From: Anaerolineales bacterium | GTDB lineage: Bacteria > Chloroflexota > Anaerolineae > Anaerolineales > JABWBV01 | DNA length: 43,837 nt | Direction: 5' to 3' | Assembly (NCBI GenBank): GCA_013359445.1 | Contig: JABWBV010000003.1 | Location: 1-43,837, forward strand | Shown: piece by piece, positions 1 to 43,837 of the stretch | Layout: each line of letters opens with the position of its first letter | Position numbering within the stretch: position 1 is the stretch's first letter | The notes under the pieces: generated by a model | Databases searched by the model: none | Told to the model about the DNA's origin: nothing | Seen by the model: only the letters and a program-made list of their open reading frames with translations | Position numbers and translations under genes: made by a program

Positions 1-419
1 AGTCGCGCTTCGCAGGCGGCGATGCGCAGGTCGCAACCCAGCGCCATTTCGAATCCGCCGCCCAGCGCGGCGCCGCCCAACTCGGCCAGCGTCACCACGG
101 GCGCAGACTCCAGCCGCGCCGCCACGCGCTGCATGCGCCGCACCAGCGCCAGCATGGCGTCCAGCCCCTCATCGGAGGCGATGCTGCGCTGCATCAGCGC
201 CAGGTCGGCGCCAGCACAGAATACCTTGTGCGCGCTGCGCAGGTGCAGCACCTTTACCGTGGTATCGGAACAGGCTTGGTCGATGGCCGCATCCAGTGCG
301 TCGACCAGGGCATCGTCCAGCGCATTCACGGGTGGGCGGGCCAGCGTGGCCACCAGCACGCCGTCCTGGCGCTCGGTGTGCACTGCGGGGGTGGTCGATT
401 CAGTCGACGATTCAGTCAT
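1..419 (-). CDS. Enoyl-CoA hydratase/isomerase (crotonase) family, cut by window edge
   Basis: Crotonase-fold enzyme acting on acyl-CoA thioesters. The minus frame opens with ATG at 419 and is still open at base 1, so only the first ~139 residues are present. Both oxyanion-hole segments typical of the family are visible: VFCAGADL near residue 70, and LGGAALGGGFEMALGCDLRI near residue 118. The CoA-facing start RPPVNALDDALVDAL fits the family N-terminus. The frame begins 41 bases after the stop of the acyl-CoA ligase at 461, so the two probably form one transcript for activation and hydration of a carboxylic acid. The base composition is very GC-rich, like the ligase and unlike everything right of about 2710. 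The exact substrate cannot be told. Confidence is high for the family only. Confidence 0.9.
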   Translation of the reverse strand, partial: MTESSTESTTPAVHTERQDGVLVATLARPPVNALDDALVDALDAAIDQACSDTTVKVLHLRSAHKVFCAGADLALMQRSIASDEGLDAMLALVRRMQRVAARLESAPVVTLAELGGAALGGGFEMALGCDLRIAACEAR

Positions 420-460
420 GGCCTGGATGCGTTGGGCGTGGGGCAAGGTCGCTGCGGATC

Positions 461-2602
461 TCAGTGCCCGGGCCGGGCCATGTCGACCAGCCGGCGCCGC
501 ACCAGCTTTCCGGTGGCCGTGCGCGGCAAGGTGTCGATGGCCTGGAAAAGCTTGGGGCGCTGGTAGGACGGCAAGGTTTCGCAACGGTCGCGCAGCGCGC
601 GGGCCACTTCGTCGCCGCGCCCGGGTTGCGGGGCATAGAACACCGCCACGATGTCCAGGCCATCGGCATCGGGCACGCAGGCGCATGCCGCCTCGGCCAG
701 GCCAGGCACGTCCTGCGACAGACGCTGCTCCAGTTCCACCAGGTTGACCCAGCGGCCCTTGATCTTGACCAGTGCATCCTCGCGGCCGGCGAAGCGCCAT
801 CCGCCGCCAGGCGTGGCGACAAACAAGTCAGCCGGACAAAACGCGCCATTGCGGAAGCTGTCGGCCTGGGCCGCGGGCTGGTCCAGATAGCCCAGCGCCA
901 GTGTGGACACCTCGATGCACAGCCGACTGGGCAGTCCCTCGCGCGCCGCCTCGGGGTCGACCGGTCGCACGGTCACGCCGGGAGACGGCTTCAGGCCATC
1001 GTCGCCGGCCACGCTGGTGAGGACCAGCACCAGCACTTCGGAGGCGCCATAGCCATCGATGATCTGGATGCCGCTGGCATCGGCCCAACCCTGGCGCAAG
1101 GCTGCGGGCAGCGCTTCACCGGCCGAGACGCATCGGCTCACGCCGGCAGCGGCCAGCTGCGGGGCATGCCCGTCGGCCAGCAGCACCCGATACAGCGACG
1201 GCACACTGAACAGCACCGTGGCCTTCATCTGCTGCACGGTGGCCACCACCGATGCCGCCGTGGGCCATTGCGGGTCGAGCAGCAGCGTCGCACCCAGCTT
1301 CAGGCCGGCGAAGAAGATGTTGGTCTGTGGATAGGAGAAGAACAGCCGCGAGCTGGCGAACAGTCGATCCTCCGGCACCAGGCCCAGGCGCTCGACCGAC
1401 ACCCGCTGCACCTCCCGTGCGAAGCGGTGGGCATGCACCACCGCCTTGGGCCGCCCGGACGTGCCCGACGAATGACACCAGAACGCGGGCGTCTCGGGGT
1501 CCAGCCGCGTCGGCGCGATCGGCTGAGCCGCCGCCACTGCGCGCCGCCCTTCGTCGACCAGCACCACGCGCGACTTCCAGGGCTCGGGCGTGTCGGCATC
1601 GCTTTCGGCGAGGATGACGTTGAAACCGGCCTGCTCGAGGATGAACTGCCACTCGGACGCCGGGATGTGGGGATTGACCGCCACCGCCACGCCGCCGGCC
1701 CAGATGGCGCCGAGGAACGCCACCACCCAGTCGATGCCGTCGGGCAGCTTCACCGCCACGCGGTCGCCGCTGTGCAGGCCGCGCTGTCGCCACAAGCCAG
1801 CTGCGCGGGCCACTCGGTCCGTCAGCTCGCCGTAGGTGATGCGCTGGCCGCCGCACTCGATGGCGACGCGCTCAGCCGGCTTGCCACCGAGCACCAGTTC
1901 GGCGGCGTTGATCGGCAACTGGCCGGTGCCAGGTTGTTCGTGCCCGAACAGCCCTGGGCGGCGCTCGCGCCAGCGGGCCTGCTCGGTGGTCAGCAGTTCG
2001 GCATGCTCGCGCTCCTCGGCAGCCAGCTCCTGGAACAGCAGCTGCTCGGGCGCACCCTGGGGCGCGCGCGCCGCATGCTCGGTGAAGAAGGCCGCAGCGC
2101 GGTGCTCCAGCGCGATGGCGATGCGAAACAGGTCGTCGCCCGTATCGACGCCGCCCCGCGGAGCATGGGGCACTTCGGCGAAGATGGCCGCAACCTCGAT
2201 GCGGAAGTCGGGCGACGGATCGGGGATGTCGAGGTGGTAGCGGCGCGCCAGCGTCTCCATGTGCTCGCCTTCCATCACCGCAAAGCGCTCGAACAGCGCG
2301 CGCAACGCGGCATCGTCGGTGCTGGCCGCTGCGGCACGCTGATAGAACGCACGTCCGCCGAGTTCGATCTCGAAGGCCATGCGCACGGCGCGGATGGACC
2401 GGGCATCGTCGCTGTTGGCGGCACCGTCCTCGCGCAGCGCCAGCTCGCCGTTGCAGTGCGGGCAGCGACCATAAGGCAGCGCGAAGCCCTCGCTGACCTT
2501 GGCGCACTGGCGACACTGCCACTGCATGGAGGCGCCGGCGCAGCAGATGTACGGGCCGTCGGATTCGTCGGCCAGGGGCCGGTGACACTTGGGGCACAGC
2601 AT
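461..2602 (-). CDS. Rubrerythrin-like domain fused to benzoate-CoA-ligase-type acyl-CoA synthetase
   Basis: A 713-residue fusion. Residues 1-60 form a zinc ribbon with several CxxC pairs (CPKC, CRQC, CPHC). Residues about 70-225 are ferritin/rubrerythrin-like, with a full diiron ligand pattern: Glu, then EGEH, then ALEHR, then EEREH. Residues about 235-713 are an AMP-forming ligase: SSGTSGRPK phosphate loop near 376, the DGYGASE adenine motif, the FAGREDALVKIKGRWV hinge and the catalytic lysine in RTATGKLV near 698. The ligase part resembles benzoate-CoA ligases, which convert an aromatic acid, ATP and CoA to the acyl-CoA, AMP and pyrophosphate. The start follows a 13-base gap after the preceding stop. 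The role of the diiron domain is not evident. It could protect an oxygen-sensitive pathway or sense oxygen or peroxide (inference). Confidence 0.9.
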   Translation of the reverse strand: MLCPKCHRPLADESDGPYICCAGASMQWQCRQCAKVSEGFALPYGRCPHCNGELALREDGAANSDDARSIRAVRMAFEIELGGRAFYQRAAAASTDDAALRALFERFAVMEGEHMETLARRYHLDIPDPSPDFRIEVAAIFAEVPHAPRGGVDTGDDLFRIAIALEHRAAAFFTEHAARAPQGAPEQLLFQELAAEEREHAELLTTEQARWRERRPGLFGHEQPGTGQLPINAAELVLGGKPAERVAIECGGQRITYGELTDRVARAAGLWRQRGLHSGDRVAVKLPDGIDWVVAFLGAIWAGGVAVAVNPHIPASEWQFILEQAGFNVILAESDADTPEPWKSRVVLVDEGRRAVAAAQPIAPTRLDPETPAFWCHSSGTSGRPKAVVHAHRFAREVQRVSVERLGLVPEDRLFASSRLFFSYPQTNIFFAGLKLGATLLLDPQWPTAASVVATVQQMKATVLFSVPSLYRVLLADGHAPQLAAAGVSRCVSAGEALPAALRQGWADASGIQIIDGYGASEVLVLVLTSVAGDDGLKPSPGVTVRPVDPEAAREGLPSRLCIEVSTLALGYLDQPAAQADSFRNGAFCPADLFVATPGGGWRFAGREDALVKIKGRWVNLVELEQRLSQDVPGLAEAACACVPDADGLDIVAVFYAPQPGRGDEVARALRDRCETLPSYQRPKLFQAIDTLPRTATGKLVRRRLVDMARPGH

Positions 2603-2615
2603 GGCGTGGGGCTCC

Positions 2616-2768
2616 TCAGCTGGCAGACGCGGCCTCGACCGCAGCGAGTCCGGCTGTCTGGCCGGGCAGTTGCACCTGCTCCAGCCATTCGGCGCGCGTG
2701 AGTTGTGACGCGTATGCCTGATCCTGAATTACCCGGTAAACATCTAGGTGTTTTACATTCTTTGCCAT
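2616..2768 (-). CDS. 50-codon hybrid frame spanning the composition break
   Basis: ATG at 2768 follows a good GGAG ribosome site and begins 12 bases after the stop of the [2Fe-2S] protein at 2781, where a molybdopterin-binding partner subunit would be expected. The first ~18 codons (MAKNVKHLDVYRVIQDQ) use AT-rich codons like the DNA to the right. From about position 2713 the frame continues as GC-rich codons (LTRAEWLEQVQLPGQ) matching the left-hand DNA and stops at 2616, 13 bases before the ligase. It therefore looks like the start of one gene joined to the tail of another from a different genome. The protein is probably not real as it stands. Confidence 0.5.
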   Translation of the reverse strand: MAKNVKHLDVYRVIQDQAYASQLTRAEWLEQVQLPGQTAGLAAVEAASAS

Positions 2769-2780
2769 GTCTTATATCTC

Positions 2781-3536
2781 CTATGCCGCTCGCATTTCTT
2801 CTGCCGCAGTGAGGACTGCATTGTAGATGTTAGGATATTCAGAACAGCGACATATGTTGCCTGCAAGGGCCTCACGAATATCATCCTCGTTGGGATTGGG
2901 GTTCCGGCTGATCAAATCGTAGGTAGACATAATGAAACCACGGGTGCAGATACCGCATTGTGATCCGTTCTCTTTCCAGTAAGCTTTTGCGATGGGGTGT
3001 AATTGATCCTCTCTGGAACCTTTGGATAGGCCTGCAACTGTGAGAATTTTTTGTCCGCGTCCTAAACGGGCGGCCAAAACCGTACATCCGTTTACGGAGC
3101 GTCCATCGACCAGGATGGCGCAAGCACCACACTGGGCGCGGTCGCACCCCATATTTACGGAGCCTAGCCCCAAGGAGCCAACCATCACTTCCCAAAGGCT
3201 TTCGCGTACATCTACAATCAGATCGTATTGTTTACCGTCAATGTTGAGGGAAACGGGACGTACAGAAGCAGGCAGTCCGGGCGCTGAAATCACGGGTTCG
3301 GTGGTGGTTGTTTCACCATCCCGTATAACTTCACGGACCACTTCGACGGGAACCTCAATTTCTGTAATGATTTCCTGAATTTGTGGGCCTCGAAATGCCG
3401 CAATCCCTGCGGCGGCGGCGCCTGTAACAATGACACCCGCACCTGCGCCGACTAAAAAGTCTCGGCGAGATATTTTCAATGGGGCATCACCATCTTCACT
3501 TGATTCCCCTAAGGGGGCTTTTTCTTTATCACTCAT
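2781..3536 (-). CDS. Tat-exported (2Fe-2S)-binding subunit, xanthine dehydrogenase family
   Basis: Electron-transfer small subunit of a molybdenum hydroxylase (xanthine/aldehyde/isoquinoline oxidoreductase family), 251 residues. A twin-arginine signal is clear: SRRDFLVGAGAG near residues 24-35, followed by an Ala/Gly-rich membrane stretch, so the enzyme works outside the cytoplasmic membrane. A plant-type ferredoxin domain follows, with CDRAQCGAC plus a fourth Cys near residue 150. A second helical [2Fe-2S] domain has CGIC near residue 193 and NICRCSEY near 228. The catalytic molybdopterin subunit should follow, but its gene is lost at the composition break near 2710. An extra ~40-residue linker between the Tat signal and the ferredoxin domain is present. 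The substrate is unknown. Confidence 0.9.
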   Translation of the reverse strand: MSDKEKAPLGESSEDGDAPLKISRRDFLVGAGAGVIVTGAAAAGIAAFRGPQIQEIITEIEVPVEVVREVIRDGETTTTEPVISAPGLPASVRPVSLNIDGKQYDLIVDVRESLWEVMVGSLGLGSVNMGCDRAQCGACAILVDGRSVNGCTVLAARLGRGQKILTVAGLSKGSREDQLHPIAKAYWKENGSQCGICTRGFIMSTYDLISRNPNPNEDDIREALAGNICRCSEYPNIYNAVLTAAEEMRAA

Positions 3537-3698
3537 GGAAGTACCTCCGAATCAATGTTGGTAGAAGCCAGCTTCAAGATGGCCTCTCCTGTCAACCAAA
3601 TGTGGAATCAACCGCAAAAAAAATCATTCAATAAAGCTCCTTTCGTCCTCCGCGAATAAATAGATAATATGTAACCACTTAGAATAAAGGCTTGCCTG

Positions 3699-3741
3699 AA
3701 AAAGGGTGAAAAGGGATGTGCATCCCCTTTCACCCTTTTTT
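3699..3741. terminator. Long hairpin with T-run in the 3537-3865 gap
   Basis: A near-perfect 20-base inverted repeat (AAAAAGGGTGAAAAGGGATG against its complement, one mismatch) has a minimal loop, with A-runs and T-runs at its two ends. It is suited to stop transcription in either direction. The rest of 3537-3865 is AT-rich and shows no gene. It must hold the promoter of the [2Fe-2S] gene. Confidence 0.65.
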
Positions 3742-3865
3742 CGGGGTACATCTAAGCAGTTACGATAAAATTTTAGGAGTAGGCTGAAGAAATTTATCTT
3801 TACCTCTCCAAAATTCTAGGAAATTGCCTGAAAACTTCAAAAGGCGTTCATCAACTCAGTGCCCA

Positions 3866-4066
3866 TTAGAAGGGGGATGGCTCCTCGTTTTTTTCAACGG
3901 AAGCATCCATGCGCTCATTTTCGTCACACGTTGCCACAATCATTCGTTTGCAGTCGTTCAAGATTTTCCAAAGCTCGCCGATTTCATTCTCGTGGAGTGT
4001 TTGGTAAGCAATCAACTTCTGCTCGATATTTAGCAAGGTATTGGCGATATTTAAAGGGGGAACCAT
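3866..4066 (-). CDS. Small hypothetical protein (66 aa)
   Basis: The 66-residue frame begins with ATG at 4066. It is predicted to be mostly helical (NTLLNIEQKLIAYQTLHENE, then LWKILNDCKRMIVATCDENE) with an acidic tail. I do not recognise a family. No clear ribosome site precedes the ATG. It stands alone between the response regulator and the hairpin at 3699. The amphipathic pattern and the lack of a competing frame make it possible, but it may be chance. Confidence 0.3.
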   Translation of the reverse strand: MVPPLNIANTLLNIEQKLIAYQTLHENEIGELWKILNDCKRMIVATCDENERMDASVEKNEEPSPF

Positions 4067-4227
4067 TCGGTTTTAGAGCTTGCCTTAAAGTAAACTAACA
4101 AGAGAGGTGGGCAAGTAAAGTAAACTCACTTGATAGGATATTAGAACTAATTATTATGGAAAAAAATAAAACTTTCGGGACATCTCTTGTCCCTATCGTG
4201 CCAATTGTCCCCCTCAACCCACTCACT

Positions 4228-4878
4228 TTAAAACAGACCGCGTTTAAATGCTTCCGCCACTGCCTGGACGCGGTTCGCCGCCCCTAACTTAATCAGAACA
4301 TCCTGAATTTTTCTTTTGATGGTGCGTTCGCTCAAGAAAAGCTTTTTCGTCATTTCCTCTGTGCTGGCCCCCTCAGCAAGGAGGACGAGAAGCTCCAATT
4401 CTTGGTTGGATAGCCCGATTTCTGCCTGGACTTGTAAGGTGCTCAATTTTTCGAGTTGTTCGAGCACCTTTCCCCCAACTGATGGGCTGAGCCTGCGTTC
4501 CCCTTCATAAACGGCTTGAATCGCTTCAACAAGTAACTCTGGGGATGCATTTTTTGACAAATACCCGTAAACCCCAGCCTGCGCGGCCAGTGAAATATAC
4601 GCTTTGTCATCATAAGAAGTGAGGATAATCACCCGTGTAGGTGAATCCATCCGGCGGAGATGTTGGGCGACATCGATGCCACTTTGATTACCCAAACGAA
4701 TATCCAATAACACAATGTCCGGTTTGAGAGTTTGGATTTTATTGAGCGCAGATGAAATATCGTTCGCCTCCCCAACGACATGGATAAATGGATATTGGGA
4801 TAATAAACTCCACAACCCCTGGCGGACGATGGGGTGGTCGTCCACGATAAGAACTTCGGCAATACGAGAGTTGTTCAT
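4228..4878 (-). CDS. NarL/FixJ-type response regulator
   Basis: Cytoplasmic two-component regulator of 216 residues. The receiver domain covers about residues 7-125: acidic pair D13-D14, phosphoacceptor D59 in IVLLDIRLG, and the switch segment VIILTSYDD followed by GYLSKNASP with the conserved Lys. A LuxR-type helix-turn-helix covers about 150-216 (LSNQELELLVLLAEGASTEE, then LSERTIKRKIQDVLIKLGA). LSERTIKR instead of the usual S.KTVK.H is a mild variant. It lies downstream of a HisKA_3-type kinase (5074-7355) on the same strand, which is the expected cognate. The targets cannot be read from the sequence. Confidence 0.93.
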   Translation of the reverse strand: MNNSRIAEVLIVDDHPIVRQGLWSLLSQYPFIHVVGEANDISSALNKIQTLKPDIVLLDIRLGNQSGIDVAQHLRRMDSPTRVIILTSYDDKAYISLAAQAGVYGYLSKNASPELLVEAIQAVYEGERRLSPSVGGKVLEQLEKLSTLQVQAEIGLSNQELELLVLLAEGASTEEMTKKLFLSERTIKRKIQDVLIKLGAANRVQAVAEAFKRGLF

Positions 4879-4888
4879 GCGAATCAGG

Positions 4889-5077
4889 TTAGTAATATGT
4901 CATTGAGGTGACACAAAGGATAGCCCCAGTTAATGTCGGATTTTCCAACATGGTAGCGAGCGGGTTTATCCCTTCCTGACGAACAATGTTTACATCTGCC
5001 CTGTGAATAAGGTGGAGAGGCTTTTGCCCTTGGATGGTGTGGGGTTTGGGGGATGAAGAACCTTTCATTGGTTTCAT
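4889..5077 (-). CDS. Possible small protein between kinase and regulator (62 aa)
   Basis: The ATG at 5077 overlaps the stop of the histidine kinase as ATGA, and the frame ends 10 bases before the response regulator. The layout is that of a translationally coupled gene. The 62-residue product (MKPMKGSSSPKPHTIQGQ at the start, LTGAILCVTSMTYY at the end) has no recognisable domain. Its position argues for translation, while the composition gives no strong support. It could also be only a leader that couples ribosomes from kinase to regulator. Confidence 0.35.
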   Translation of the reverse strand: MKPMKGSSSPKPHTIQGQKPLHLIHRADVNIVRQEGINPLATMLENPTLTGAILCVTSMTYY

Positions 5078-6456
5078 CGGCTACTCCACTGGAACGGTGG
5101 ATAAGGGACTTCCAAAGAGATTTGCGTCCCTTGTTCGGGGTGAGATTCCACCAGTAATCTCCCATTGATGCTTTGCGCGCGCTCTCGCATCCCAAACAAC
5201 CCCATTTGCGTCTGTGTGAAATCAATCCCCGCCTGAAGGTCAAACCCAATGCCATCATCTGTGATGGCAAGGTGGAAACTCGTCGCGTTAAAGTCAGCGA
5301 TCAAGTAAACATTTTTGGCATGGGAATGTTTGACGATATTATTGAAAGCTTCCTGCGCGATACGATAAATCGCAGTTTCAACGGATGGTGAAAACTGAAC
5401 GGGTTGCCCAATCGCTCGAAAAGCGCAATTGATCCCGAAATCTCTTTGGAAATTTTCCGTATACGCCCTTAAGGCGGCTAATAGGCCATCGGTATCTAAA
5501 ATAATCGGACGAAGGCCCGTAATGATCCTTCTGTTTTCTGCTTCGATGGTGCGGAGAAGATTTTTAGCTGTCTCCAACTTGGACAGGGACACTTCCCACC
5601 GACGATCTTGAACGCTTTGTTGAGCGGCTTGAATCTCAAAAAGGGTCCCCGTGACGAGCTGATTGGTGCCATCATGCAGGTCTAACGCGATGCGCGCGCG
5701 TTCTTCCTCCTGAATATTCACGGTGATTTCAAGTAACTTTCTTAATTCTTCAGCTTTTTGGGCCAGGGCCTTCTGTGCCTCAGAAAGTTGAGAGGTGCGT
5801 TTGATCACCTTCTGCTCCAATTCTTCTTTGGATTTTCGCACCTCATCGTAGAGTTCAGAGTTTTTGAGGGCAATGCTTGCAAAGTCAGCAAGCAGAGTTA
5901 AAAGTTGTGCATCATTTTCAGTAAAGATGCGCCGCTCCCTTTCATCCAAAACCACGAGTTCTCCGATCACTTGATTTTGCCCAAAGATTGGCACCCCCAA
6001 CACGGCATTAAATGGAACCCCTTTGAATTTTGCACTTTGCCCCGACCATTTCCAATAGTCATTGATAAAAACGGGACGGCCCGTTGCAATCACCTGCCCG
6101 GATACACCCTCACCGATTTCAAGCTCAACCCCAATGAGGTCCATTGAAACATTGTGGACTGCAATCTTTCGGATGACCTGCTTATGGGCATCATAAATGC
6201 CCAACGTACTCCCTCTTGCATTTAACAGCTTTGTTGCCTGTCGCATGATGGTTTCCAACACCTGGTCAGTTTCCAGGTGAGAAGTAATCTCAAGTGAGAT
6301 CGCGTGCAGAACGGGCAATATGTTCGCCTGAGAATTCGTTTTTTGGAAGAGATTCGCATTTTCAATCGCAATGGCGACCTGATCGCCAATCAACTGCAAG
6401 GGAATGATGTCGTCATGGCGAAAGGCATCCCGTTTATCGCTTTGCAGATCGAGCAC
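5074..6456 (-). CDS. Histidine kinase, C-terminal part (GAF, HisKA_3, HATPase), frameshifted from 6390-7355
   Basis: The first ~35 residues (LDLQSDKRDAFRHDD, then QLIGDQVAIAIENANLF) are the end of a GAF domain whose beginning lies in another frame at 6390-7355. A complete GAF domain follows (about residues 50-200, with GEGVSGQVIATGRPVFIND), then a coiled-coil, then a HisKA_3 dimerisation domain with phospho-His in RIALDLHDGTNQ near 262. The HATPase domain has VKHSHAKNV, ITDDGIGFD and GLFGMRERA. This is a NarX/DegS-style cytosolic sensor kinase and the probable partner of the regulator at 4228. The listed start is a GTG inside a broken domain and is probably not a natural start. The native protein would run from 7355 to 5074, about 760 residues. 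Confidence 0.85.
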   Translation of the reverse strand: MLDLQSDKRDAFRHDDIIPLQLIGDQVAIAIENANLFQKTNSQANILPVLHAISLEITSHLETDQVLETIMRQATKLLNARGSTLGIYDAHKQVIRKIAVHNVSMDLIGVELEIGEGVSGQVIATGRPVFINDYWKWSGQSAKFKGVPFNAVLGVPIFGQNQVIGELVVLDERERRIFTENDAQLLTLLADFASIALKNSELYDEVRKSKEELEQKVIKRTSQLSEAQKALAQKAEELRKLLEITVNIQEEERARIALDLHDGTNQLVTGTLFEIQAAQQSVQDRRWEVSLSKLETAKNLLRTIEAENRRIITGLRPIILDTDGLLAALRAYTENFQRDFGINCAFRAIGQPVQFSPSVETAIYRIAQEAFNNIVKHSHAKNVYLIADFNATSFHLAITDDGIGFDLQAGIDFTQTQMGLFGMRERAQSINGRLLVESHPEQGTQISLEVPYPPFQWSSR

Positions 6457-7355
6457 CCCACCAATTTCTCGCCTATCTGAAGGGGAATTGCCAATTCGGA
6501 CTTAATATTAGGCAATAACTGATGAGAATAATAGCGCGCCTCCTGACTTACATCATTGCATAACAACACCGCTCGATTGGCCGCCACCCAACCAGTAATG
6601 GAAGCGCCATCCATGGCCAACCGTAATCCGGCATTTCGGAGCGCCTCATGTTTTTCCCCGCTGATTTCTTGCAAAATAAGTTGTTGGGCCTGTTCATCCA
6701 CCAGAAAGATATGGACGTGATAATAGCCAAACTTTTCACTAATTAACCTGACAATTTCTGCTAAAAGAACGTCTGGATTTAAGATAGAACTCACCTTTTG
6801 GCTGATCTGTCCCGCGACCTCCATTTGAATCGTTTTTCGCCGAAATTCGATGAACAATCTTGTGTTTTCGATAACCAACGCCACCTGTTTCGCGAAGGCC
6901 ATGACCGCATCTGCCTCTTTTTCAGTATAGGGAATCTCCTCGTTGAATTTAAACAAAAAGATCATGCCTAATGGTTGTCCTTGATAGGACAATGGCGTTT
7001 GTAAGCAGACGGTTTCCTCGTCAGACAATTCGCTGATTGCGAAAAGCTGTTTCGTGAAATTATTAAACTGCCGGATCGGAGCATTTTGCTTTATCAACTC
7101 CTGAACACACAAAAAGTCCTCTCGACAAAATGGCATCTCTTCAAATGGATGGACATTTGGAAAGCCCTTACATGTCCCCAAAACAATTTTTTCGTTGTTC
7201 AACAAACACACCGCACAAGCATCATATGGAATCAAATGATCTAATGGCGCTAAGGCAGAGTCCAGTAAACTCCTCATCTCGATGGAGGCCCAATCGAGAG
7301 AAAAAGAATCTACCATCGACAAACTTTTGTCTTGGGCTAACCTATCAAAATTCAC
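6390..7355 (-). CDS. Histidine kinase, N-terminal part with GAF domains, ends by frameshift
   Basis: Encodes two GAF sensor domains: about residues 25-165 (PYDACAVCLLNNEKIVLGTC, then VALVIENTRLF) and 175-300 (SSILNPDVLLAEIVRLISEK, then ITGWVAANRAVLLCNDVS). After SELAIPLQIGEKLVG the frame leaves the family pattern and ends in an unrelated tail (CSICKAINGMPF). The expected continuation VLDLQSDKRDAF is in the frame of 5074-6456. One extra G in the G4 run (C4 at 6456-6459 on the plus strand) would join them. No membrane segments or signal peptide are seen, so the intact sensor would be cytosolic. The start at 7355 is GTG with weak ribosome-site support. Confidence 0.8.
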   Translation of the reverse strand: MNFDRLAQDKSLSMVDSFSLDWASIEMRSLLDSALAPLDHLIPYDACAVCLLNNEKIVLGTCKGFPNVHPFEEMPFCREDFLCVQELIKQNAPIRQFNNFTKQLFAISELSDEETVCLQTPLSYQGQPLGMIFLFKFNEEIPYTEKEADAVMAFAKQVALVIENTRLFIEFRRKTIQMEVAGQISQKVSSILNPDVLLAEIVRLISEKFGYYHVHIFLVDEQAQQLILQEISGEKHEALRNAGLRLAMDGASITGWVAANRAVLLCNDVSQEARYYSHQLLPNIKSELAIPLQIGEKLVGCSICKAINGMPFAMTTSFPCS

Positions 7356-7796
7356 TTTATTGCAATTAATTTAGGAATAATCCGGTCTTTGGTTGGGTGG
7401 GAGACGGACGAGAATCACGGCGTAAGCAACCAGCAAGCATAATAAGCGGTATGAATTTGTTGCAAAAGAAACTGAATACATACTATAACCCAAGAACATA
7501 TGAATTAGACACGCAAAATTAAGAAATTTCCCCAAATCAGGCGAAATTTCCTCGTCCGCCCAATGGAACTCAACCATTCATCCTGAAAGAAACCTCCGGC
7601 AAAGGCGAATTACGCCCCTGAGCCATCCCCCCGTTGGGCATGATATTTTGCGGACTCCAAACTCGATTGACACCCACTTGCCCCTCATGTAAACTCCCCT
7701 CATGGCAAATTCGCTTGGCATCCTCGCAAATCCCTGCTTCGAAATCTCGTGGACGAGGGCTATGTGCCGGTTTGGCAACCCCTCTCGGGTGAAACC
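7356..7796. other. Gap between divergent kinase and gluconokinase genes
   Basis: No supported gene lies here. Base composition shifts from AT-rich on the kinase side to GC-rich near the gluconokinase. The promoters of both divergent genes must lie here, but I see no convincing -35/-10 pair or palindrome. Weak frames on both strands lack family features. Confidence 0.5.
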
Positions 7797-8321
7797 ATGA
7801 CCGCAATAGTCGTGATGGGCGTCTCCGGGTGTGGCAAAACCACGATTGGCCGTGCGTTGGCCGATCAGTTGGGCTGTCCGTTTTTCGATGCCGATGATTT
7901 CCACCCCCCGGAAAATATAAAAAAAATGGCAAACGGAATCCCGTTGACCGACACCGACCGCGCCCCCTGGCTCTCCCGGCTCCAAGCGTTGATTCACCGG
8001 AACCTCGCGGACGGCGTCATCCTGGCCTGTTCCGCCCTCAAACGTCGTTACCGCGACCAGCTCCGCGAGGGCAACGACGGCCTCCAATTTGTCTACCTCC
8101 ACGGTGACTTCGACACCATCTGGGCGCGTATGCAAACCCGCCACAACCACTACATGAAACCCGACATGCTCCACAGTCAGTTCGCCACCCTCGAACCCCC
8201 TGGCCCCGAAGAGGCAATCCAGGTCAATATCACGGACGAGGTGGCAAAGATCGTTGAACAAATCACCAACTTAAGCACGAAGGAAAACGATAAAAAACGG
8301 AACTACCCAGATATATACTGA
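7797..8321 (+). CDS. gntK: Gluconokinase
   Basis: Phosphorylates D-gluconate with ATP to 6-phosphogluconate, feeding the pentose phosphate or Entner-Doudoroff route. The 174-residue product has the family size and begins with the P-loop GVSGCGKTTIG at about residues 8-18. Next come FFDADDFHPPENIKKMANG, the gluconate-binding hallmark of the family, then PWLSRL, ACSALKRRYRDQLR and VYLHGD. I chose ATG at 7797 because the P-loop usually starts within ten residues. An in-frame GTG at 7749 would add 16 unrelated residues. The ribosome site is weak. No gluconate transporter or dehydrogenase is nearby, so the gene seems to stand alone. Confidence 0.93.
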   Translation: MTAIVVMGVSGCGKTTIGRALADQLGCPFFDADDFHPPENIKKMANGIPLTDTDRAPWLSRLQALIHRNLADGVILACSALKRRYRDQLREGNDGLQFVYLHGDFDTIWARMQTRHNHYMKPDMLHSQFATLEPPGPEEAIQVNITDEVAKIVEQITNLSTKENDKKRNYPDIY

Positions 8322-8359
8322 GCACGGGAACAAATTGCGCTTTTTAAAGTTACCCGCTT

Positions 8360-8417
8360 CCGCCGGATTGCCAAATCTGGCGGGGGATTGTCGGCAAATT
8401 GCCGCGCAATCCCCCGC
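8360..8417. repeat. Two adjacent hairpins after gluconokinase (REP-like)
   Basis: The first hairpin is at 8360-8383 (CCGCCGGATT, loop GCCA, AATCTGGCGG). The second, at 8381-8416, is nested: CGGGGGATTG ... CAATCCCCCG with an inner CGGCAA/TTGCCG. Neither has a T-run, so they look more like REP-type palindromes or mRNA 3-prime stabilisers than terminators. Confidence 0.6.
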
Positions 8418-8460
8418 GCGCAACGCGCAAAAGAAAAACGCAATTTATATCCGTGGTGAG

Positions 8461-8537
8461 TATAACGAGAGCATCCTGAGCGGAGCGGTAAAAGGTCATT
8501 GTCTTGACTTTATTTTTGTCAAGCGCAGTCGAAGGAT
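8461..8537 (+). repeat. 77-bp dispersed repeat, copy 1
   Basis: Runs from TATAACGAGAGCATCC to GCAGTCGAAGGAT and is nearly identical to 8558-8634. It contains a short hairpin CTTGAC-N9-GTCAAG. The outer parts (CTGAGCGGAGC and AGTCGAAGGAT) resemble the element at 27740-27800. Confidence 0.85.
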
Positions 8538-8557
8538 AAAAAGCGGAACCCCCCAGA

Positions 8558-8634
8558 TATAACGGGAGCATCCAGAGCGGAGCGGTAAAAGGTCATTGTC
8601 TTGACTTTATTTTTGTCAAGCGCAGTCGAAGGAT
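8558..8634 (+). repeat. 77-bp dispersed repeat, copy 2
   Basis: Near-exact direct copy of 8461-8537, starting 97 bases later. The two differ at a few bases near the left end (GAGAGCATCCTGAG against GGGAGCATCCAGAG). The spacer holds no gene. Confidence 0.85.
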
Positions 8635-8656
8635 GCGGGTCCAATCGTGAACAAAA

Positions 8657-8691
8657 AAAGAAGGCCGAGAGAATCTCTCTCGGCCTTCTTT
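8657..8691. terminator. Strong bidirectional terminator of the giant gene
   Basis: Perfect 15-bp stem (AAAGAAGGCCGAGAG / CTCTCGGCCTTCTTT) with a 5-base AATCT loop, with A's before it and T's after it. It lies 58 bases past the stop of the giant gene (minus strand) and also ends plus-strand transcription from gluconokinase. Confidence 0.9.
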
Positions 8692-8704
8692 TGGGTTTGT
8701 TATG

Positions 8705-8736
8705 ACGATTTTAATCGTTCTACACGACAAAATCGT
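8705..8736. repeat. Degenerate copy of the GTAGTGACGA-type double palindrome
   Basis: ACGATTTTAATCGT and ACGACAAAATCGT form two short hairpins, arranged as in the elements at 9464, 22340 and 27052 but without the GTAGT/ACTAC ends. The relation is plausible, not certain. Confidence 0.4.
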
Positions 8737-8748
8737 ATTCAGTTGAAA

Positions 8749-11700
8749 TCACGGCTTTGCCACAAGCGGCAAATAAATCTCCACCACCGGCGGCACTACC
8801 CCCTCCACCACCAGCGTTGCTGTATCACTCCCCTGTGCCCCGCCACTGTCCGCGGAGACCGTGAGCGTGTACGTCCCATTCCCGGGCGCGTTTGCCACGA
8901 CCAACAACGTCGCCGTGGCATGGGCCGGGATGATCACCGACCCCAGCGGCAGGTCCACGCTCGCGCCGGATGATCCGCTCCCCGTCAGGGTGAATATCGT
9001 CTGCACATTGCCCGTGTTGGACACCACGACCGTAAACACCGCCACGGTCGAACCGCTCACGGTCTGCGAGGCGGGTTGCCATGCCACCACCACCCCCTCT
9101 GCGGGCGAGATCGCGACCGCCAATGTATCCTCATCCTGCACATAACTCTGCGTTTGCGATTGGGCGTGAACCCCCAGCAAGTAATCCGTCGCGAGGAGGA
9201 AGTCGAACCCGCTCGCGGTCAACTGCACGGTTTGGGATGCGCCCGGAGCCAGTGTCACGCTCGCGGGGGAAAGTTGGGCGAACTGGGCGAATGGCCCGTA
9301 AGCGGTCAAATCATACGTGTCCGCCACAGCGCCGTTGTTCGTCACCGTCACGTCCCAAACACCACTCCCGCTCACCTGCCCCGGCCCGGAAAGGGCCACC
9401 GAGACCCCCAGATTCCCCACCTGCGCGACACCCGCGCCCGTGTCTGAAGTCAGTGCCGCGCAAGTAGTAACGACTTCAGTCGTTTGGGTCTCAGAGCGAT
9501 TGAAATCGCCACTACAAAGCAAAAGCAATTGAGACTGAGCGGTAACTGTAAACGGATAATCGCTGGGGGTGGCATCGCTCGCGGGGGTGAGGAACAATTT
9601 CAGGGTGAGGGCATTCCCCGCACCGGGGGCGACCGTGACGGTTTCGACGGGTTGGCCGAACAGCGTCAGGGAGGCTTCCCACCCGGTGGGGATGGAGGCG
9701 GTCAGGTCGTAGGTATCGGGCACGGTACCCAGGTTGGTGATTCGCACGTCAAACGGGGTCAGCACGCCCGGCCCGGTCGGGGCAGTGGCGGGGAGGATCG
9801 CCACTTCAACTTGCTGGAACCCTTCGCCGATCACGGTCGCGGTCGCTTGCCCACTCGCCGTGCCGTTTTCTTCCGTCGCGGTGAGGGTGAACGGGTTTGC
9901 GCCTTCGCTCGCGGCTTGGGCGGAGAAGGGGACGAAGGCGGTACTGTTCGCGGACACGGTCACTTCATCGGGCAGGGTGAGGGGGGCCAGACCACTGCCG
10001 GAGAGGGTGTATGTGCGGGCCACGGTGTCCGCGTTCGTCAGGGAGAGGGTGTAGGTCGCCACTTCGCCCGTCGTCACGGTTTGGTTCGCGGGCATAATCT
10101 CAAGTTCGAGCAAGTTCGCCACGGTTAGCGCCCCTCCCGCCTGATCCGCCGCGCCCTGATCGGTGGTGACAGAGACGAGGAAGGGCAGGGTGGCAGTGTC
10201 CGCGTCGAGGGGGATGTCAACGGTCAACGGCACGGTGACGGAATCCCCCGCCGGAACGGGCACCGCGCCCGAAAGCGTCGCCCATCCGGTCGGGAAGCCG
10301 CTCACGGACAGGGTATACAGGGCACTGACCCCGGACGGGTTGGTTAACACCACGTCGAATACGGCACTGCCCCCCGCACCCACCGTTTGCGTGACCGGTT
10401 GCACGTCCACGATGTGCGCCACACTGACAAACAACGGCGGTAGTTCGAGATGGTTCGTGCCGCTGGAAACCACGTAATCGGCTGTCGTGCCCTGCGCCAC
10501 CATCCGGGATTCGCCGGGTTGGAGGTTGGTCAGTAAACTGGTGAAGGTTTGGGTGACGACGGTGTTTTCCCAGGTGACAGCGTAATCCCAGCCGTAGATG
10601 GGGTCGTTGCTCGTCGTGGGCGGGATGTTGAAAGTGTTGGTTAGTACGGTCACGTCATCCAGCCCGACGGTGTGGGTGAGGGCGACCGCGTAGGAAGGCA
10701 TTGGGTTCAGGAACGGCGTCTGAGTGCGGTAGGTGTTGTGGCTTTCCCAGCTGTTCGGCTCGCTGAACGGCACGGTCAGGTCATCGTTGATGTTGGTGAT
10801 GTGGTAACTGTGCTCGTTCCAAAGTGGGCGGGCCGGTCCCCACGCGGCCCCAAACCCGAACACCCGCACGCCCCCCAACGCCGCGGAGACGATTTCCGCC
10901 TGCCCGTCATTGTCCACATCCACGATCAGAGGGTAATCCGTGCCGGTGAAGGAGTTGACAAGCGGTTCGTTGAACAGGATCGAGCCATTGAGGCCGCTGA
11001 AGATGGTAAAGCCCTGCTCTTTGCCATTCCAGGCCACTTCGTAAATGCCGTCGCCATCCAGATCGAGCACGGAGGCATTGTTGGCGGAAGAACTGTCTTC
11101 GGCAATGGCATCCCACAGGAGGGAGCCATCGGCGTTGAGGGCGTAGAGCATCCCGAACCGTCCGGTTTCAAATTCGTACCGCATCCCGGTCACGATTTCG
11201 ACTTCGCCATCCCCATCGAGGTCGGCAATGGAGACGCCGCCGGGGTTGCCGGGATCGAGCGGGGTATCCCACACGAGCGAGCCGTCTTCCCCGTTCAGCA
11301 CGGTGAGCAGACCGTTGGAGGCGAGCGCGACTTCGGGGCCGGGATCGCCGCCGGGCTGGAGGCCGTCAATGTCTGCAATCGCAGGTGCGCCGAACGTGCC
11401 CGCCATGCTTGTCGGCAAAGTGACGCTCCACACGAGTTGGGGCGAACCGTAGTTGAAGTCGTACACCAGCACTTCATCATCCCACCCGGTGAGGACAATA
11501 TCAAGCAGGCCATCGCCGGTCAGGTCGGCCAGGACAGGGGGATTCACCTCGGCGGGGTACACCGTACTCCAGGCGAGGGTGCCATCATGGTTGCGGACTT
11601 CGAGCGTGTTGCCGAGGTTGACTACAATTTCCGGTTCGGGATCGAGATCGAGGTTGCCAACCGCGGGGGCGGAGAGGGTTTCAAAGATGCTGGCCGTGGG

Positions 11701-14700
11701 AACCGCCCAATAGGTGGAACCATCGCCGCGAAAGGCGAAGAGTTGATTGCCCGCGGCCACGATGATCTCCGCGCCCGGTTGCCCGTCCAGGTCCGCAAGG
11801 GCGGGGGAACTGACCCAGGTGCGGAAAACGGCCTCGTTCAGGTCTTTGACCCAGATGATCGGGTCGCCATCGCCCGTATCGCCCCCATCGCCGCGGAAGA
11901 GGAACAACGAGCCAAAGTAGGTATTGTCATCGGCGGGGACGACGATTTCGACGGTGCCATCGCCGTCCACATCGCCTGCCGCCATCCCACCCGCGATGCC
12001 ATACGTCCCGAAGAACGGTGCGCCGTTTCCGGCAGGGGCATTGTTCCACCATTCGACGACGGGCTGGTAGGGGATGTCGGGTTGGTTGGAGGCGAATCCG
12101 TCCAGGCGCATCACCCAGATATTTTGGACATGCACGGTGTGTGGCCCATCTTCCAGCCCGGTAAAGTGTACGGCGAAGGGCTGTTCGCTAAACGGGTAGT
12201 GGAAGCTGACATTTTGGAGAAATTCCCCATCCACAAACACGTCAAAGTTTGTGGTGTTATTTCGGGTGAAGCCATAGAGGGTGAAGGAGGTTCCGGTGAA
12301 GTGATACCACACCCCGGCCCAACTGTTGGGCAACCCGGCATTGAAGAAGTCCCCATCTATTGCGTTGTTGTTCGCGATGTCTTCGCCGGATTTGTTGAAG
12401 TGCAGGCGGGAAACGGGCGTGCCTTTCCGCACGTTCACAAAGTCATCGGGCAAGGGCGTGCCGTCCCACACATCCACGTAGTCGAAACGGACAATGCTTC
12501 CGACACTGGGCGGGTCGGGTTGGGCCAGTACGGTGATGGAGAGGGTGTGCGTGCCGGTGATCAGGTTGCCGTACTGGAACTCGACAGGAATATCTCCGCT
12601 GGCCTCATAGAGGCCAATCGTGCCCTGGCTCACCCCGTCAATGAAGACTTCCGCGGTGCCGCCGTCGCTCCGACTGAGGAAACCCAGGTTTACCCAACGC
12701 CCCTCAAACGTGAATGTAATCGTATCGTTCAACGTGCTGGAGCGGGCAACCCCGATTTCGCTGGAGGTGGGTTTGATGGCCGTTTCCCAATCCCAGGAAC
12801 TTTTGCGGGTCTCGAACGGATAGCCGTCGTACAGAAACGCCGGGTGGTCTTCTTCGTAGCGCACGATGCCGGTCTCGACCGGGGGCACGTATCCCGGCTC
12901 CAGCGCGGGGGTGACGAACGCATCCACACTCGGTTCTCCGTAATAATTTGTGATCCGCATCACGTGCGGGCCAGTGCCCAGCCCCTCGAAGGAGATAGTT
13001 CGGGTGACGGCCTCTGTGTTATACAGCCAGAGATTGTCTTTCCAGACGCCATCCACATACACCCCTGCACGGAACCCGTCCCAATTTGCCAACCCCACAA
13101 ACGTCACCGAATCGCCCGTAAAGGGGAACCACGCCGATCCGCCGTTGTTGCCGTCGTCGGTCATGTAGGTGCCGCCGCTCGCGTTCGCGTTTGTAACGGT
13201 GACCCAGTTGTTGTTGTGCCACACGCGGGCACTGTCTTGTTCCACCCACCCGTCGGCGTAAAGTGTGCCATCCCAGGTGTCCACATAATCCAATTGGACG
13301 CGATTCCCTAACGAATTCGGGTGATGCGTGCCGAGGACGAAGATTTGGAGTGTGTGGGCAGTGTCGGCAAACCCATCGTAGACAAAGCTGACCACATCCG
13401 GGTCCTGCGTGTACAGGTCTACCACGCCCTGGCTCACCCCGTCCACCAGGATTTCGGCCTGCCCGGAAGTGAAGCCAGTCACAAACCCAAGATGCAACCA
13501 CGTCCCGTTAAAAGTCATCGTCGCCGTTTCCCCTGCCGCGTCCGCCCAGGTGTAATCGTTGTGACTGGCCCGAACGTGAAACCCGCCCACCGTGACCACC
13601 GTCCAGGTTCCGGCGTAGGTAATCGCCGGGTCGGTGTCTTCCGTGCGGGTGATGGGGAAGGTGGAGGAAATGGAATTAGGAATTGGGAATTGGGAATGGG
13701 GAATGGGTTCATTCTGATTCCCGTTTCCTACTTCCTGATTCCCATTTCCTATTTCCTGATTCCCTGCCCCCATCGTATCTGTGATGATCGCAGGAGTGAG
13801 AATCTCCGTCGTGATCACCGTCGTGACCGTGACCGCGCCCGGCGCGACGAGGCCGGGTTCCACGGCGTGACTGATCCCGACCGCTTGCCCCACCCCGAGG
13901 AATCCGTACCCCGATCCGTCAGGGATCAGCGCCCCGGACGGATTACGCAATTCGACCGTGATCGTGTACACGCCCGTTTCCCAGCCCGACGTGTCCACCG
14001 TGCCGAGTGCGTAATTCCGCGGGGACCCGACCAGGATCGTGACCGGAACTTCGGCGGTGTAGCTGATCCCGCCCGTGGGGTGCAGAATTTCGACGTGCGC
14101 GGTGGCGGGTTGGAGGATGTTCGCGTTGTTCGCCACCGAGATCGAGATGTCTGTCGCACTCACGCCCGTTTCCACGAACGGCGGGTCGGGGGTGACGGCG
14201 GTCAGTTGCACGAACTTGTCCACCACGTTGAGTACGGCGTTGCTGTTGGACAGGATTGAATCCTGTCCAACCACGACCGCGACCGCGTCGAGATCGAACA
14301 GGCCAAGGGAAGGGGAACTGACAGGGAACTCAAAGGAACTGGTCTCCCCCGGATTGACTGAATACTGACCACTGACCACTGACGACGGGAGCGTGACCGT
14401 CAGGGCATACGTCGTTGCCAGCGTGCCCGCGTTGGTCAGGTCGAGGGTGTACGTGGTCGGTTCGCTCACCAGGGCCGCGCCGTAGTAGGGCGACCATTTC
14501 AGTACCGGCATGGATTCACTCCACGCGCAAACTTCGGTATCGAGGCCGACAACGGCGTCGCTCAGAGTTTGCAAGTCGGCGAGGATGTCGGCGGTATCCG
14601 TGTGGGAGGCGAGGGTGTCGGCGGCAGTCAACACCGCGTCATCCTGCACGAGGCCCGGAGAGATCACGCCCGCGTACAGGGCGACGGAATACGCCGCGCT

Positions 14701-17700
14701 GACCGTCTGATCCCGGAGCGACAGGTTGCAGTCCCCGTTCAGGCAGGAGGCCTCCAAATGCACCATCGCCAGCGCGAGCGATTCCAGTGCGTCCGACAGG
14801 CCGGGTTCGCCGAGGGTGCAGGCGTTGGCGGCGTGGTCTGAGGCGATGAAGATGGGTTCGGTGATGGAGCTGACGATTTGTGCCTCTACCACCGCGTATT
14901 GGGTGTAACTACCGGGCGCGGGGCTACCGAGGATGATCGGGAAACGGGAGCCGAGCGGGATGCCGGACGTGTTGAGGGTGGCGTTAAACGACTGGGTTTC
15001 GCCCACCGCCAGGGAGACGGGAGACGGAAGACCGGTGACGGAGGCGGTGATCGGTGGGAGGGAGGCGATGATCGGGAACGTGCCATCTGCGTTGCCGACG
15101 TTGGTCATTTCGAGGGTGAAGTCGGTGCTACTGTCGGAGCCGAGGTAGAGGGTTGAAGCCAGGGGATTGAGGTAGTTGAAGGGTTGGGAGGGCATCGTCC
15201 AGTTCACCGTTTCGCTTTCGGAGAGGGCGCCGCCATCGCTGACGGTGATCTCCATGCTGAAACTGGTTCCTGGCGCGGGCAGGGTGGGCGGGGACACGTA
15301 GAGGCCGACGGCGGTTCGTTCGGTTGCGGGGAGGGTCAGCGTGGTGCTGGCCTGGCGCGCCCCGTTCAGGATCAGCCATCCCGCGGGGGCACCGGTGACG
15401 GTCAGGGAGAGGGTTTTGGCGGAACCGGTCGCGTTGTAGAGGCCCACATTGAACGCGCTATCCGGGATTTCCGCTTCTGCATCGTTCGTTTGCCCCGAAA
15501 CGGTGGGGGCGACGCTGATTCCCACGGGGACGGTAATGCGCTCGTCGCTGGTCACGCCGAGCGTCAGCGCCTCGACCGCGACCACTTCTACTTCCTGCTG
15601 GGTCACGGCGAACACGTCGGGCTGGGTTTGCGCCTGGGCAACGATGTCCAACGTGTAGAGGCCCGGGGCGGTGTCCGGGTTCGGGGTGACGAGAACGGTA
15701 TTTTCATCGTCAAAAATCACATGCCAATCCGCCGGGGCCAGCACGCTGACCGTGATCTCATCGTCGAAATTGGCGGTGAGGGCCAGGTCAAAACTCATCG
15801 CGCCATAGGGCAGGACCCGATCTTCGGCGGTGTTTGTGGAAAGATTCAGGACCGGATCGCCGCTCCCGCCATTATCCGTCACCGAGACCGCTTGAATAGC
15901 AAGTGGGCTGGCATAAAACGGATTGAGGTGCCCAAACAGCATATCCGGTAAAGGAAGCGTGCCTGGGGCAAGGTCGTAATTGGCAAATTGTTCGATGCCA
16001 CAGTTTTCGATGGGGCAGAGGTGGGCCGGTAGAAAACGCCAGGCCGCGTCAAACAACCCGCCATGAATGGCGTCCGGTTGGCTGGGCGAGGCACTCGGCC
16101 CGGGCAGGGGCGGCATAGGGGGCCAGGGACTGGGAAGCGGGGAGGGCGGTCCGGGCAGGGGAAGCGGCGGGGTCGGGGGATTGCCACAACTACCCCCTCC
16201 CTGAATGGCTCCCACAACATTGCAAGCGATCCAATCCCAAAGTTGGCCGACCTCATAGGCTAATTTTCCAGGCTCATAAAAGGTCAGGAATAAATCCCAC
16301 ATTTCAAGAAAGCCATATTCTATGGCGGTCAAATGCAAACCATTTTCCATCACGCTGATTGTCTCGCCTGTGACGGGGTCCACTTCCCACCATCCCAGAA
16401 CGTCTTCCCCGTCAACTTCCACTGGGGCGGAGGGAATGACGATGGATTTGCCTTCCAGCAGGGCTTCGACCGCGTGGGCCGTGGCCTCGGAATCCAGACC
16501 ATAAACATCGAGCAATTGCATCGTGGCAGGTGTAACCAGCATGGGTTTGATGCCCTGTTCGGTCATGGCGTCAAACACGCGGGCGGTGGTCAGCGGCAAG
16601 ACGCCCGTTGCATCCTGCAAGACCTGTCCTTCCCGGTAAGATTCCAAAACTCCTTTGGTCCATTGGGCACTCAACGCGGCAGAAGTGGCCTGCCCAGGGT
16701 AGACGATGGCCTCCGCGCGCGTGCTTCGTAAGTCCAGCGTTTGAATGACCGTGGCATCCGCTTCGTTGTGTTGCGAGGCGTTGATGATCACCCGTGGTAA
16801 GGCGTAGTAGAGCTTTACGAACAGCGATTCCTCAATGCCCGCCAGGTCTTCATCGGCGGATTCGGCGAAATCGTAGGCCAGTTTGGAGAGAAAACGGGCA
16901 TACCCCAGTTGGATTTGAAGGAGCGCACGTTGGGTGGCCGCTTCCTCCTCGGGAGTGGGCGGATTGCCCTGGGAATCAATCACCTGCCCGGCTTGGGAGA
17001 GAATTTGTCCGTCCACGAGGGTGGTGGCCCGTTGGCGTGCGTACAGTGACTGATCCCGCACCACGTTCGGGAGGAAGGTCGCCACGAACACATCGGTAGG
17101 TTTCAGAAACGCACTGTTATCCTCGGGCAGGGTAATGCTCGCACCGCCCCCGTTCAGGCGGACATCCAGCCCTACCAGGTCTTTGAGGGTGCGGGTAAAC
17201 GTTTCGCTATGTCCGTCCGGGTCGGTGGTGGTCACGGTGAGCCACTCCGCCGTGGTGAAATGCGATGCAAAGGGGAAATTACTCAAAATGTCCTGGAACG
17301 GATCGCCCAGCGTTTGAAAATCTTCGCCGGTCAGGTCAAAAAACGGCGTGTAGGTATGGGTCACGGTGGTAAAAACAGCCCCCACAACTTCTGTGTTGAG
17401 ATAGTGCCCCACCGTGAGCGATTTGGCGGCGAGTTGGGCCATCGGGTAAGTGATTTCAATCGGCACGAACTCATTTAAAAATGTCCCGCCTATCGGAAAT
17501 TGATTGTATTGCTCGACTCGCAGGGTCACGGTGGCCTTGTGGCGAAGCGCGTCTGGCAATTCGGCAATCTGGTCGTTGGCACCCGGCGTGGCGAACACGT
17601 CCCCCGGTTGGGCGTTGGCGAACGATGGGTCGAGGTTCGTCCAGCCGGAACCGGGGAGGTACGCTTCCACCCACCAATGATCGGAAACGAGCGCGAGCAG

Positions 17701-18726
17701 GGCGGGGTCGTTGACCGGATCGCTAATCGGCGTCCCGGCGGGGAGCGTGCCCGCGACGCCGGTTTGCGCGACCGCTCCTTGAGCGGCGAACATGCTGGCG
17801 ATCAGCGTCTGGGCGTCGGCAGAATCCAGTGCCCCGTGCCGATACCGCGCAGGGATGCCCGCCGCGCGCAACATCGCGATCAGCAGGCTGGATTGGTCAA
17901 CCGAGTTTCCCGCTTCCCCCCACAGGGTGCCACGCGTGCCGCGCAACGAGCCTTTGTACGGGTCATAGCCCAAACCGCGTACAAATTCAAACATCGAGAG
18001 CGCATCTTGTCCGAGGGCGGCGGATTTCCAGAGCATATCGGCGTCGCGGGCGTTGGCGTCCACGGTGGGGAGGGTGAAGGCGGGGTCAATCCCGGTTGGG
18101 ATTAGCACAGCGGGCGGGGCAGTGGCGTTGACCGGTTCGCCCCATCGTGCGGCGGAGACCTGCGCGCCGGTGTCCAGATTGACAAAGCCGGTGCCCTGCG
18201 CGGGGGTTTGCAGGGACATCGTGAGGGTCGCGGAGGCTTGCGGGGGCAGATCGGGCAGGGTCCACGTCAGGGTGTTTCCAGCCTGTGCGGGGTTCCCGGA
18301 GGCGGCGAGGAGGGTGGTGCCGGGGGTGAGGGTGTCCGCGAGGGTGATCCCGCGCAAGGTGTTGACATCTTCGGAGAGGTCAAAGGCCGCGAGGATATTC
18401 ACCGTGTCGGTAATGGTGGCGGATACCGCCACGTCGGGCAGGCGGGTGGTGGGGAGGTTGTTGGTGAGGGTGAATTCGACAACCGTCTGCCCGGCGACGT
18501 AGGAGGTTTGGACGCGGGAAAGCGCAAGCGGCGATTGGGTTAATGGGGAATTTTGAATAGGGAATTGTGAATTAGGAATGGAGGAGGCGGGCGCGCTGGC
18601 GTAGGCGGGAGGGAGCGCGGCGGCGAGTTGGGAGAGGATGAAGAGGAGGACGATCAGGCGGTGGGCCAGTTGGCGATGAGAAGCGGGGGATGATTTCAAG
18701 TTGCACCTCAGGGATATGAATTTCAT
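8749..18726 (-). CDS. Giant secreted multidomain protein (3325 aa): transglutaminase-like, beta-propeller, NEW3-type repeats
   Basis: Starts with a signal peptide (RLIVLLFILSQLAAALPPAYA near residues 24-43). A transglutaminase-like domain lies around residues 215-360 (LLIAMLRAAGIPARYRHG, DHWWVEAYLPGSGWTNLDP); the usual catalytic Cys position holds Ser (GNSVDQSSLL). A proline-rich linker lies near 850-885. Many Ig-like stretches follow, then two tandem ~250-residue modules (about 1690-2215) sharing AEILVDGVSQG/AEVFIDGVSQG and YVDTWDGT/YVDVWDGT. An FG-GAP/VCBS beta-propeller lies at about 2220-2625 (GDVDGDGTVEIV, ADLDGQPGAEII). NEW3-like Ig modules fill about 2740-3300. The chain ends VEIYLPLVAKP. 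It is predicted to be at the cell surface. It lies downstream of a sigma/anti-sigma pair that may control it. Several in-frame repeats interrupt it. ATG at 18726 follows GAAGG. Confidence 0.93.
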   Translation of the reverse strand: MKFISLRCNLKSSPASHRQLAHRLIVLLFILSQLAAALPPAYASAPASSIPNSQFPIQNSPLTQSPLALSRVQTSYVAGQTVVEFTLTNNLPTTRLPDVAVSATITDTVNILAAFDLSEDVNTLRGITLADTLTPGTTLLAASGNPAQAGNTLTWTLPDLPPQASATLTMSLQTPAQGTGFVNLDTGAQVSAARWGEPVNATAPPAVLIPTGIDPAFTLPTVDANARDADMLWKSAALGQDALSMFEFVRGLGYDPYKGSLRGTRGTLWGEAGNSVDQSSLLIAMLRAAGIPARYRHGALDSADAQTLIASMFAAQGAVAQTGVAGTLPAGTPISDPVNDPALLALVSDHWWVEAYLPGSGWTNLDPSFANAQPGDVFATPGANDQIAELPDALRHKATVTLRVEQYNQFPIGGTFLNEFVPIEITYPMAQLAAKSLTVGHYLNTEVVGAVFTTVTHTYTPFFDLTGEDFQTLGDPFQDILSNFPFASHFTTAEWLTVTTTDPDGHSETFTRTLKDLVGLDVRLNGGGASITLPEDNSAFLKPTDVFVATFLPNVVRDQSLYARQRATTLVDGQILSQAGQVIDSQGNPPTPEEEAATQRALLQIQLGYARFLSKLAYDFAESADEDLAGIEESLFVKLYYALPRVIINASQHNEADATVIQTLDLRSTRAEAIVYPGQATSAALSAQWTKGVLESYREGQVLQDATGVLPLTTARVFDAMTEQGIKPMLVTPATMQLLDVYGLDSEATAHAVEALLEGKSIVIPSAPVEVDGEDVLGWWEVDPVTGETISVMENGLHLTAIEYGFLEMWDLFLTFYEPGKLAYEVGQLWDWIACNVVGAIQGGGSCGNPPTPPLPLPGPPSPLPSPWPPMPPLPGPSASPSQPDAIHGGLFDAAWRFLPAHLCPIENCGIEQFANYDLAPGTLPLPDMLFGHLNPFYASPLAIQAVSVTDNGGSGDPVLNLSTNTAEDRVLPYGAMSFDLALTANFDDEITVSVLAPADWHVIFDDENTVLVTPNPDTAPGLYTLDIVAQAQTQPDVFAVTQQEVEVVAVEALTLGVTSDERITVPVGISVAPTVSGQTNDAEAEIPDSAFNVGLYNATGSAKTLSLTVTGAPAGWLILNGARQASTTLTLPATERTAVGLYVSPPTLPAPGTSFSMEITVSDGGALSESETVNWTMPSQPFNYLNPLASTLYLGSDSSTDFTLEMTNVGNADGTFPIIASLPPITASVTGLPSPVSLAVGETQSFNATLNTSGIPLGSRFPIILGSPAPGSYTQYAVVEAQIVSSITEPIFIASDHAANACTLGEPGLSDALESLALAMVHLEASCLNGDCNLSLRDQTVSAAYSVALYAGVISPGLVQDDAVLTAADTLASHTDTADILADLQTLSDAVVGLDTEVCAWSESMPVLKWSPYYGAALVSEPTTYTLDLTNAGTLATTYALTVTLPSSVVSGQYSVNPGETSSFEFPVSSPSLGLFDLDAVAVVVGQDSILSNSNAVLNVVDKFVQLTAVTPDPPFVETGVSATDISISVANNANILQPATAHVEILHPTGGISYTAEVPVTILVGSPRNYALGTVDTSGWETGVYTITVELRNPSGALIPDGSGYGFLGVGQAVGISHAVEPGLVAPGAVTVTTVITTEILTPAIITDTMGAGNQEIGNGNQEVGNGNQNEPIPHSQFPIPNSISSTFPITRTEDTDPAITYAGTWTVVTVGGFHVRASHNDYTWADAAGETATMTFNGTWLHLGFVTGFTSGQAEILVDGVSQGVVDLYTQDPDVVSFVYDGFADTAHTLQIFVLGTHHPNSLGNRVQLDYVDTWDGTLYADGWVEQDSARVWHNNNWVTVTNANASGGTYMTDDGNNGGSAWFPFTGDSVTFVGLANWDGFRAGVYVDGVWKDNLWLYNTEAVTRTISFEGLGTGPHVMRITNYYGEPSVDAFVTPALEPGYVPPVETGIVRYEEDHPAFLYDGYPFETRKSSWDWETAIKPTSSEIGVARSSTLNDTITFTFEGRWVNLGFLSRSDGGTAEVFIDGVSQGTIGLYEASGDIPVEFQYGNLITGTHTLSITVLAQPDPPSVGSIVRFDYVDVWDGTPLPDDFVNVRKGTPVSRLHFNKSGEDIANNNAIDGDFFNAGLPNSWAGVWYHFTGTSFTLYGFTRNNTTNFDVFVDGEFLQNVSFHYPFSEQPFAVHFTGLEDGPHTVHVQNIWVMRLDGFASNQPDIPYQPVVEWWNNAPAGNGAPFFGTYGIAGGMAAGDVDGDGTVEIVVPADDNTYFGSLFLFRGDGGDTGDGDPIIWVKDLNEAVFRTWVSSPALADLDGQPGAEIIVAAGNQLFAFRGDGSTYWAVPTASIFETLSAPAVGNLDLDPEPEIVVNLGNTLEVRNHDGTLAWSTVYPAEVNPPVLADLTGDGLLDIVLTGWDDEVLVYDFNYGSPQLVWSVTLPTSMAGTFGAPAIADIDGLQPGGDPGPEVALASNGLLTVLNGEDGSLVWDTPLDPGNPGGVSIADLDGDGEVEIVTGMRYEFETGRFGMLYALNADGSLLWDAIAEDSSSANNASVLDLDGDGIYEVAWNGKEQGFTIFSGLNGSILFNEPLVNSFTGTDYPLIVDVDNDGQAEIVSAALGGVRVFGFGAAWGPARPLWNEHSYHITNINDDLTVPFSEPNSWESHNTYRTQTPFLNPMPSYAVALTHTVGLDDVTVLTNTFNIPPTTSNDPIYGWDYAVTWENTVVTQTFTSLLTNLQPGESRMVAQGTTADYVVSSGTNHLELPPLFVSVAHIVDVQPVTQTVGAGGSAVFDVVLTNPSGVSALYTLSVSGFPTGWATLSGAVPVPAGDSVTVPLTVDIPLDADTATLPFLVSVTTDQGAADQAGGALTVANLLELEIMPANQTVTTGEVATYTLSLTNADTVARTYTLSGSGLAPLTLPDEVTVSANSTAFVPFSAQAASEGANPFTLTATEENGTASGQATATVIGEGFQQVEVAILPATAPTGPGVLTPFDVRITNLGTVPDTYDLTASIPTGWEASLTLFGQPVETVTVAPGAGNALTLKLFLTPASDATPSDYPFTVTAQSQLLLLCSGDFNRSETQTTEVVTTCAALTSDTGAGVAQVGNLGVSVALSGPGQVSGSGVWDVTVTNNGAVADTYDLTAYGPFAQFAQLSPASVTLAPGASQTVQLTASGFDFLLATDYLLGVHAQSQTQSYVQDEDTLAVAISPAEGVVVAWQPASQTVSGSTVAVFTVVVSNTGNVQTIFTLTGSGSSGASVDLPLGSVIIPAHATATLLVVANAPGNGTYTLTVSADSGGAQGSDTATLVVEGVVPPVVEIYLPLVAKP
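9464..9515 (-). repeat. Double-palindrome dispersed element inside the giant gene
   Basis: GTAGTAACGACTTCAGTCGT ... GCGATTGAAATCGCCACTAC, the same element as in the gaps at 22340 and 27052. Here it is read as protein (GDFNRSETQTTEVVTT, near residues 3070-3090) without breaking the frame. Confidence 0.85.
13670..13770 (-). repeat. Short tandem repeat (GGGAAT/GGAATT type) inside the giant gene
   Basis: About 100 bases of degenerate units such as GGAATTGGGAATTGGGAATG and TTCCTGATTCCCATTTCC. It encodes the low-complexity stretch GNQEIGNGNQEVGNGNQ followed by HSQFPIPNS near residues 1652-1686. The same units occur at 18541-18582 and between genes at 20829-20872. Confidence 0.8.
14245..14271 (-). 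repeat. Perfect 27-bp palindrome inside the giant gene
   Basis: GTTGGACAGGATT, a one-base centre, then AATCCTGTCCAAC. It is read in frame as VVGQDSILSNS near residues 1485-1495. It looks like an inserted dispersed palindrome rather than part of the Ig-like domain. Confidence 0.65.
14356..14383 (-). repeat. Short tandem ACTGACC repeat inside the giant gene
   Basis: GACTGAATACTGACCACTGA followed by CCACTGAC. It is read as SVVSGQYSV. Such CAGTGGTCAGT strings are usually intergenic in genomes of this style. Confidence 0.55.
15012..15032 (-). repeat. Short GGAGACG tandem repeat inside the giant gene
   Basis: Three imperfect units of GGGAGAC/GGAAGAC. It is read as GLPSPVSL between two Ig-like modules. 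Confidence 0.4.
18541..18582 (-). repeat. Short tandem repeat just after the signal peptide of the giant gene
   Basis: Units of GGGAATT/GGAATTAGG type encode SIPNSQFPIQNSPL just downstream of the signal peptide. It belongs to the same repeat class as 13670-13770, whose product includes HSQFPIPNS. Confidence 0.65.
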
Positions 18727-18740
18727 AACAAACCTTCGCG

Positions 18741-18775
18741 CCAATCGAGGTTTTCGATAAGAAAACCTCGATTGG
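18741..18775. promoter_or_regulatory. 15-bp perfect hairpin in the leader of the giant gene
   Basis: CCAATCGAGGTTTTC and its exact complement enclose a 5-base loop. It ends 14 bases before the ATG at 18726, next to the ribosome site. No T-run follows on the minus strand, so it may slow translation or protect the processed mRNA rather than end transcription from the anti-sigma gene. The rest of 18727-18939 holds no supported gene. Confidence 0.6.
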
Positions 18776-18939
18776 GGTTAAAGGATTTTGTTCACTGTGG
18801 GTGAGTATATTGACGAAGCGATCAGAAAGCGATCAGACTATGCCCAATCTGCGAGCAGACAGTTGAAATTATCCCCATTTTTGGGCGATCTCGCTCTGCT
18901 GAACTGTTTTCCCCAAGCATATTTCAATTTGATGGAACA

Positions 18940-19242
18940 TTATCGCTCAAAGGCCTGGAGCACTCGCACCAACGCCTCATACTCCTCTCGGCATTCCGGG
19001 CACATCATCAAATGATGTTCGACCAGGGGCATGAGTTGGGCGACGTTTTCCCCCCGTTGGGCACGGTCGGCGTATTCATCCAGCAGGGCAAACACCTCAT
19101 CGCAGGTCAGTTCCACCTCGCGCGTGTGGGGCAGGCTTTGGAGGAGCATCCCCTCGGCAGGGGTGAACTTTTCCGGCGGAGCGGATTTTTGGAGGGGGTT
19201 GAGGCGTTTGACCCAACGGCGAAGGGCGTTCAAAACGTTCAT
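18940..19242 (-). CDS. Zinc-finger (zf-HC2-type) anti-sigma factor
   Basis: A 100-residue protein with the anti-sigma zinc-binding signature in its C-terminal half: CDEVFALLDEYADRAQRG, then LVEHHLMMCPECREEYEAL (Cys, His, Cys, Cys). The N-terminus is basic and helical (LNALRRWVKRLNPLQK). No membrane segment is present, so it would be a soluble anti-sigma factor. ATG at 19242 is preferred over the TTG at 19272, which would add MCRFWYLKNH. It lies 33 bases after the sigma factor stop and upstream of the giant gene. The order sigma, anti-sigma, effector suggests one operon. Confidence 0.8.
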   Translation of the reverse strand: MNVLNALRRWVKRLNPLQKSAPPEKFTPAEGMLLQSLPHTREVELTCDEVFALLDEYADRAQRGENVAQLMPLVEHHLMMCPECREEYEALVRVLQAFER

Positions 19243-19275
19243 GTGATTTTTTAGATACCAGAACCTGCACAAACC

Positions 19276-19914
19276 TTACGGATTTCCAAAGGTCGCCAAT
19301 AAATCTTCGGGGGAGATTCCCTCTTGGGCCAGCCGCCGCTTGAGTTTGAGGCGGGCGTCGTGAATGAGTTTGTACAACGCGTTCCGGTTGGTGTTCATGC
19401 GCCGCGCGAGTTCTTCCATCGGCATGCCGGTGAGCGCCATCGCCGTCATCGCCTGGCGTTGTTTGTCGGTCAACTCCTCGGCCATCATCCGCCGCACGCG
19501 GGCCATCAGATCCTGCCCTTCGATGATCTGTGCGGGGCTTGCGCTCGGATCGGCCAACCATTTTTCCGTGGGAACCCCGTCGTCCGTCTCCGATATCGCT
19601 TCCAACGAGTAATTTTGCCAGCGTTTGCGCCGCAAATCGGAATAGGCCACCCGCACGGCAATTTTATGCACCCAGGTGGTGAACTTGCTTCGTCCTTCAA
19701 AGGTATGGAGATGCGCCAAGACCCGAAGCAGGGTTTCCTGCGCGACCTCCTCCGCCAGCGCCTCAAAGCGGGGATCGGAAGGGGTCAGCCACCCACTCAG
19801 CGCATAGGGGAGGCCGTGCAAAATTTCCTGGCGCAGATCGGCGAGGGCTTGCGCTTGATGGGGATGGGCGGGGGTGAGGTCTTCAAGCCATTGTTCGTTG
19901 GTACGTTCCTGCAT
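19276..19914 (-). CDS. ECF-type RNA polymerase sigma factor
   Basis: Sigma-70 group 4 factor of 212 residues. The region 2 segment is RFEALAEEVAQETLLRVLAH, followed by GRSKFTTWVHKIAVRVAYSD and LRRKRW, the -10 recognition part. The region 4 helix-turn-helix is LTDKQRQAMTAMALTGMPME, then ELARRMNTNRNALYKLIHDA, for -35 recognition. ATG at 19914 is preferred because the longer upstream frame runs into the promoter. A TATAAT sits at 19927-19922 on this strand, only 7 bases before the ATG, which predicts a leaderless mRNA. The partner anti-sigma factor follows at 19242. The likely regulon includes the giant secreted protein downstream (inference). Confidence 0.9.
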   Translation of the reverse strand: MQERTNEQWLEDLTPAHPHQAQALADLRQEILHGLPYALSGWLTPSDPRFEALAEEVAQETLLRVLAHLHTFEGRSKFTTWVHKIAVRVAYSDLRRKRWQNYSLEAISETDDGVPTEKWLADPSASPAQIIEGQDLMARVRRMMAEELTDKQRQAMTAMALTGMPMEELARRMNTNRNALYKLIHDARLKLKRRLAQEGISPEDLLATFGNP

Positions 19915-19921
19915 GGGGGAA

Positions 19922-20030
19922 ATTATACTGACAAGTTCTAACAAAAAAGTAAGAAACCCCCGGTGCGAGGCACTTGAATCCGCAAAATCAAAAAAAGTGC
20001 GCCGCACCGGGTGGAAAAAAGTAAGAAACC
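19922..20030. promoter_or_regulatory. Divergent promoter region with two direct AAAAAAGTAAGAAACC repeats
   Basis: The identical 16-mer AAAAAAGTAAGAAACC occurs at 19943-19958 and 20015-20030, 72 bases apart. TATAAT (minus) lies at 19927-19922. The first repeat covers the -35 position for the sigma gene, and the second lies 38 bases before the ATG of the VTT gene. This could be a shared operator or a promoter element for the ECF factor. Confidence 0.5.
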
Positions 20031-20067
20031 ACAACGATGCGCGTTCTCTACCCGTGAGACACATCCT

Positions 20068-20781
20068 ATGGAAAGTTCCCCCCCCTCCACCCCCTCCAAA
20101 AACTGGCTTCAAGCGCACGCCCAAAAGCTCATCGCTCTGGCGTTTTGGCTCGCCCTGATCGTGGCCTATCAACTCTATGCCCGCGCCAACCAACTCACCG
20201 CGTTGGAAGTGGTGCAAAACCTGCTCGACTTTTTGAAAAACGGTCTGTGGGGGCCGGTGCTGTACATCCTCCTGTACGCCATCCGCCCGCTGATCCTGTT
20301 CCCCTCCACCTTGCTAACCCTCGCGGGTGGCTTTGTCTTCGGCCCGGTGCTGGGCGTGCTGTACACCATCCTCGCCAGCAACACCTCTTCGACTATCGCC
20401 TATTTTGTCGGGCGGTACTTCGGGCAGGGGTTGGTCAACGATGACGGTTCCGACGGCCTGATCCAACGCTACGCCCGCCGAATGCGTGCCAACAGCTTCG
20501 AGACCGTGCTCGTGATGCGCTTCATCTTCCTCCCCTACGACGCCGTCAGCTACCTCGCCGGATTTCTGCGGATTCGCTATGTCCCCTTCATCCTCGCCAC
20601 CGCCCTCGGCTCCATCCCCGGCACTATCGCCTTCATCGGCTTTGGTGCATCCATCGAACGCTTCGACGGTACCATCCCCCAACTCAACCCCGTCACCCTC
20701 GGCTTTTCCATCGCCATTTTTATTCTCAGCCTCCTTCTTTCCCGCCTCTTCAAAAAGCGCGAAGGGAGGATTGATGCGTGA
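20068..20781 (+). CDS. VTT-domain (TVP38/TMEM64, DedA-like) membrane protein
   Basis: Polytopic inner-membrane protein of 237 residues. After a hydrophobic segment near residues 16-36 come the re-entrant-loop parts of the VTT (SNARE-associated) domain: LFPSTLLTLAGGFVFGPVLG near 80-100, IAYFVGRYFG near 110-120, RFIFLPYDAVSYLAGFLRIR near 150, and ALGSIPGTIAFIGFGAS near 175-195. A final segment (LGFSIAIFILSLLLSRLFKK) closes the protein. The family has been linked to lipid scrambling and undecaprenyl-phosphate handling. TVP38-like genes often sit beside, or are fused to, MerA-like flavoproteins, and such a gene follows here. The stop codon lies within a hairpin stem. ATG at 20068 is chosen over an upstream frame that begins in the promoter. 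Confidence 0.88.
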   Translation: MESSPPSTPSKNWLQAHAQKLIALAFWLALIVAYQLYARANQLTALEVVQNLLDFLKNGLWGPVLYILLYAIRPLILFPSTLLTLAGGFVFGPVLGVLYTILASNTSSTIAYFVGRYFGQGLVNDDGSDGLIQRYARRMRANSFETVLVMRFIFLPYDAVSYLAGFLRIRYVPFILATALGSIPGTIAFIGFGASIERFDGTIPQLNPVTLGFSIAIFILSLLLSRLFKKREGRIDA

Positions 20782-20813
20782 AACGTGATTCGTGATTTCA
20801 CGTTTCACGCATC
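20773..20813 (+). terminator. 16-bp hairpin containing the stop codon of the VTT gene
   Basis: GATGCGTGAAACGTGA pairs perfectly with TCACGTTTCACGCATC across a 9-base loop. The TGA stop (20779-20781) is in the left arm. There is no T-run, so it may act as a 3-prime mRNA end or be a dispersed GTGAAACGTGA repeat. The motif TTTCACGTTTCACGC also occurs at 24601-24615, at the start of a permease gene. Confidence 0.6.
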
Positions 20814-20828
20814 ACGGCTTACCCCTCA

Positions 20829-20872
20829 TCATTCACCATTAAATATTCCCAATTCCTAATTCTCCCTCCCCC
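20829..20872 (+). repeat. AATTCCCAATTCCTAATTC tandem string before the flavoprotein gene
   Basis: A short tandem string of the class found within the giant gene, here directly next to an ATG. No clear ribosome site remains between it and the start at 20873. Confidence 0.5.
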
Positions 20873-22288
20873 ATGCCCTCTTCCCACTTCCCCACCATCG
20901 TGATTGGCTCCGGCTCCGGCGGCATGACCGTCGGCATTGGCCTTGCCGGGTTAGGGCGTTCGGTCGCCATGATCGAATCCCTCCATGTCGGCGGCGACTG
21001 CACCAACGTCGGCTGTGTCCCGTCCAAAACCCTCATCCACCTCGCCCGCAATTTCCGCCCCGGCATGAACCCCGATGAAGTTCTGCGCGAAGTCATCCGC
21101 AAGCGCGATGCCCTGCGCGAAAAAGAAACCGAAGAAGTCCAACACACGCCCAACCTGACCTTCATTCGGGGCACGGCACGTTTTTTGGGGCCGAAAACCC
21201 TCGCGGTCACGCACGGGGATGAAACCCGCACGCTGACTGCCGACAACATCGTGATCGCCACCGGCGCCCGCCCGCGCGGGCTAGACATCCCAGGCCTGCC
21301 CCCGGCCCGCGCGCTCACCAACGAATCCCTCTTCGACCTCACCGACGCCCCCAAGCATCTCGCCATCGCGGGCGCGGGCGTCATCGCGCTCGAAATGGCC
21401 TTCGCCTTCCACAAACTGGGGACAAAAGTGACCCTGTTCGCCCTCGATGATCGCCCACTCGCCACCGCCCTCCCCGAAGCCTCCGAAGCCATCCGCGCCG
21501 AACTGACCCGCGCGGGCATCGCCACCCATTACGGCACCACCGCCAAACGGTACGACGAAACCACCCGCACCCTCCTCCTCCAACAAGGCGACCGCGAAAT
21601 CCCCCTCCCTGACGTGGACAAAGTGCTGATCGCCATCGGGCGCGTCCGCAACCTGGAAAAGTTGGAGCTGGACAAAGCCGGGATTCGCACCGACCCCCGG
21701 CGGGGGGTGCTGGTCAACGCGTTTGGGGAAACGAACGTGAAAGGGGTGTACGCGATTGGGGACGTGACCCCCACGTCGGCGTTCACCCACTCCGCCAACG
21801 CGCAGGGTCGCCGCGTTACCCAGCGGATCGCGTTCCCCTTCCTCCCCGTCGCCAAACAAGAACCGCTTTTCCCCAACGCCACCTTCAGCGACCCCGAAGT
21901 TGCCGCCGTGGGCCTCACCCCCAAAGAGATCGCCGCTCGCTATCACCCGAACCTGATCAAACGTGTCCGCGTGGATTTCAAAACCCACACCGACCGTGGC
22001 TACACCGACGGCGTGGAAAACGGCTTCATTCTCGTGGACGCCGTGCGCCTGACCGGGCAGATTCTCCACGCCACCATCGTTGGCCCCCGCGCCTCGGAGA
22101 TGATCTCCTTCTTCACTCTGGCGATGAGCCAAAAAATCTCGCTTTACAAAATCTACCGTCTCGTGTATCCCTACCCCACCTATTCGAGCGGCATCCTCAA
22201 ACTGGCGGACTTTTTCATGCGCGAGACCCTCACCAACCTGAAAGGCGAACTCTTTGCCTTTTTGCGCTTTCGTTTTGCCCGCCCGTAA
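20873..22288 (+). CDS. MerA/dihydrolipoamide-dehydrogenase-like flavoprotein disulfide reductase
   Basis: Class I pyridine-nucleotide disulfide oxidoreductase of 471 residues. FAD-binding GSGSGGMTVGIGLAG is near residues 12-26. The redox-active pair is in GGDCTNVGCVPSKTL near 40-54. NAD(P)-binding IAGAGVIALEMA is near 165, the second FAD site GVYAIGDVTPTSAF near 290, and the dimerisation domain FSDPEVAAVGLTPKE near 338. It has neither the N-terminal metal-binding domain nor the C-terminal Cys pair of true mercuric reductase, and ends AFLRFRFARP. It is better called a MerA-like oxidoreductase of unknown substrate. It follows a VTT membrane protein, a pairing common in other bacteria. Confidence 0.9.
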   Translation: MPSSHFPTIVIGSGSGGMTVGIGLAGLGRSVAMIESLHVGGDCTNVGCVPSKTLIHLARNFRPGMNPDEVLREVIRKRDALREKETEEVQHTPNLTFIRGTARFLGPKTLAVTHGDETRTLTADNIVIATGARPRGLDIPGLPPARALTNESLFDLTDAPKHLAIAGAGVIALEMAFAFHKLGTKVTLFALDDRPLATALPEASEAIRAELTRAGIATHYGTTAKRYDETTRTLLLQQGDREIPLPDVDKVLIAIGRVRNLEKLELDKAGIRTDPRRGVLVNAFGETNVKGVYAIGDVTPTSAFTHSANAQGRRVTQRIAFPFLPVAKQEPLFPNATFSDPEVAAVGLTPKEIAARYHPNLIKRVRVDFKTHTDRGYTDGVENGFILVDAVRLTGQILHATIVGPRASEMISFFTLAMSQKISLYKIYRLVYPYPTYSSGILKLADFFMRETLTNLKGELFAFLRFRFARP

Positions 22289-22339
22289 GCCTGTTGTAAG
22301 AATTATCTATTACAGTCACGTTTGAAAAATCACCCTTTT

Positions 22340-22385
22340 GTAGTGACGACTTCAGTCGTTAAAGTCAACGATTGAAATCGTCACT
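22340..22385 (+). repeat. Double-palindrome dispersed element, intergenic copy
   Basis: GTAGTGACGACTTCAGTCGT ... AACGATTGAAATCGTCACT. It forms two small hairpins plus an overall palindrome. It is the same family as 9464-9515 (coding) and 27052-27096 (inverted). Confidence 0.85.
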
Positions 22386-22435
22386 CCGTGAAATAACGTG
22401 CTTGATTCCCCCAATTTTTTAGGAGAACCCCATCT

Positions 22436-23677
22436 ATGAAACGCATCCTCCTCTTTTTCATCCTTTTCACCCTCCTCACGGGGTGTGCCCCCGCCGCGCC
22501 CGCCTCCCAAACCTACGACATCAACGACTGGGACAGTGTCCTCTCTGCCGCCCGCGGCCAAACCGTCAACTGGTACATGTGGGGCGGCTCCGACAGCATC
22601 AACGCCTACGTGGACAAATTCTACGGGGAAACGCTCCAGGAACGGTACGGCATCACCCTCAACCGCGTGCCGGTCGCCGACGCCGCCGACTTCGTCAACC
22701 AGGTTCTGAGCGAGAAAGAAGCCGGGGTCACGGATGGTGCAGTAGATGTAATGTGGATCAACGGCGAGAACTTTTTCACGCTCAAACAGGCGGACATGCT
22801 CTACAAAGACTGGGCGCAAGCCCTCCCCAACGCTGCCCTCGTCAATTGGGATAACCCCGCCATCAACCTGGATTTTGGCACACCCGTGGACAACATGGAA
22901 AGTCCCTGGTCCTCCGCCCAACTACAACTGATCTACGACTCCGCCCGGATGAGTGCGGACGAACTCCCCCGCTCCTACGCCGAAGTCAAAGACTGGGCGT
23001 GCGCGCATCCCGGACGCTTCACCTACGTCGCGCCGGGGCCGGGTGGCTTTATGGGGACGCGCTTCGTCAAAGGCGTGCTCTACGAACTGAGCGGCGGGGA
23101 AGCCCAATGGAAAACGCTCGATCAGGCCGCGTGGGACAAGTGGTCGCCCGCCCTTTGGACCTACCTCAACGAATTGGAACCCTGCCTCTGGCGCGGCGGC
23201 GAAGCTTACCCCGCGAACGAACCCGAACTGGTCACGCTCTTTGCCAACGGCGAAGTTGATTTCAGCATGACCCAGGACATCAGCGGCGCGGGACGCTGGA
23301 TCGCCGATGGCCTGATGCCGGAGACCGCCCGCGCGTTTGTCCTCGACCAATACATGATCGGCGATTTCAACTACGTCGCCATCGCGGCCAACTCCCCGCA
23401 CAAAGCCGCCGCGCTCGTGCTGGCGAACCTGCTCCTCGAACCGGAATTCCAGGCCGCGCAGATTCTCCCCGAAAACGGCTTTGGTCTGGGCTATGCCATT
23501 GACGTGACCCGCGTCACCGACCCCACCGCAAAAGCCCAACTCGAAGAATCCGCCAGCAAACTCGGCGACTCCGCCACCCCCGCTTCCGATCTCGCCCGCG
23601 CCCTCGCCGGGGACACCGCCCCCGAATATCAGGCATTGGTGGAACAGGGGTGGTTGGAGAATGTGGTACAAAAGTAG
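22436..23677 (+). CDS. ABC transporter substrate-binding lipoprotein, YnjB-like
   Basis: Extracellular solute-binding lipoprotein of 413 residues. The signal peptide LLFFILFTLLTGC ends in a lipobox with Cys17. The mature part has YMWGGSDSINAYVDKFYG and VDVMWINGENFFTLKQADML, which are family features of YnjB proteins, and a late AANSPHKAAALVLANLLLEP segment typical of iron/thiamine/polyamine-type binding proteins. AGGAG lies 10 bases before the ATG. It is the first gene of an overlapping operon with two permeases, an ATPase and a methyltransferase. The substrate of YnjBCD systems is not firmly established, so none is assigned here. Confidence 0.88.
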   Translation: MKRILLFFILFTLLTGCAPAAPASQTYDINDWDSVLSAARGQTVNWYMWGGSDSINAYVDKFYGETLQERYGITLNRVPVADAADFVNQVLSEKEAGVTDGAVDVMWINGENFFTLKQADMLYKDWAQALPNAALVNWDNPAINLDFGTPVDNMESPWSSAQLQLIYDSARMSADELPRSYAEVKDWACAHPGRFTYVAPGPGGFMGTRFVKGVLYELSGGEAQWKTLDQAAWDKWSPALWTYLNELEPCLWRGGEAYPANEPELVTLFANGEVDFSMTQDISGAGRWIADGLMPETARAFVLDQYMIGDFNYVAIAANSPHKAAALVLANLLLEPEFQAAQILPENGFGLGYAIDVTRVTDPTAKAQLEESASKLGDSATPASDLARALAGDTAPEYQALVEQGWLENVVQK

Positions 23678-23689
23678 AACGAAAAGTAG

Positions 23690-23725
23690 ACAGGTAAACA
23701 GGTACATGTCTACCTGTTTACCTGT
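23690..23725 (+). repeat. Perfect 15-bp inverted repeat between binding protein and permease
   Basis: ACAGGTAAACAGGTA, a 6-base loop, TACCTGTTTACCTGT. It lies in the 64-base gap between the lipoprotein gene and the first permease. It may lower read-through so that the binding protein is made in excess, as is common in ABC operons. The inner unit ACAGGTA is tandem. Confidence 0.75.
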
Positions 23726-23741
23726 ATCCCCCCTCTTCCCC

Positions 23742-24596
23742 ATGCGCGACCGCCTCATCTTCTCCCCCTGGCTGGCCCTGGCCCCGGCGCTGACGCTGAT
23801 CGTCTTGCTGTTGGGGGCGGGGCTGATCTATGGCGTGGCCCAAAGTTTGGGCGTGATCACCGTCATCGGGCAGAGCACGCCCAGCCTGGAGGCGTACCGC
23901 AACCTGTTCACCGGGCAGGGCATGGCGGGGCGGGAGTTTTGGGGTTCGTTGGGCTTTTCGCTGTGGGTGAGTTTGACCGCGACAGGGATTTCGGCCTTTC
24001 TCGCGCTTTTGGTGGGGGTGTGGGCGTCCAAAAGTCCGCGGGACACGCTTGCGCTGAACAGCAATCTGGCGTTTCCGCATCTGGTTTGGGCGGTGGGCCT
24101 GCTCCTGCTCCTGTCGCAAAGCGGCTTGCTCGCGCGGTGGGCGGCCTCGCTCGGGCTGATCTCCCTCCCGGCAGAGTTTCCCGTCCTGGTACGGGATAAA
24201 TACGGCCTCGGCATCATTCTCAGCTACATCGGCAAGGAAGTGCCTTTCCTCTCGTTGTTAGTGATCTCCGTCTTACGAACCCAGCCCGAAGGCTACAATT
24301 TGGTGGCTGAAAACCTGGGGGCGAATCGCTGGCAGGGTTTGCGGTTTGTCACTTTGCCGTTGGTTTTGCCTGCTTTGCTTTCTGGGGCATTACTGGCGTT
24401 TGCGTTCATTTTCAGCAGTTATGAAGTCCCCGCACTGTTGGGGGTGAACTATCCCCGCATGTTACCGGTGTTGGCTCTCCGCTTTTTCAGCGACCCCGAC
24501 CTGCGCGCCCGCGCCGATGGCATGGCGATCAGCCTGGTGATCACCCTCATCACCCTCTTCGTGGCGTGGCTGAGTCTTCGGAAAAGCGAACAATGA
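23742..24596 (+). CDS. ABC transporter permease, YnjC N-half-like
   Basis: Inner-membrane permease of 284 residues with about six membrane spans, beginning PWLALAPALTLIVLLLGAGL. The ATPase-docking EAA-type loop is NLVAENLGANRWQGLRFVTL near residue 186. It corresponds to the first half of the long YnjC permease. Here the two halves are separate genes. ATG at 23742 is chosen because upstream in-frame codons run through the inverted repeat at 23690. Its stop overlaps the next start as ATGA. Confidence 0.88.
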   Translation: MRDRLIFSPWLALAPALTLIVLLLGAGLIYGVAQSLGVITVIGQSTPSLEAYRNLFTGQGMAGREFWGSLGFSLWVSLTATGISAFLALLVGVWASKSPRDTLALNSNLAFPHLVWAVGLLLLLSQSGLLARWAASLGLISLPAEFPVLVRDKYGLGIILSYIGKEVPFLSLLVISVLRTQPEGYNLVAENLGANRWQGLRFVTLPLVLPALLSGALLAFAFIFSSYEVPALLGVNYPRMLPVLALRFFSDPDLRARADGMAISLVITLITLFVAWLSLRKSEQ

Positions 24597-25381
24597 AAAC
24601 TTTCACGTTTCACGCCTCCCGCCTCGCGCTTTACACCCTCCTCGCCGCGCCGTTGGGCGTGTTTATCCTCTATGCCTTCTCGACGGGCTGGTTTTTCCCC
24701 GCGCCGTTTCCCGTGGAATGGACGAATACCGCCTTCGCCCGTGCCCTGCAAGACCCCCGCACCCTGTCCAGCCTGCGGGATAGTCTGGTGATCGCCGGGG
24801 CGGTCAGTCTGCTGTCGGTGGTGATTGGTTTTCCGGCGGCGCGGGCGCTGGGGTTGCGACGTTTTCGGGGGCGGCAGGCCGCGTGGATCATGCTCTACCT
24901 GCCGACGGTCGTGCCCCCGTTGGCGGTGGGAATGGGATTGAATATCCTGTTCCTACAAATCGGATTGGCGGGCACGATCCCCGGCATCGTTCTGGCCCAT
25001 CTTGTGCCCGCGTTGCCGTATGTCACGTTTACGCTGGCGGGCGCGTTTGCCCGGTATGATGAAGCCTATGAATTCCAGGCGTGGGTGCTCGGCGCGGGCG
25101 CGTGGCGGACGCTGTTCACCGTCACCCTGCGGATGCTCGCGCCCAGTCTGGCGGTCGCCGCCTTGTTCGCGTTCCTGATCTCGTGGAGCCAGTATCTGTT
25201 GACGTTGCTGATCGGTTCGGGGCGGGTGATTACCCTGCCCGTGTTGCTATTCTCCGCCGCGGCGGGAGGCAACCCCGTTACCATCGCGGTACTGGCCCTG
25301 ATCTTCCTGGCCCCGCCCGTGTTGGTGATCCTGCTCACGGCCCGCCACCTGCACGGGGACGAATTACGAGAACAATACTAA
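24593..25381 (+). CDS. ABC transporter permease, YnjC C-half-like
   Basis: Second inner-membrane permease, 262 residues. Hydrophobic spans include LALYTLLAAPLGVFILYAF, SLVIAGAVSLLSVVIGFPAA and LAVAALFAFLISWSQYLLTL. The EAA-type loop is EFQAWVLGAGAWRTLFTVTL near residue 161. ATG at 24593 overlaps the previous stop by 4 bases, and its own TAA shares a base with the ATG of the ATPase (TAATG). It would pair with 23742-24596 to form the membrane channel of the importer. Confidence 0.88.
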   Translation: MKTFTFHASRLALYTLLAAPLGVFILYAFSTGWFFPAPFPVEWTNTAFARALQDPRTLSSLRDSLVIAGAVSLLSVVIGFPAARALGLRRFRGRQAAWIMLYLPTVVPPLAVGMGLNILFLQIGLAGTIPGIVLAHLVPALPYVTFTLAGAFARYDEAYEFQAWVLGAGAWRTLFTVTLRMLAPSLAVAALFAFLISWSQYLLTLLIGSGRVITLPVLLFSAAAGGNPVTIAVLALIFLAPPVLVILLTARHLHGDELREQY

Positions 25382-26373
25382 TGACTCAGGTAAACCTCCT
25401 CGCCCTCACCAAACGTTACCCCACCCGCTCTGCCCCGGTGCTGGATGATTTTTCGCTGTCTGTGGGGGATGGGGAATTGCTCGCCCTGTTGGGGCCGTCG
25501 GGGTCCGGGAAGTCCACCCTGCTCAAGCTGATCGCCGGGATCGAGCGCCCGGATGCCGGGGACATTCACTTCGACGGGCGGAGTATCCTGTCCGTGCCGC
25601 CAAACCAGCGCGGGGCGGTGATGATGTTCCAAAAAGCGTACCTGTTCCCCTTTTTGAACGTGGAAGAAAACATCGGGTTCGGCCTGCGGGTGAAAGGGGT
25701 GCCCGCGCCCACCATTCGCGCGGAGGTGAGCCGCTTGCTGACCCTGATCGGCTTACCGGGGATGGAAAAGCGCAAACCCGGTCAACTTTCTGGGGGGGAG
25801 CAACAACGCGTGGCACTGGCCCGCGCGCTCGTCACCAACCCCAAACTGTTGATGCTGGACGAGCCATTGAGCAGTCTGGACACGTCCGTCCGGTTGAATT
25901 TGCAGGAAGCGATCCGGCAGATTCAGCGGGAGTTGGGAATTACGACGATTTTTGTCACGCACGATTTGGGGGAGGCGATGGCGATGGCGGACCGAATGGC
26001 GATTTTATTGGACGGGAAGATTGTGGCGGTGGATGCCCCCGCGACCCTGTTCCATCGCCCGCCCAACCGCGTGGCGGCGCAATTTATGGGGGTTTCGACC
26101 TTTTTGACGGGGGCGCAGGTGGGCGCGGAGGACTGTTCGAGGTCGTACGCCATTCGCCCGGAGCATATCCGCGTACAAAAAGAAGGCTGTCCGGGAGCGG
26201 TGCCCGGTGAAGTGCGCGATTGTGTTTTCCGCGGGGAATATGTCGAATATCAGGTAGCGACGGCGGCGTTCACCGTGCGAGCGCGGATGTCCATGCCTGC
26301 GCCGCTCTTTCCGCCGGGGGAGCGGGTGTTTGTGAAATTTCCGCAAGAGCATGTGTTTGAGGTGGTGGCGTGA
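25381..26373 (+). CDS. ABC transporter ATP-binding protein, YnjD/PotA-like with TOBE domain
   Basis: Cytoplasmic ATPase of 330 residues that drives the importer. Walker A is GPSGSGKST near residue 38. The signature is LSGGEQQRVALARAL near 137, Walker B LLMLDEPLSSLD near 158 and the switch His in FVTHDLGEAMAMADRMA near 190. A C-terminal TOBE domain starts near 260 (SYAIRPEHIRV). Such TOBE-bearing ATPases serve spermidine, iron, sulfate or sugar importers. The ATG at 25381 shares a base with the stop of the permease. The last codons overlap the methyltransferase start as GTGA. Confidence 0.92.
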   Translation: MTQVNLLALTKRYPTRSAPVLDDFSLSVGDGELLALLGPSGSGKSTLLKLIAGIERPDAGDIHFDGRSILSVPPNQRGAVMMFQKAYLFPFLNVEENIGFGLRVKGVPAPTIRAEVSRLLTLIGLPGMEKRKPGQLSGGEQQRVALARALVTNPKLLMLDEPLSSLDTSVRLNLQEAIRQIQRELGITTIFVTHDLGEAMAMADRMAILLDGKIVAVDAPATLFHRPPNRVAAQFMGVSTFLTGAQVGAEDCSRSYAIRPEHIRVQKEGCPGAVPGEVRDCVFRGEYVEYQVATAAFTVRARMSMPAPLFPPGERVFVKFPQEHVFEVVA

Positions 26374-27026
26374 AGCCCCGCGGCCTTTCGCCCGCGGAGA
26401 CGGTGAAGTTTTATGACGCGTGGGGGGCGCGCCAGGATGGGGCGGGGTATTACGAGGATGAGACGTTGGCGGAGTTGGCGCGATTTGCGGATTTTGAGCG
26501 GGCGACCGCGGTGGTGGAGTTCGGATGCGGCACGGGGAGTTTTGCGGAGAATCTGCTGGCGAACCGCCTGCCCTCGGAAGCGACGTATTGGGGGTGTGAT
26601 GTGAGCGAGACGATGATCCGGTTGAGCCAGGAAAGGTTGTCCCGGTTTGGGGCGCGGGTGAGGGTGTGGCAATCTGCAGGGGAGGCCGCGCTTCCGTTGG
26701 CGGCAGGGTGCGCCGACCGGTTTGTGTCCAATTACGTGTTGGATATTCTATCGGAGGGGGAAATCCGGGCGGTGATCGGGGAGGCCGCGCGGGTGCTGAC
26801 CCCCGGCGGCCTGCTATGCCTGACCGGGTTGACGCATGGCAAGGGGGTGGTCTCGAAAATCTGGACAGCGTTTTGGAATTTGCGCTTTGATCTGAATCCC
26901 AAATGGGTGGGGGGATGCCGTCCGGTCGCGTTGCTGGAATTTTTAGGGGCGTGGGAAGTATTGCATCACACGGTCGTTGTGGCGCGGGGGATCAGTTCGG
27001 AAGTGTTGGTGGCGCGGAAAAGGTAA
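26370..27026 (+). CDS. Class I SAM-dependent methyltransferase
   Basis: A 218-residue methyltransferase. The SAM-binding motif VVEFGCGTGSFAENLL is near residues 48-63, the acidic adenosine-binding end YWGCDVSETMI near 75, then AGEAALPLAAGCADRFVSNY and the post-II strand VLTPGGLLCLTG near 140. The fold is the UbiE/COQ5-like type. The substrate is unknown. The GTG start overlaps the stop of the ATPase by four bases, so the gene is coupled to the importer and may modify the imported compound (inference). It is the last gene before the palindrome at 27052. Confidence 0.88.
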   Translation: MKPRGLSPAETVKFYDAWGARQDGAGYYEDETLAELARFADFERATAVVEFGCGTGSFAENLLANRLPSEATYWGCDVSETMIRLSQERLSRFGARVRVWQSAGEAALPLAAGCADRFVSNYVLDILSEGEIRAVIGEAARVLTPGGLLCLTGLTHGKGVVSKIWTAFWNLRFDLNPKWVGGCRPVALLEFLGAWEVLHHTVVVARGISSEVLVARKR

Positions 27027-27051
27027 CTTCGCCGGGGGATTTTTATGCCTC

Positions 27052-27096
27052 GTAGTGGCGATTTCAATCGCTCTCAACGACTGAAGTCGTCACTAC
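27052..27096 (-). repeat. Double-palindrome dispersed element, inverted intergenic copy
   Basis: The reverse complement of GTAGTGACGACTTCAGTCGT ... GCGATTGAAATCGCCACTAC. It sits between the convergent methyltransferase and hydrolase genes and may end both transcripts. Confidence 0.85.
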
Positions 27097-27117
27097 GCAA
27101 CATGCAGGTTTAGCGCA

Positions 27118-27699
27118 CTACTCGCGGGCACGAAACTTTTTAAATCGCTGAATCACACTCGGCCCAAACAAATACCCTGCCAACACCAGATTAATCCCCA
27201 CTTCCACCCAGAAAAATTGATCGGCGTAGTGCGCGCGGTCCCAATAGCTGACCGGGCTAAAAAACCGGATGTGCCACTCAAACGGCCAAAACAACACCGG
27301 GCCATCGTCATAGTGCGTCAGAATATCCACCACCGAATGAACCATGCACCCGAAGACAAACGACAGGGCATTGTGCCCGCGTGTGTTGGGTTGGTCAAAA
27401 TAACGCCAGAGCAAGGCGGCGTACAAGATCAGCGCGGTGGGGGAGTGAAGGAAGTTATGACTGGCGATCCACCAGGGGTTGTTGAAATACAAGTCCGAGA
27501 AAGCGTTTTCCATCATGTTCCGCGCGTTGTCGGGGGTGAGGAAACGGGAATAGATGAAATACCCCACCGACAGCACCCCCAACGCAAAATCCGGGGCGAC
27601 GGACCCCCACAGGAATGCCTTTTTCGCAAGTTTATACCGCCCTCCCCACTTTTTTTCGAGTGCGGCGTTGATGACGAGATGGGAGGGGACGGTATTCAT
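27118..27699 (-). CDS. Membrane-bound metal-dependent hydrolase-like protein
   Basis: A 193-residue membrane protein that resembles the zinc-dependent phospholipase C / YdjM-type metal hydrolases. Conserved-looking metal ligands are spread as in that family: SHLVINAAL near the start, APDF near 36, HNFLHSPTAL near 80 and GCMVHSVVDILTHYDDGP near 117-134. Hydrophobic segments include TALILYAALLWRYF and VEVGINLVLAGYLFG. It lies 108 bases downstream of the halogenase on the same strand and may belong to that operon. The family call rests on motif pattern alone. The substrate could be a phospholipid, but this is inference. Confidence 0.65.
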   Translation of the reverse strand: MNTVPSHLVINAALEKKWGGRYKLAKKAFLWGSVAPDFALGVLSVGYFIYSRFLTPDNARNMMENAFSDLYFNNPWWIASHNFLHSPTALILYAALLWRYFDQPNTRGHNALSFVFGCMVHSVVDILTHYDDGPVLFWPFEWHIRFFSPVSYWDRAHYADQFFWVEVGINLVLAGYLFGPSVIQRFKKFRARE

Positions 27700-27739
27700 T
27701 GGAAGAGGATGTGTAAAGAAATCATAAGAGGTAGCAGGC

Positions 27740-27800
27740 TGAGCGGAGGGGTGAGCGGACGCCTTGGGTAGTCGAACCCCGTAGTCGAAGGGTGCGGGGC
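27740..27800 (+). repeat. Diverged relative of the 8461/8558 repeat
   Basis: GGCTGAGCGGAG on the left and GTAGTCGAAGGGTGCGGGG on the right match the ends of the 77-bp repeats at 8461 and 8558. The centre differs. It lies between the halogenase stop and the hydrolase start. Confidence 0.45.
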
Positions 27801-27807
27801 AAACGGG

Positions 27808-29535
27808 CTACTTTTTTGGGGGAACGTGTTTCCATGCGAGGCGGTTTTGCTGTTTCCTGCGCCACCGCATGTAGGGGATGGAGTACACGATCTGGTCGTG
27901 GACGGCTTTTCGGAGCAGGTCCACCATCGTCAGGTTGCCAAAAAAGTGCTGGCGGTACGCGCCACTGCCCATAAACCCGCCTTCCTTCTTCAGCAGAGAC
28001 AGGCGAATTTTGTTTTTCGGGAGATGGTTTTTGCCATCCAATACCGCCCGAAACGGTTGCGGCAACCAGGGGAATTCCGTAAACAGGCGATACGCCTCGG
28101 CTACCACGCGGTCCACGTCCGCTTCATCGTCGGGGTTCACGGCGTCGAACAGGGCGTCCACCCGTTTTTGGATGGCGAAAAAGCCCTCGAACCCGCCCCC
28201 TGCCAGGCGGTTGTTTTTGAGCAGGGTGAGGTATTCCGCGCGGTCCCGTGCCCGGAAGCGCGCCATGCTCAACATCAAATATTCCAGATACGCCCCCAAC
28301 AGCCACTGAATGGAATAAATGCGCCACAACTTGGGGTGGCCCCACGACTTGATCGAGTTCACCGTCACCTGATCGTGCATCTCCACATACCGGAGCGTGA
28401 TGTCTTCGAGCGGTTGAAACGCCTGGGCGGAGTAATCCCCGGTCTGTTTGGCTTTGAGGAGCAAATCCGCCAGCACCATCACCGTCATGTGGGTGACGTA
28501 CAACCCTTTGGAATACAGCGGATCAATGAACCCGGCGGCGTGCCCCAACAGGGCGAACCGATCCCCCACCACCTTTCGCGAGGAGTACTGCAACCGATCC
28601 GCCCGCACCCACCCGCGCACCGCCCGCGCCCCCTCAAACTGTTTTTGCATCGCGGGATACTGGGCCACAAACTCAAAAAACTCCTCTTCCGGGCTGACAT
28701 CTTTGCGAACGGGGTACAGGCGCGGATCGAGCAAAAGCCCCACACTGCACAGGGGATTTGTCGCCTCCTCGAAGTTGTTAAACGGAATCACCCACAACCA
28801 CCCGCCACGAAAGATGTGGTGCAACGTGCCCTCGGACCAGCGAAACGGTTGGCCGTAGGTTTCCCGTGGGAGGTGGACATCGTTGAAGCAGGGGACATCC
28901 ACCATGTGGGTGAACATGCCGCGCGTGTGGGTCTTGAGATTCAGATCGCGGAACCCCATCTGATCCGCGACCAGGGAACGGAACCCGCCCGCGTCCACCA
29001 GATACCGGGCGTGGAATGTTTGCCCTTTCCCGGCAGTGATCGTGACCCGGTCGGGGTGCAGGTCCACGGCGGAGACCGGCGTCCCCTGCAGGACGGTGGC
29101 CCCATACGAGATCGCGACCGAGGTCAGAAAGTAGTCGGTGTCCTGCCGGTACAAGTGAAGTTCGTGCCCGTAGGGTTCTTTGGGGATGATCGCTTGCAAG
29201 GAATGGGCCGGGTTGGGCATTTCACCAGGGACATGGTGGACAAAGCCGAAGTGGCGTTTGACCCCGTGCGTGCTCCCCGCGTGGAGGAGGAAATTCTCCG
29301 AGCTGAAGTAGGCCAGTTCCGGGACGTTGTAATATTCGGCGAGGGCGCGCATCATTTCCGAGGTTTCCAGAATGGTGGATTCGCCCACGGCAAATTTGGG
29401 GTGAACGCCCGCTTCAAAGACAATGACGGAGAGACCGTGGCGGGCGAGGATCGCGGCCAGGGTGGAGCCGCCCATCCCGGAGCCGATGATAGCGACATCG
29501 TAGATGGAGTCGATTTGAGAGGGTGGAAGCGTCAT
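27808..29535 (-). CDS. Flavin-dependent halogenase family protein
   Basis: FAD-dependent enzyme of 575 residues with the three hallmarks of flavin halogenases. The GxGxxG nucleotide site is [12 protein letters not shown] near residue 17. The tryptophan motif WxWxIP appears as [11 protein letters not shown] near 243. The F-x-x-P-x-x-S-x-G stretch is FIDPLYSKG near 338. A Lys before GEST ([10 protein letters not shown]47) fits the halogenase position thought to carry the chloramine. Such enzymes use reduced FAD, O2 and halide to halogenate an electron-rich substrate. Related tailoring oxidoreductases cannot be excluded. Its ATG overlaps the stop of the redoxin by 4 bases, and a phosphatidyltransferase lies just upstream. 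The C-terminal ~150 residues are basic and helical. Confidence 0.82.
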
Positions 29536-30083
29536 TTGAGCTTTTGAATTTCCTTGAGCAAATAGGCAACCGAGGGGCGGTCGGTGGGGTCGTAACTGCG
29601 ATAGGCCATGCGTAAAATGCCACGAGAGTCTATCAGAAAATTGCCGCCGAGTTGGGTGGTGTCATCCCCGCCGGAGCCGGGGGAGCGCCAGCCTTTTAAC
29701 TGCATCCGCGCGTAGGTCCACAGGGTGCGGAGGTTGCGGGAACGCCAAAACGATTGTTCCAGTCCGTAGGCTTGATACACAGTGCGTTCTCGGTCTAACA
29801 GGACTTCAAAATTGTGGCACGCTTCGTTAAGCCATTGTTGAACGGCGGGAAGGGTGCCGAACGAGACGATGACGACGCGCGTGTGGAGGCGGATAAATTG
29901 TTCGTGGTCGTGACACAACTGTGTCACATGCGCCCGGCAGGGTATTCAGCCAAGGTGGCGCAAAAAGACGAGAAGCAGTGGCCCGTTGGCATGGAGATCA
30001 GGCAGGGCGCGCGGGGTGCCTTCGACGGAGTTGAGGGAAAAGGTGGGGGCGGGGTGTCCGGGTTGGGCGGAGGGCTTTGGCAT
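29532..30083 (-). CDS. Peroxiredoxin-like protein, candidate selenoprotein (in-frame UGA, UxxC)
   Basis: Thioredoxin-fold peroxiredoxin-like protein of 183 residues if UGA at 29948-29946 is read as selenocysteine 46. The frame continues unbroken through it: [22 protein letters not shown]. Cys-type relatives have GCxxCR at exactly this place, so UGA replaces the first redox Cys. [15 protein letters not shown] at the start and [18 protein letters not shown] near the end are typical of AhpC/TSA-like proteins. A SECIS-like hairpin follows the UGA. The ATG at 30083 lies 11 bases after the phosphatidyltransferase stop, and the TGA stop overlaps the halogenase ATG. The probable job is thiol/peroxide reduction, perhaps protecting or serving the halogenase. 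A nonsense mutation is the alternative. Confidence 0.8.
29910..29927 (-). promoter_or_regulatory. SECIS-like hairpin downstream of the in-frame UGA
   Basis: GTGACACAGTTGTGTCAC folds into a perfect 7-bp stem with an AGUU loop. It begins 18 bases after the UGA, with its loop 25 bases after, inside the spacing window used by bacterial SECIS elements, and a G is near the loop start. The hairpin is within coding sequence, as bacterial SECIS elements are. Confidence 0.7.
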
Positions 30084-30094
30084 GTGTTTGGGGG

Positions 30095-30694
30095 TTAAAG
30101 CGTTTTCCAGGCCCAGATCAGCCGTTGGAGGACGGTCACGAACACCAGTCCGCCGAAGATGAAGAACAGCGGCACGATATGGGCGGGGAATAACAGGAAA
30201 ATGTAATAGACAATGATCGTTTCCAGCGCACCCATCAACCCGGCGGGCATGATCACGGTGGTGGTGAGTTCCGGGTCTCTGGCGTTGCGCTTTTCCAAAA
30301 TGGCGGCGAGATACATCCACGAGGCGCTGTTGACATAAAAACTGATCAGCATGAAGGTCAGCGCAAAATAGCGTTCCAGGCTGGGGGCGTTTAAAACGAG
30401 GCCGAAGGGGATCACCGCGTAGATGACGAAATCCAGGACGATGTCCAGGTAGCCGCCGAAATCCGTTTGCCGGTGATGGACGCGCGCCACCATCCCGTCG
30501 AGGGCGTCCAGGATGCGGTTGAGGCTCCAAAACAGCACGGACCCCCACACCTGCCCTTGCCACGCGAGGACGGCACAGGTCAGCCCGGCGACCAGCGCGA
30601 CCCAGGTGATGTGGTTGGGAGAAAGTTTGCCGAGCCGGGCAATCAGCGGATCGCCGACCCGGTCACGAGCACGTCGCAAAGAGTCATCAAACAT
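30095..30694 (-). CDS. CDP-alcohol phosphatidyltransferase family protein
   Basis: Membrane enzyme of 199 residues that transfers a phosphatidyl group from a CDP-linked lipid to an alcohol, or the reverse arrangement. The family signature D-G-x2-A-R-x7-9-G-x3-D-x3-D is complete: LDGMVARVHHRQTDFGGYLD followed by IVLD near residues 65-87. Several hydrophobic spans follow (FVIYAVIPFGLVL, IIVYYIFLLFPAHIVPLFFI). The acceptor alcohol cannot be told from the sequence. It is the first gene of the run with the candidate selenoprotein and the halogenase, 11 bases ahead of the former. ATG at 30694 is the only reasonable start. Confidence 0.9.
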   Translation of the reverse strand: MFDDSLRRARDRVGDPLIARLGKLSPNHITWVALVAGLTCAVLAWQGQVWGSVLFWSLNRILDALDGMVARVHHRQTDFGGYLDIVLDFVIYAVIPFGLVLNAPSLERYFALTFMLISFYVNSASWMYLAAILEKRNARDPELTTTVIMPAGLMGALETIIVYYIFLLFPAHIVPLFFIFGGLVFVTVLQRLIWAWKTL

Positions 30695-30790
30695 GCTTAC
30701 CTGGAAAGCATGAAGGGCTAAGTTCTTACGGATGAAAAATGAAGAGGAATGACGGGTTGAGGCTGTGGAGGCACAACAGGTTCGTTAACC

Positions 30791-30830
30791 CAACCCCGGA
30801 AACGTATCGTGATAGACGTTTCCGGGGTTG
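30791..30830. terminator. 15-bp hairpin between the KimA-type transporter and the phosphatidyltransferase
   Basis: CAACCCCGGAAACGT and its exact complement around a 10-base loop, with a T7 run 5 bases beyond on the plus side. It sits just after the stop of the transporter gene and separates it from the next minus-strand operon. Confidence 0.8.
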
Positions 30831-30840
30831 AGCCGTTTTT

Positions 30841-32820
30841 TTAGTTTTTCGAAGATGTGGCCGGACTTTCGGCCATTACTTCGGGGATTTCTTTGTGGCG
30901 TTTTCTTGTTACGCCAATCTGGTAGGGGACATCGATGATGACAATATCCTGGTACACCTGCAAACGTGTCCGTAAAAAGTTCGCCGTTTGGTTGTGTAAG
31001 AGGTTTTCCATGAGGTTGTCGGAGACAAATTCCGGGATGACAACGGTGATGACCTGATCGGGGAATTCCACCGTATTTACCTTTTTGATGTAGTCTACCA
31101 ACGGGGTCAAGATATCCCGGTAGTCGTAAAAAATTGCCTCAAGTTTGATGCCTTCTGTAATTTCCGGGAAACGTTCCCAACGAATTTTGAACCGCTCTAA
31201 GGTGGCCTGGTCGGTTACGATGGTGACGGCCCGCACATCCGTCGAGAGCCGTTGGGCGTATCGTAAGGCTTGTAATGAACAGCGGTTGATGTCGCCAATG
31301 GGGATGATGACCGCTTCGGCAATCGGGGGGAAATCCTCTGAGGTCAGGTCTTTTGTTCGCAAGCCAAGTTTTACTTCTTGATAGTGGTGGTCAATCGAAT
31401 TGAACATATACACTAACAAGGGAATTGCCACGACGACGATCCATGCGCCTTCTGTAAATTTGGTCGCGATCAGGACGATCAAAACCATAAAAGTGACTAC
31501 GGCGCCAATTGCATTAACGGCACGCTTCCATCCGGTTCCAGTTTCATAGTGAATGCGGGTGTATTGGGTTTCCAGCACCTCCCCTGGTTTCAACTTGGAA
31601 ATTCTGCCCATTAGGCGGAACATCCCAGCCTGTGAGAGGCTGAAACTTAACATTACCCCTAAAGCGTAGAGGGGAAGCATGGCAATCTCATCCGCGTGAA
31701 AGATGATGACAATGATGGAAGACACGACGGCAAGCGTCATAATGCCACTGCCATAAACCAGCCGATCCCAGCGATTTTGCATCCAGCGCGGCATAAATCC
31801 ATCTTTCGACAAAAATGAACTCAGCCTGGGAAAATCTTGAAAACCGGTATTAGCGGCCAAAAACAGAATCAGGGCGGTAAAAATTTGCACCCAATAATAA
31901 AGGAAACCAGTCCCGGTGATCTGGCGGGTCATTTGGGACAAAATACTCTCCCCGTGGGAGGCCTCAGGGATTAGCCCCAAGTGTGTGGAAAGATAGGTAA
32001 TGCCGATGAACAAGGCCATTGCCATTACCCCCATCGCGACCATCGTTTGGGCGGCATTTTTTGACTCCGGGGCCTGGAACGCTTTCGTCCCATTGCTGAT
32101 TGCTTCGATCCCGGTCAAGGCTGTACACCCTCCGGCAAACGCCCTCAACAACACCCAAAGGTAAGCAAACCCCGAAAGGGCCGCACCTTCCACCATCTCA
32201 TGCGTTTCCGGGACAATGGGCGTCAAACCAAACCAGCCCCAATAACGTACCAGCCCGATCCCAATCACCAACAAAACGCCCCCCACAAACGCATAAGTTG
32301 GTACAGCGAAGATCGTCCCACTTTCTCGGACCCCTCTTAAGTTGACCCAGGTGATTAATAGAATGGCCGCCAAGGCCATCCAGACGCGGTATTCGACCAG
32401 CTCCGGGAAAGCCGACGTGACCGCACGTACCCCAGCCGCGGAAGACACGGACACGGTCAACACGTAATCTGTCAATAATGCTCCCGCGGCGATGAGTGAC
32501 GGGATTTTTCCCAGATTATCCTTTGTAACCGTATAGGCCCCACCGCCGTCTGGATAATGGATGATCGTTTGAATGTAGCTAAAAATCACCATCAAGACCA
32601 GGGCGGCGACTCCCAACCCAAGTGGTAAGGTCATACTTAAAGCCCCGGTTCCCAAAACAAGGAGCACACTCATAATGGCCTCGGTCGCGTACGCATTACT
32701 GCTGATGGGGTCCGACGCAAAGACAGCCAATGCACGCACTTTATCCAGACGCTCATGCGCCTCGCGGCTGGTGGGGAAAGGTTCACCGAATAAAAAACGA
32801 CGAATTGTTGGGATAGCCAT
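30841..32820 (-). CDS. kimA: KimA-type APC-superfamily potassium transporter
   Basis: Polytopic inner-membrane protein of 659 residues with about 12 spans and a cytosolic C-terminal domain from about 480. It resembles KimA (formerly YdaO), a high-affinity K+/H+ symporter. Matching features are RRFLFGEPF at the start, ALAVFASDPISSNAYATEAI near 30-50, IIHYPDGGGAYTVTKDNLGK near 85-104, then LLTDYVLTVSVSSAAGVRAV and TWVNLRGVRESGTIFAVP. The C-terminal part (VIIPIGDINRCSLQALRYAQ, VIPEFVSDNLMENLLHNQTA) is the regulatory domain. The DNA is more AT-rich than the Kdp genes upstream. Neighbouring KdpD/KdpE-type genes support a potassium role. Generic amino-acid permease is the alternative call. Confidence 0.85.
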   Translation of the reverse strand: MAIPTIRRFLFGEPFPTSREAHERLDKVRALAVFASDPISSNAYATEAIMSVLLVLGTGALSMTLPLGLGVAALVLMVIFSYIQTIIHYPDGGGAYTVTKDNLGKIPSLIAAGALLTDYVLTVSVSSAAGVRAVTSAFPELVEYRVWMALAAILLITWVNLRGVRESGTIFAVPTYAFVGGVLLVIGIGLVRYWGWFGLTPIVPETHEMVEGAALSGFAYLWVLLRAFAGGCTALTGIEAISNGTKAFQAPESKNAAQTMVAMGVMAMALFIGITYLSTHLGLIPEASHGESILSQMTRQITGTGFLYYWVQIFTALILFLAANTGFQDFPRLSSFLSKDGFMPRWMQNRWDRLVYGSGIMTLAVVSSIIVIIFHADEIAMLPLYALGVMLSFSLSQAGMFRLMGRISKLKPGEVLETQYTRIHYETGTGWKRAVNAIGAVVTFMVLIVLIATKFTEGAWIVVVAIPLLVYMFNSIDHHYQEVKLGLRTKDLTSEDFPPIAEAVIIPIGDINRCSLQALRYAQRLSTDVRAVTIVTDQATLERFKIRWERFPEITEGIKLEAIFYDYRDILTPLVDYIKKVNTVEFPDQVITVVIPEFVSDNLMENLLHNQTANFLRTRLQVYQDIVIIDVPYQIGVTRKRHKEIPEVMAESPATSSKN

Positions 32821-33090
32821 AGATGATTGTTCCTGGGAGAAATGTTGAAAGGTTTATCGCCCGCGTATTTTTTGGGCGTTTCGGATGGCGGTAATCGGCC
32901 CATGTTTTGGCTTACTTTGGCCTAATGGTATGGGCACACCTCCGCGCAACCACCCCACCCTGACCTACGCTGGGTGAGGCTAATTACACACCATTTTACT
33001 TTTGGTGAAAAGGACACGTTTGGGTACAAGACCCAAGAAATGTACCACTCGCATATAAAGAAATCATAAAAAAAGATGCCATGTGCATAA
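32821..33090 (-). promoter_or_regulatory. Structured leader upstream of the KimA-type gene
   Basis: The 317-base gap has no gene but four hairpins on the transcribed strand: 33020-33036 (TTGGGT/ACCCAA), 32953-32979 (CCTCACCC/GGGTGGGG with a G-U pair), 32898-32935 (GCCCAT/ATGGGC) and 32858-32878 (CGCCC/GGGCG). The last is close to the ribosome site. Potassium transporters of this family are often under riboswitch control, but I could not match the c-di-AMP (ydaO) core here. Confidence 0.45.
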
Positions 33091-33128
33091 AGAAAAAATA
33101 AAAACGCCCTGGGGGAAAGGCCCGGACG
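33090..33128 (-). terminator. Rho-independent-type terminator after the KdpE-like gene
   Basis: On the minus strand, CGTCCGGGCC ... CCAGGGCG forms an imperfect stem followed by TTTTTATTTTTTC, 9 bases past the stop at 33138. It closes the kdp-type operon. Confidence 0.7.
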
Positions 33129-33137
33129 TGGTTTGGC

Positions 33138-33836
33138 TCATTCGTCAGGGGAAAATCGATACCCAATTCCGGGTTCGCTGAGTAAATAGCGGGGGTGTTT
33201 CGAGTCAGCCTCCAATTTTTTGCGGAGCTGGCTCATATATACGCGTAGATATTCTACGTTGCTTTCGTATCCCCCGCCCCAAACTTTCATTAAAATATTT
33301 TGATGTGTGAGCACCCGCCCCATATTTTTGACCAGGTAGGTGAGCAGACGAAATTCTGTCGCGGTGAGTTTAACCTCAGTCCCTTTTCGTGTCACAAGAT
33401 GCGCGCCAAGGTCAATCACCAAATCTCCAGCCGTGACGATCACTTCTTTTGTGGCTTCCACAGACTGGGCGGAGTGGCGTAAGGCCACGCGGATCCGTGC
33501 AAGTAGTTCTTCGATGCCGAAGGGCTTAACCAGATAGTCGTCTGCGCCCTGATCGAGCGCGCGCACTTTGTCGCGTTCATCTTCCCGCACGGAGAGGACG
33601 ATGATCGGGATTTGCGTCCACTCCCGCAGGCGACGGCAAACTGTGAACCCGTCCACGTCGGGCAGACCAAGATCGAGAATAACCAGATCTGGGAGCGTGG
33701 TGGCGGCCAGGGTCAGGCCTTCTTCGCCGCGCCCGGTGGCGGTCACGCGGAAATGTTTGGCCAGCAGGATCGTGCGGAGGGCGCGGAGAATTTGCGGTTC
33801 GTCGTCAATGACCAGGATGTGCGGTTGGGGCGTCAT
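33138..33836 (-). CDS. KdpE-like OmpR-family response regulator (copy 1)
   Basis: DNA-binding regulator of 232 residues. The receiver has D11-D12, phosphoacceptor D55 in LVILDLGLPDVDG, IVLSVREDERDKVRALDQGA and the Lys in YLVKPF. The OmpR-type winged helix starts near 130 (VKLTATEFRLLTYLVKNMGR, VWGGGYESNVEYLRVYMSQL, EPGIGYRF). LDLGLPD.DG and SVRE followed by ALDQGADDYL are KdpE-like. It overlaps the kinase at 33833 by ATGA, so the two are made together. It is the last gene of the potassium operon before the terminator at 33090. Confidence 0.9.
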   Translation of the reverse strand: MTPQPHILVIDDEPQILRALRTILLAKHFRVTATGRGEEGLTLAATTLPDLVILDLGLPDVDGFTVCRRLREWTQIPIIVLSVREDERDKVRALDQGADDYLVKPFGIEELLARIRVALRHSAQSVEATKEVIVTAGDLVIDLGAHLVTRKGTEVKLTATEFRLLTYLVKNMGRVLTHQNILMKVWGGGYESNVEYLRVYMSQLRKKLEADSKHPRYLLSEPGIGYRFSPDE

Positions 33837-35287
33837 AGGATTTCACTCTCCAGGGCAGGGGGGGGATGTCCGTTCCAGGCCAGGGGGAGGGTAAAACAAA
33901 ATGCGAACCCACCCGGCAGGTTTTCCGCCCAGATATTTCCGCCGTGTGCTTCCACAATCCCCTTGCAGATTGACAGCCCCAGCCCCGTGCCTGTGACCCG
34001 GTCTGCATTTGTCACGCGATGAAATTTATCGAAAATACGCGGCAGATGCTCGGCAGGGACAGGTGGCCCCTGATTGGTCACGCGCACGGACAAGTTTTGG
34101 GGAATTTCGGCGCGCGCCAGAATTTGAATGTCCGTGTGTGCGGGCGCGTATTTGATGCTGTTGCTGATCAGGTTGGTGAAGACCCGTTGAAGTTGATAAT
34201 AGTCTACCGGCACGAGGGGCAGGTTGTCCGGCACGTCAACCAGCAGACGATGTGCTTCCAGCCCTCGCCGCATTCGCCCTGCCGCCGACTCTACGATTTC
34301 GGCCAAAACATTCCAGTTGCGGTCGGGTTTCAGCGCCCCCGCTTCAAGGCGGGACATATCCAGCAGGTTGCCGACGAGTTGGTTCAGTTGATCGGTCTCT
34401 TCGTCCACCACGGCAAGCAGTTCTTCTCGCACAGCGGCGTCATCCCAACTCACTTCGCTACTGAGTAAACTGGTGATGGAGGCTTTGATGGTGGCTAATG
34501 GCGTGCGGAGTTCGTGCGAAACCGATGAAAGCAGGGCAGATTTCATCCGGTCGCTTTCTTCCAGCACTTGGGCGCGGGTTTCGGCTTGCAAAAGGGTGGC
34601 CCGTTCCATCGCCAAGGCGGTTTGAGTCACAAACGTTTGAAGCATTTGTTTTTCGGAAACGTTGAGCGGAGTTTCTCGCCACAGATGAAATTCCCCTAAC
34701 AGGCGGTGTGCGGCTGAAATCGGCTGGATGATATCTGGGACACCGGAGGGCGCGGTCTGATCCGTGGGGGTCGCCACCGAGATCGGGGCCTCCGCGGGGG
34801 TGGAAAGGTTCGCGCGCACGAACCTGGCCCGAAACGTTTCCTGCGCCTGGCTCACCAACACATGCGCGATTTCCGGCAGATCGTTCACCCCCACAAGCCG
34901 CACACTCAATTCATATAACCGGGTTGTTTCCAATTCTCTGGCCTGCGCGGCTTCTAAATTTTTCCGGGCGCGGCCCACCAATTGACTCGTCAATACGACA
35001 ACCAGAAAAAAAATAGCCAACCCAATCAAATCCTGCGTATGGAGAACATCAAAAGTATAGTACGGGCGCGTAAAAAAGTAGTTTAGCGCTAGAAATGCCG
35101 AAAACCCCGAAACCAACCCAGGGCTTAGCCCCCAAAGGGTTGTGCTCACCAAAACCGGGATCAGATAAACCAACGCAATGGTAGAAGTGCTTAAAAAATC
35201 CCGTATAAAAAATAGAATGGCAGTGGTAAGGAGAGTTATCACCACTGCCAGAATAAGCTTTAGGGAAGGAGATAAAACGGCTTTCAC
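33833..35287 (-). CDS. KdpD-like sensor histidine kinase lacking the N-terminal KdpD domain
   Basis: A 484-residue membrane kinase equivalent to the C-terminal half of KdpD. Three to four closely spaced spans (LKLILAVVITLLTTAILFFI, ALVYLIPVLVSTTLWGLSPG, LIGLAIFFLVVVLTSQLVG) form a DUF4118 sensor. A GAF-like segment follows, then HisKA with SSVSHELRTPLATIKASITS near residue 257 and HATPase with NLISNSIKYAP and GTGLGLSICKGIVEAHGG. The Walker-type KdpD and USP domains are absent. The start is uncertain: GTG at 35287 gives VKAVLSPS, while GTG at 35320 adds 11 residues. It pairs with 33138-33836 and duplicates the full KdpD/KdpE pair upstream in the same operon. Confidence 0.88.
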   Translation of the reverse strand: MKAVLSPSLKLILAVVITLLTTAILFFIRDFLSTSTIALVYLIPVLVSTTLWGLSPGLVSGFSAFLALNYFFTRPYYTFDVLHTQDLIGLAIFFLVVVLTSQLVGRARKNLEAAQARELETTRLYELSVRLVGVNDLPEIAHVLVSQAQETFRARFVRANLSTPAEAPISVATPTDQTAPSGVPDIIQPISAAHRLLGEFHLWRETPLNVSEKQMLQTFVTQTALAMERATLLQAETRAQVLEESDRMKSALLSSVSHELRTPLATIKASITSLLSSEVSWDDAAVREELLAVVDEETDQLNQLVGNLLDMSRLEAGALKPDRNWNVLAEIVESAAGRMRRGLEAHRLLVDVPDNLPLVPVDYYQLQRVFTNLISNSIKYAPAHTDIQILARAEIPQNLSVRVTNQGPPVPAEHLPRIFDKFHRVTNADRVTGTGLGLSICKGIVEAHGGNIWAENLPGGFAFCFTLPLAWNGHPPPALESEIL

Positions 35288-35341
35288 ATGATAAGTGTAC
35301 CATGCCGCGGGAAGAGACACTCGGTCCCATTGCCCGTCGTT

Positions 35342-36049
35342 TCACTCCACCTTAAACCGATACCCCACCCCCGGCTCCGTCAAAATAAAACTGGGCCGCG
35401 CGGCGTCCGGCTCGATCTTCCGGCGCAAATTGCTGATATTCACCCTCAGCATGTGGTATTCACTTTCGTACCCCGTGCCCCACACCTGCCGCAACAACTG
35501 CTGATGCGTCAACACCTTACCCGCGTGCGTGATCAGCACCCGCAGCAGGTCATATTCCGTCGGGGTCAGTTTGACTTCCACGCCACTCACTTTCACCAAA
35601 CGGTGCGTAAAATCCACGGCCAGCGCCCCTTCCGTAAAGGTCGTTGTGGTCTCCGGGCGGACGGCACGGCGCAGAGCGGCCCGGATGCGCGCCATCAGTT
35701 CCCCCGCGTGGAACGGTTTGGTCAGGTAATCGTCCGCGCCCGCGTCCAGCGCGGCGATTTTGTCCGTCTCCTGTTCCCGCACGGACAGGATAATGATCGG
35801 GATTTCCGTCCACTCCCGCAGGCGGCGCGTGACTTCGATGCCGTCCATGTCCGGCAAACCCAGATCGAGAATCACCAGATCAGGCCGGTGCTGGACGACG
35901 GCGGCGAGCGCTTCCTGCCCGTTGGCGGCCTCGTGTACGGTGTGGCCGTGGGCGGTTAATGCGGTGGATAGAAAACGACGAATCGCCCGCTCATCATCCA
36001 CGATGACGATCACGATACCGGCGGAAACAGAACTTCCGTGGTCGGTCAT
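35342..36049 (-). CDS. kdpE: KdpE-like OmpR-family response regulator (copy 2)
   Basis: A 235-residue regulator with receiver D18-D19, phosphoacceptor D62 in LVILDLGLPDMDG, IILSVREQETDKIAALDAGA and DDYLTKPF. A winged-helix output follows (VKLTPTEYDLLRVLITHAGK, LLRQVWGTGYESEYHMLRVN, EPGVGYRFKVE). It is closer to classical KdpE than copy 1 and overlaps the stop of full-length KdpD by ATGA. KdpE activates kdp transport genes under K+ limitation or osmotic stress. Here only kdpC is nearby. Confidence 0.92.
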   Translation of the reverse strand: MTDHGSSVSAGIVIVIVDDERAIRRFLSTALTAHGHTVHEAANGQEALAAVVQHRPDLVILDLGLPDMDGIEVTRRLREWTEIPIIILSVREQETDKIAALDAGADDYLTKPFHAGELMARIRAALRRAVRPETTTTFTEGALAVDFTHRLVKVSGVEVKLTPTEYDLLRVLITHAGKVLTHQQLLRQVWGTGYESEYHMLRVNISNLRRKIEPDAARPSFILTEPGVGYRFKVE

Positions 36050-38742
36050 GGGACGTTCTCCATTTTCGGGGTCGAAAGGGGGAGGGCGAAGGTGAACAGG
36101 GCACCACCCCCCGCGCGGTTCTGCGCCCAGATCCGCCCCCCATGCGCCTCCACAATCCCCTTGCTGATGGACAACCCCAGGCCGGTTCCCCCCACCCCGC
36201 CGGCGCCCGCTCCGCCCGCCGATTGCCGTACCCGGTAGAACTTGTCAAAAATTCGTTCCTGTTCCGCCTCTGGGATGCCGTTTCCCCGGTCGGCAATTTC
36301 CACCAACACCTCGCGCGCGTACACCATCGCCCGGACCAGAATCGGCTTGTCGGGCGGGGAATATTTGTCGGCATTATCCAATAAATTGACGATCACCTGC
36401 ACCACGAGCACAAAATCCATCGGCACCAGAGGCATGTCGCTTGGCAAACTGAGTTTCACTTCCCGGTGGCGCAGACGAGGCCCCAATTGGGAGAGCGCGA
36501 CCCCTATCGCATCCTGCAAATCCCCCGGCTTGAGGGCGATGCGGAGCGCCCCCGATTCCAGCCGGGTCATGTCCAGCAGATTGCCGACGAGCCGGTTCAA
36601 GCGGTCGGCTTCTTCGGCGGCAGTGGCGAGCAAATCCTGGCGGGCGGGTTCGTCCAACAGGGGCGCCTCCTCGCGCAGGGCGCTGAGCGCGCCCGTGATC
36701 GAAGCGAGAGGGGTGCGAAGGTCGTGGGAGATGGAGTTGAGGAGGGCGGTTTGAAGTTTTTCCGTTTCCTGCAACAGTTGGGCGTGGCGCGCTTTTTCGG
36801 CAAACTGCACCCGCTCAATCGCGAGCGCGGTCTGACTGGCGAAAGATTCGAGCAGGCGGCTTTGTTCGGGCAGAATGGGCAGACGGTTTTCGGGAAACAC
36901 GCCCAGCACCCCGATCCCCTCCTGGCTTTGCAGGGGCAGGTACAAGCCCTCCGCCCCGGTCAGGGTATCGGTGCCGTGCCCGGCGGGTTGGCCCTTCTCG
37001 TAGGCCCAGGTTGCCACGGCTTTTTCGTGGTCGGTCAGCGTCAGCCCGTTGCTCATCGCGAGCGGACGGATGTCCTCATGTTCGTGGATAAACAGCACCA
37101 CCCGTGCCCCCACCAGTTTTTCCGCGTGCGTAACAACGGCTTCCCCGATGTTGATCAGGTCAGCGGCGGTGGCGAGGGCGCGGCTAAGTTCGTATTGTGC
37201 GGCGGTTTGCGCTTCCCGACGTTGGGCGGTGCGGGCTTGCTCGCGGACGCGCGAGGCCAGGTTGCCCGTCACAAATCCGGTGCCCAGAAAAGCGATAAAC
37301 GTCAAAATGTATTCGGCATCGGAAACGGCAAAAAGATAATAGGGGGGAATGAAGATGAGATCGAAAGCAATCACCCCTAACAGGGACGCCAGGATCGCCG
37401 GAGACCGCCCCCACCACACGGCGGCCATCACCACCGCGATGAGATAGAGCATGACCAGGTTGGTGGGTTCGATGACCCCGCGCAAAGGCAGACCGATCAG
37501 GGTGACGGCAAGGATCAGCAGGGTGCTTTGTAACCACCGTTTCCAACGGTGTTGGAGCATGGGCGAGGGTAGGGTAAATTCGACTTTTCCCTCATCCCCT
37601 GGCTCGGCACTGATTACGTACACATCAATGTGCCCGCTGTGGTGAATGATCTGGTCCACAATCGAACGCCGCATCATCGCCGCCCATCCGGTGTGAATAG
37701 GTTTCCCCGCGACAATTTTGGTGATGTTGTTGGCGTGGGCGTAGGTGAGGATCGCTTCGGTGACGGAATTGCCGGGCAGGGTGAGACTCTTGGCCCCCAA
37801 CTCATCCGCCAGGCGCAAAGCGCGGGTGATCCGATCGTGATCGGCGTCGGACAGTTGGGTTTGATCGGGGAGTTCGACGTAGACGGCGAACCATTCCGCG
37901 TTGAGCCGGTTCGCCAGCCGCCGCGCGGTGCGGACGAGCCGTTCACTGAGCGGGTTGGGGCCAATGCACACGAGCAGACGTTCCCCCGCAGGCCAGGGTC
38001 CGGCGATGGCGTGGGTTTGCATGTACGCCCGCATTTGTGCGTCCACCCGGTCGGCGGTGCGGCGGAGGGCCATCTCGCGGAGGGCGGTGAGATTGCCGGG
38101 GCGGAAAAATTTGCGGGTCGCCCGCGCGGCTTGATCGGGCACGTACACTTTGCCTTCGTCCAACCGTTGGCGGAGTTCGGCGGGGGGGAGGTCAATCAAC
38201 TCGATCTCGTCCGCCTCGTCCAGCACCCAATCGGGCACCGTTTCCCGCACGATGATCCCCGTGATTTGTGCGACGACATCGTTCAAACTTTCGAGATGTT
38301 GAATGTTGAGCGTGGTGTGAACGCCAATCCCCGCCTCTAGCAGTTCTTGAATATCCTGGTAGCGTTTGTCGTGGCGGCAACCGGGGGCGTTGGTGTGGGC
38401 GAGTTCGTCCACGAGGGCGATGTGCGGCTGGCGGGCGAGGACCGCGTCCAAATCCATTTCGGGAATGGACACGCCCCGATATTCAATGGACTGCCGGGGG
38501 ATGATTTCCAGGCCCTTGAGCATTTCTTCCGTTTCCGCGCGTTTGTGCGTTTCGACATATGCCGCGACAACATCCGCCCCTTCCGCGCGGAGTTGTTGCG
38601 CCGCTTCCAGCATGGCAAACGTTTTCCCGACGCCTGCGGCGTATCCGAGGAAGATTTTGAATTTCCCGCGTTTTTGCCGCGTTTCTTCGCGCTGGACGTG
38701 TTCGAGGAGTTGATCGGGGTTGGGGCGGGTGGAGGGGGGCAT
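36046..38742 (-). CDS. kdpD: Full-length KdpD osmosensitive K+ sensor histidine kinase
   Basis: An 898-residue sensor kinase with the whole KdpD layout. The N-terminal KdpD domain has Walker A GYAAGVGKTFAML near residue 33 and Walker B ALVDELAHTNAPGCRHDKRY near 110. The USP domain is near 240-360 (LLVCIGPNPLSERLVRTARR, KIVAGKPIHTGW). The DUF4118 spans are near 390-500, a GAF domain near 510-640, HisKA SISHDLRTPLASITGALSAL near 670, and HATPase NLLDNADKYSPPDKPI and GTGLGLSISKGIVEAHGG near the end. ATG at 38742 is preferred, but a TTG at 38766 would add eight residues. Translation is coupled to kdpE (ATGA). It controls K+ uptake genes. Confidence 0.95.
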   Translation of the reverse strand: MPPSTRPNPDQLLEHVQREETRQKRGKFKIFLGYAAGVGKTFAMLEAAQQLRAEGADVVAAYVETHKRAETEEMLKGLEIIPRQSIEYRGVSIPEMDLDAVLARQPHIALVDELAHTNAPGCRHDKRYQDIQELLEAGIGVHTTLNIQHLESLNDVVAQITGIIVRETVPDWVLDEADEIELIDLPPAELRQRLDEGKVYVPDQAARATRKFFRPGNLTALREMALRRTADRVDAQMRAYMQTHAIAGPWPAGERLLVCIGPNPLSERLVRTARRLANRLNAEWFAVYVELPDQTQLSDADHDRITRALRLADELGAKSLTLPGNSVTEAILTYAHANNITKIVAGKPIHTGWAAMMRRSIVDQIIHHSGHIDVYVISAEPGDEGKVEFTLPSPMLQHRWKRWLQSTLLILAVTLIGLPLRGVIEPTNLVMLYLIAVVMAAVWWGRSPAILASLLGVIAFDLIFIPPYYLFAVSDAEYILTFIAFLGTGFVTGNLASRVREQARTAQRREAQTAAQYELSRALATAADLINIGEAVVTHAEKLVGARVVLFIHEHEDIRPLAMSNGLTLTDHEKAVATWAYEKGQPAGHGTDTLTGAEGLYLPLQSQEGIGVLGVFPENRLPILPEQSRLLESFASQTALAIERVQFAEKARHAQLLQETEKLQTALLNSISHDLRTPLASITGALSALREEAPLLDEPARQDLLATAAEEADRLNRLVGNLLDMTRLESGALRIALKPGDLQDAIGVALSQLGPRLRHREVKLSLPSDMPLVPMDFVLVVQVIVNLLDNADKYSPPDKPILVRAMVYAREVLVEIADRGNGIPEAEQERIFDKFYRVRQSAGGAGAGGVGGTGLGLSISKGIVEAHGGRIWAQNRAGGGALFTFALPLSTPKMENVP

Positions 38743-38793
38743 TTTTTTTGATTCTACCCCATCCAATCTCTACCTCAATGGTATGAAACGTTC

Positions 38794-39510
38794 TTAGACG
38801 AACTCAAGGGCACGCTTTTGCCACATCTCGACATTCACGCCCTTAATCAACAGCCACAAAGGGAACAGTAATTCGCCTATGAATGTAAATTGGCTAACCG
38901 TGATTTCAAGGTTGGGGAAAAAGAATGGGGCAAAGAAATCAATGAGGTAGCCAAAGCATCCAATCATCAGCAGAATCCCCAGAAATTTTGGCAGAAAACC
39001 TGACTTGAAAACTAGATAGCCCATAGGGAACAGCCAAAAACCCCAAAAGATACTGGCGATGCTCACCCCATAATCGTGCATGTCTAAAAAGAAGACTACT
39101 AGCGCCTGCAACTGTGCCGTGTTGAAAACGGCTAGATGGTCAGTACCGTTCAGTAGCGCTAGAACGGCAAACTGATTAATTTCGCTCAACATGGCAATAG
39201 GTGCGGCGAGGAAAATAAATATCACCATTAGTGAAGCCATGTACTTATTAACGGATTTCAGAAGCTGGTATAGGGTCAGCACCACAGAAATGTTGACAAT
39301 CTGGATGAGGAGAGCAGTCAGAATGCTAAGGCGATAGACCGATATGGAGTTAGCGATGTTCGTCGCGGTTGCTGTGGCATCTCCCGGTACAACAAATGCA
39401 ATAGGAACGTACAGTAGTCCAAAAATACCAAGTGGCAAGAGAAGTAAATAAAGGAACCCTGCAAGCCTGGCTGTTCTCTGGATAGATTTCGTATCTTCTT
39501 TGGTTGTCAT
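38794..39510 (-). CDS. DUF4386-type integral membrane protein
   Basis: A 238-residue protein with about six membrane spans (GFLYLLLLPLGIFGLLYVPI, LSILTALLIQIVNISVVLTL, YMASLMVIFIFLAAPIAML, GVSIASIFWGFWLFPMGYLV, LGILLMIGCFGYLIDFFAPF). The start TARLAGFLYLLLL and the SSxxLPKFLG-like KSGFLPKFLGILLMIG match DUF4386 proteins, whose function is unknown. Its codons are clearly more AT-rich than those of kdpC and kdpD on either side, which suggests a later insertion into the kdp operon. A Shine-Dalgarno AGAAAGGA precedes the ATG at 39510. Confidence 0.78.
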   Translation of the reverse strand: MTTKEDTKSIQRTARLAGFLYLLLLPLGIFGLLYVPIAFVVPGDATATATNIANSISVYRLSILTALLIQIVNISVVLTLYQLLKSVNKYMASLMVIFIFLAAPIAMLSEINQFAVLALLNGTDHLAVFNTAQLQALVVFFLDMHDYGVSIASIFWGFWLFPMGYLVFKSGFLPKFLGILLMIGCFGYLIDFFAPFFFPNLEITVSQFTFIGELLFPLWLLIKGVNVEMWQKRALEFV

Positions 39511-39575
39511 CGTTTTTCCTTTCTAAGTAAATATTTTTAAAATTCTTTCAACAAGTCACTTAACACGCTAAAAGT

Positions 39576-40208
39576 TTATTTTACTGAGCTTTGGGAATAG
39601 TCTACGTCAATATATTCTGTAAGTTGCAAATCCAATGCCATATTCAATCGCAACACATTGACCCGCGCCTCGCCGAAAAACCCGAACTGTCTGCCTTCGG
39701 TGAATTCATCTACGAGCTGACGAACCTGCTCTTCCGTGATGCCTCGCGCGCGCGCAACGCGGGCCACCTGGTACAACGCGGCGGCAACGCTGATGTGCGG
39801 GTCCAGCCCACTCGCGGAGGCGGTGACCAGATCAACGGGGATGGGCAGGGTGTTGTCCGGGTCGGCGGCTTTGAGGGCATCTATGCGCGCTTGCACCCTA
39901 TCGGTCAACGCGGGATTCAACGGGCCGTAGTTGGAGCCGGAGGAGGCGGTCAGATGTTCGGCATTGAAGGCGTTGTAGGCAACCGTGCCCGTCGCGGATA
40001 GCCGCCCCCAAAAGTATTTCGGATCATCAAAGGACTGGCCGATCAGTTCCGACCCCACCGGTTGCCTGTCTTGCACGATCAGACTCCCGTTGGCTTGATG
40101 GGGGAAGATGACCTGGGCAACGGCGGTGACCGTCAGGGGGTAGATCACGCCGGTGACGAAGGTGAGGAGACATAAGATGATGAGGGCGGGTTTGAATTGA
40201 GAGAACAT
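39576..40208 (-). CDS. kdpC: KdpC, K+-transporting ATPase C subunit (orphan)
   Basis: Single-span accessory subunit that stabilises the KdpFABC potassium pump. The 210-residue product begins with the membrane segment [20 protein letters not shown] near 6-25. Next are the family stretches [20 protein letters not shown] near 65, [13 protein letters not shown] near 100, [20 protein letters not shown] near 140, and [20 protein letters not shown] near 170. ATG at 40208 places the membrane segment directly at the N-terminus, as in the family. It should follow kdpA and kdpB, but neither is present. A palindromic repeat (40234-40313) and an unrelated small gene lie upstream instead. Confidence 0.95.
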
Positions 40209-40233
40209 GGGGTTTCCTGTTGATGATTTGTTC

Positions 40234-40313
40234 GTAGTGAGGCACACCAGTGCCGTGTTTGTGGGGACAGCTTGCACGTCCCCGCACTATCCCGCACTGC
40301 CGTGCGTGACTAC
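40234..40313. repeat. 80-bp palindromic element in place of kdpAB
   Basis: Begins GTAGTGAGGCACACCAGTGC and ends CACTGCCGTGCGTGACTAC. The ends are inverted and the middle holds TGGGGACAG ... CGTCCCCG. The GTAGTGA/TGACTAC ends recall the element at 22340. It fills the gap between kdpC and the coiled-coil gene. Confidence 0.7.
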
Positions 40314-40325
40314 AAACGAATGGGT

Positions 40326-40649
40326 CTAACGCCGTTTGGCTTTCAGCATTTTTAGATAATGAATCTGTTGTGGATTGAGATTCTGGCGCTCAAATTGGGC
40401 TTGTTCGGCTTCGCGTTGTTTATGTTCGACGAGTTCTTGTTGTTCCCGTTCTTCTTCCTGTTCTAATGCAATGGCGTTTGCCGTCACCCAACGCCAGATC
40501 AACCAGTATCCAAACACGACAATCCCGATTTGAGAGGCGGTGCGGACTGTGGTCGTGAGGACCATTCTCTGCGCCAGGAATAGTGCAGTGATCATGCCAA
40601 TGAACAATCCATTTACGAGCCACCAGGAGGGTTTACGCTTCTTTTGCAT
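40326..40649 (-). CDS. Small two-span membrane protein with coiled-coil tail (107 aa)
   Basis: Begins MQKKRKPSWWLVNGLFIGMI, with a basic start and two hydrophobic segments (VNGLFIGMITALFLAQRMVL and SQIGIVVFGYWLIWRWV). A highly charged helix follows (ALEQEEEREQQELVEHKQRE, AEQAQFERQNL), likely a coiled-coil on the cytosolic side. No known domain is recognised. Its start overlaps the end of the KdpD-like sensor (40633) by 17 bases, so the two are translationally coupled and may interact. It lies just upstream of the gap where kdpAB would be expected. Confidence 0.75.
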   Translation of the reverse strand: MQKKRKPSWWLVNGLFIGMITALFLAQRMVLTTTVRTASQIGIVVFGYWLIWRWVTANAIALEQEEEREQQELVEHKQREAEQAQFERQNLNPQQIHYLKMLKAKRR

Positions 40650-41382
40650 GTTCCACCTCCACCAACCGGGTCCGCTCCAACGCTTGTGCGGCTTGCGAGG
40701 CAAGGTTTTGGAGCAAACGACTTTCGACGGGGGGAAGTTCACCATCCCCGCGCCACATCTGGATTTCACCAACCATGCCCCAGGCGTTCCAAATCGGCAA
40801 GATACGATCCGGGCGGCGAACGTTGGGCAAGGTGTCATCCCCGTTATGAGGTTCGGTCACGGTGACGCTGGGTGCTTGATCGGTTGCTTGAACTACCACT
40901 TTGACCCGCGAGTCAAAATACCGTTGTTGCAATTGCCGGGCGAGCGTATAAGCGACGGCGGACTGGGTTCGCATTCCAGCGAGGGCCGCGCTCAGTTCGT
41001 ACATAAACAGCGCGTCTCGTTCACTGGCCTGGGCGCGGGATAACCCGGTCTGAATCCGCCCGATCACCACGATGGAAACCGTCAAAAAGATGATCAGGAC
41101 CAGCCAACTTTCCAGGCTTCCCACTGCAAACGTAAAAAATGGCGGGATAAAAAGAAAATCAAACGCCAGCGCGGCGGTCACCGCGGCAGACATCCCCGGT
41201 CCCTGCCCCCATTGGCTGGTGCTATATCCAACCGGAACGAGCAAAAGCAGGGCAATGACCGCTTCCCCCAACATATCCCGCCCGATCAGGAACAGGATGG
41301 CAGTGGTTACGGCAACGGTCAAGATCGCTTTGCCGGTTTTTTCGAACATTTCAAAGGTGAAAGAGAGTTTGGGTATTTTCAT
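40633..41382 (-). CDS. KdpD-like membrane sensor without kinase domain
   Basis: A 249-residue protein with the DUF4118 membrane part of KdpD (KAILTVAVTTAILFLIGRDM, AVIALLLLVPVGYSTSQWGQ, AALAFDFLFIPPFFTFAVGS, LVLIIFLTVSIVVIGRIQTG) and a GAF-like region ending SRLLQNLASQAAQALERTRL. The chain stops there (VEVEHAKEA) exactly where HisKA would begin. It aligns well with the first half of 33833-35287, so it looks like a kinase-less paralogue. ATG at 41382 is preferred over a frame opening at 41439. A four-site operator array lies 53-100 bases upstream. It might modulate the KdpD kinases or the pump. Confidence 0.8.
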   Translation of the reverse strand: MKIPKLSFTFEMFEKTGKAILTVAVTTAILFLIGRDMLGEAVIALLLLVPVGYSTSQWGQGPGMSAAVTAALAFDFLFIPPFFTFAVGSLESWLVLIIFLTVSIVVIGRIQTGLSRAQASERDALFMYELSAALAGMRTQSAVAYTLARQLQQRYFDSRVKVVVQATDQAPSVTVTEPHNGDDTLPNVRRPDRILPIWNAWGMVGEIQMWRGDGELPPVESRLLQNLASQAAQALERTRLVEVEHAKEA

Positions 41383-41434
41383 AGGGTGTGAAAGGTGATG
41401 TGTTTGATTTCCCACTGATCGTATCGGAGAGGGG

Positions 41435-41482
41435 GTCAATTTTGGGTCAAGAGGGGAGAATGGGGTGTCAAGAAAGTGTCAA
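41435..41482. promoter_or_regulatory. Four (T/G)GTCAA half-sites with 11-21-11 spacing
   Basis: GTCAA occurs at 41435, 41446, 41467 and 41478. The spacing is one, two and one helical turns, all in the same orientation. TGTCAAGAAAGTGTCAAG looks like the 11-base direct repeats bound by OmpR/PhoB/KdpE-type regulators. On the transcribed minus strand the sites read TTGAC and could also contain the -35 element. Confidence 0.6.
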
Positions 41483-41559
41483 GATACGAATAGGCGATAG
41501 GTTTTCAGGTATATTCTGAACAGATGAGGTGTCCGAGTGCATCTTGATAGATGAATCAA

Positions 41560-41601
41560 AAAAGGCTGGGGAGGGAATATCCATTCCCTCCCCAGCCTTT
41601 T
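41560..41601. terminator. Perfect 19-bp terminator hairpin
   Basis: AAAAGGCTGGGGAGGGAAT and its exact complement around a 4-base ATCC loop, with A and T runs at the ends. It ends the beta-helix gene on the minus strand. The remainder of 41383-41723 has no supported gene. Confidence 0.92.
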
Positions 41602-41723
41602 GTTTTGAAAATTGGGTCTGCCAGATTTATTGCGGGAGAAATCGAAATTTTGAAGGGGGCGGGAGATGTACCGCCATACCCCTTAAATGAACTGCTTCGG
41701 GCTTGGTTGTCCAGGCTTCCGAC

Positions 41724-43577
41724 TTATTGTGCGGCTTGAACCACCAGCGGGATATAGAGCACCCTCAAAGGTGGGGCCGAATGAACGAACGCGCCAGGGG
41801 GGCCATCGGTGGGGCGAGTGACGCCCTCATAATCCTGGGAGACCACGTTGGACGAGTTTCCATTGGGAACGGTGGGGGCGAAGTCATCCCAGGTAAAGTC
41901 GGGGATGGGGAGGGTGGGAATGCTGAAGACGTTGCCGCCTGCGAGGGGGTGGTAATCGCCTCCGGCAGGGTTGACTAGTTCGGGTTCGATGGTGTTGATG
42001 GTGTTGTCGGCGAGAATCTGCGCGGGGTTACAGGTGGGATTGGTGTCTTGACAGCCGGTGAATTCGTCCAGGCCGAGGGGGTGATCGATGGGGCCGTTCC
42101 AAATCAGGTTCCCGGCGATGACCAGATTGTCGTCGGTGGAGGGGTAGTCGGGAAGGTTTTGGAACCCGTTGGGGATTGGGACATATCCGAAGATGTTGAG
42201 GTGTGCCCAGAGGGTTTGCGCGGGAGCGGGGTTGTAGATCAGGTTGTTGTAGATGTAGATGTTGCGGTTTGGGATGACGGGGAGGTTTTCAGTTTCGTGA
42301 TCAGGTCCCCAACCGCCCTGGGCGATCAGGTCGTTGCACACCGCGACGGGGTCAGGGATTTCGTCGGTGGGGTTGCACCCGCGCTCGCCGTGGACGGTTT
42401 GGAGGAGTGCGTACCCCGGATCGTCATCGTAACCCACATGGTAGAGGGTATTGTAGGCAAACAGGATGTTATAACCGCCCATCACGCTCAGGCTCACCCC
42501 TTCGATATCGTGCAAGATGTTGTTGATGAATTTGATGTCGTAGGCCTCGTAATGCACCCAGGGGGCGCGCATCACCGCCATATTGGTGGATTGCCCAGCC
42601 TGGAAACCCAGATGACAGTTATCGAATTCGTTGCCTTCGATCAGGTGATAGGCAGTGCCCCCTTTCAGGTACATGCACCATTCTCCGGCAGTGTGAACGT
42701 GGTTTTGGAGGAAGTGCCCATATTGTACCGAAACGTAATCCACCGTGCTGTGCCAGACGCCGCTAATGTCGCTGTTTTCGATGTACACGTATTGGGCCTG
42801 GTTGATTTTGAGGGCCTCTTGCAGGTTGTTGCAGGCGTCGGTGATGCAGTCGGGGCCGTCGAGGGTCATGCCGCGGACGAGGATGTGGTCCACGCTGGCG
42901 AAGTGGAGGAGGTTGTTGCCGGAGGCGTTGAGGGGGAGAGGTATGCCCCCGGCGAGAGTGTAGTCCATCAGATAGAGGTAGCTGACTTGACTGATGTCCA
43001 TGCCGCCGCGCAGGGTGGCGGTGCCGGGGCCGTGAAGGGCGCGGATGATGATCGGGAATTCGTATGTCCCCTGGCGGTTGGAGAAATAGTTTCGGCAGTC
43101 GTCTGGCTCCGCGGGTTCGCAGGGGTAGGTGCCGGGGAGCAGGTTGATGCGGTAACCTGTGGTGAGGGTGCCAGAAGGAATTTTGTCCCAAGCGGCGGTG
43201 AGGGTTTGCAGGGCGGTCTCAGGGGTGAGGCCGTCGTGGGTGTCGTTGCCTGTGGGAGAGATGTAAAATTCAGAGAGGGTGGGGGAGCCAATATCGTAGG
43301 CGGAGGACACCAGGGCCGGTGTGGGGGTATTGGGGAGGGCGGGTTGTGTGGGAAGCGCGGGAGTGTTCTCCGGGGTGTTTTCAGAGAGGGGGAGGTCACT
43401 TTCCGCCGTGTTTGGGGTGGGGAGGGATGTTGAAGGGGGGGGCGTATCAGGTGGGGTGCCTGTTGCGGTGGGAGTGTTGCACCCAAAGGCCGCAAAAAGA
43501 AACAGGAAAAGGAAGCGCCAAAATATGGTGCGAGGACGGTAGCACCGAGCAGGCTTCGGTGTGGAGGGGGCGTTCAT
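41724..43577 (-). CDS. Secreted right-handed beta-helix lipoprotein
   Basis: Extracellular protein of 617 residues. The hydrophobic segment FWRFLFLFLFAAFGC ends in a lipobox-like Cys33. A Thr/Pro-rich linker follows (PPDTPPPSTSLPTP, PALPTQPALPNTPTP) and suggests surface display. The opening EFYISPTGNDTHDGLTPETA is the usual start of pectate-lyase-like or NosD-like parallel beta-helix proteins. The body has repeated turns such as NNILHDIEGVSLSVMGGYNI, LFAYNTLYHVG, NRNIYIYNNLIYNPAP and NLVIAGNLIWNGP. The chain ends RVLYIPLVVQAAQ, similar to the tail of the giant protein. It may bind or cleave polysaccharide, but no catalytic residues can be assigned. ATG at 43577 is chosen over a longer frame from 43718. 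Confidence 0.85.
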   Translation of the reverse strand: MNAPSTPKPARCYRPRTIFWRFLFLFLFAAFGCNTPTATGTPPDTPPPSTSLPTPNTAESDLPLSENTPENTPALPTQPALPNTPTPALVSSAYDIGSPTLSEFYISPTGNDTHDGLTPETALQTLTAAWDKIPSGTLTTGYRINLLPGTYPCEPAEPDDCRNYFSNRQGTYEFPIIIRALHGPGTATLRGGMDISQVSYLYLMDYTLAGGIPLPLNASGNNLLHFASVDHILVRGMTLDGPDCITDACNNLQEALKINQAQYVYIENSDISGVWHSTVDYVSVQYGHFLQNHVHTAGEWCMYLKGGTAYHLIEGNEFDNCHLGFQAGQSTNMAVMRAPWVHYEAYDIKFINNILHDIEGVSLSVMGGYNILFAYNTLYHVGYDDDPGYALLQTVHGERGCNPTDEIPDPVAVCNDLIAQGGWGPDHETENLPVIPNRNIYIYNNLIYNPAPAQTLWAHLNIFGYVPIPNGFQNLPDYPSTDDNLVIAGNLIWNGPIDHPLGLDEFTGCQDTNPTCNPAQILADNTINTIEPELVNPAGGDYHPLAGGNVFSIPTLPIPDFTWDDFAPTVPNGNSSNVVSQDYEGVTRPTDGPPGAFVHSAPPLRVLYIPLVVQAAQ

Positions 43578-43761
43578 GGGACTCCTTTTTTTAGTTGATG
43601 ACCAATCTGATGGAATGATCTTATCAGGGGAGAAGTGTTTGGACAATCCTGATTTTTTTGAAGAATGCGGTGGATTTTCGCCTTCCGAATATTTGAGAGA
43701 GCGTCTGAAAACTCCCAATCGGTTGTCTACAGTGGCGACACAGGCGGGGATGAAAACGCGG

Positions 43762-43785
43762 ACAACCGCCTCCCCTGGCGGTTGT
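43762..43785. terminator. 9-bp hairpin near the right edge
   Basis: ACAACCGCC, loop TCCCCT, GGCGGTTGT. No strong T-run follows. The rest of 43578-43837 holds no supported gene and should contain the promoter of the beta-helix gene. Confidence 0.45.
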
Positions 43786-43837
43786 TGACCCCGAACCGAA
43801 CACCGTCCTCTTTCGTTGGTTCTGATGTTTCTTTTCT

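Follow-up and report, generated by a model that had tools for sequence, protein, structure and literature searches.

Repeats with a seven-base unit have been described chiefly from intergenic DNA, and heptamer repeats are known in cyanobacteria (STRR) and in many bacteria (LSSR). TAACTGA heptamer repeats occur in Beggiatoaceae, Cyanobacteria, and Bacteroidetes; most lie immediately before start codons and few within genes of known function, one of them being found in an RNA polymerase beta-prime-like gene (MacGregor, PMC4679880). In reverse orientation this repeat codes for LSVISYQ, and its tolerance at protein ends or between the parts of modular proteins has already been proposed (PMC4679880). 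The GGGNATC repeats of Xanthomonas and Nostoc are G4-forming and under-represented in genes (PMC4692102). Rickettsia palindromic elements (RPE), finally, are repeats that sit within unrelated genes and are translated in frame with them (PMC10969869). We found no published account of heptamer repeats in Chloroflexi coding regions.

Here, we examine a 43,837-nt stretch of DNA from an Anaerolineales bacterium (the window), which is contig C701 of an assembly of 7.04 Mb in 822 contigs, estimated as 95% complete and 6.6% contaminated. A sequence-only reading of the window had pointed to several classes of short repeats within one giant gene.

Repeats within the giant reading frame

The giant gene encodes 3331 aa in one open frame on the minus strand (8749-18744). 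Its product comprises a signal peptide (assigned by eye), a transglutaminase core, Ig-like/NEW3 modules, CE2_N-type modules, and FG-GAP repeats, and its nearest named relatives are in Chloroflexota MAGs (Thermoflexales, Ardenticatenaceae, and Anaerolineales). Directly upstream, on the same strand, are a weak match to zf-HC2 (anti-sigma-like) and a sigma factor of the sigma-70 type (18940-20217), and just downstream a 77-nt sequence is directly repeated, the two copies being 97% identical with 97 nt between them (8461-8634). All of the strings reported for the gene are present in its open frame, namely GGGAATT-type, ACTGACC, and GGAGACG strings and a 27-bp palindrome. When self-similarity was scored at a lag of 7 nt, the gene yielded four segments with a score of at least 11.5 in 10 kb, against control-lag expectations per 10 kb of 0.084 at scores of at least 11 and 0.056 at scores of at least 12.

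The GGGAATT-type strings form arrays at two sites, both read on the minus strand. Degenerate ATTCNNN (GAAT) heptads at 18541-18579 stand just after the signal peptide and code for IPNSQFPIQNSPL, at about aa 56-68. GGAATTN heptads at 13672-13707, located in the linker that joins a beta-sandwich module to the first CE2_N-type module, code for PIPHSQFPIPNS, and a block at 13714-13764, also on the minus strand and reported by TRF as 2.4 copies of a 21-nt period at 93%, codes for GNQEIGNGNQEVGNGNQ. Module limits were taken from an AlphaFold model of aa 1420-1850, a weak model (five sequences, mean pLDDT 56) used for this purpose alone. In it, the linker array has a pLDDT of 24-29 and lies between the beta-sandwich and the next beta module.

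The other strings are placed differently. The ACTGACC heptads (14357-14386, minus strand; coding strand CAGTGGT, peptide VVSGQYS) form a turn and a beta strand of the beta-sandwich module, modeled at a pLDDT of about 80. The GGAGACG heptads (15012-15032, minus strand), which with three units are the weakest case, sit inside an Ig-like module and code for SPVSLAVGE-like residues that are conserved in orthologs. The proposed location of the repeats, mostly between modules or just after the signal peptide, is valid for the GGGAATT-type arrays and invalid for ACTGACC and GGAGACG, which are inside beta modules. The palindrome is perfect, with 13-bp arms and a 1-nt center (14245-14271, no strand), and falls in a low-confidence loop between beta strands. 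No second copy at up to 3 mismatches was found in the 7.04 Mb, which rules it out as a dispersed element. As a single-copy sequence it is not a repeat class, and the classes that stand are the GGGAATT, ACTGACC, and GGAGACG arrays of 7-nt units.

A search with 2980 of the 3331 aa found, in the same assembly, a homolog 64% identical to the giant gene (contig C55, L019), which may be a paralog or may come from a second population in the MAG. The homolog bears both GGGAATT-type arrays, after the signal peptide and in the linker, and the giant gene has exactly one extra 21-nt unit in the linker, GGGAATCAGGAAATAGGAAAT, equal to three heptamers and 7 additional aa. Copy number therefore varies between these related genes, and this one 21-nt step, the only one seen across our comparisons, preserves the frame, both homologs being open. 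In phase-variable contingency repeats, changes in unit number switch a frame on and off. At the ACTGACC, GGAGACG, and palindrome sites, the homolog is of equal length and has no repeat; GGAGACG was rejected as an inserted array, the homolog differing there by substitutions alone.

Heptad arrays across the genome

Doublets of each word were counted over the 7.04-Mb assembly, with the reversed pattern as control. GGGAATT doublets occurred at 83 sites against 1 for the control, and the excess was about twofold for ACTGACC (97 against 43) and GGAGACG (170 against 79). The sequence-only reading had held that tolerance of repeats by the gene would be contradicted if the strings were absent from intergenic DNA elsewhere; they are abundant elsewhere, and so the tolerance reading is not refuted on that count. 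In the same-family genome G001, GGGAATT doublets numbered 41 against 0 for the control, with few elsewhere in the order.

The excess extends beyond these words to the unit length. In a 785-kb sample of the genome (stretches amounting to as much as 1.2 Mb were used overall), 65 lag-7 segments scored at least 12, compared with an average of 4.4 for control lags; a few control lags bear real repeats themselves, so this comparison is conservative. Tandem units of 7 nt thus exceed other periods. The words are degenerate, with a core such as GAAT, CGTGA, or CAGT and two or three free positions. Using coding regions called with a purpose-built simple hexamer model, we found that 39 of 83 lag-7 segments in the sample were within predicted coding sequence and 44 were outside. 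At a coding fraction of 0.815, with about 18% of the sample non-coding, arrays are about fivefold denser outside genes than within them. Eleven of the 39 coding segments were within about 2% of a gene end, where start and stop calls may err. The arrays are therefore dispersed over the genome and denser between genes.

Such arrays are also found in the gaps of the window itself, as had been proposed for a string near 20829: an intergenic ATTCNNN heptad mosaic in one 7-nt register (20830-20866) adjoins an inverted, intergenic GTGAAAC-type array, CGTGAAACGTGATTCGTGATT / TTTCACGTTTCACGCATCACG (20777-20816). Arrays followed by their own reverse complement form long intergenic hairpins at this last position and at L064:6571-6625, L044:6659-6710, and L076:8655-8695. 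Other periods were also observed in the sample of this genome. Period-8 arrays of the AACCAACC/AACCAATC type occur in L041, L049, L052, L061, L062, and L086, some of them in frame (TNQPTNQP peptides in L052 and L061), and L051, L057, L082, L087, and L098 contain period-9 arrays of the GGGTAGATA type, most of which are not in genes.

Within coding sequence, the giant gene is not a special case. It holds 3 of the 39 coding segments, and much shorter genes of 2.6-3.0 kb in L076 and L106 hold 3 each. Carriers in the sample include PurL-, HypF-, CopA-, MenD-, mannosidase-, hydantoinase-, and HsdM-like genes, named from sequence and partly from PDB matches. Alignment with solved homologs in the PDB shows additional residues at the arrays of two of these enzymes. 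In the HypF-like protein, residues 226-277 (SEVSSQYSVVSGQYSV...) align with 17 residues of the solved homolog (chain 194-210), and in the CopA-like protein, residues 54-84 (GNRNQETGERIPNSQFLIPNSQFL) stand against 5 residues (364-368), in a loop whose length is variable among relatives. The PurL comparison is less telling than that of CopA, as PurL-like loops are of varying length in any case. Long open frames of G001, a genome for which no gene model was available, bear such arrays too, and these together with the many ordinary enzymes of this genome speak against the repeats as a property of the giant gene. One G001 array of 246 nt (L212:4354-4599) lies inside a 279-codon open frame, with HSPFSIL repeats. 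Separately, an imidazolonepropionase-like gene (L084:3314-4876) codes for an insert of 60 residues at a point where the flanking residues almost adjoin each other in the solved homolog; this insert is not a heptad array.

Like STRR and LSSR, the arrays have 7-nt degenerate units with many words per genome, are dispersed and denser between genes, and are amplified in a lineage-specific manner. They are unlike them in that a large share is translated, as part of conserved enzymes and of a giant surface protein, and in that one linker bears different words in different genomes.

Words at the orthologous linker

Linker length differs among orthologs of the giant gene, and some orthologs have no heptads there at all. 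In the orthologs L029 and L027, from other genomes, the linker carries CAGTNNN heptads instead of GGGAATT words, and at the ACTGACC site L029 has CAGTNNN heptads with 7 more residues. Eight homologous genes were scanned for CAG at no fewer than 4 of 5 positions spaced 7 nt apart, with codon shuffling as control. Positives were found at aa 1453 of the window gene, aa 1438 and 1643 of L029, and aa 1680 of L027, with codon-shuffle means of 0-0.02. They were limited to two sites, the linker (L027 and L029) and the ACTGACC site (the window gene and L029), and the same scan found no CAG heptads in L026, L030, L032, or L033.

The words follow the genomes. Sites matching CAGTTATCAGTGATCAGT with up to 3 mismatches numbered 681 against 1 for the control in the genome of L029, 1052 against 27 in that of L027, and 96 against 6 in that of L032, with no excess in those of L026, L030, and L033. 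GGGAATT doublets numbered 0-4 in all six of these genomes (4 for L029, 2 for L027). The window genome has both kinds, with its 83 GGGAATT doublets and 80 CAGT sites against 5 for the control, and the giant gene likewise has both. Each genome thus has its own amplified words. Tandem units of TAACTGA, or of CAGTTAT on the reverse strand, were found in L029 and L027 and in their genomes but not in the main arrays of the window. Our arrays share their unit length with the TAACTGA repeats, and the L029 and L027 linkers bear related CAGTNNN words (LSVISDQ); they differ in involving many genes and many words, and in the one observed length step of 21 nt. What sets the present case apart is the extent of translation and the presence of genome-specific words at one conserved linker.

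Origin and retention of the arrays

The strings in the giant gene are probably genome-wide degenerate heptanucleotide tandem repeats of the STRR/LSSR kind that are translated and tolerated in loops. Each genome would amplify its own words (here GAATNNN, CGTGANN, CAGTNNN, and others), new arrays and changes in unit count being most easily explained by strand slippage or unequal recombination. Since 7 leaves a remainder of 1 on division by 3, three units (21 nt) traverse all three frames, and a word that is stop-free on the coding strand therefore gives the same heptapeptide (NSQFPIP, for example) in any frame. Copy changes in 21-nt steps preserve the reading frame. Arrays may be kept in genes mainly where added residues are harmless, that is, after the signal peptide, in linkers, and in surface loops, and we infer a filter of loop tolerance of this kind acting with no benefit to the protein. 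The positions found support retention where loops allow. In the giant gene these are the sites just after the signal peptide and in the interdomain linker, as had been suggested in proposing that the gene may tolerate or use repeats as linkers; the length variation proposed along with this is seen between the two homologs. Against this reading, the ACTGACC array codes for a beta strand and shows no length change relative to the C55 homolog.

A second reading, which we regard as possible but doubtful, gives the repeat family a more active role. Genome-specific heptamer vocabularies would repeatedly colonize the same interdomain sites of orthologs, and constraint or exchange at the DNA level would then hold the arrays there, for instance as recombination sites for module shuffling, so that the repeat family and not the protein would set linker sequence and length.

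The arrays might instead act as DNA or RNA, as G-quadruplexes, protein-binding sites, or recombination sites, and be kept by nucleotide-level selection and not by tolerance. This we consider unlikely, though the comparison with C55 lends it some weight. Nowhere is the DNA of the two genes better conserved than in the arrays they share (window-protein aa 56-72 and 1659-1695), with 94% nucleotide identity against a gene median of 68%, synonymous sites included. Identical codons numbered 26 of 27 in the linker array (16.9 expected) and 14 of 15 in the array after the signal peptide (9.3 expected). Such conservation would not be predicted for neutral filler and counts against it, but gene conversion confined to the arrays would produce the same pattern; either DNA-level constraint or such exchange may account for it. 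The linker array also has four runs of at least 3 G on the plus (template) strand, and among coding arrays of the GGGAATT class the C-rich strand is the coding one in 13 of 17 and the G-rich strand in 4, although both strands are stop-free. This bias is weak without the window and its homolog (11 to 4). These features recall the GGGNATC repeats, with a nearly identical word (GGGAATC/GGGAATT), dispersal, and G runs every 7 nt; the GGGNATC repeats are also biased off the coding strand, as the arrays here may be. The arrays here differ in lying in frame in many genes, and a G4 in the window arrays is a candidate predicted from the letters. At the orthologous linker, the CAGTNNN words lack G-runs and some orthologs lack heptads altogether, which argues against a function of this kind.

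Insertion of the arrays in frame by a mobile element, in the manner of the RPEs, as opposed to growth in place, is quite improbable. RPEs are the best analogue for in-frame repeats, and one feature of the giant gene that had been overlooked does resemble them: a 52-bp REP-like palindrome pair, GTAGTAACGACTTCAGTCGTT..CGATTGAAATCGCCACTAC, with GTAGT...ACTAC ends, in frame at 9464-9515 (minus strand). It adds about 18 residues or more, and orthologs have no insert there. Further copies occur in the window (intergenic at 22340-22386; between genes in reverse orientation at 27052-27096) and at other places in this genome. In genes resembling HypF and glycosyltransferases (L074 and L076), related elements are likewise read in frame. 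The frequent arrangement of intergenic arrays as inverted pairs also fits a mobile element. This REP-like pair is, however, the only sequence here that resembles RPEs, which are palindromic, about 150 bp long, and have fixed ends; the heptad arrays are tandem without fixed ends. Neither constant flanks nor target duplications were observed next to the heptad arrays, which vary in their boundaries and in the number of units. Comparison with C55 reveals no insertion at ACTGACC or GGAGACG, and the linker difference between the homologs is a single internal 21-nt unit.

That the peptides themselves are selected as spacers of a surface protein, with DNA repetition as a by-product of low-complexity protein, already appears very unlikely. 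Spacers would suit both the array positions, in linkers or following the signal peptide, and the differing linker lengths of orthologs, but a single site carries unrelated peptides (NSQFPIP and LSVISDQ), the same words recur in intergenic DNA, and intracellular enzymes contain the same peptides. Chance or ordinary coding sequence, a reasonable account of GGAGACG (three units, conserved residues, twice the control) and of the single-copy palindrome, is already refuted for the main arrays, GGGAATT and ACTGACC/CAGTNNN, and as a general explanation is next to negligible.

Under the tolerated-repeat reading, heptad repeats would be a routine source of protein sequence here, with orthologs adopting whichever word their own genome has amplified. 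If this is true, repeat dynamics would supply variation in linker length in seven-residue steps, and NSQFPIP-like inserts in predicted proteins would be repeat-derived sequence and not domains.

Follow-up and report, generated by a model that had tools for sequence, protein, structure and literature searches.

A four-site TTGAC array resembling the Escherichia coli KdpE box upstream of Kdp-type genes in an Anaerolineales bacterium

PhoB recognizes the pho box, which is built from direct repeats of TGTCA, and at its own promoters this box replaces the -35 element and lies 10–11 bases upstream of the -10 element. The core of the sigma-70 -35 box is TTGAC. For KdpE of Escherichia coli, the accessible part of PMC3264566 (where TGTCA is also given as the pho box word) describes a footprint at -72 to -50 of the kdpFABC promoter, with half-sites TTTATA and TTTACA arranged as TTTATA-N5-TTTACA. 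Double changes in TTTA abolish KdpE binding and single ones only weaken it. This is the only KdpE site described for E. coli in that part of the paper, and it corresponds to the distal pair of half-sites discussed below. For Mycobacterium smegmatis KdpE, the accessible part of PMC5401905 reports a 22 bp A-rich motif in the kdpF promoter that, according to its authors, does not clearly resemble other KdpE motifs.

The array studied here lies in a 43 837-nucleotide stretch of contig JABWBV010000003.1 from an Anaerolineales bacterium (the window). Direct reading of the sequence confirms the four identical half-sites with 11-, 21- and 11-base steps that were noticed in a first-pass annotation: GTCAA starts at 41435, 41446, 41467 and 41478. 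As every gene of the cluster is on the minus strand, we take the working reading to be TTGAC repeated four times on that strand and running towards the operon. The distal pair then consists of S1 (41478–41482) and S2 (41467–41471, at +11), and the proximal pair of S3 (41446–41450, at +32) and S4 (41435–41439, at +43). A -10-like word, TACGAT, follows at +59 (41418–41423, minus strand), and the promoter so outlined predicts a transcription start near 41411 on the minus strand. Allowing up to three mismatches, the 48-base pattern is found at a single place in the window and in none of 100 dinucleotide shuffles. The 7.04 Mb genome holds 18 copies of the single pair GTCAAN6GTCAA and eight of the reversed control; it is thus the four-site array that is special and not the pair, which was dropped as a genome-wide marker for being too common. 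A GC-rich hairpin between an A run and a T run was identified by eye at 41555–41603 and is absent from the listing of the computed scan. It is likely to be a bidirectional terminator shielding the promoter from the gene on the right.

Compared with the mapped E. coli KdpE box, which is found upstream of kdpFABC as TTTATACTTTTTTTACACCCC, the distal pair is identical at 17 of 21 bases without gaps, with S1 aligned to TTTATA and S2 to TTTACA. A second copy of the array, upstream of kdpF in the same genome (see below), reaches 18 of 21, and none of 5000 resampled E. coli upstream regions (first-order resamplings, not exact shuffles) attains either score. The step of 11 bases is shared, as is the distance to a -10-like word, which stands at +59 in the window, in the kdpF copy and in E. 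coli (TACCCT). Both the kdpF copy and the array of the kdpC/kdpD row lie upstream of kdp genes, with the box some 70 bases ahead of the predicted transcription start. Two TT.A[CT] half-sites with an 11-base step, as in the E. coli-type operator, are present in the window, but the third base is G (TTGA) instead of T. The other difference is the perfect second pair at +32 and +43, which is degenerate in E. coli, where TTTGC occupies both places. This E. coli pair scores 8/10, the best of 53 offsets, yet 10 of 296 upstream positions reach the same score, and as a counterpart of the proximal pair it is suggestive only. The match to the mapped box supports the earlier proposal of an OmpR-family regulator and points to the KdpE type. 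The pho box resembles the array in its direct repeats, its 11-base step and the placement of the proximal pair about ten bases upstream of the -10 word, but it differs in its word and its genes, and the window has two pairs 32 bases apart. The M. smegmatis site is likewise located in the kdpF promoter, but its A-rich sequence is unrelated to the array.

The genes that follow the array encode, in order, a DUF4118 protein, a 109-residue protein, KdpC, a DUF4386 protein, KdpD, a response regulator (RR1), a DUF4118 kinase, a second response regulator (RR2) and a KimA-like permease, all on the minus strand. The array had been described as upstream of a KdpD-like sensor. The neighbouring gene is in fact that of the 249-residue DUF4118 membrane protein (40633–41382, ATG at 41382), which has no kinase domains, while KdpD itself (36046–38742; KdpD sensor, Usp, DUF4118, GAF, HisKA and HATPase domains) lies farther down on the same strand. 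The 109-residue frame that separates kdpC from the DUF4118 gene (40326–40655) has no family match. KdpC (39576–40208) is the only KdpC found in the genome; KdpA and KdpB are absent among the genes of the window cluster. The DUF4386 membrane protein (38794–39510) sits between kdpC and kdpD. RR1 (35342–36049) is encoded by the sixth gene of this closely packed same-strand row and is followed by the DUF4118 sensor histidine kinase (33833–35320), whose adjacency to RR2 (33138–33836) suggests a partnership. The last gene encodes an APC permease (30841–32820) with an AA_permease_2 match, which we take to be KimA-like from its resemblance; NCBIfam gave no match for it. Elsewhere in the window, a frame of 3331 residues at 8749–18744 with transglutaminase-like, FG-GAP and Ig-like domains is probably a large surface protein.

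Next, conservation was assessed in 396 genomes of the same class. A gene-blind search with the fixed pattern returned 76 matches in 56 genomes and none for the reversed control. When the central gap was left free between 4 and 30 bases in 74 genomes, 14 of which had been picked by the fixed-gap search, 22 of the 24 exact matches kept a gap of 16, the other two having 17 and 14; in the 60 genomes chosen through KdpA the gap was 16 in 16 of 17 matches. KdpA was matched in 62 genomes, in 61 of them above the family cut-off. A strict distal pair is present in 45 of 62 usable kdpA upstream regions (44 non-redundant) and missing at this threshold from the other 17. With the half-site score, which was designed after the window had been seen, and with only the distal pair as anchor, a second pair with both words at 4/5 or better is found at +32 in 31 of the 44 promoters and in at most four at any other offset between 17 and 65. 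The class consensus is TTGAc-N2-TTTC-TTGAc-N16-TTGaC-CCC-N3-TTGAc-N11-TAxAxT; drawn from the 44 relatives, it puts TAxAxT at +59 to +64, and S3 is frequently TTGTC. The spacing, on which the first-pass annotation had staked its reading, is therefore kept in relatives. Genome G037 carries two arrays in tandem, 365 bases apart, upstream of a single KdpE-like regulator gene.

The same geometry is seen outside the class. Of 80 named kdpA loci, the five belonging to Chloroflexota were excluded; among the others, 73 had a usable upstream region, an uneven sample rich in Betaproteobacteria. At a looser threshold, 42 of these could be anchored (39 non-redundant), against 4.2 anchors of 77 for shuffled upstream regions. 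Both proximal words lie at +32 in 17 of the 39, and no other offset occurs more than twice. Since 48 of the 73 lack a distal pair at the strict threshold, as do 17 of the 62 in the class, the array is common but not universal.

A search upstream of kdpA or kimA elsewhere had been suggested, and the array was found before kdpA and before kimA-like genes. In 34 of the 76 class matches the downstream gene is kdpA. For part of the 42 other matches, 30 proteins were collected as the longest frame within about 2.5 kb, which is not always the first, and 27 of them are either transporters of cations or other ions, or signalling proteins of the Kdp type. Pfam assigns 15 to AA_permease_2, three to Na_Ca_ex, three to OmpR-type regulators, two to KdpD, two to DUF4118 kinases, one to P-type ATPases and one to CLC channels with TrkA_C; the remaining three look unrelated. 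By eye, a KimA-like stretch is common to several of the permeases. That regulators and kinases occur among the targets, with arrays directly upstream of KdpE-like genes, supports autoregulation in relatives.

The only KdpA match of the genome is on another contig, C143, where the order is kdpF-kdpA-kdpB-regulator without kdpC (kdpF and kdpB were named by eye). The kdpF promoter has identical 11-21-11 steps, its first word being TTGAT, the same TACGAT at +59 and, in the proximal part, 34 consecutive bases identical to those of the window promoter. With a common array before both loci, the split kdp operon (kdpFAB on C143, kdpC in the window) appears to be tied together by the promoter that its two parts share. 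As the genome comes from a bin with 6.58% contamination, C143 could in principle be foreign, but its nearly equal G+C content and the common promoter argue against this. On the same contig a TTTAT array (7564–7611 of the fetched piece) follows the kdpB-linked regulator gene and precedes two frames without a Pfam match and a cation P-type ATPase. A set of words on contig C9 (731–779 of the fetched piece) at first looked like an 11-22-11 array. Inspection by eye showed five TTGA(C/T) words that follow one another every 11 bases without a break, ahead of a further gene for an OmpR-family regulator, and it was set aside because this continuous spacing marks a different kind of operator.

The four-site geometry, scanned through the window at 18/20 or better, recurs in one place besides the TTGAC array: TTTAT is repeated four times with 11-21-11 steps at 33055–33102 on the minus strand, between RR2 and the KimA-like gene and 8 kb from the first array. 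In the class, 17 of 396 genomes contain the TTTAT pattern, with 18 matches in total (two for the control), 17 of these matches within 440 bases after the recognition-helix codons of a regulator with an EYLRV-type helix. When ten pieces were fetched for such a regulator, the TTTAT array was beside it in eight; genome G010 and contig C172 of the window's own genome lack it. The recognition helices are HMLRVNISNLRRKI in RR1, EYLRVYMSQLRKKL in RR2 and HYLRIYMGHLRQKL in E. coli KdpE, and Arg193 and Arg200 of the KdpE helix are invariant in a seven-sequence alignment. RR1, RR2 and the C143 regulator score best with KdpE among all listed families, but RR1 and RR2 reach 250.5 and 249.3 bits, below the cut-off of 325 bits for the KdpE equivalog NF007820, and all three are for this reason called KdpE-like. 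The nearest solved structure to RR2 by sequence is KdpE (PDB entry 4KNY). In all probability the cluster contains a pair of KdpE-like paralogues, each served by an operator word of its own.

Helix and base were also compared between genomes for 58 classified kdp promoters, after 21 had been dropped (weak anchor, no helix or ambiguity). T is the third base of both distal words in 15 of 19 promoters with YM helices versus one of 24 with N helices, and ten of 12 YF helices go with G in both. TTGA is nevertheless present in at least one distal word in four of the 19 genomes with a YM helix. A helix-to-base code drawn from these between-genome data alone was rejected because lineage confounds them, TTTA with YM occurring almost only in other phyla. 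RR1 is our candidate for TTGAC because its helix class goes with TTGA promoters, while that of RR2 goes with TTTAT arrays. Both KdpE-like proteins had been put forward as regulators of the TTGAC array; RR1 stands, whereas RR2 has its own TTTAT array adjoining, which probably leaves RR1 as the sole cognate regulator.

It could be argued that only the distal pair serves as the KdpE operator and that the proximal pair belongs to the core promoter, its overlapping -35-like words being maintained by RNA polymerase and not by a second dimer. The identity of TTGAC with the -35 core, the single site described for E. coli and the frequent TTGTC at S3 would fit. However, the proximal words are about 21 and 10 bases from the -10 word, outside the 16–18 bases of a tandem sigma-70 -35 arrangement, and a sigma-70 scan listed no promoter at the array. 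In addition, the 32-base offset is fixed and the proximal words change along with the distal ones between the TTGAC and TTTAT arrays, and we consider this explanation unlikely. A PhoB-like phosphate regulator acting on TGTCA words of the plus strand is very improbable: GTGTCAAGAAAGTGTCAA resembles a pho box by eye, but the plus strand showed no gene ahead of the hairpin on the right, the gene-strand reading fits the KdpE box, and across genomes the array stands before genes for the transport of potassium and other ions. A chance cluster of short repeats would be in line with single pairs that are merely about twice as frequent as the control, and it is refuted for practical purposes by the four-site array, which has no match in the shuffles, and by the conserved fixed spacing.

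The assignment of one operator word to each regulator has a competitor of its own, namely that either RR1 or RR2 reads both arrays and that TTGAC and TTTAT differ only in affinity. The words are indeed alike, single changes weaken but do not abolish binding of E. coli KdpE (accessible part of PMC3264566), and both the TTGA words in four of the 19 YM-helix genomes and the two of ten pieces without a TTTAT array are as expected for such an arrangement. Set against this are the EYLRV-type regulator genes adjoining 17 of 18 TTTAT arrays and a third base that tracks the helix class (15/19 versus 1/24), the latter confounded by lineage. We regard a single reader as doubtful, although it retains an appreciable chance of being right.

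The reading that we prefer is that the TTGAC array is very probably a conserved strip on which KdpE-type regulators dock to activate genes for potassium uptake. The 11-base steps and the offset of 32 bases, or three turns, place the four half-sites on one face of the helix, where two KdpE-like dimers could stack head to tail. The distal dimer would sit on S1–S2, at about -71 to -55, where E. coli KdpE binds. The proximal dimer would occupy S3–S4, at about -39 to -24, covering the -35 place 10–11 bases upstream of the -10 word; as the proximal words lack -35 spacing, it probably replaces the -35 contact. Under K+ limitation a phosphorylated regulator, most likely RR1, would recruit RNA polymerase and switch on the DUF4118-kdpC-kdpD-kdpE row, presumably co-transcribed, together with the kdpFAB operon elsewhere in the genome. 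RR1 lies inside the row that it would drive, which implies positive autoregulation, as first proposed from the gene arrangement and as the arrays upstream of KdpE-like genes in relatives also suggest; as the pump genes and the sensor-regulator row alike have an array in front of them, a positive loop may result. RR2 would read the separate TTTAT array before kimA. Judged from sequence comparison, we are confident in this explanation as a whole: a minus-facing KdpE-type operator for two dimers, with RR1 driving the row and kdpFAB and RR2 acting at TTTAT.

A broader proposal seems to us evenly poised. KdpE promoters in general may be two-dimer promoters (words at 0, 11, 32 and 43, -10 at +59) of which the 23 bp E. 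coli site is the upstream half; a duplication in this lineage may have produced two insulated circuits that retained the geometry while half-site word (TTGAC or TTTAT) and recognition helix changed in concert, and the shared array may co-regulate the split kdp genes. The distal site was already known, and neither the fixed proximal pair at the -35 place nor the two operator words were found in the open-licence literature searched, so these would be the new part. A single repeat would thereby lead to a rule that can be tested on the KdpE promoters of different phyla. The array may also serve as a genome-wide marker for potassium and other ion-transport genes, the array alone having led to the KimA-like, Na/Ca exchanger and CLC genes. 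A cluster that pairs two paralogous regulators with different operator words may help in learning how the helix of OmpR-family proteins chooses its DNA.
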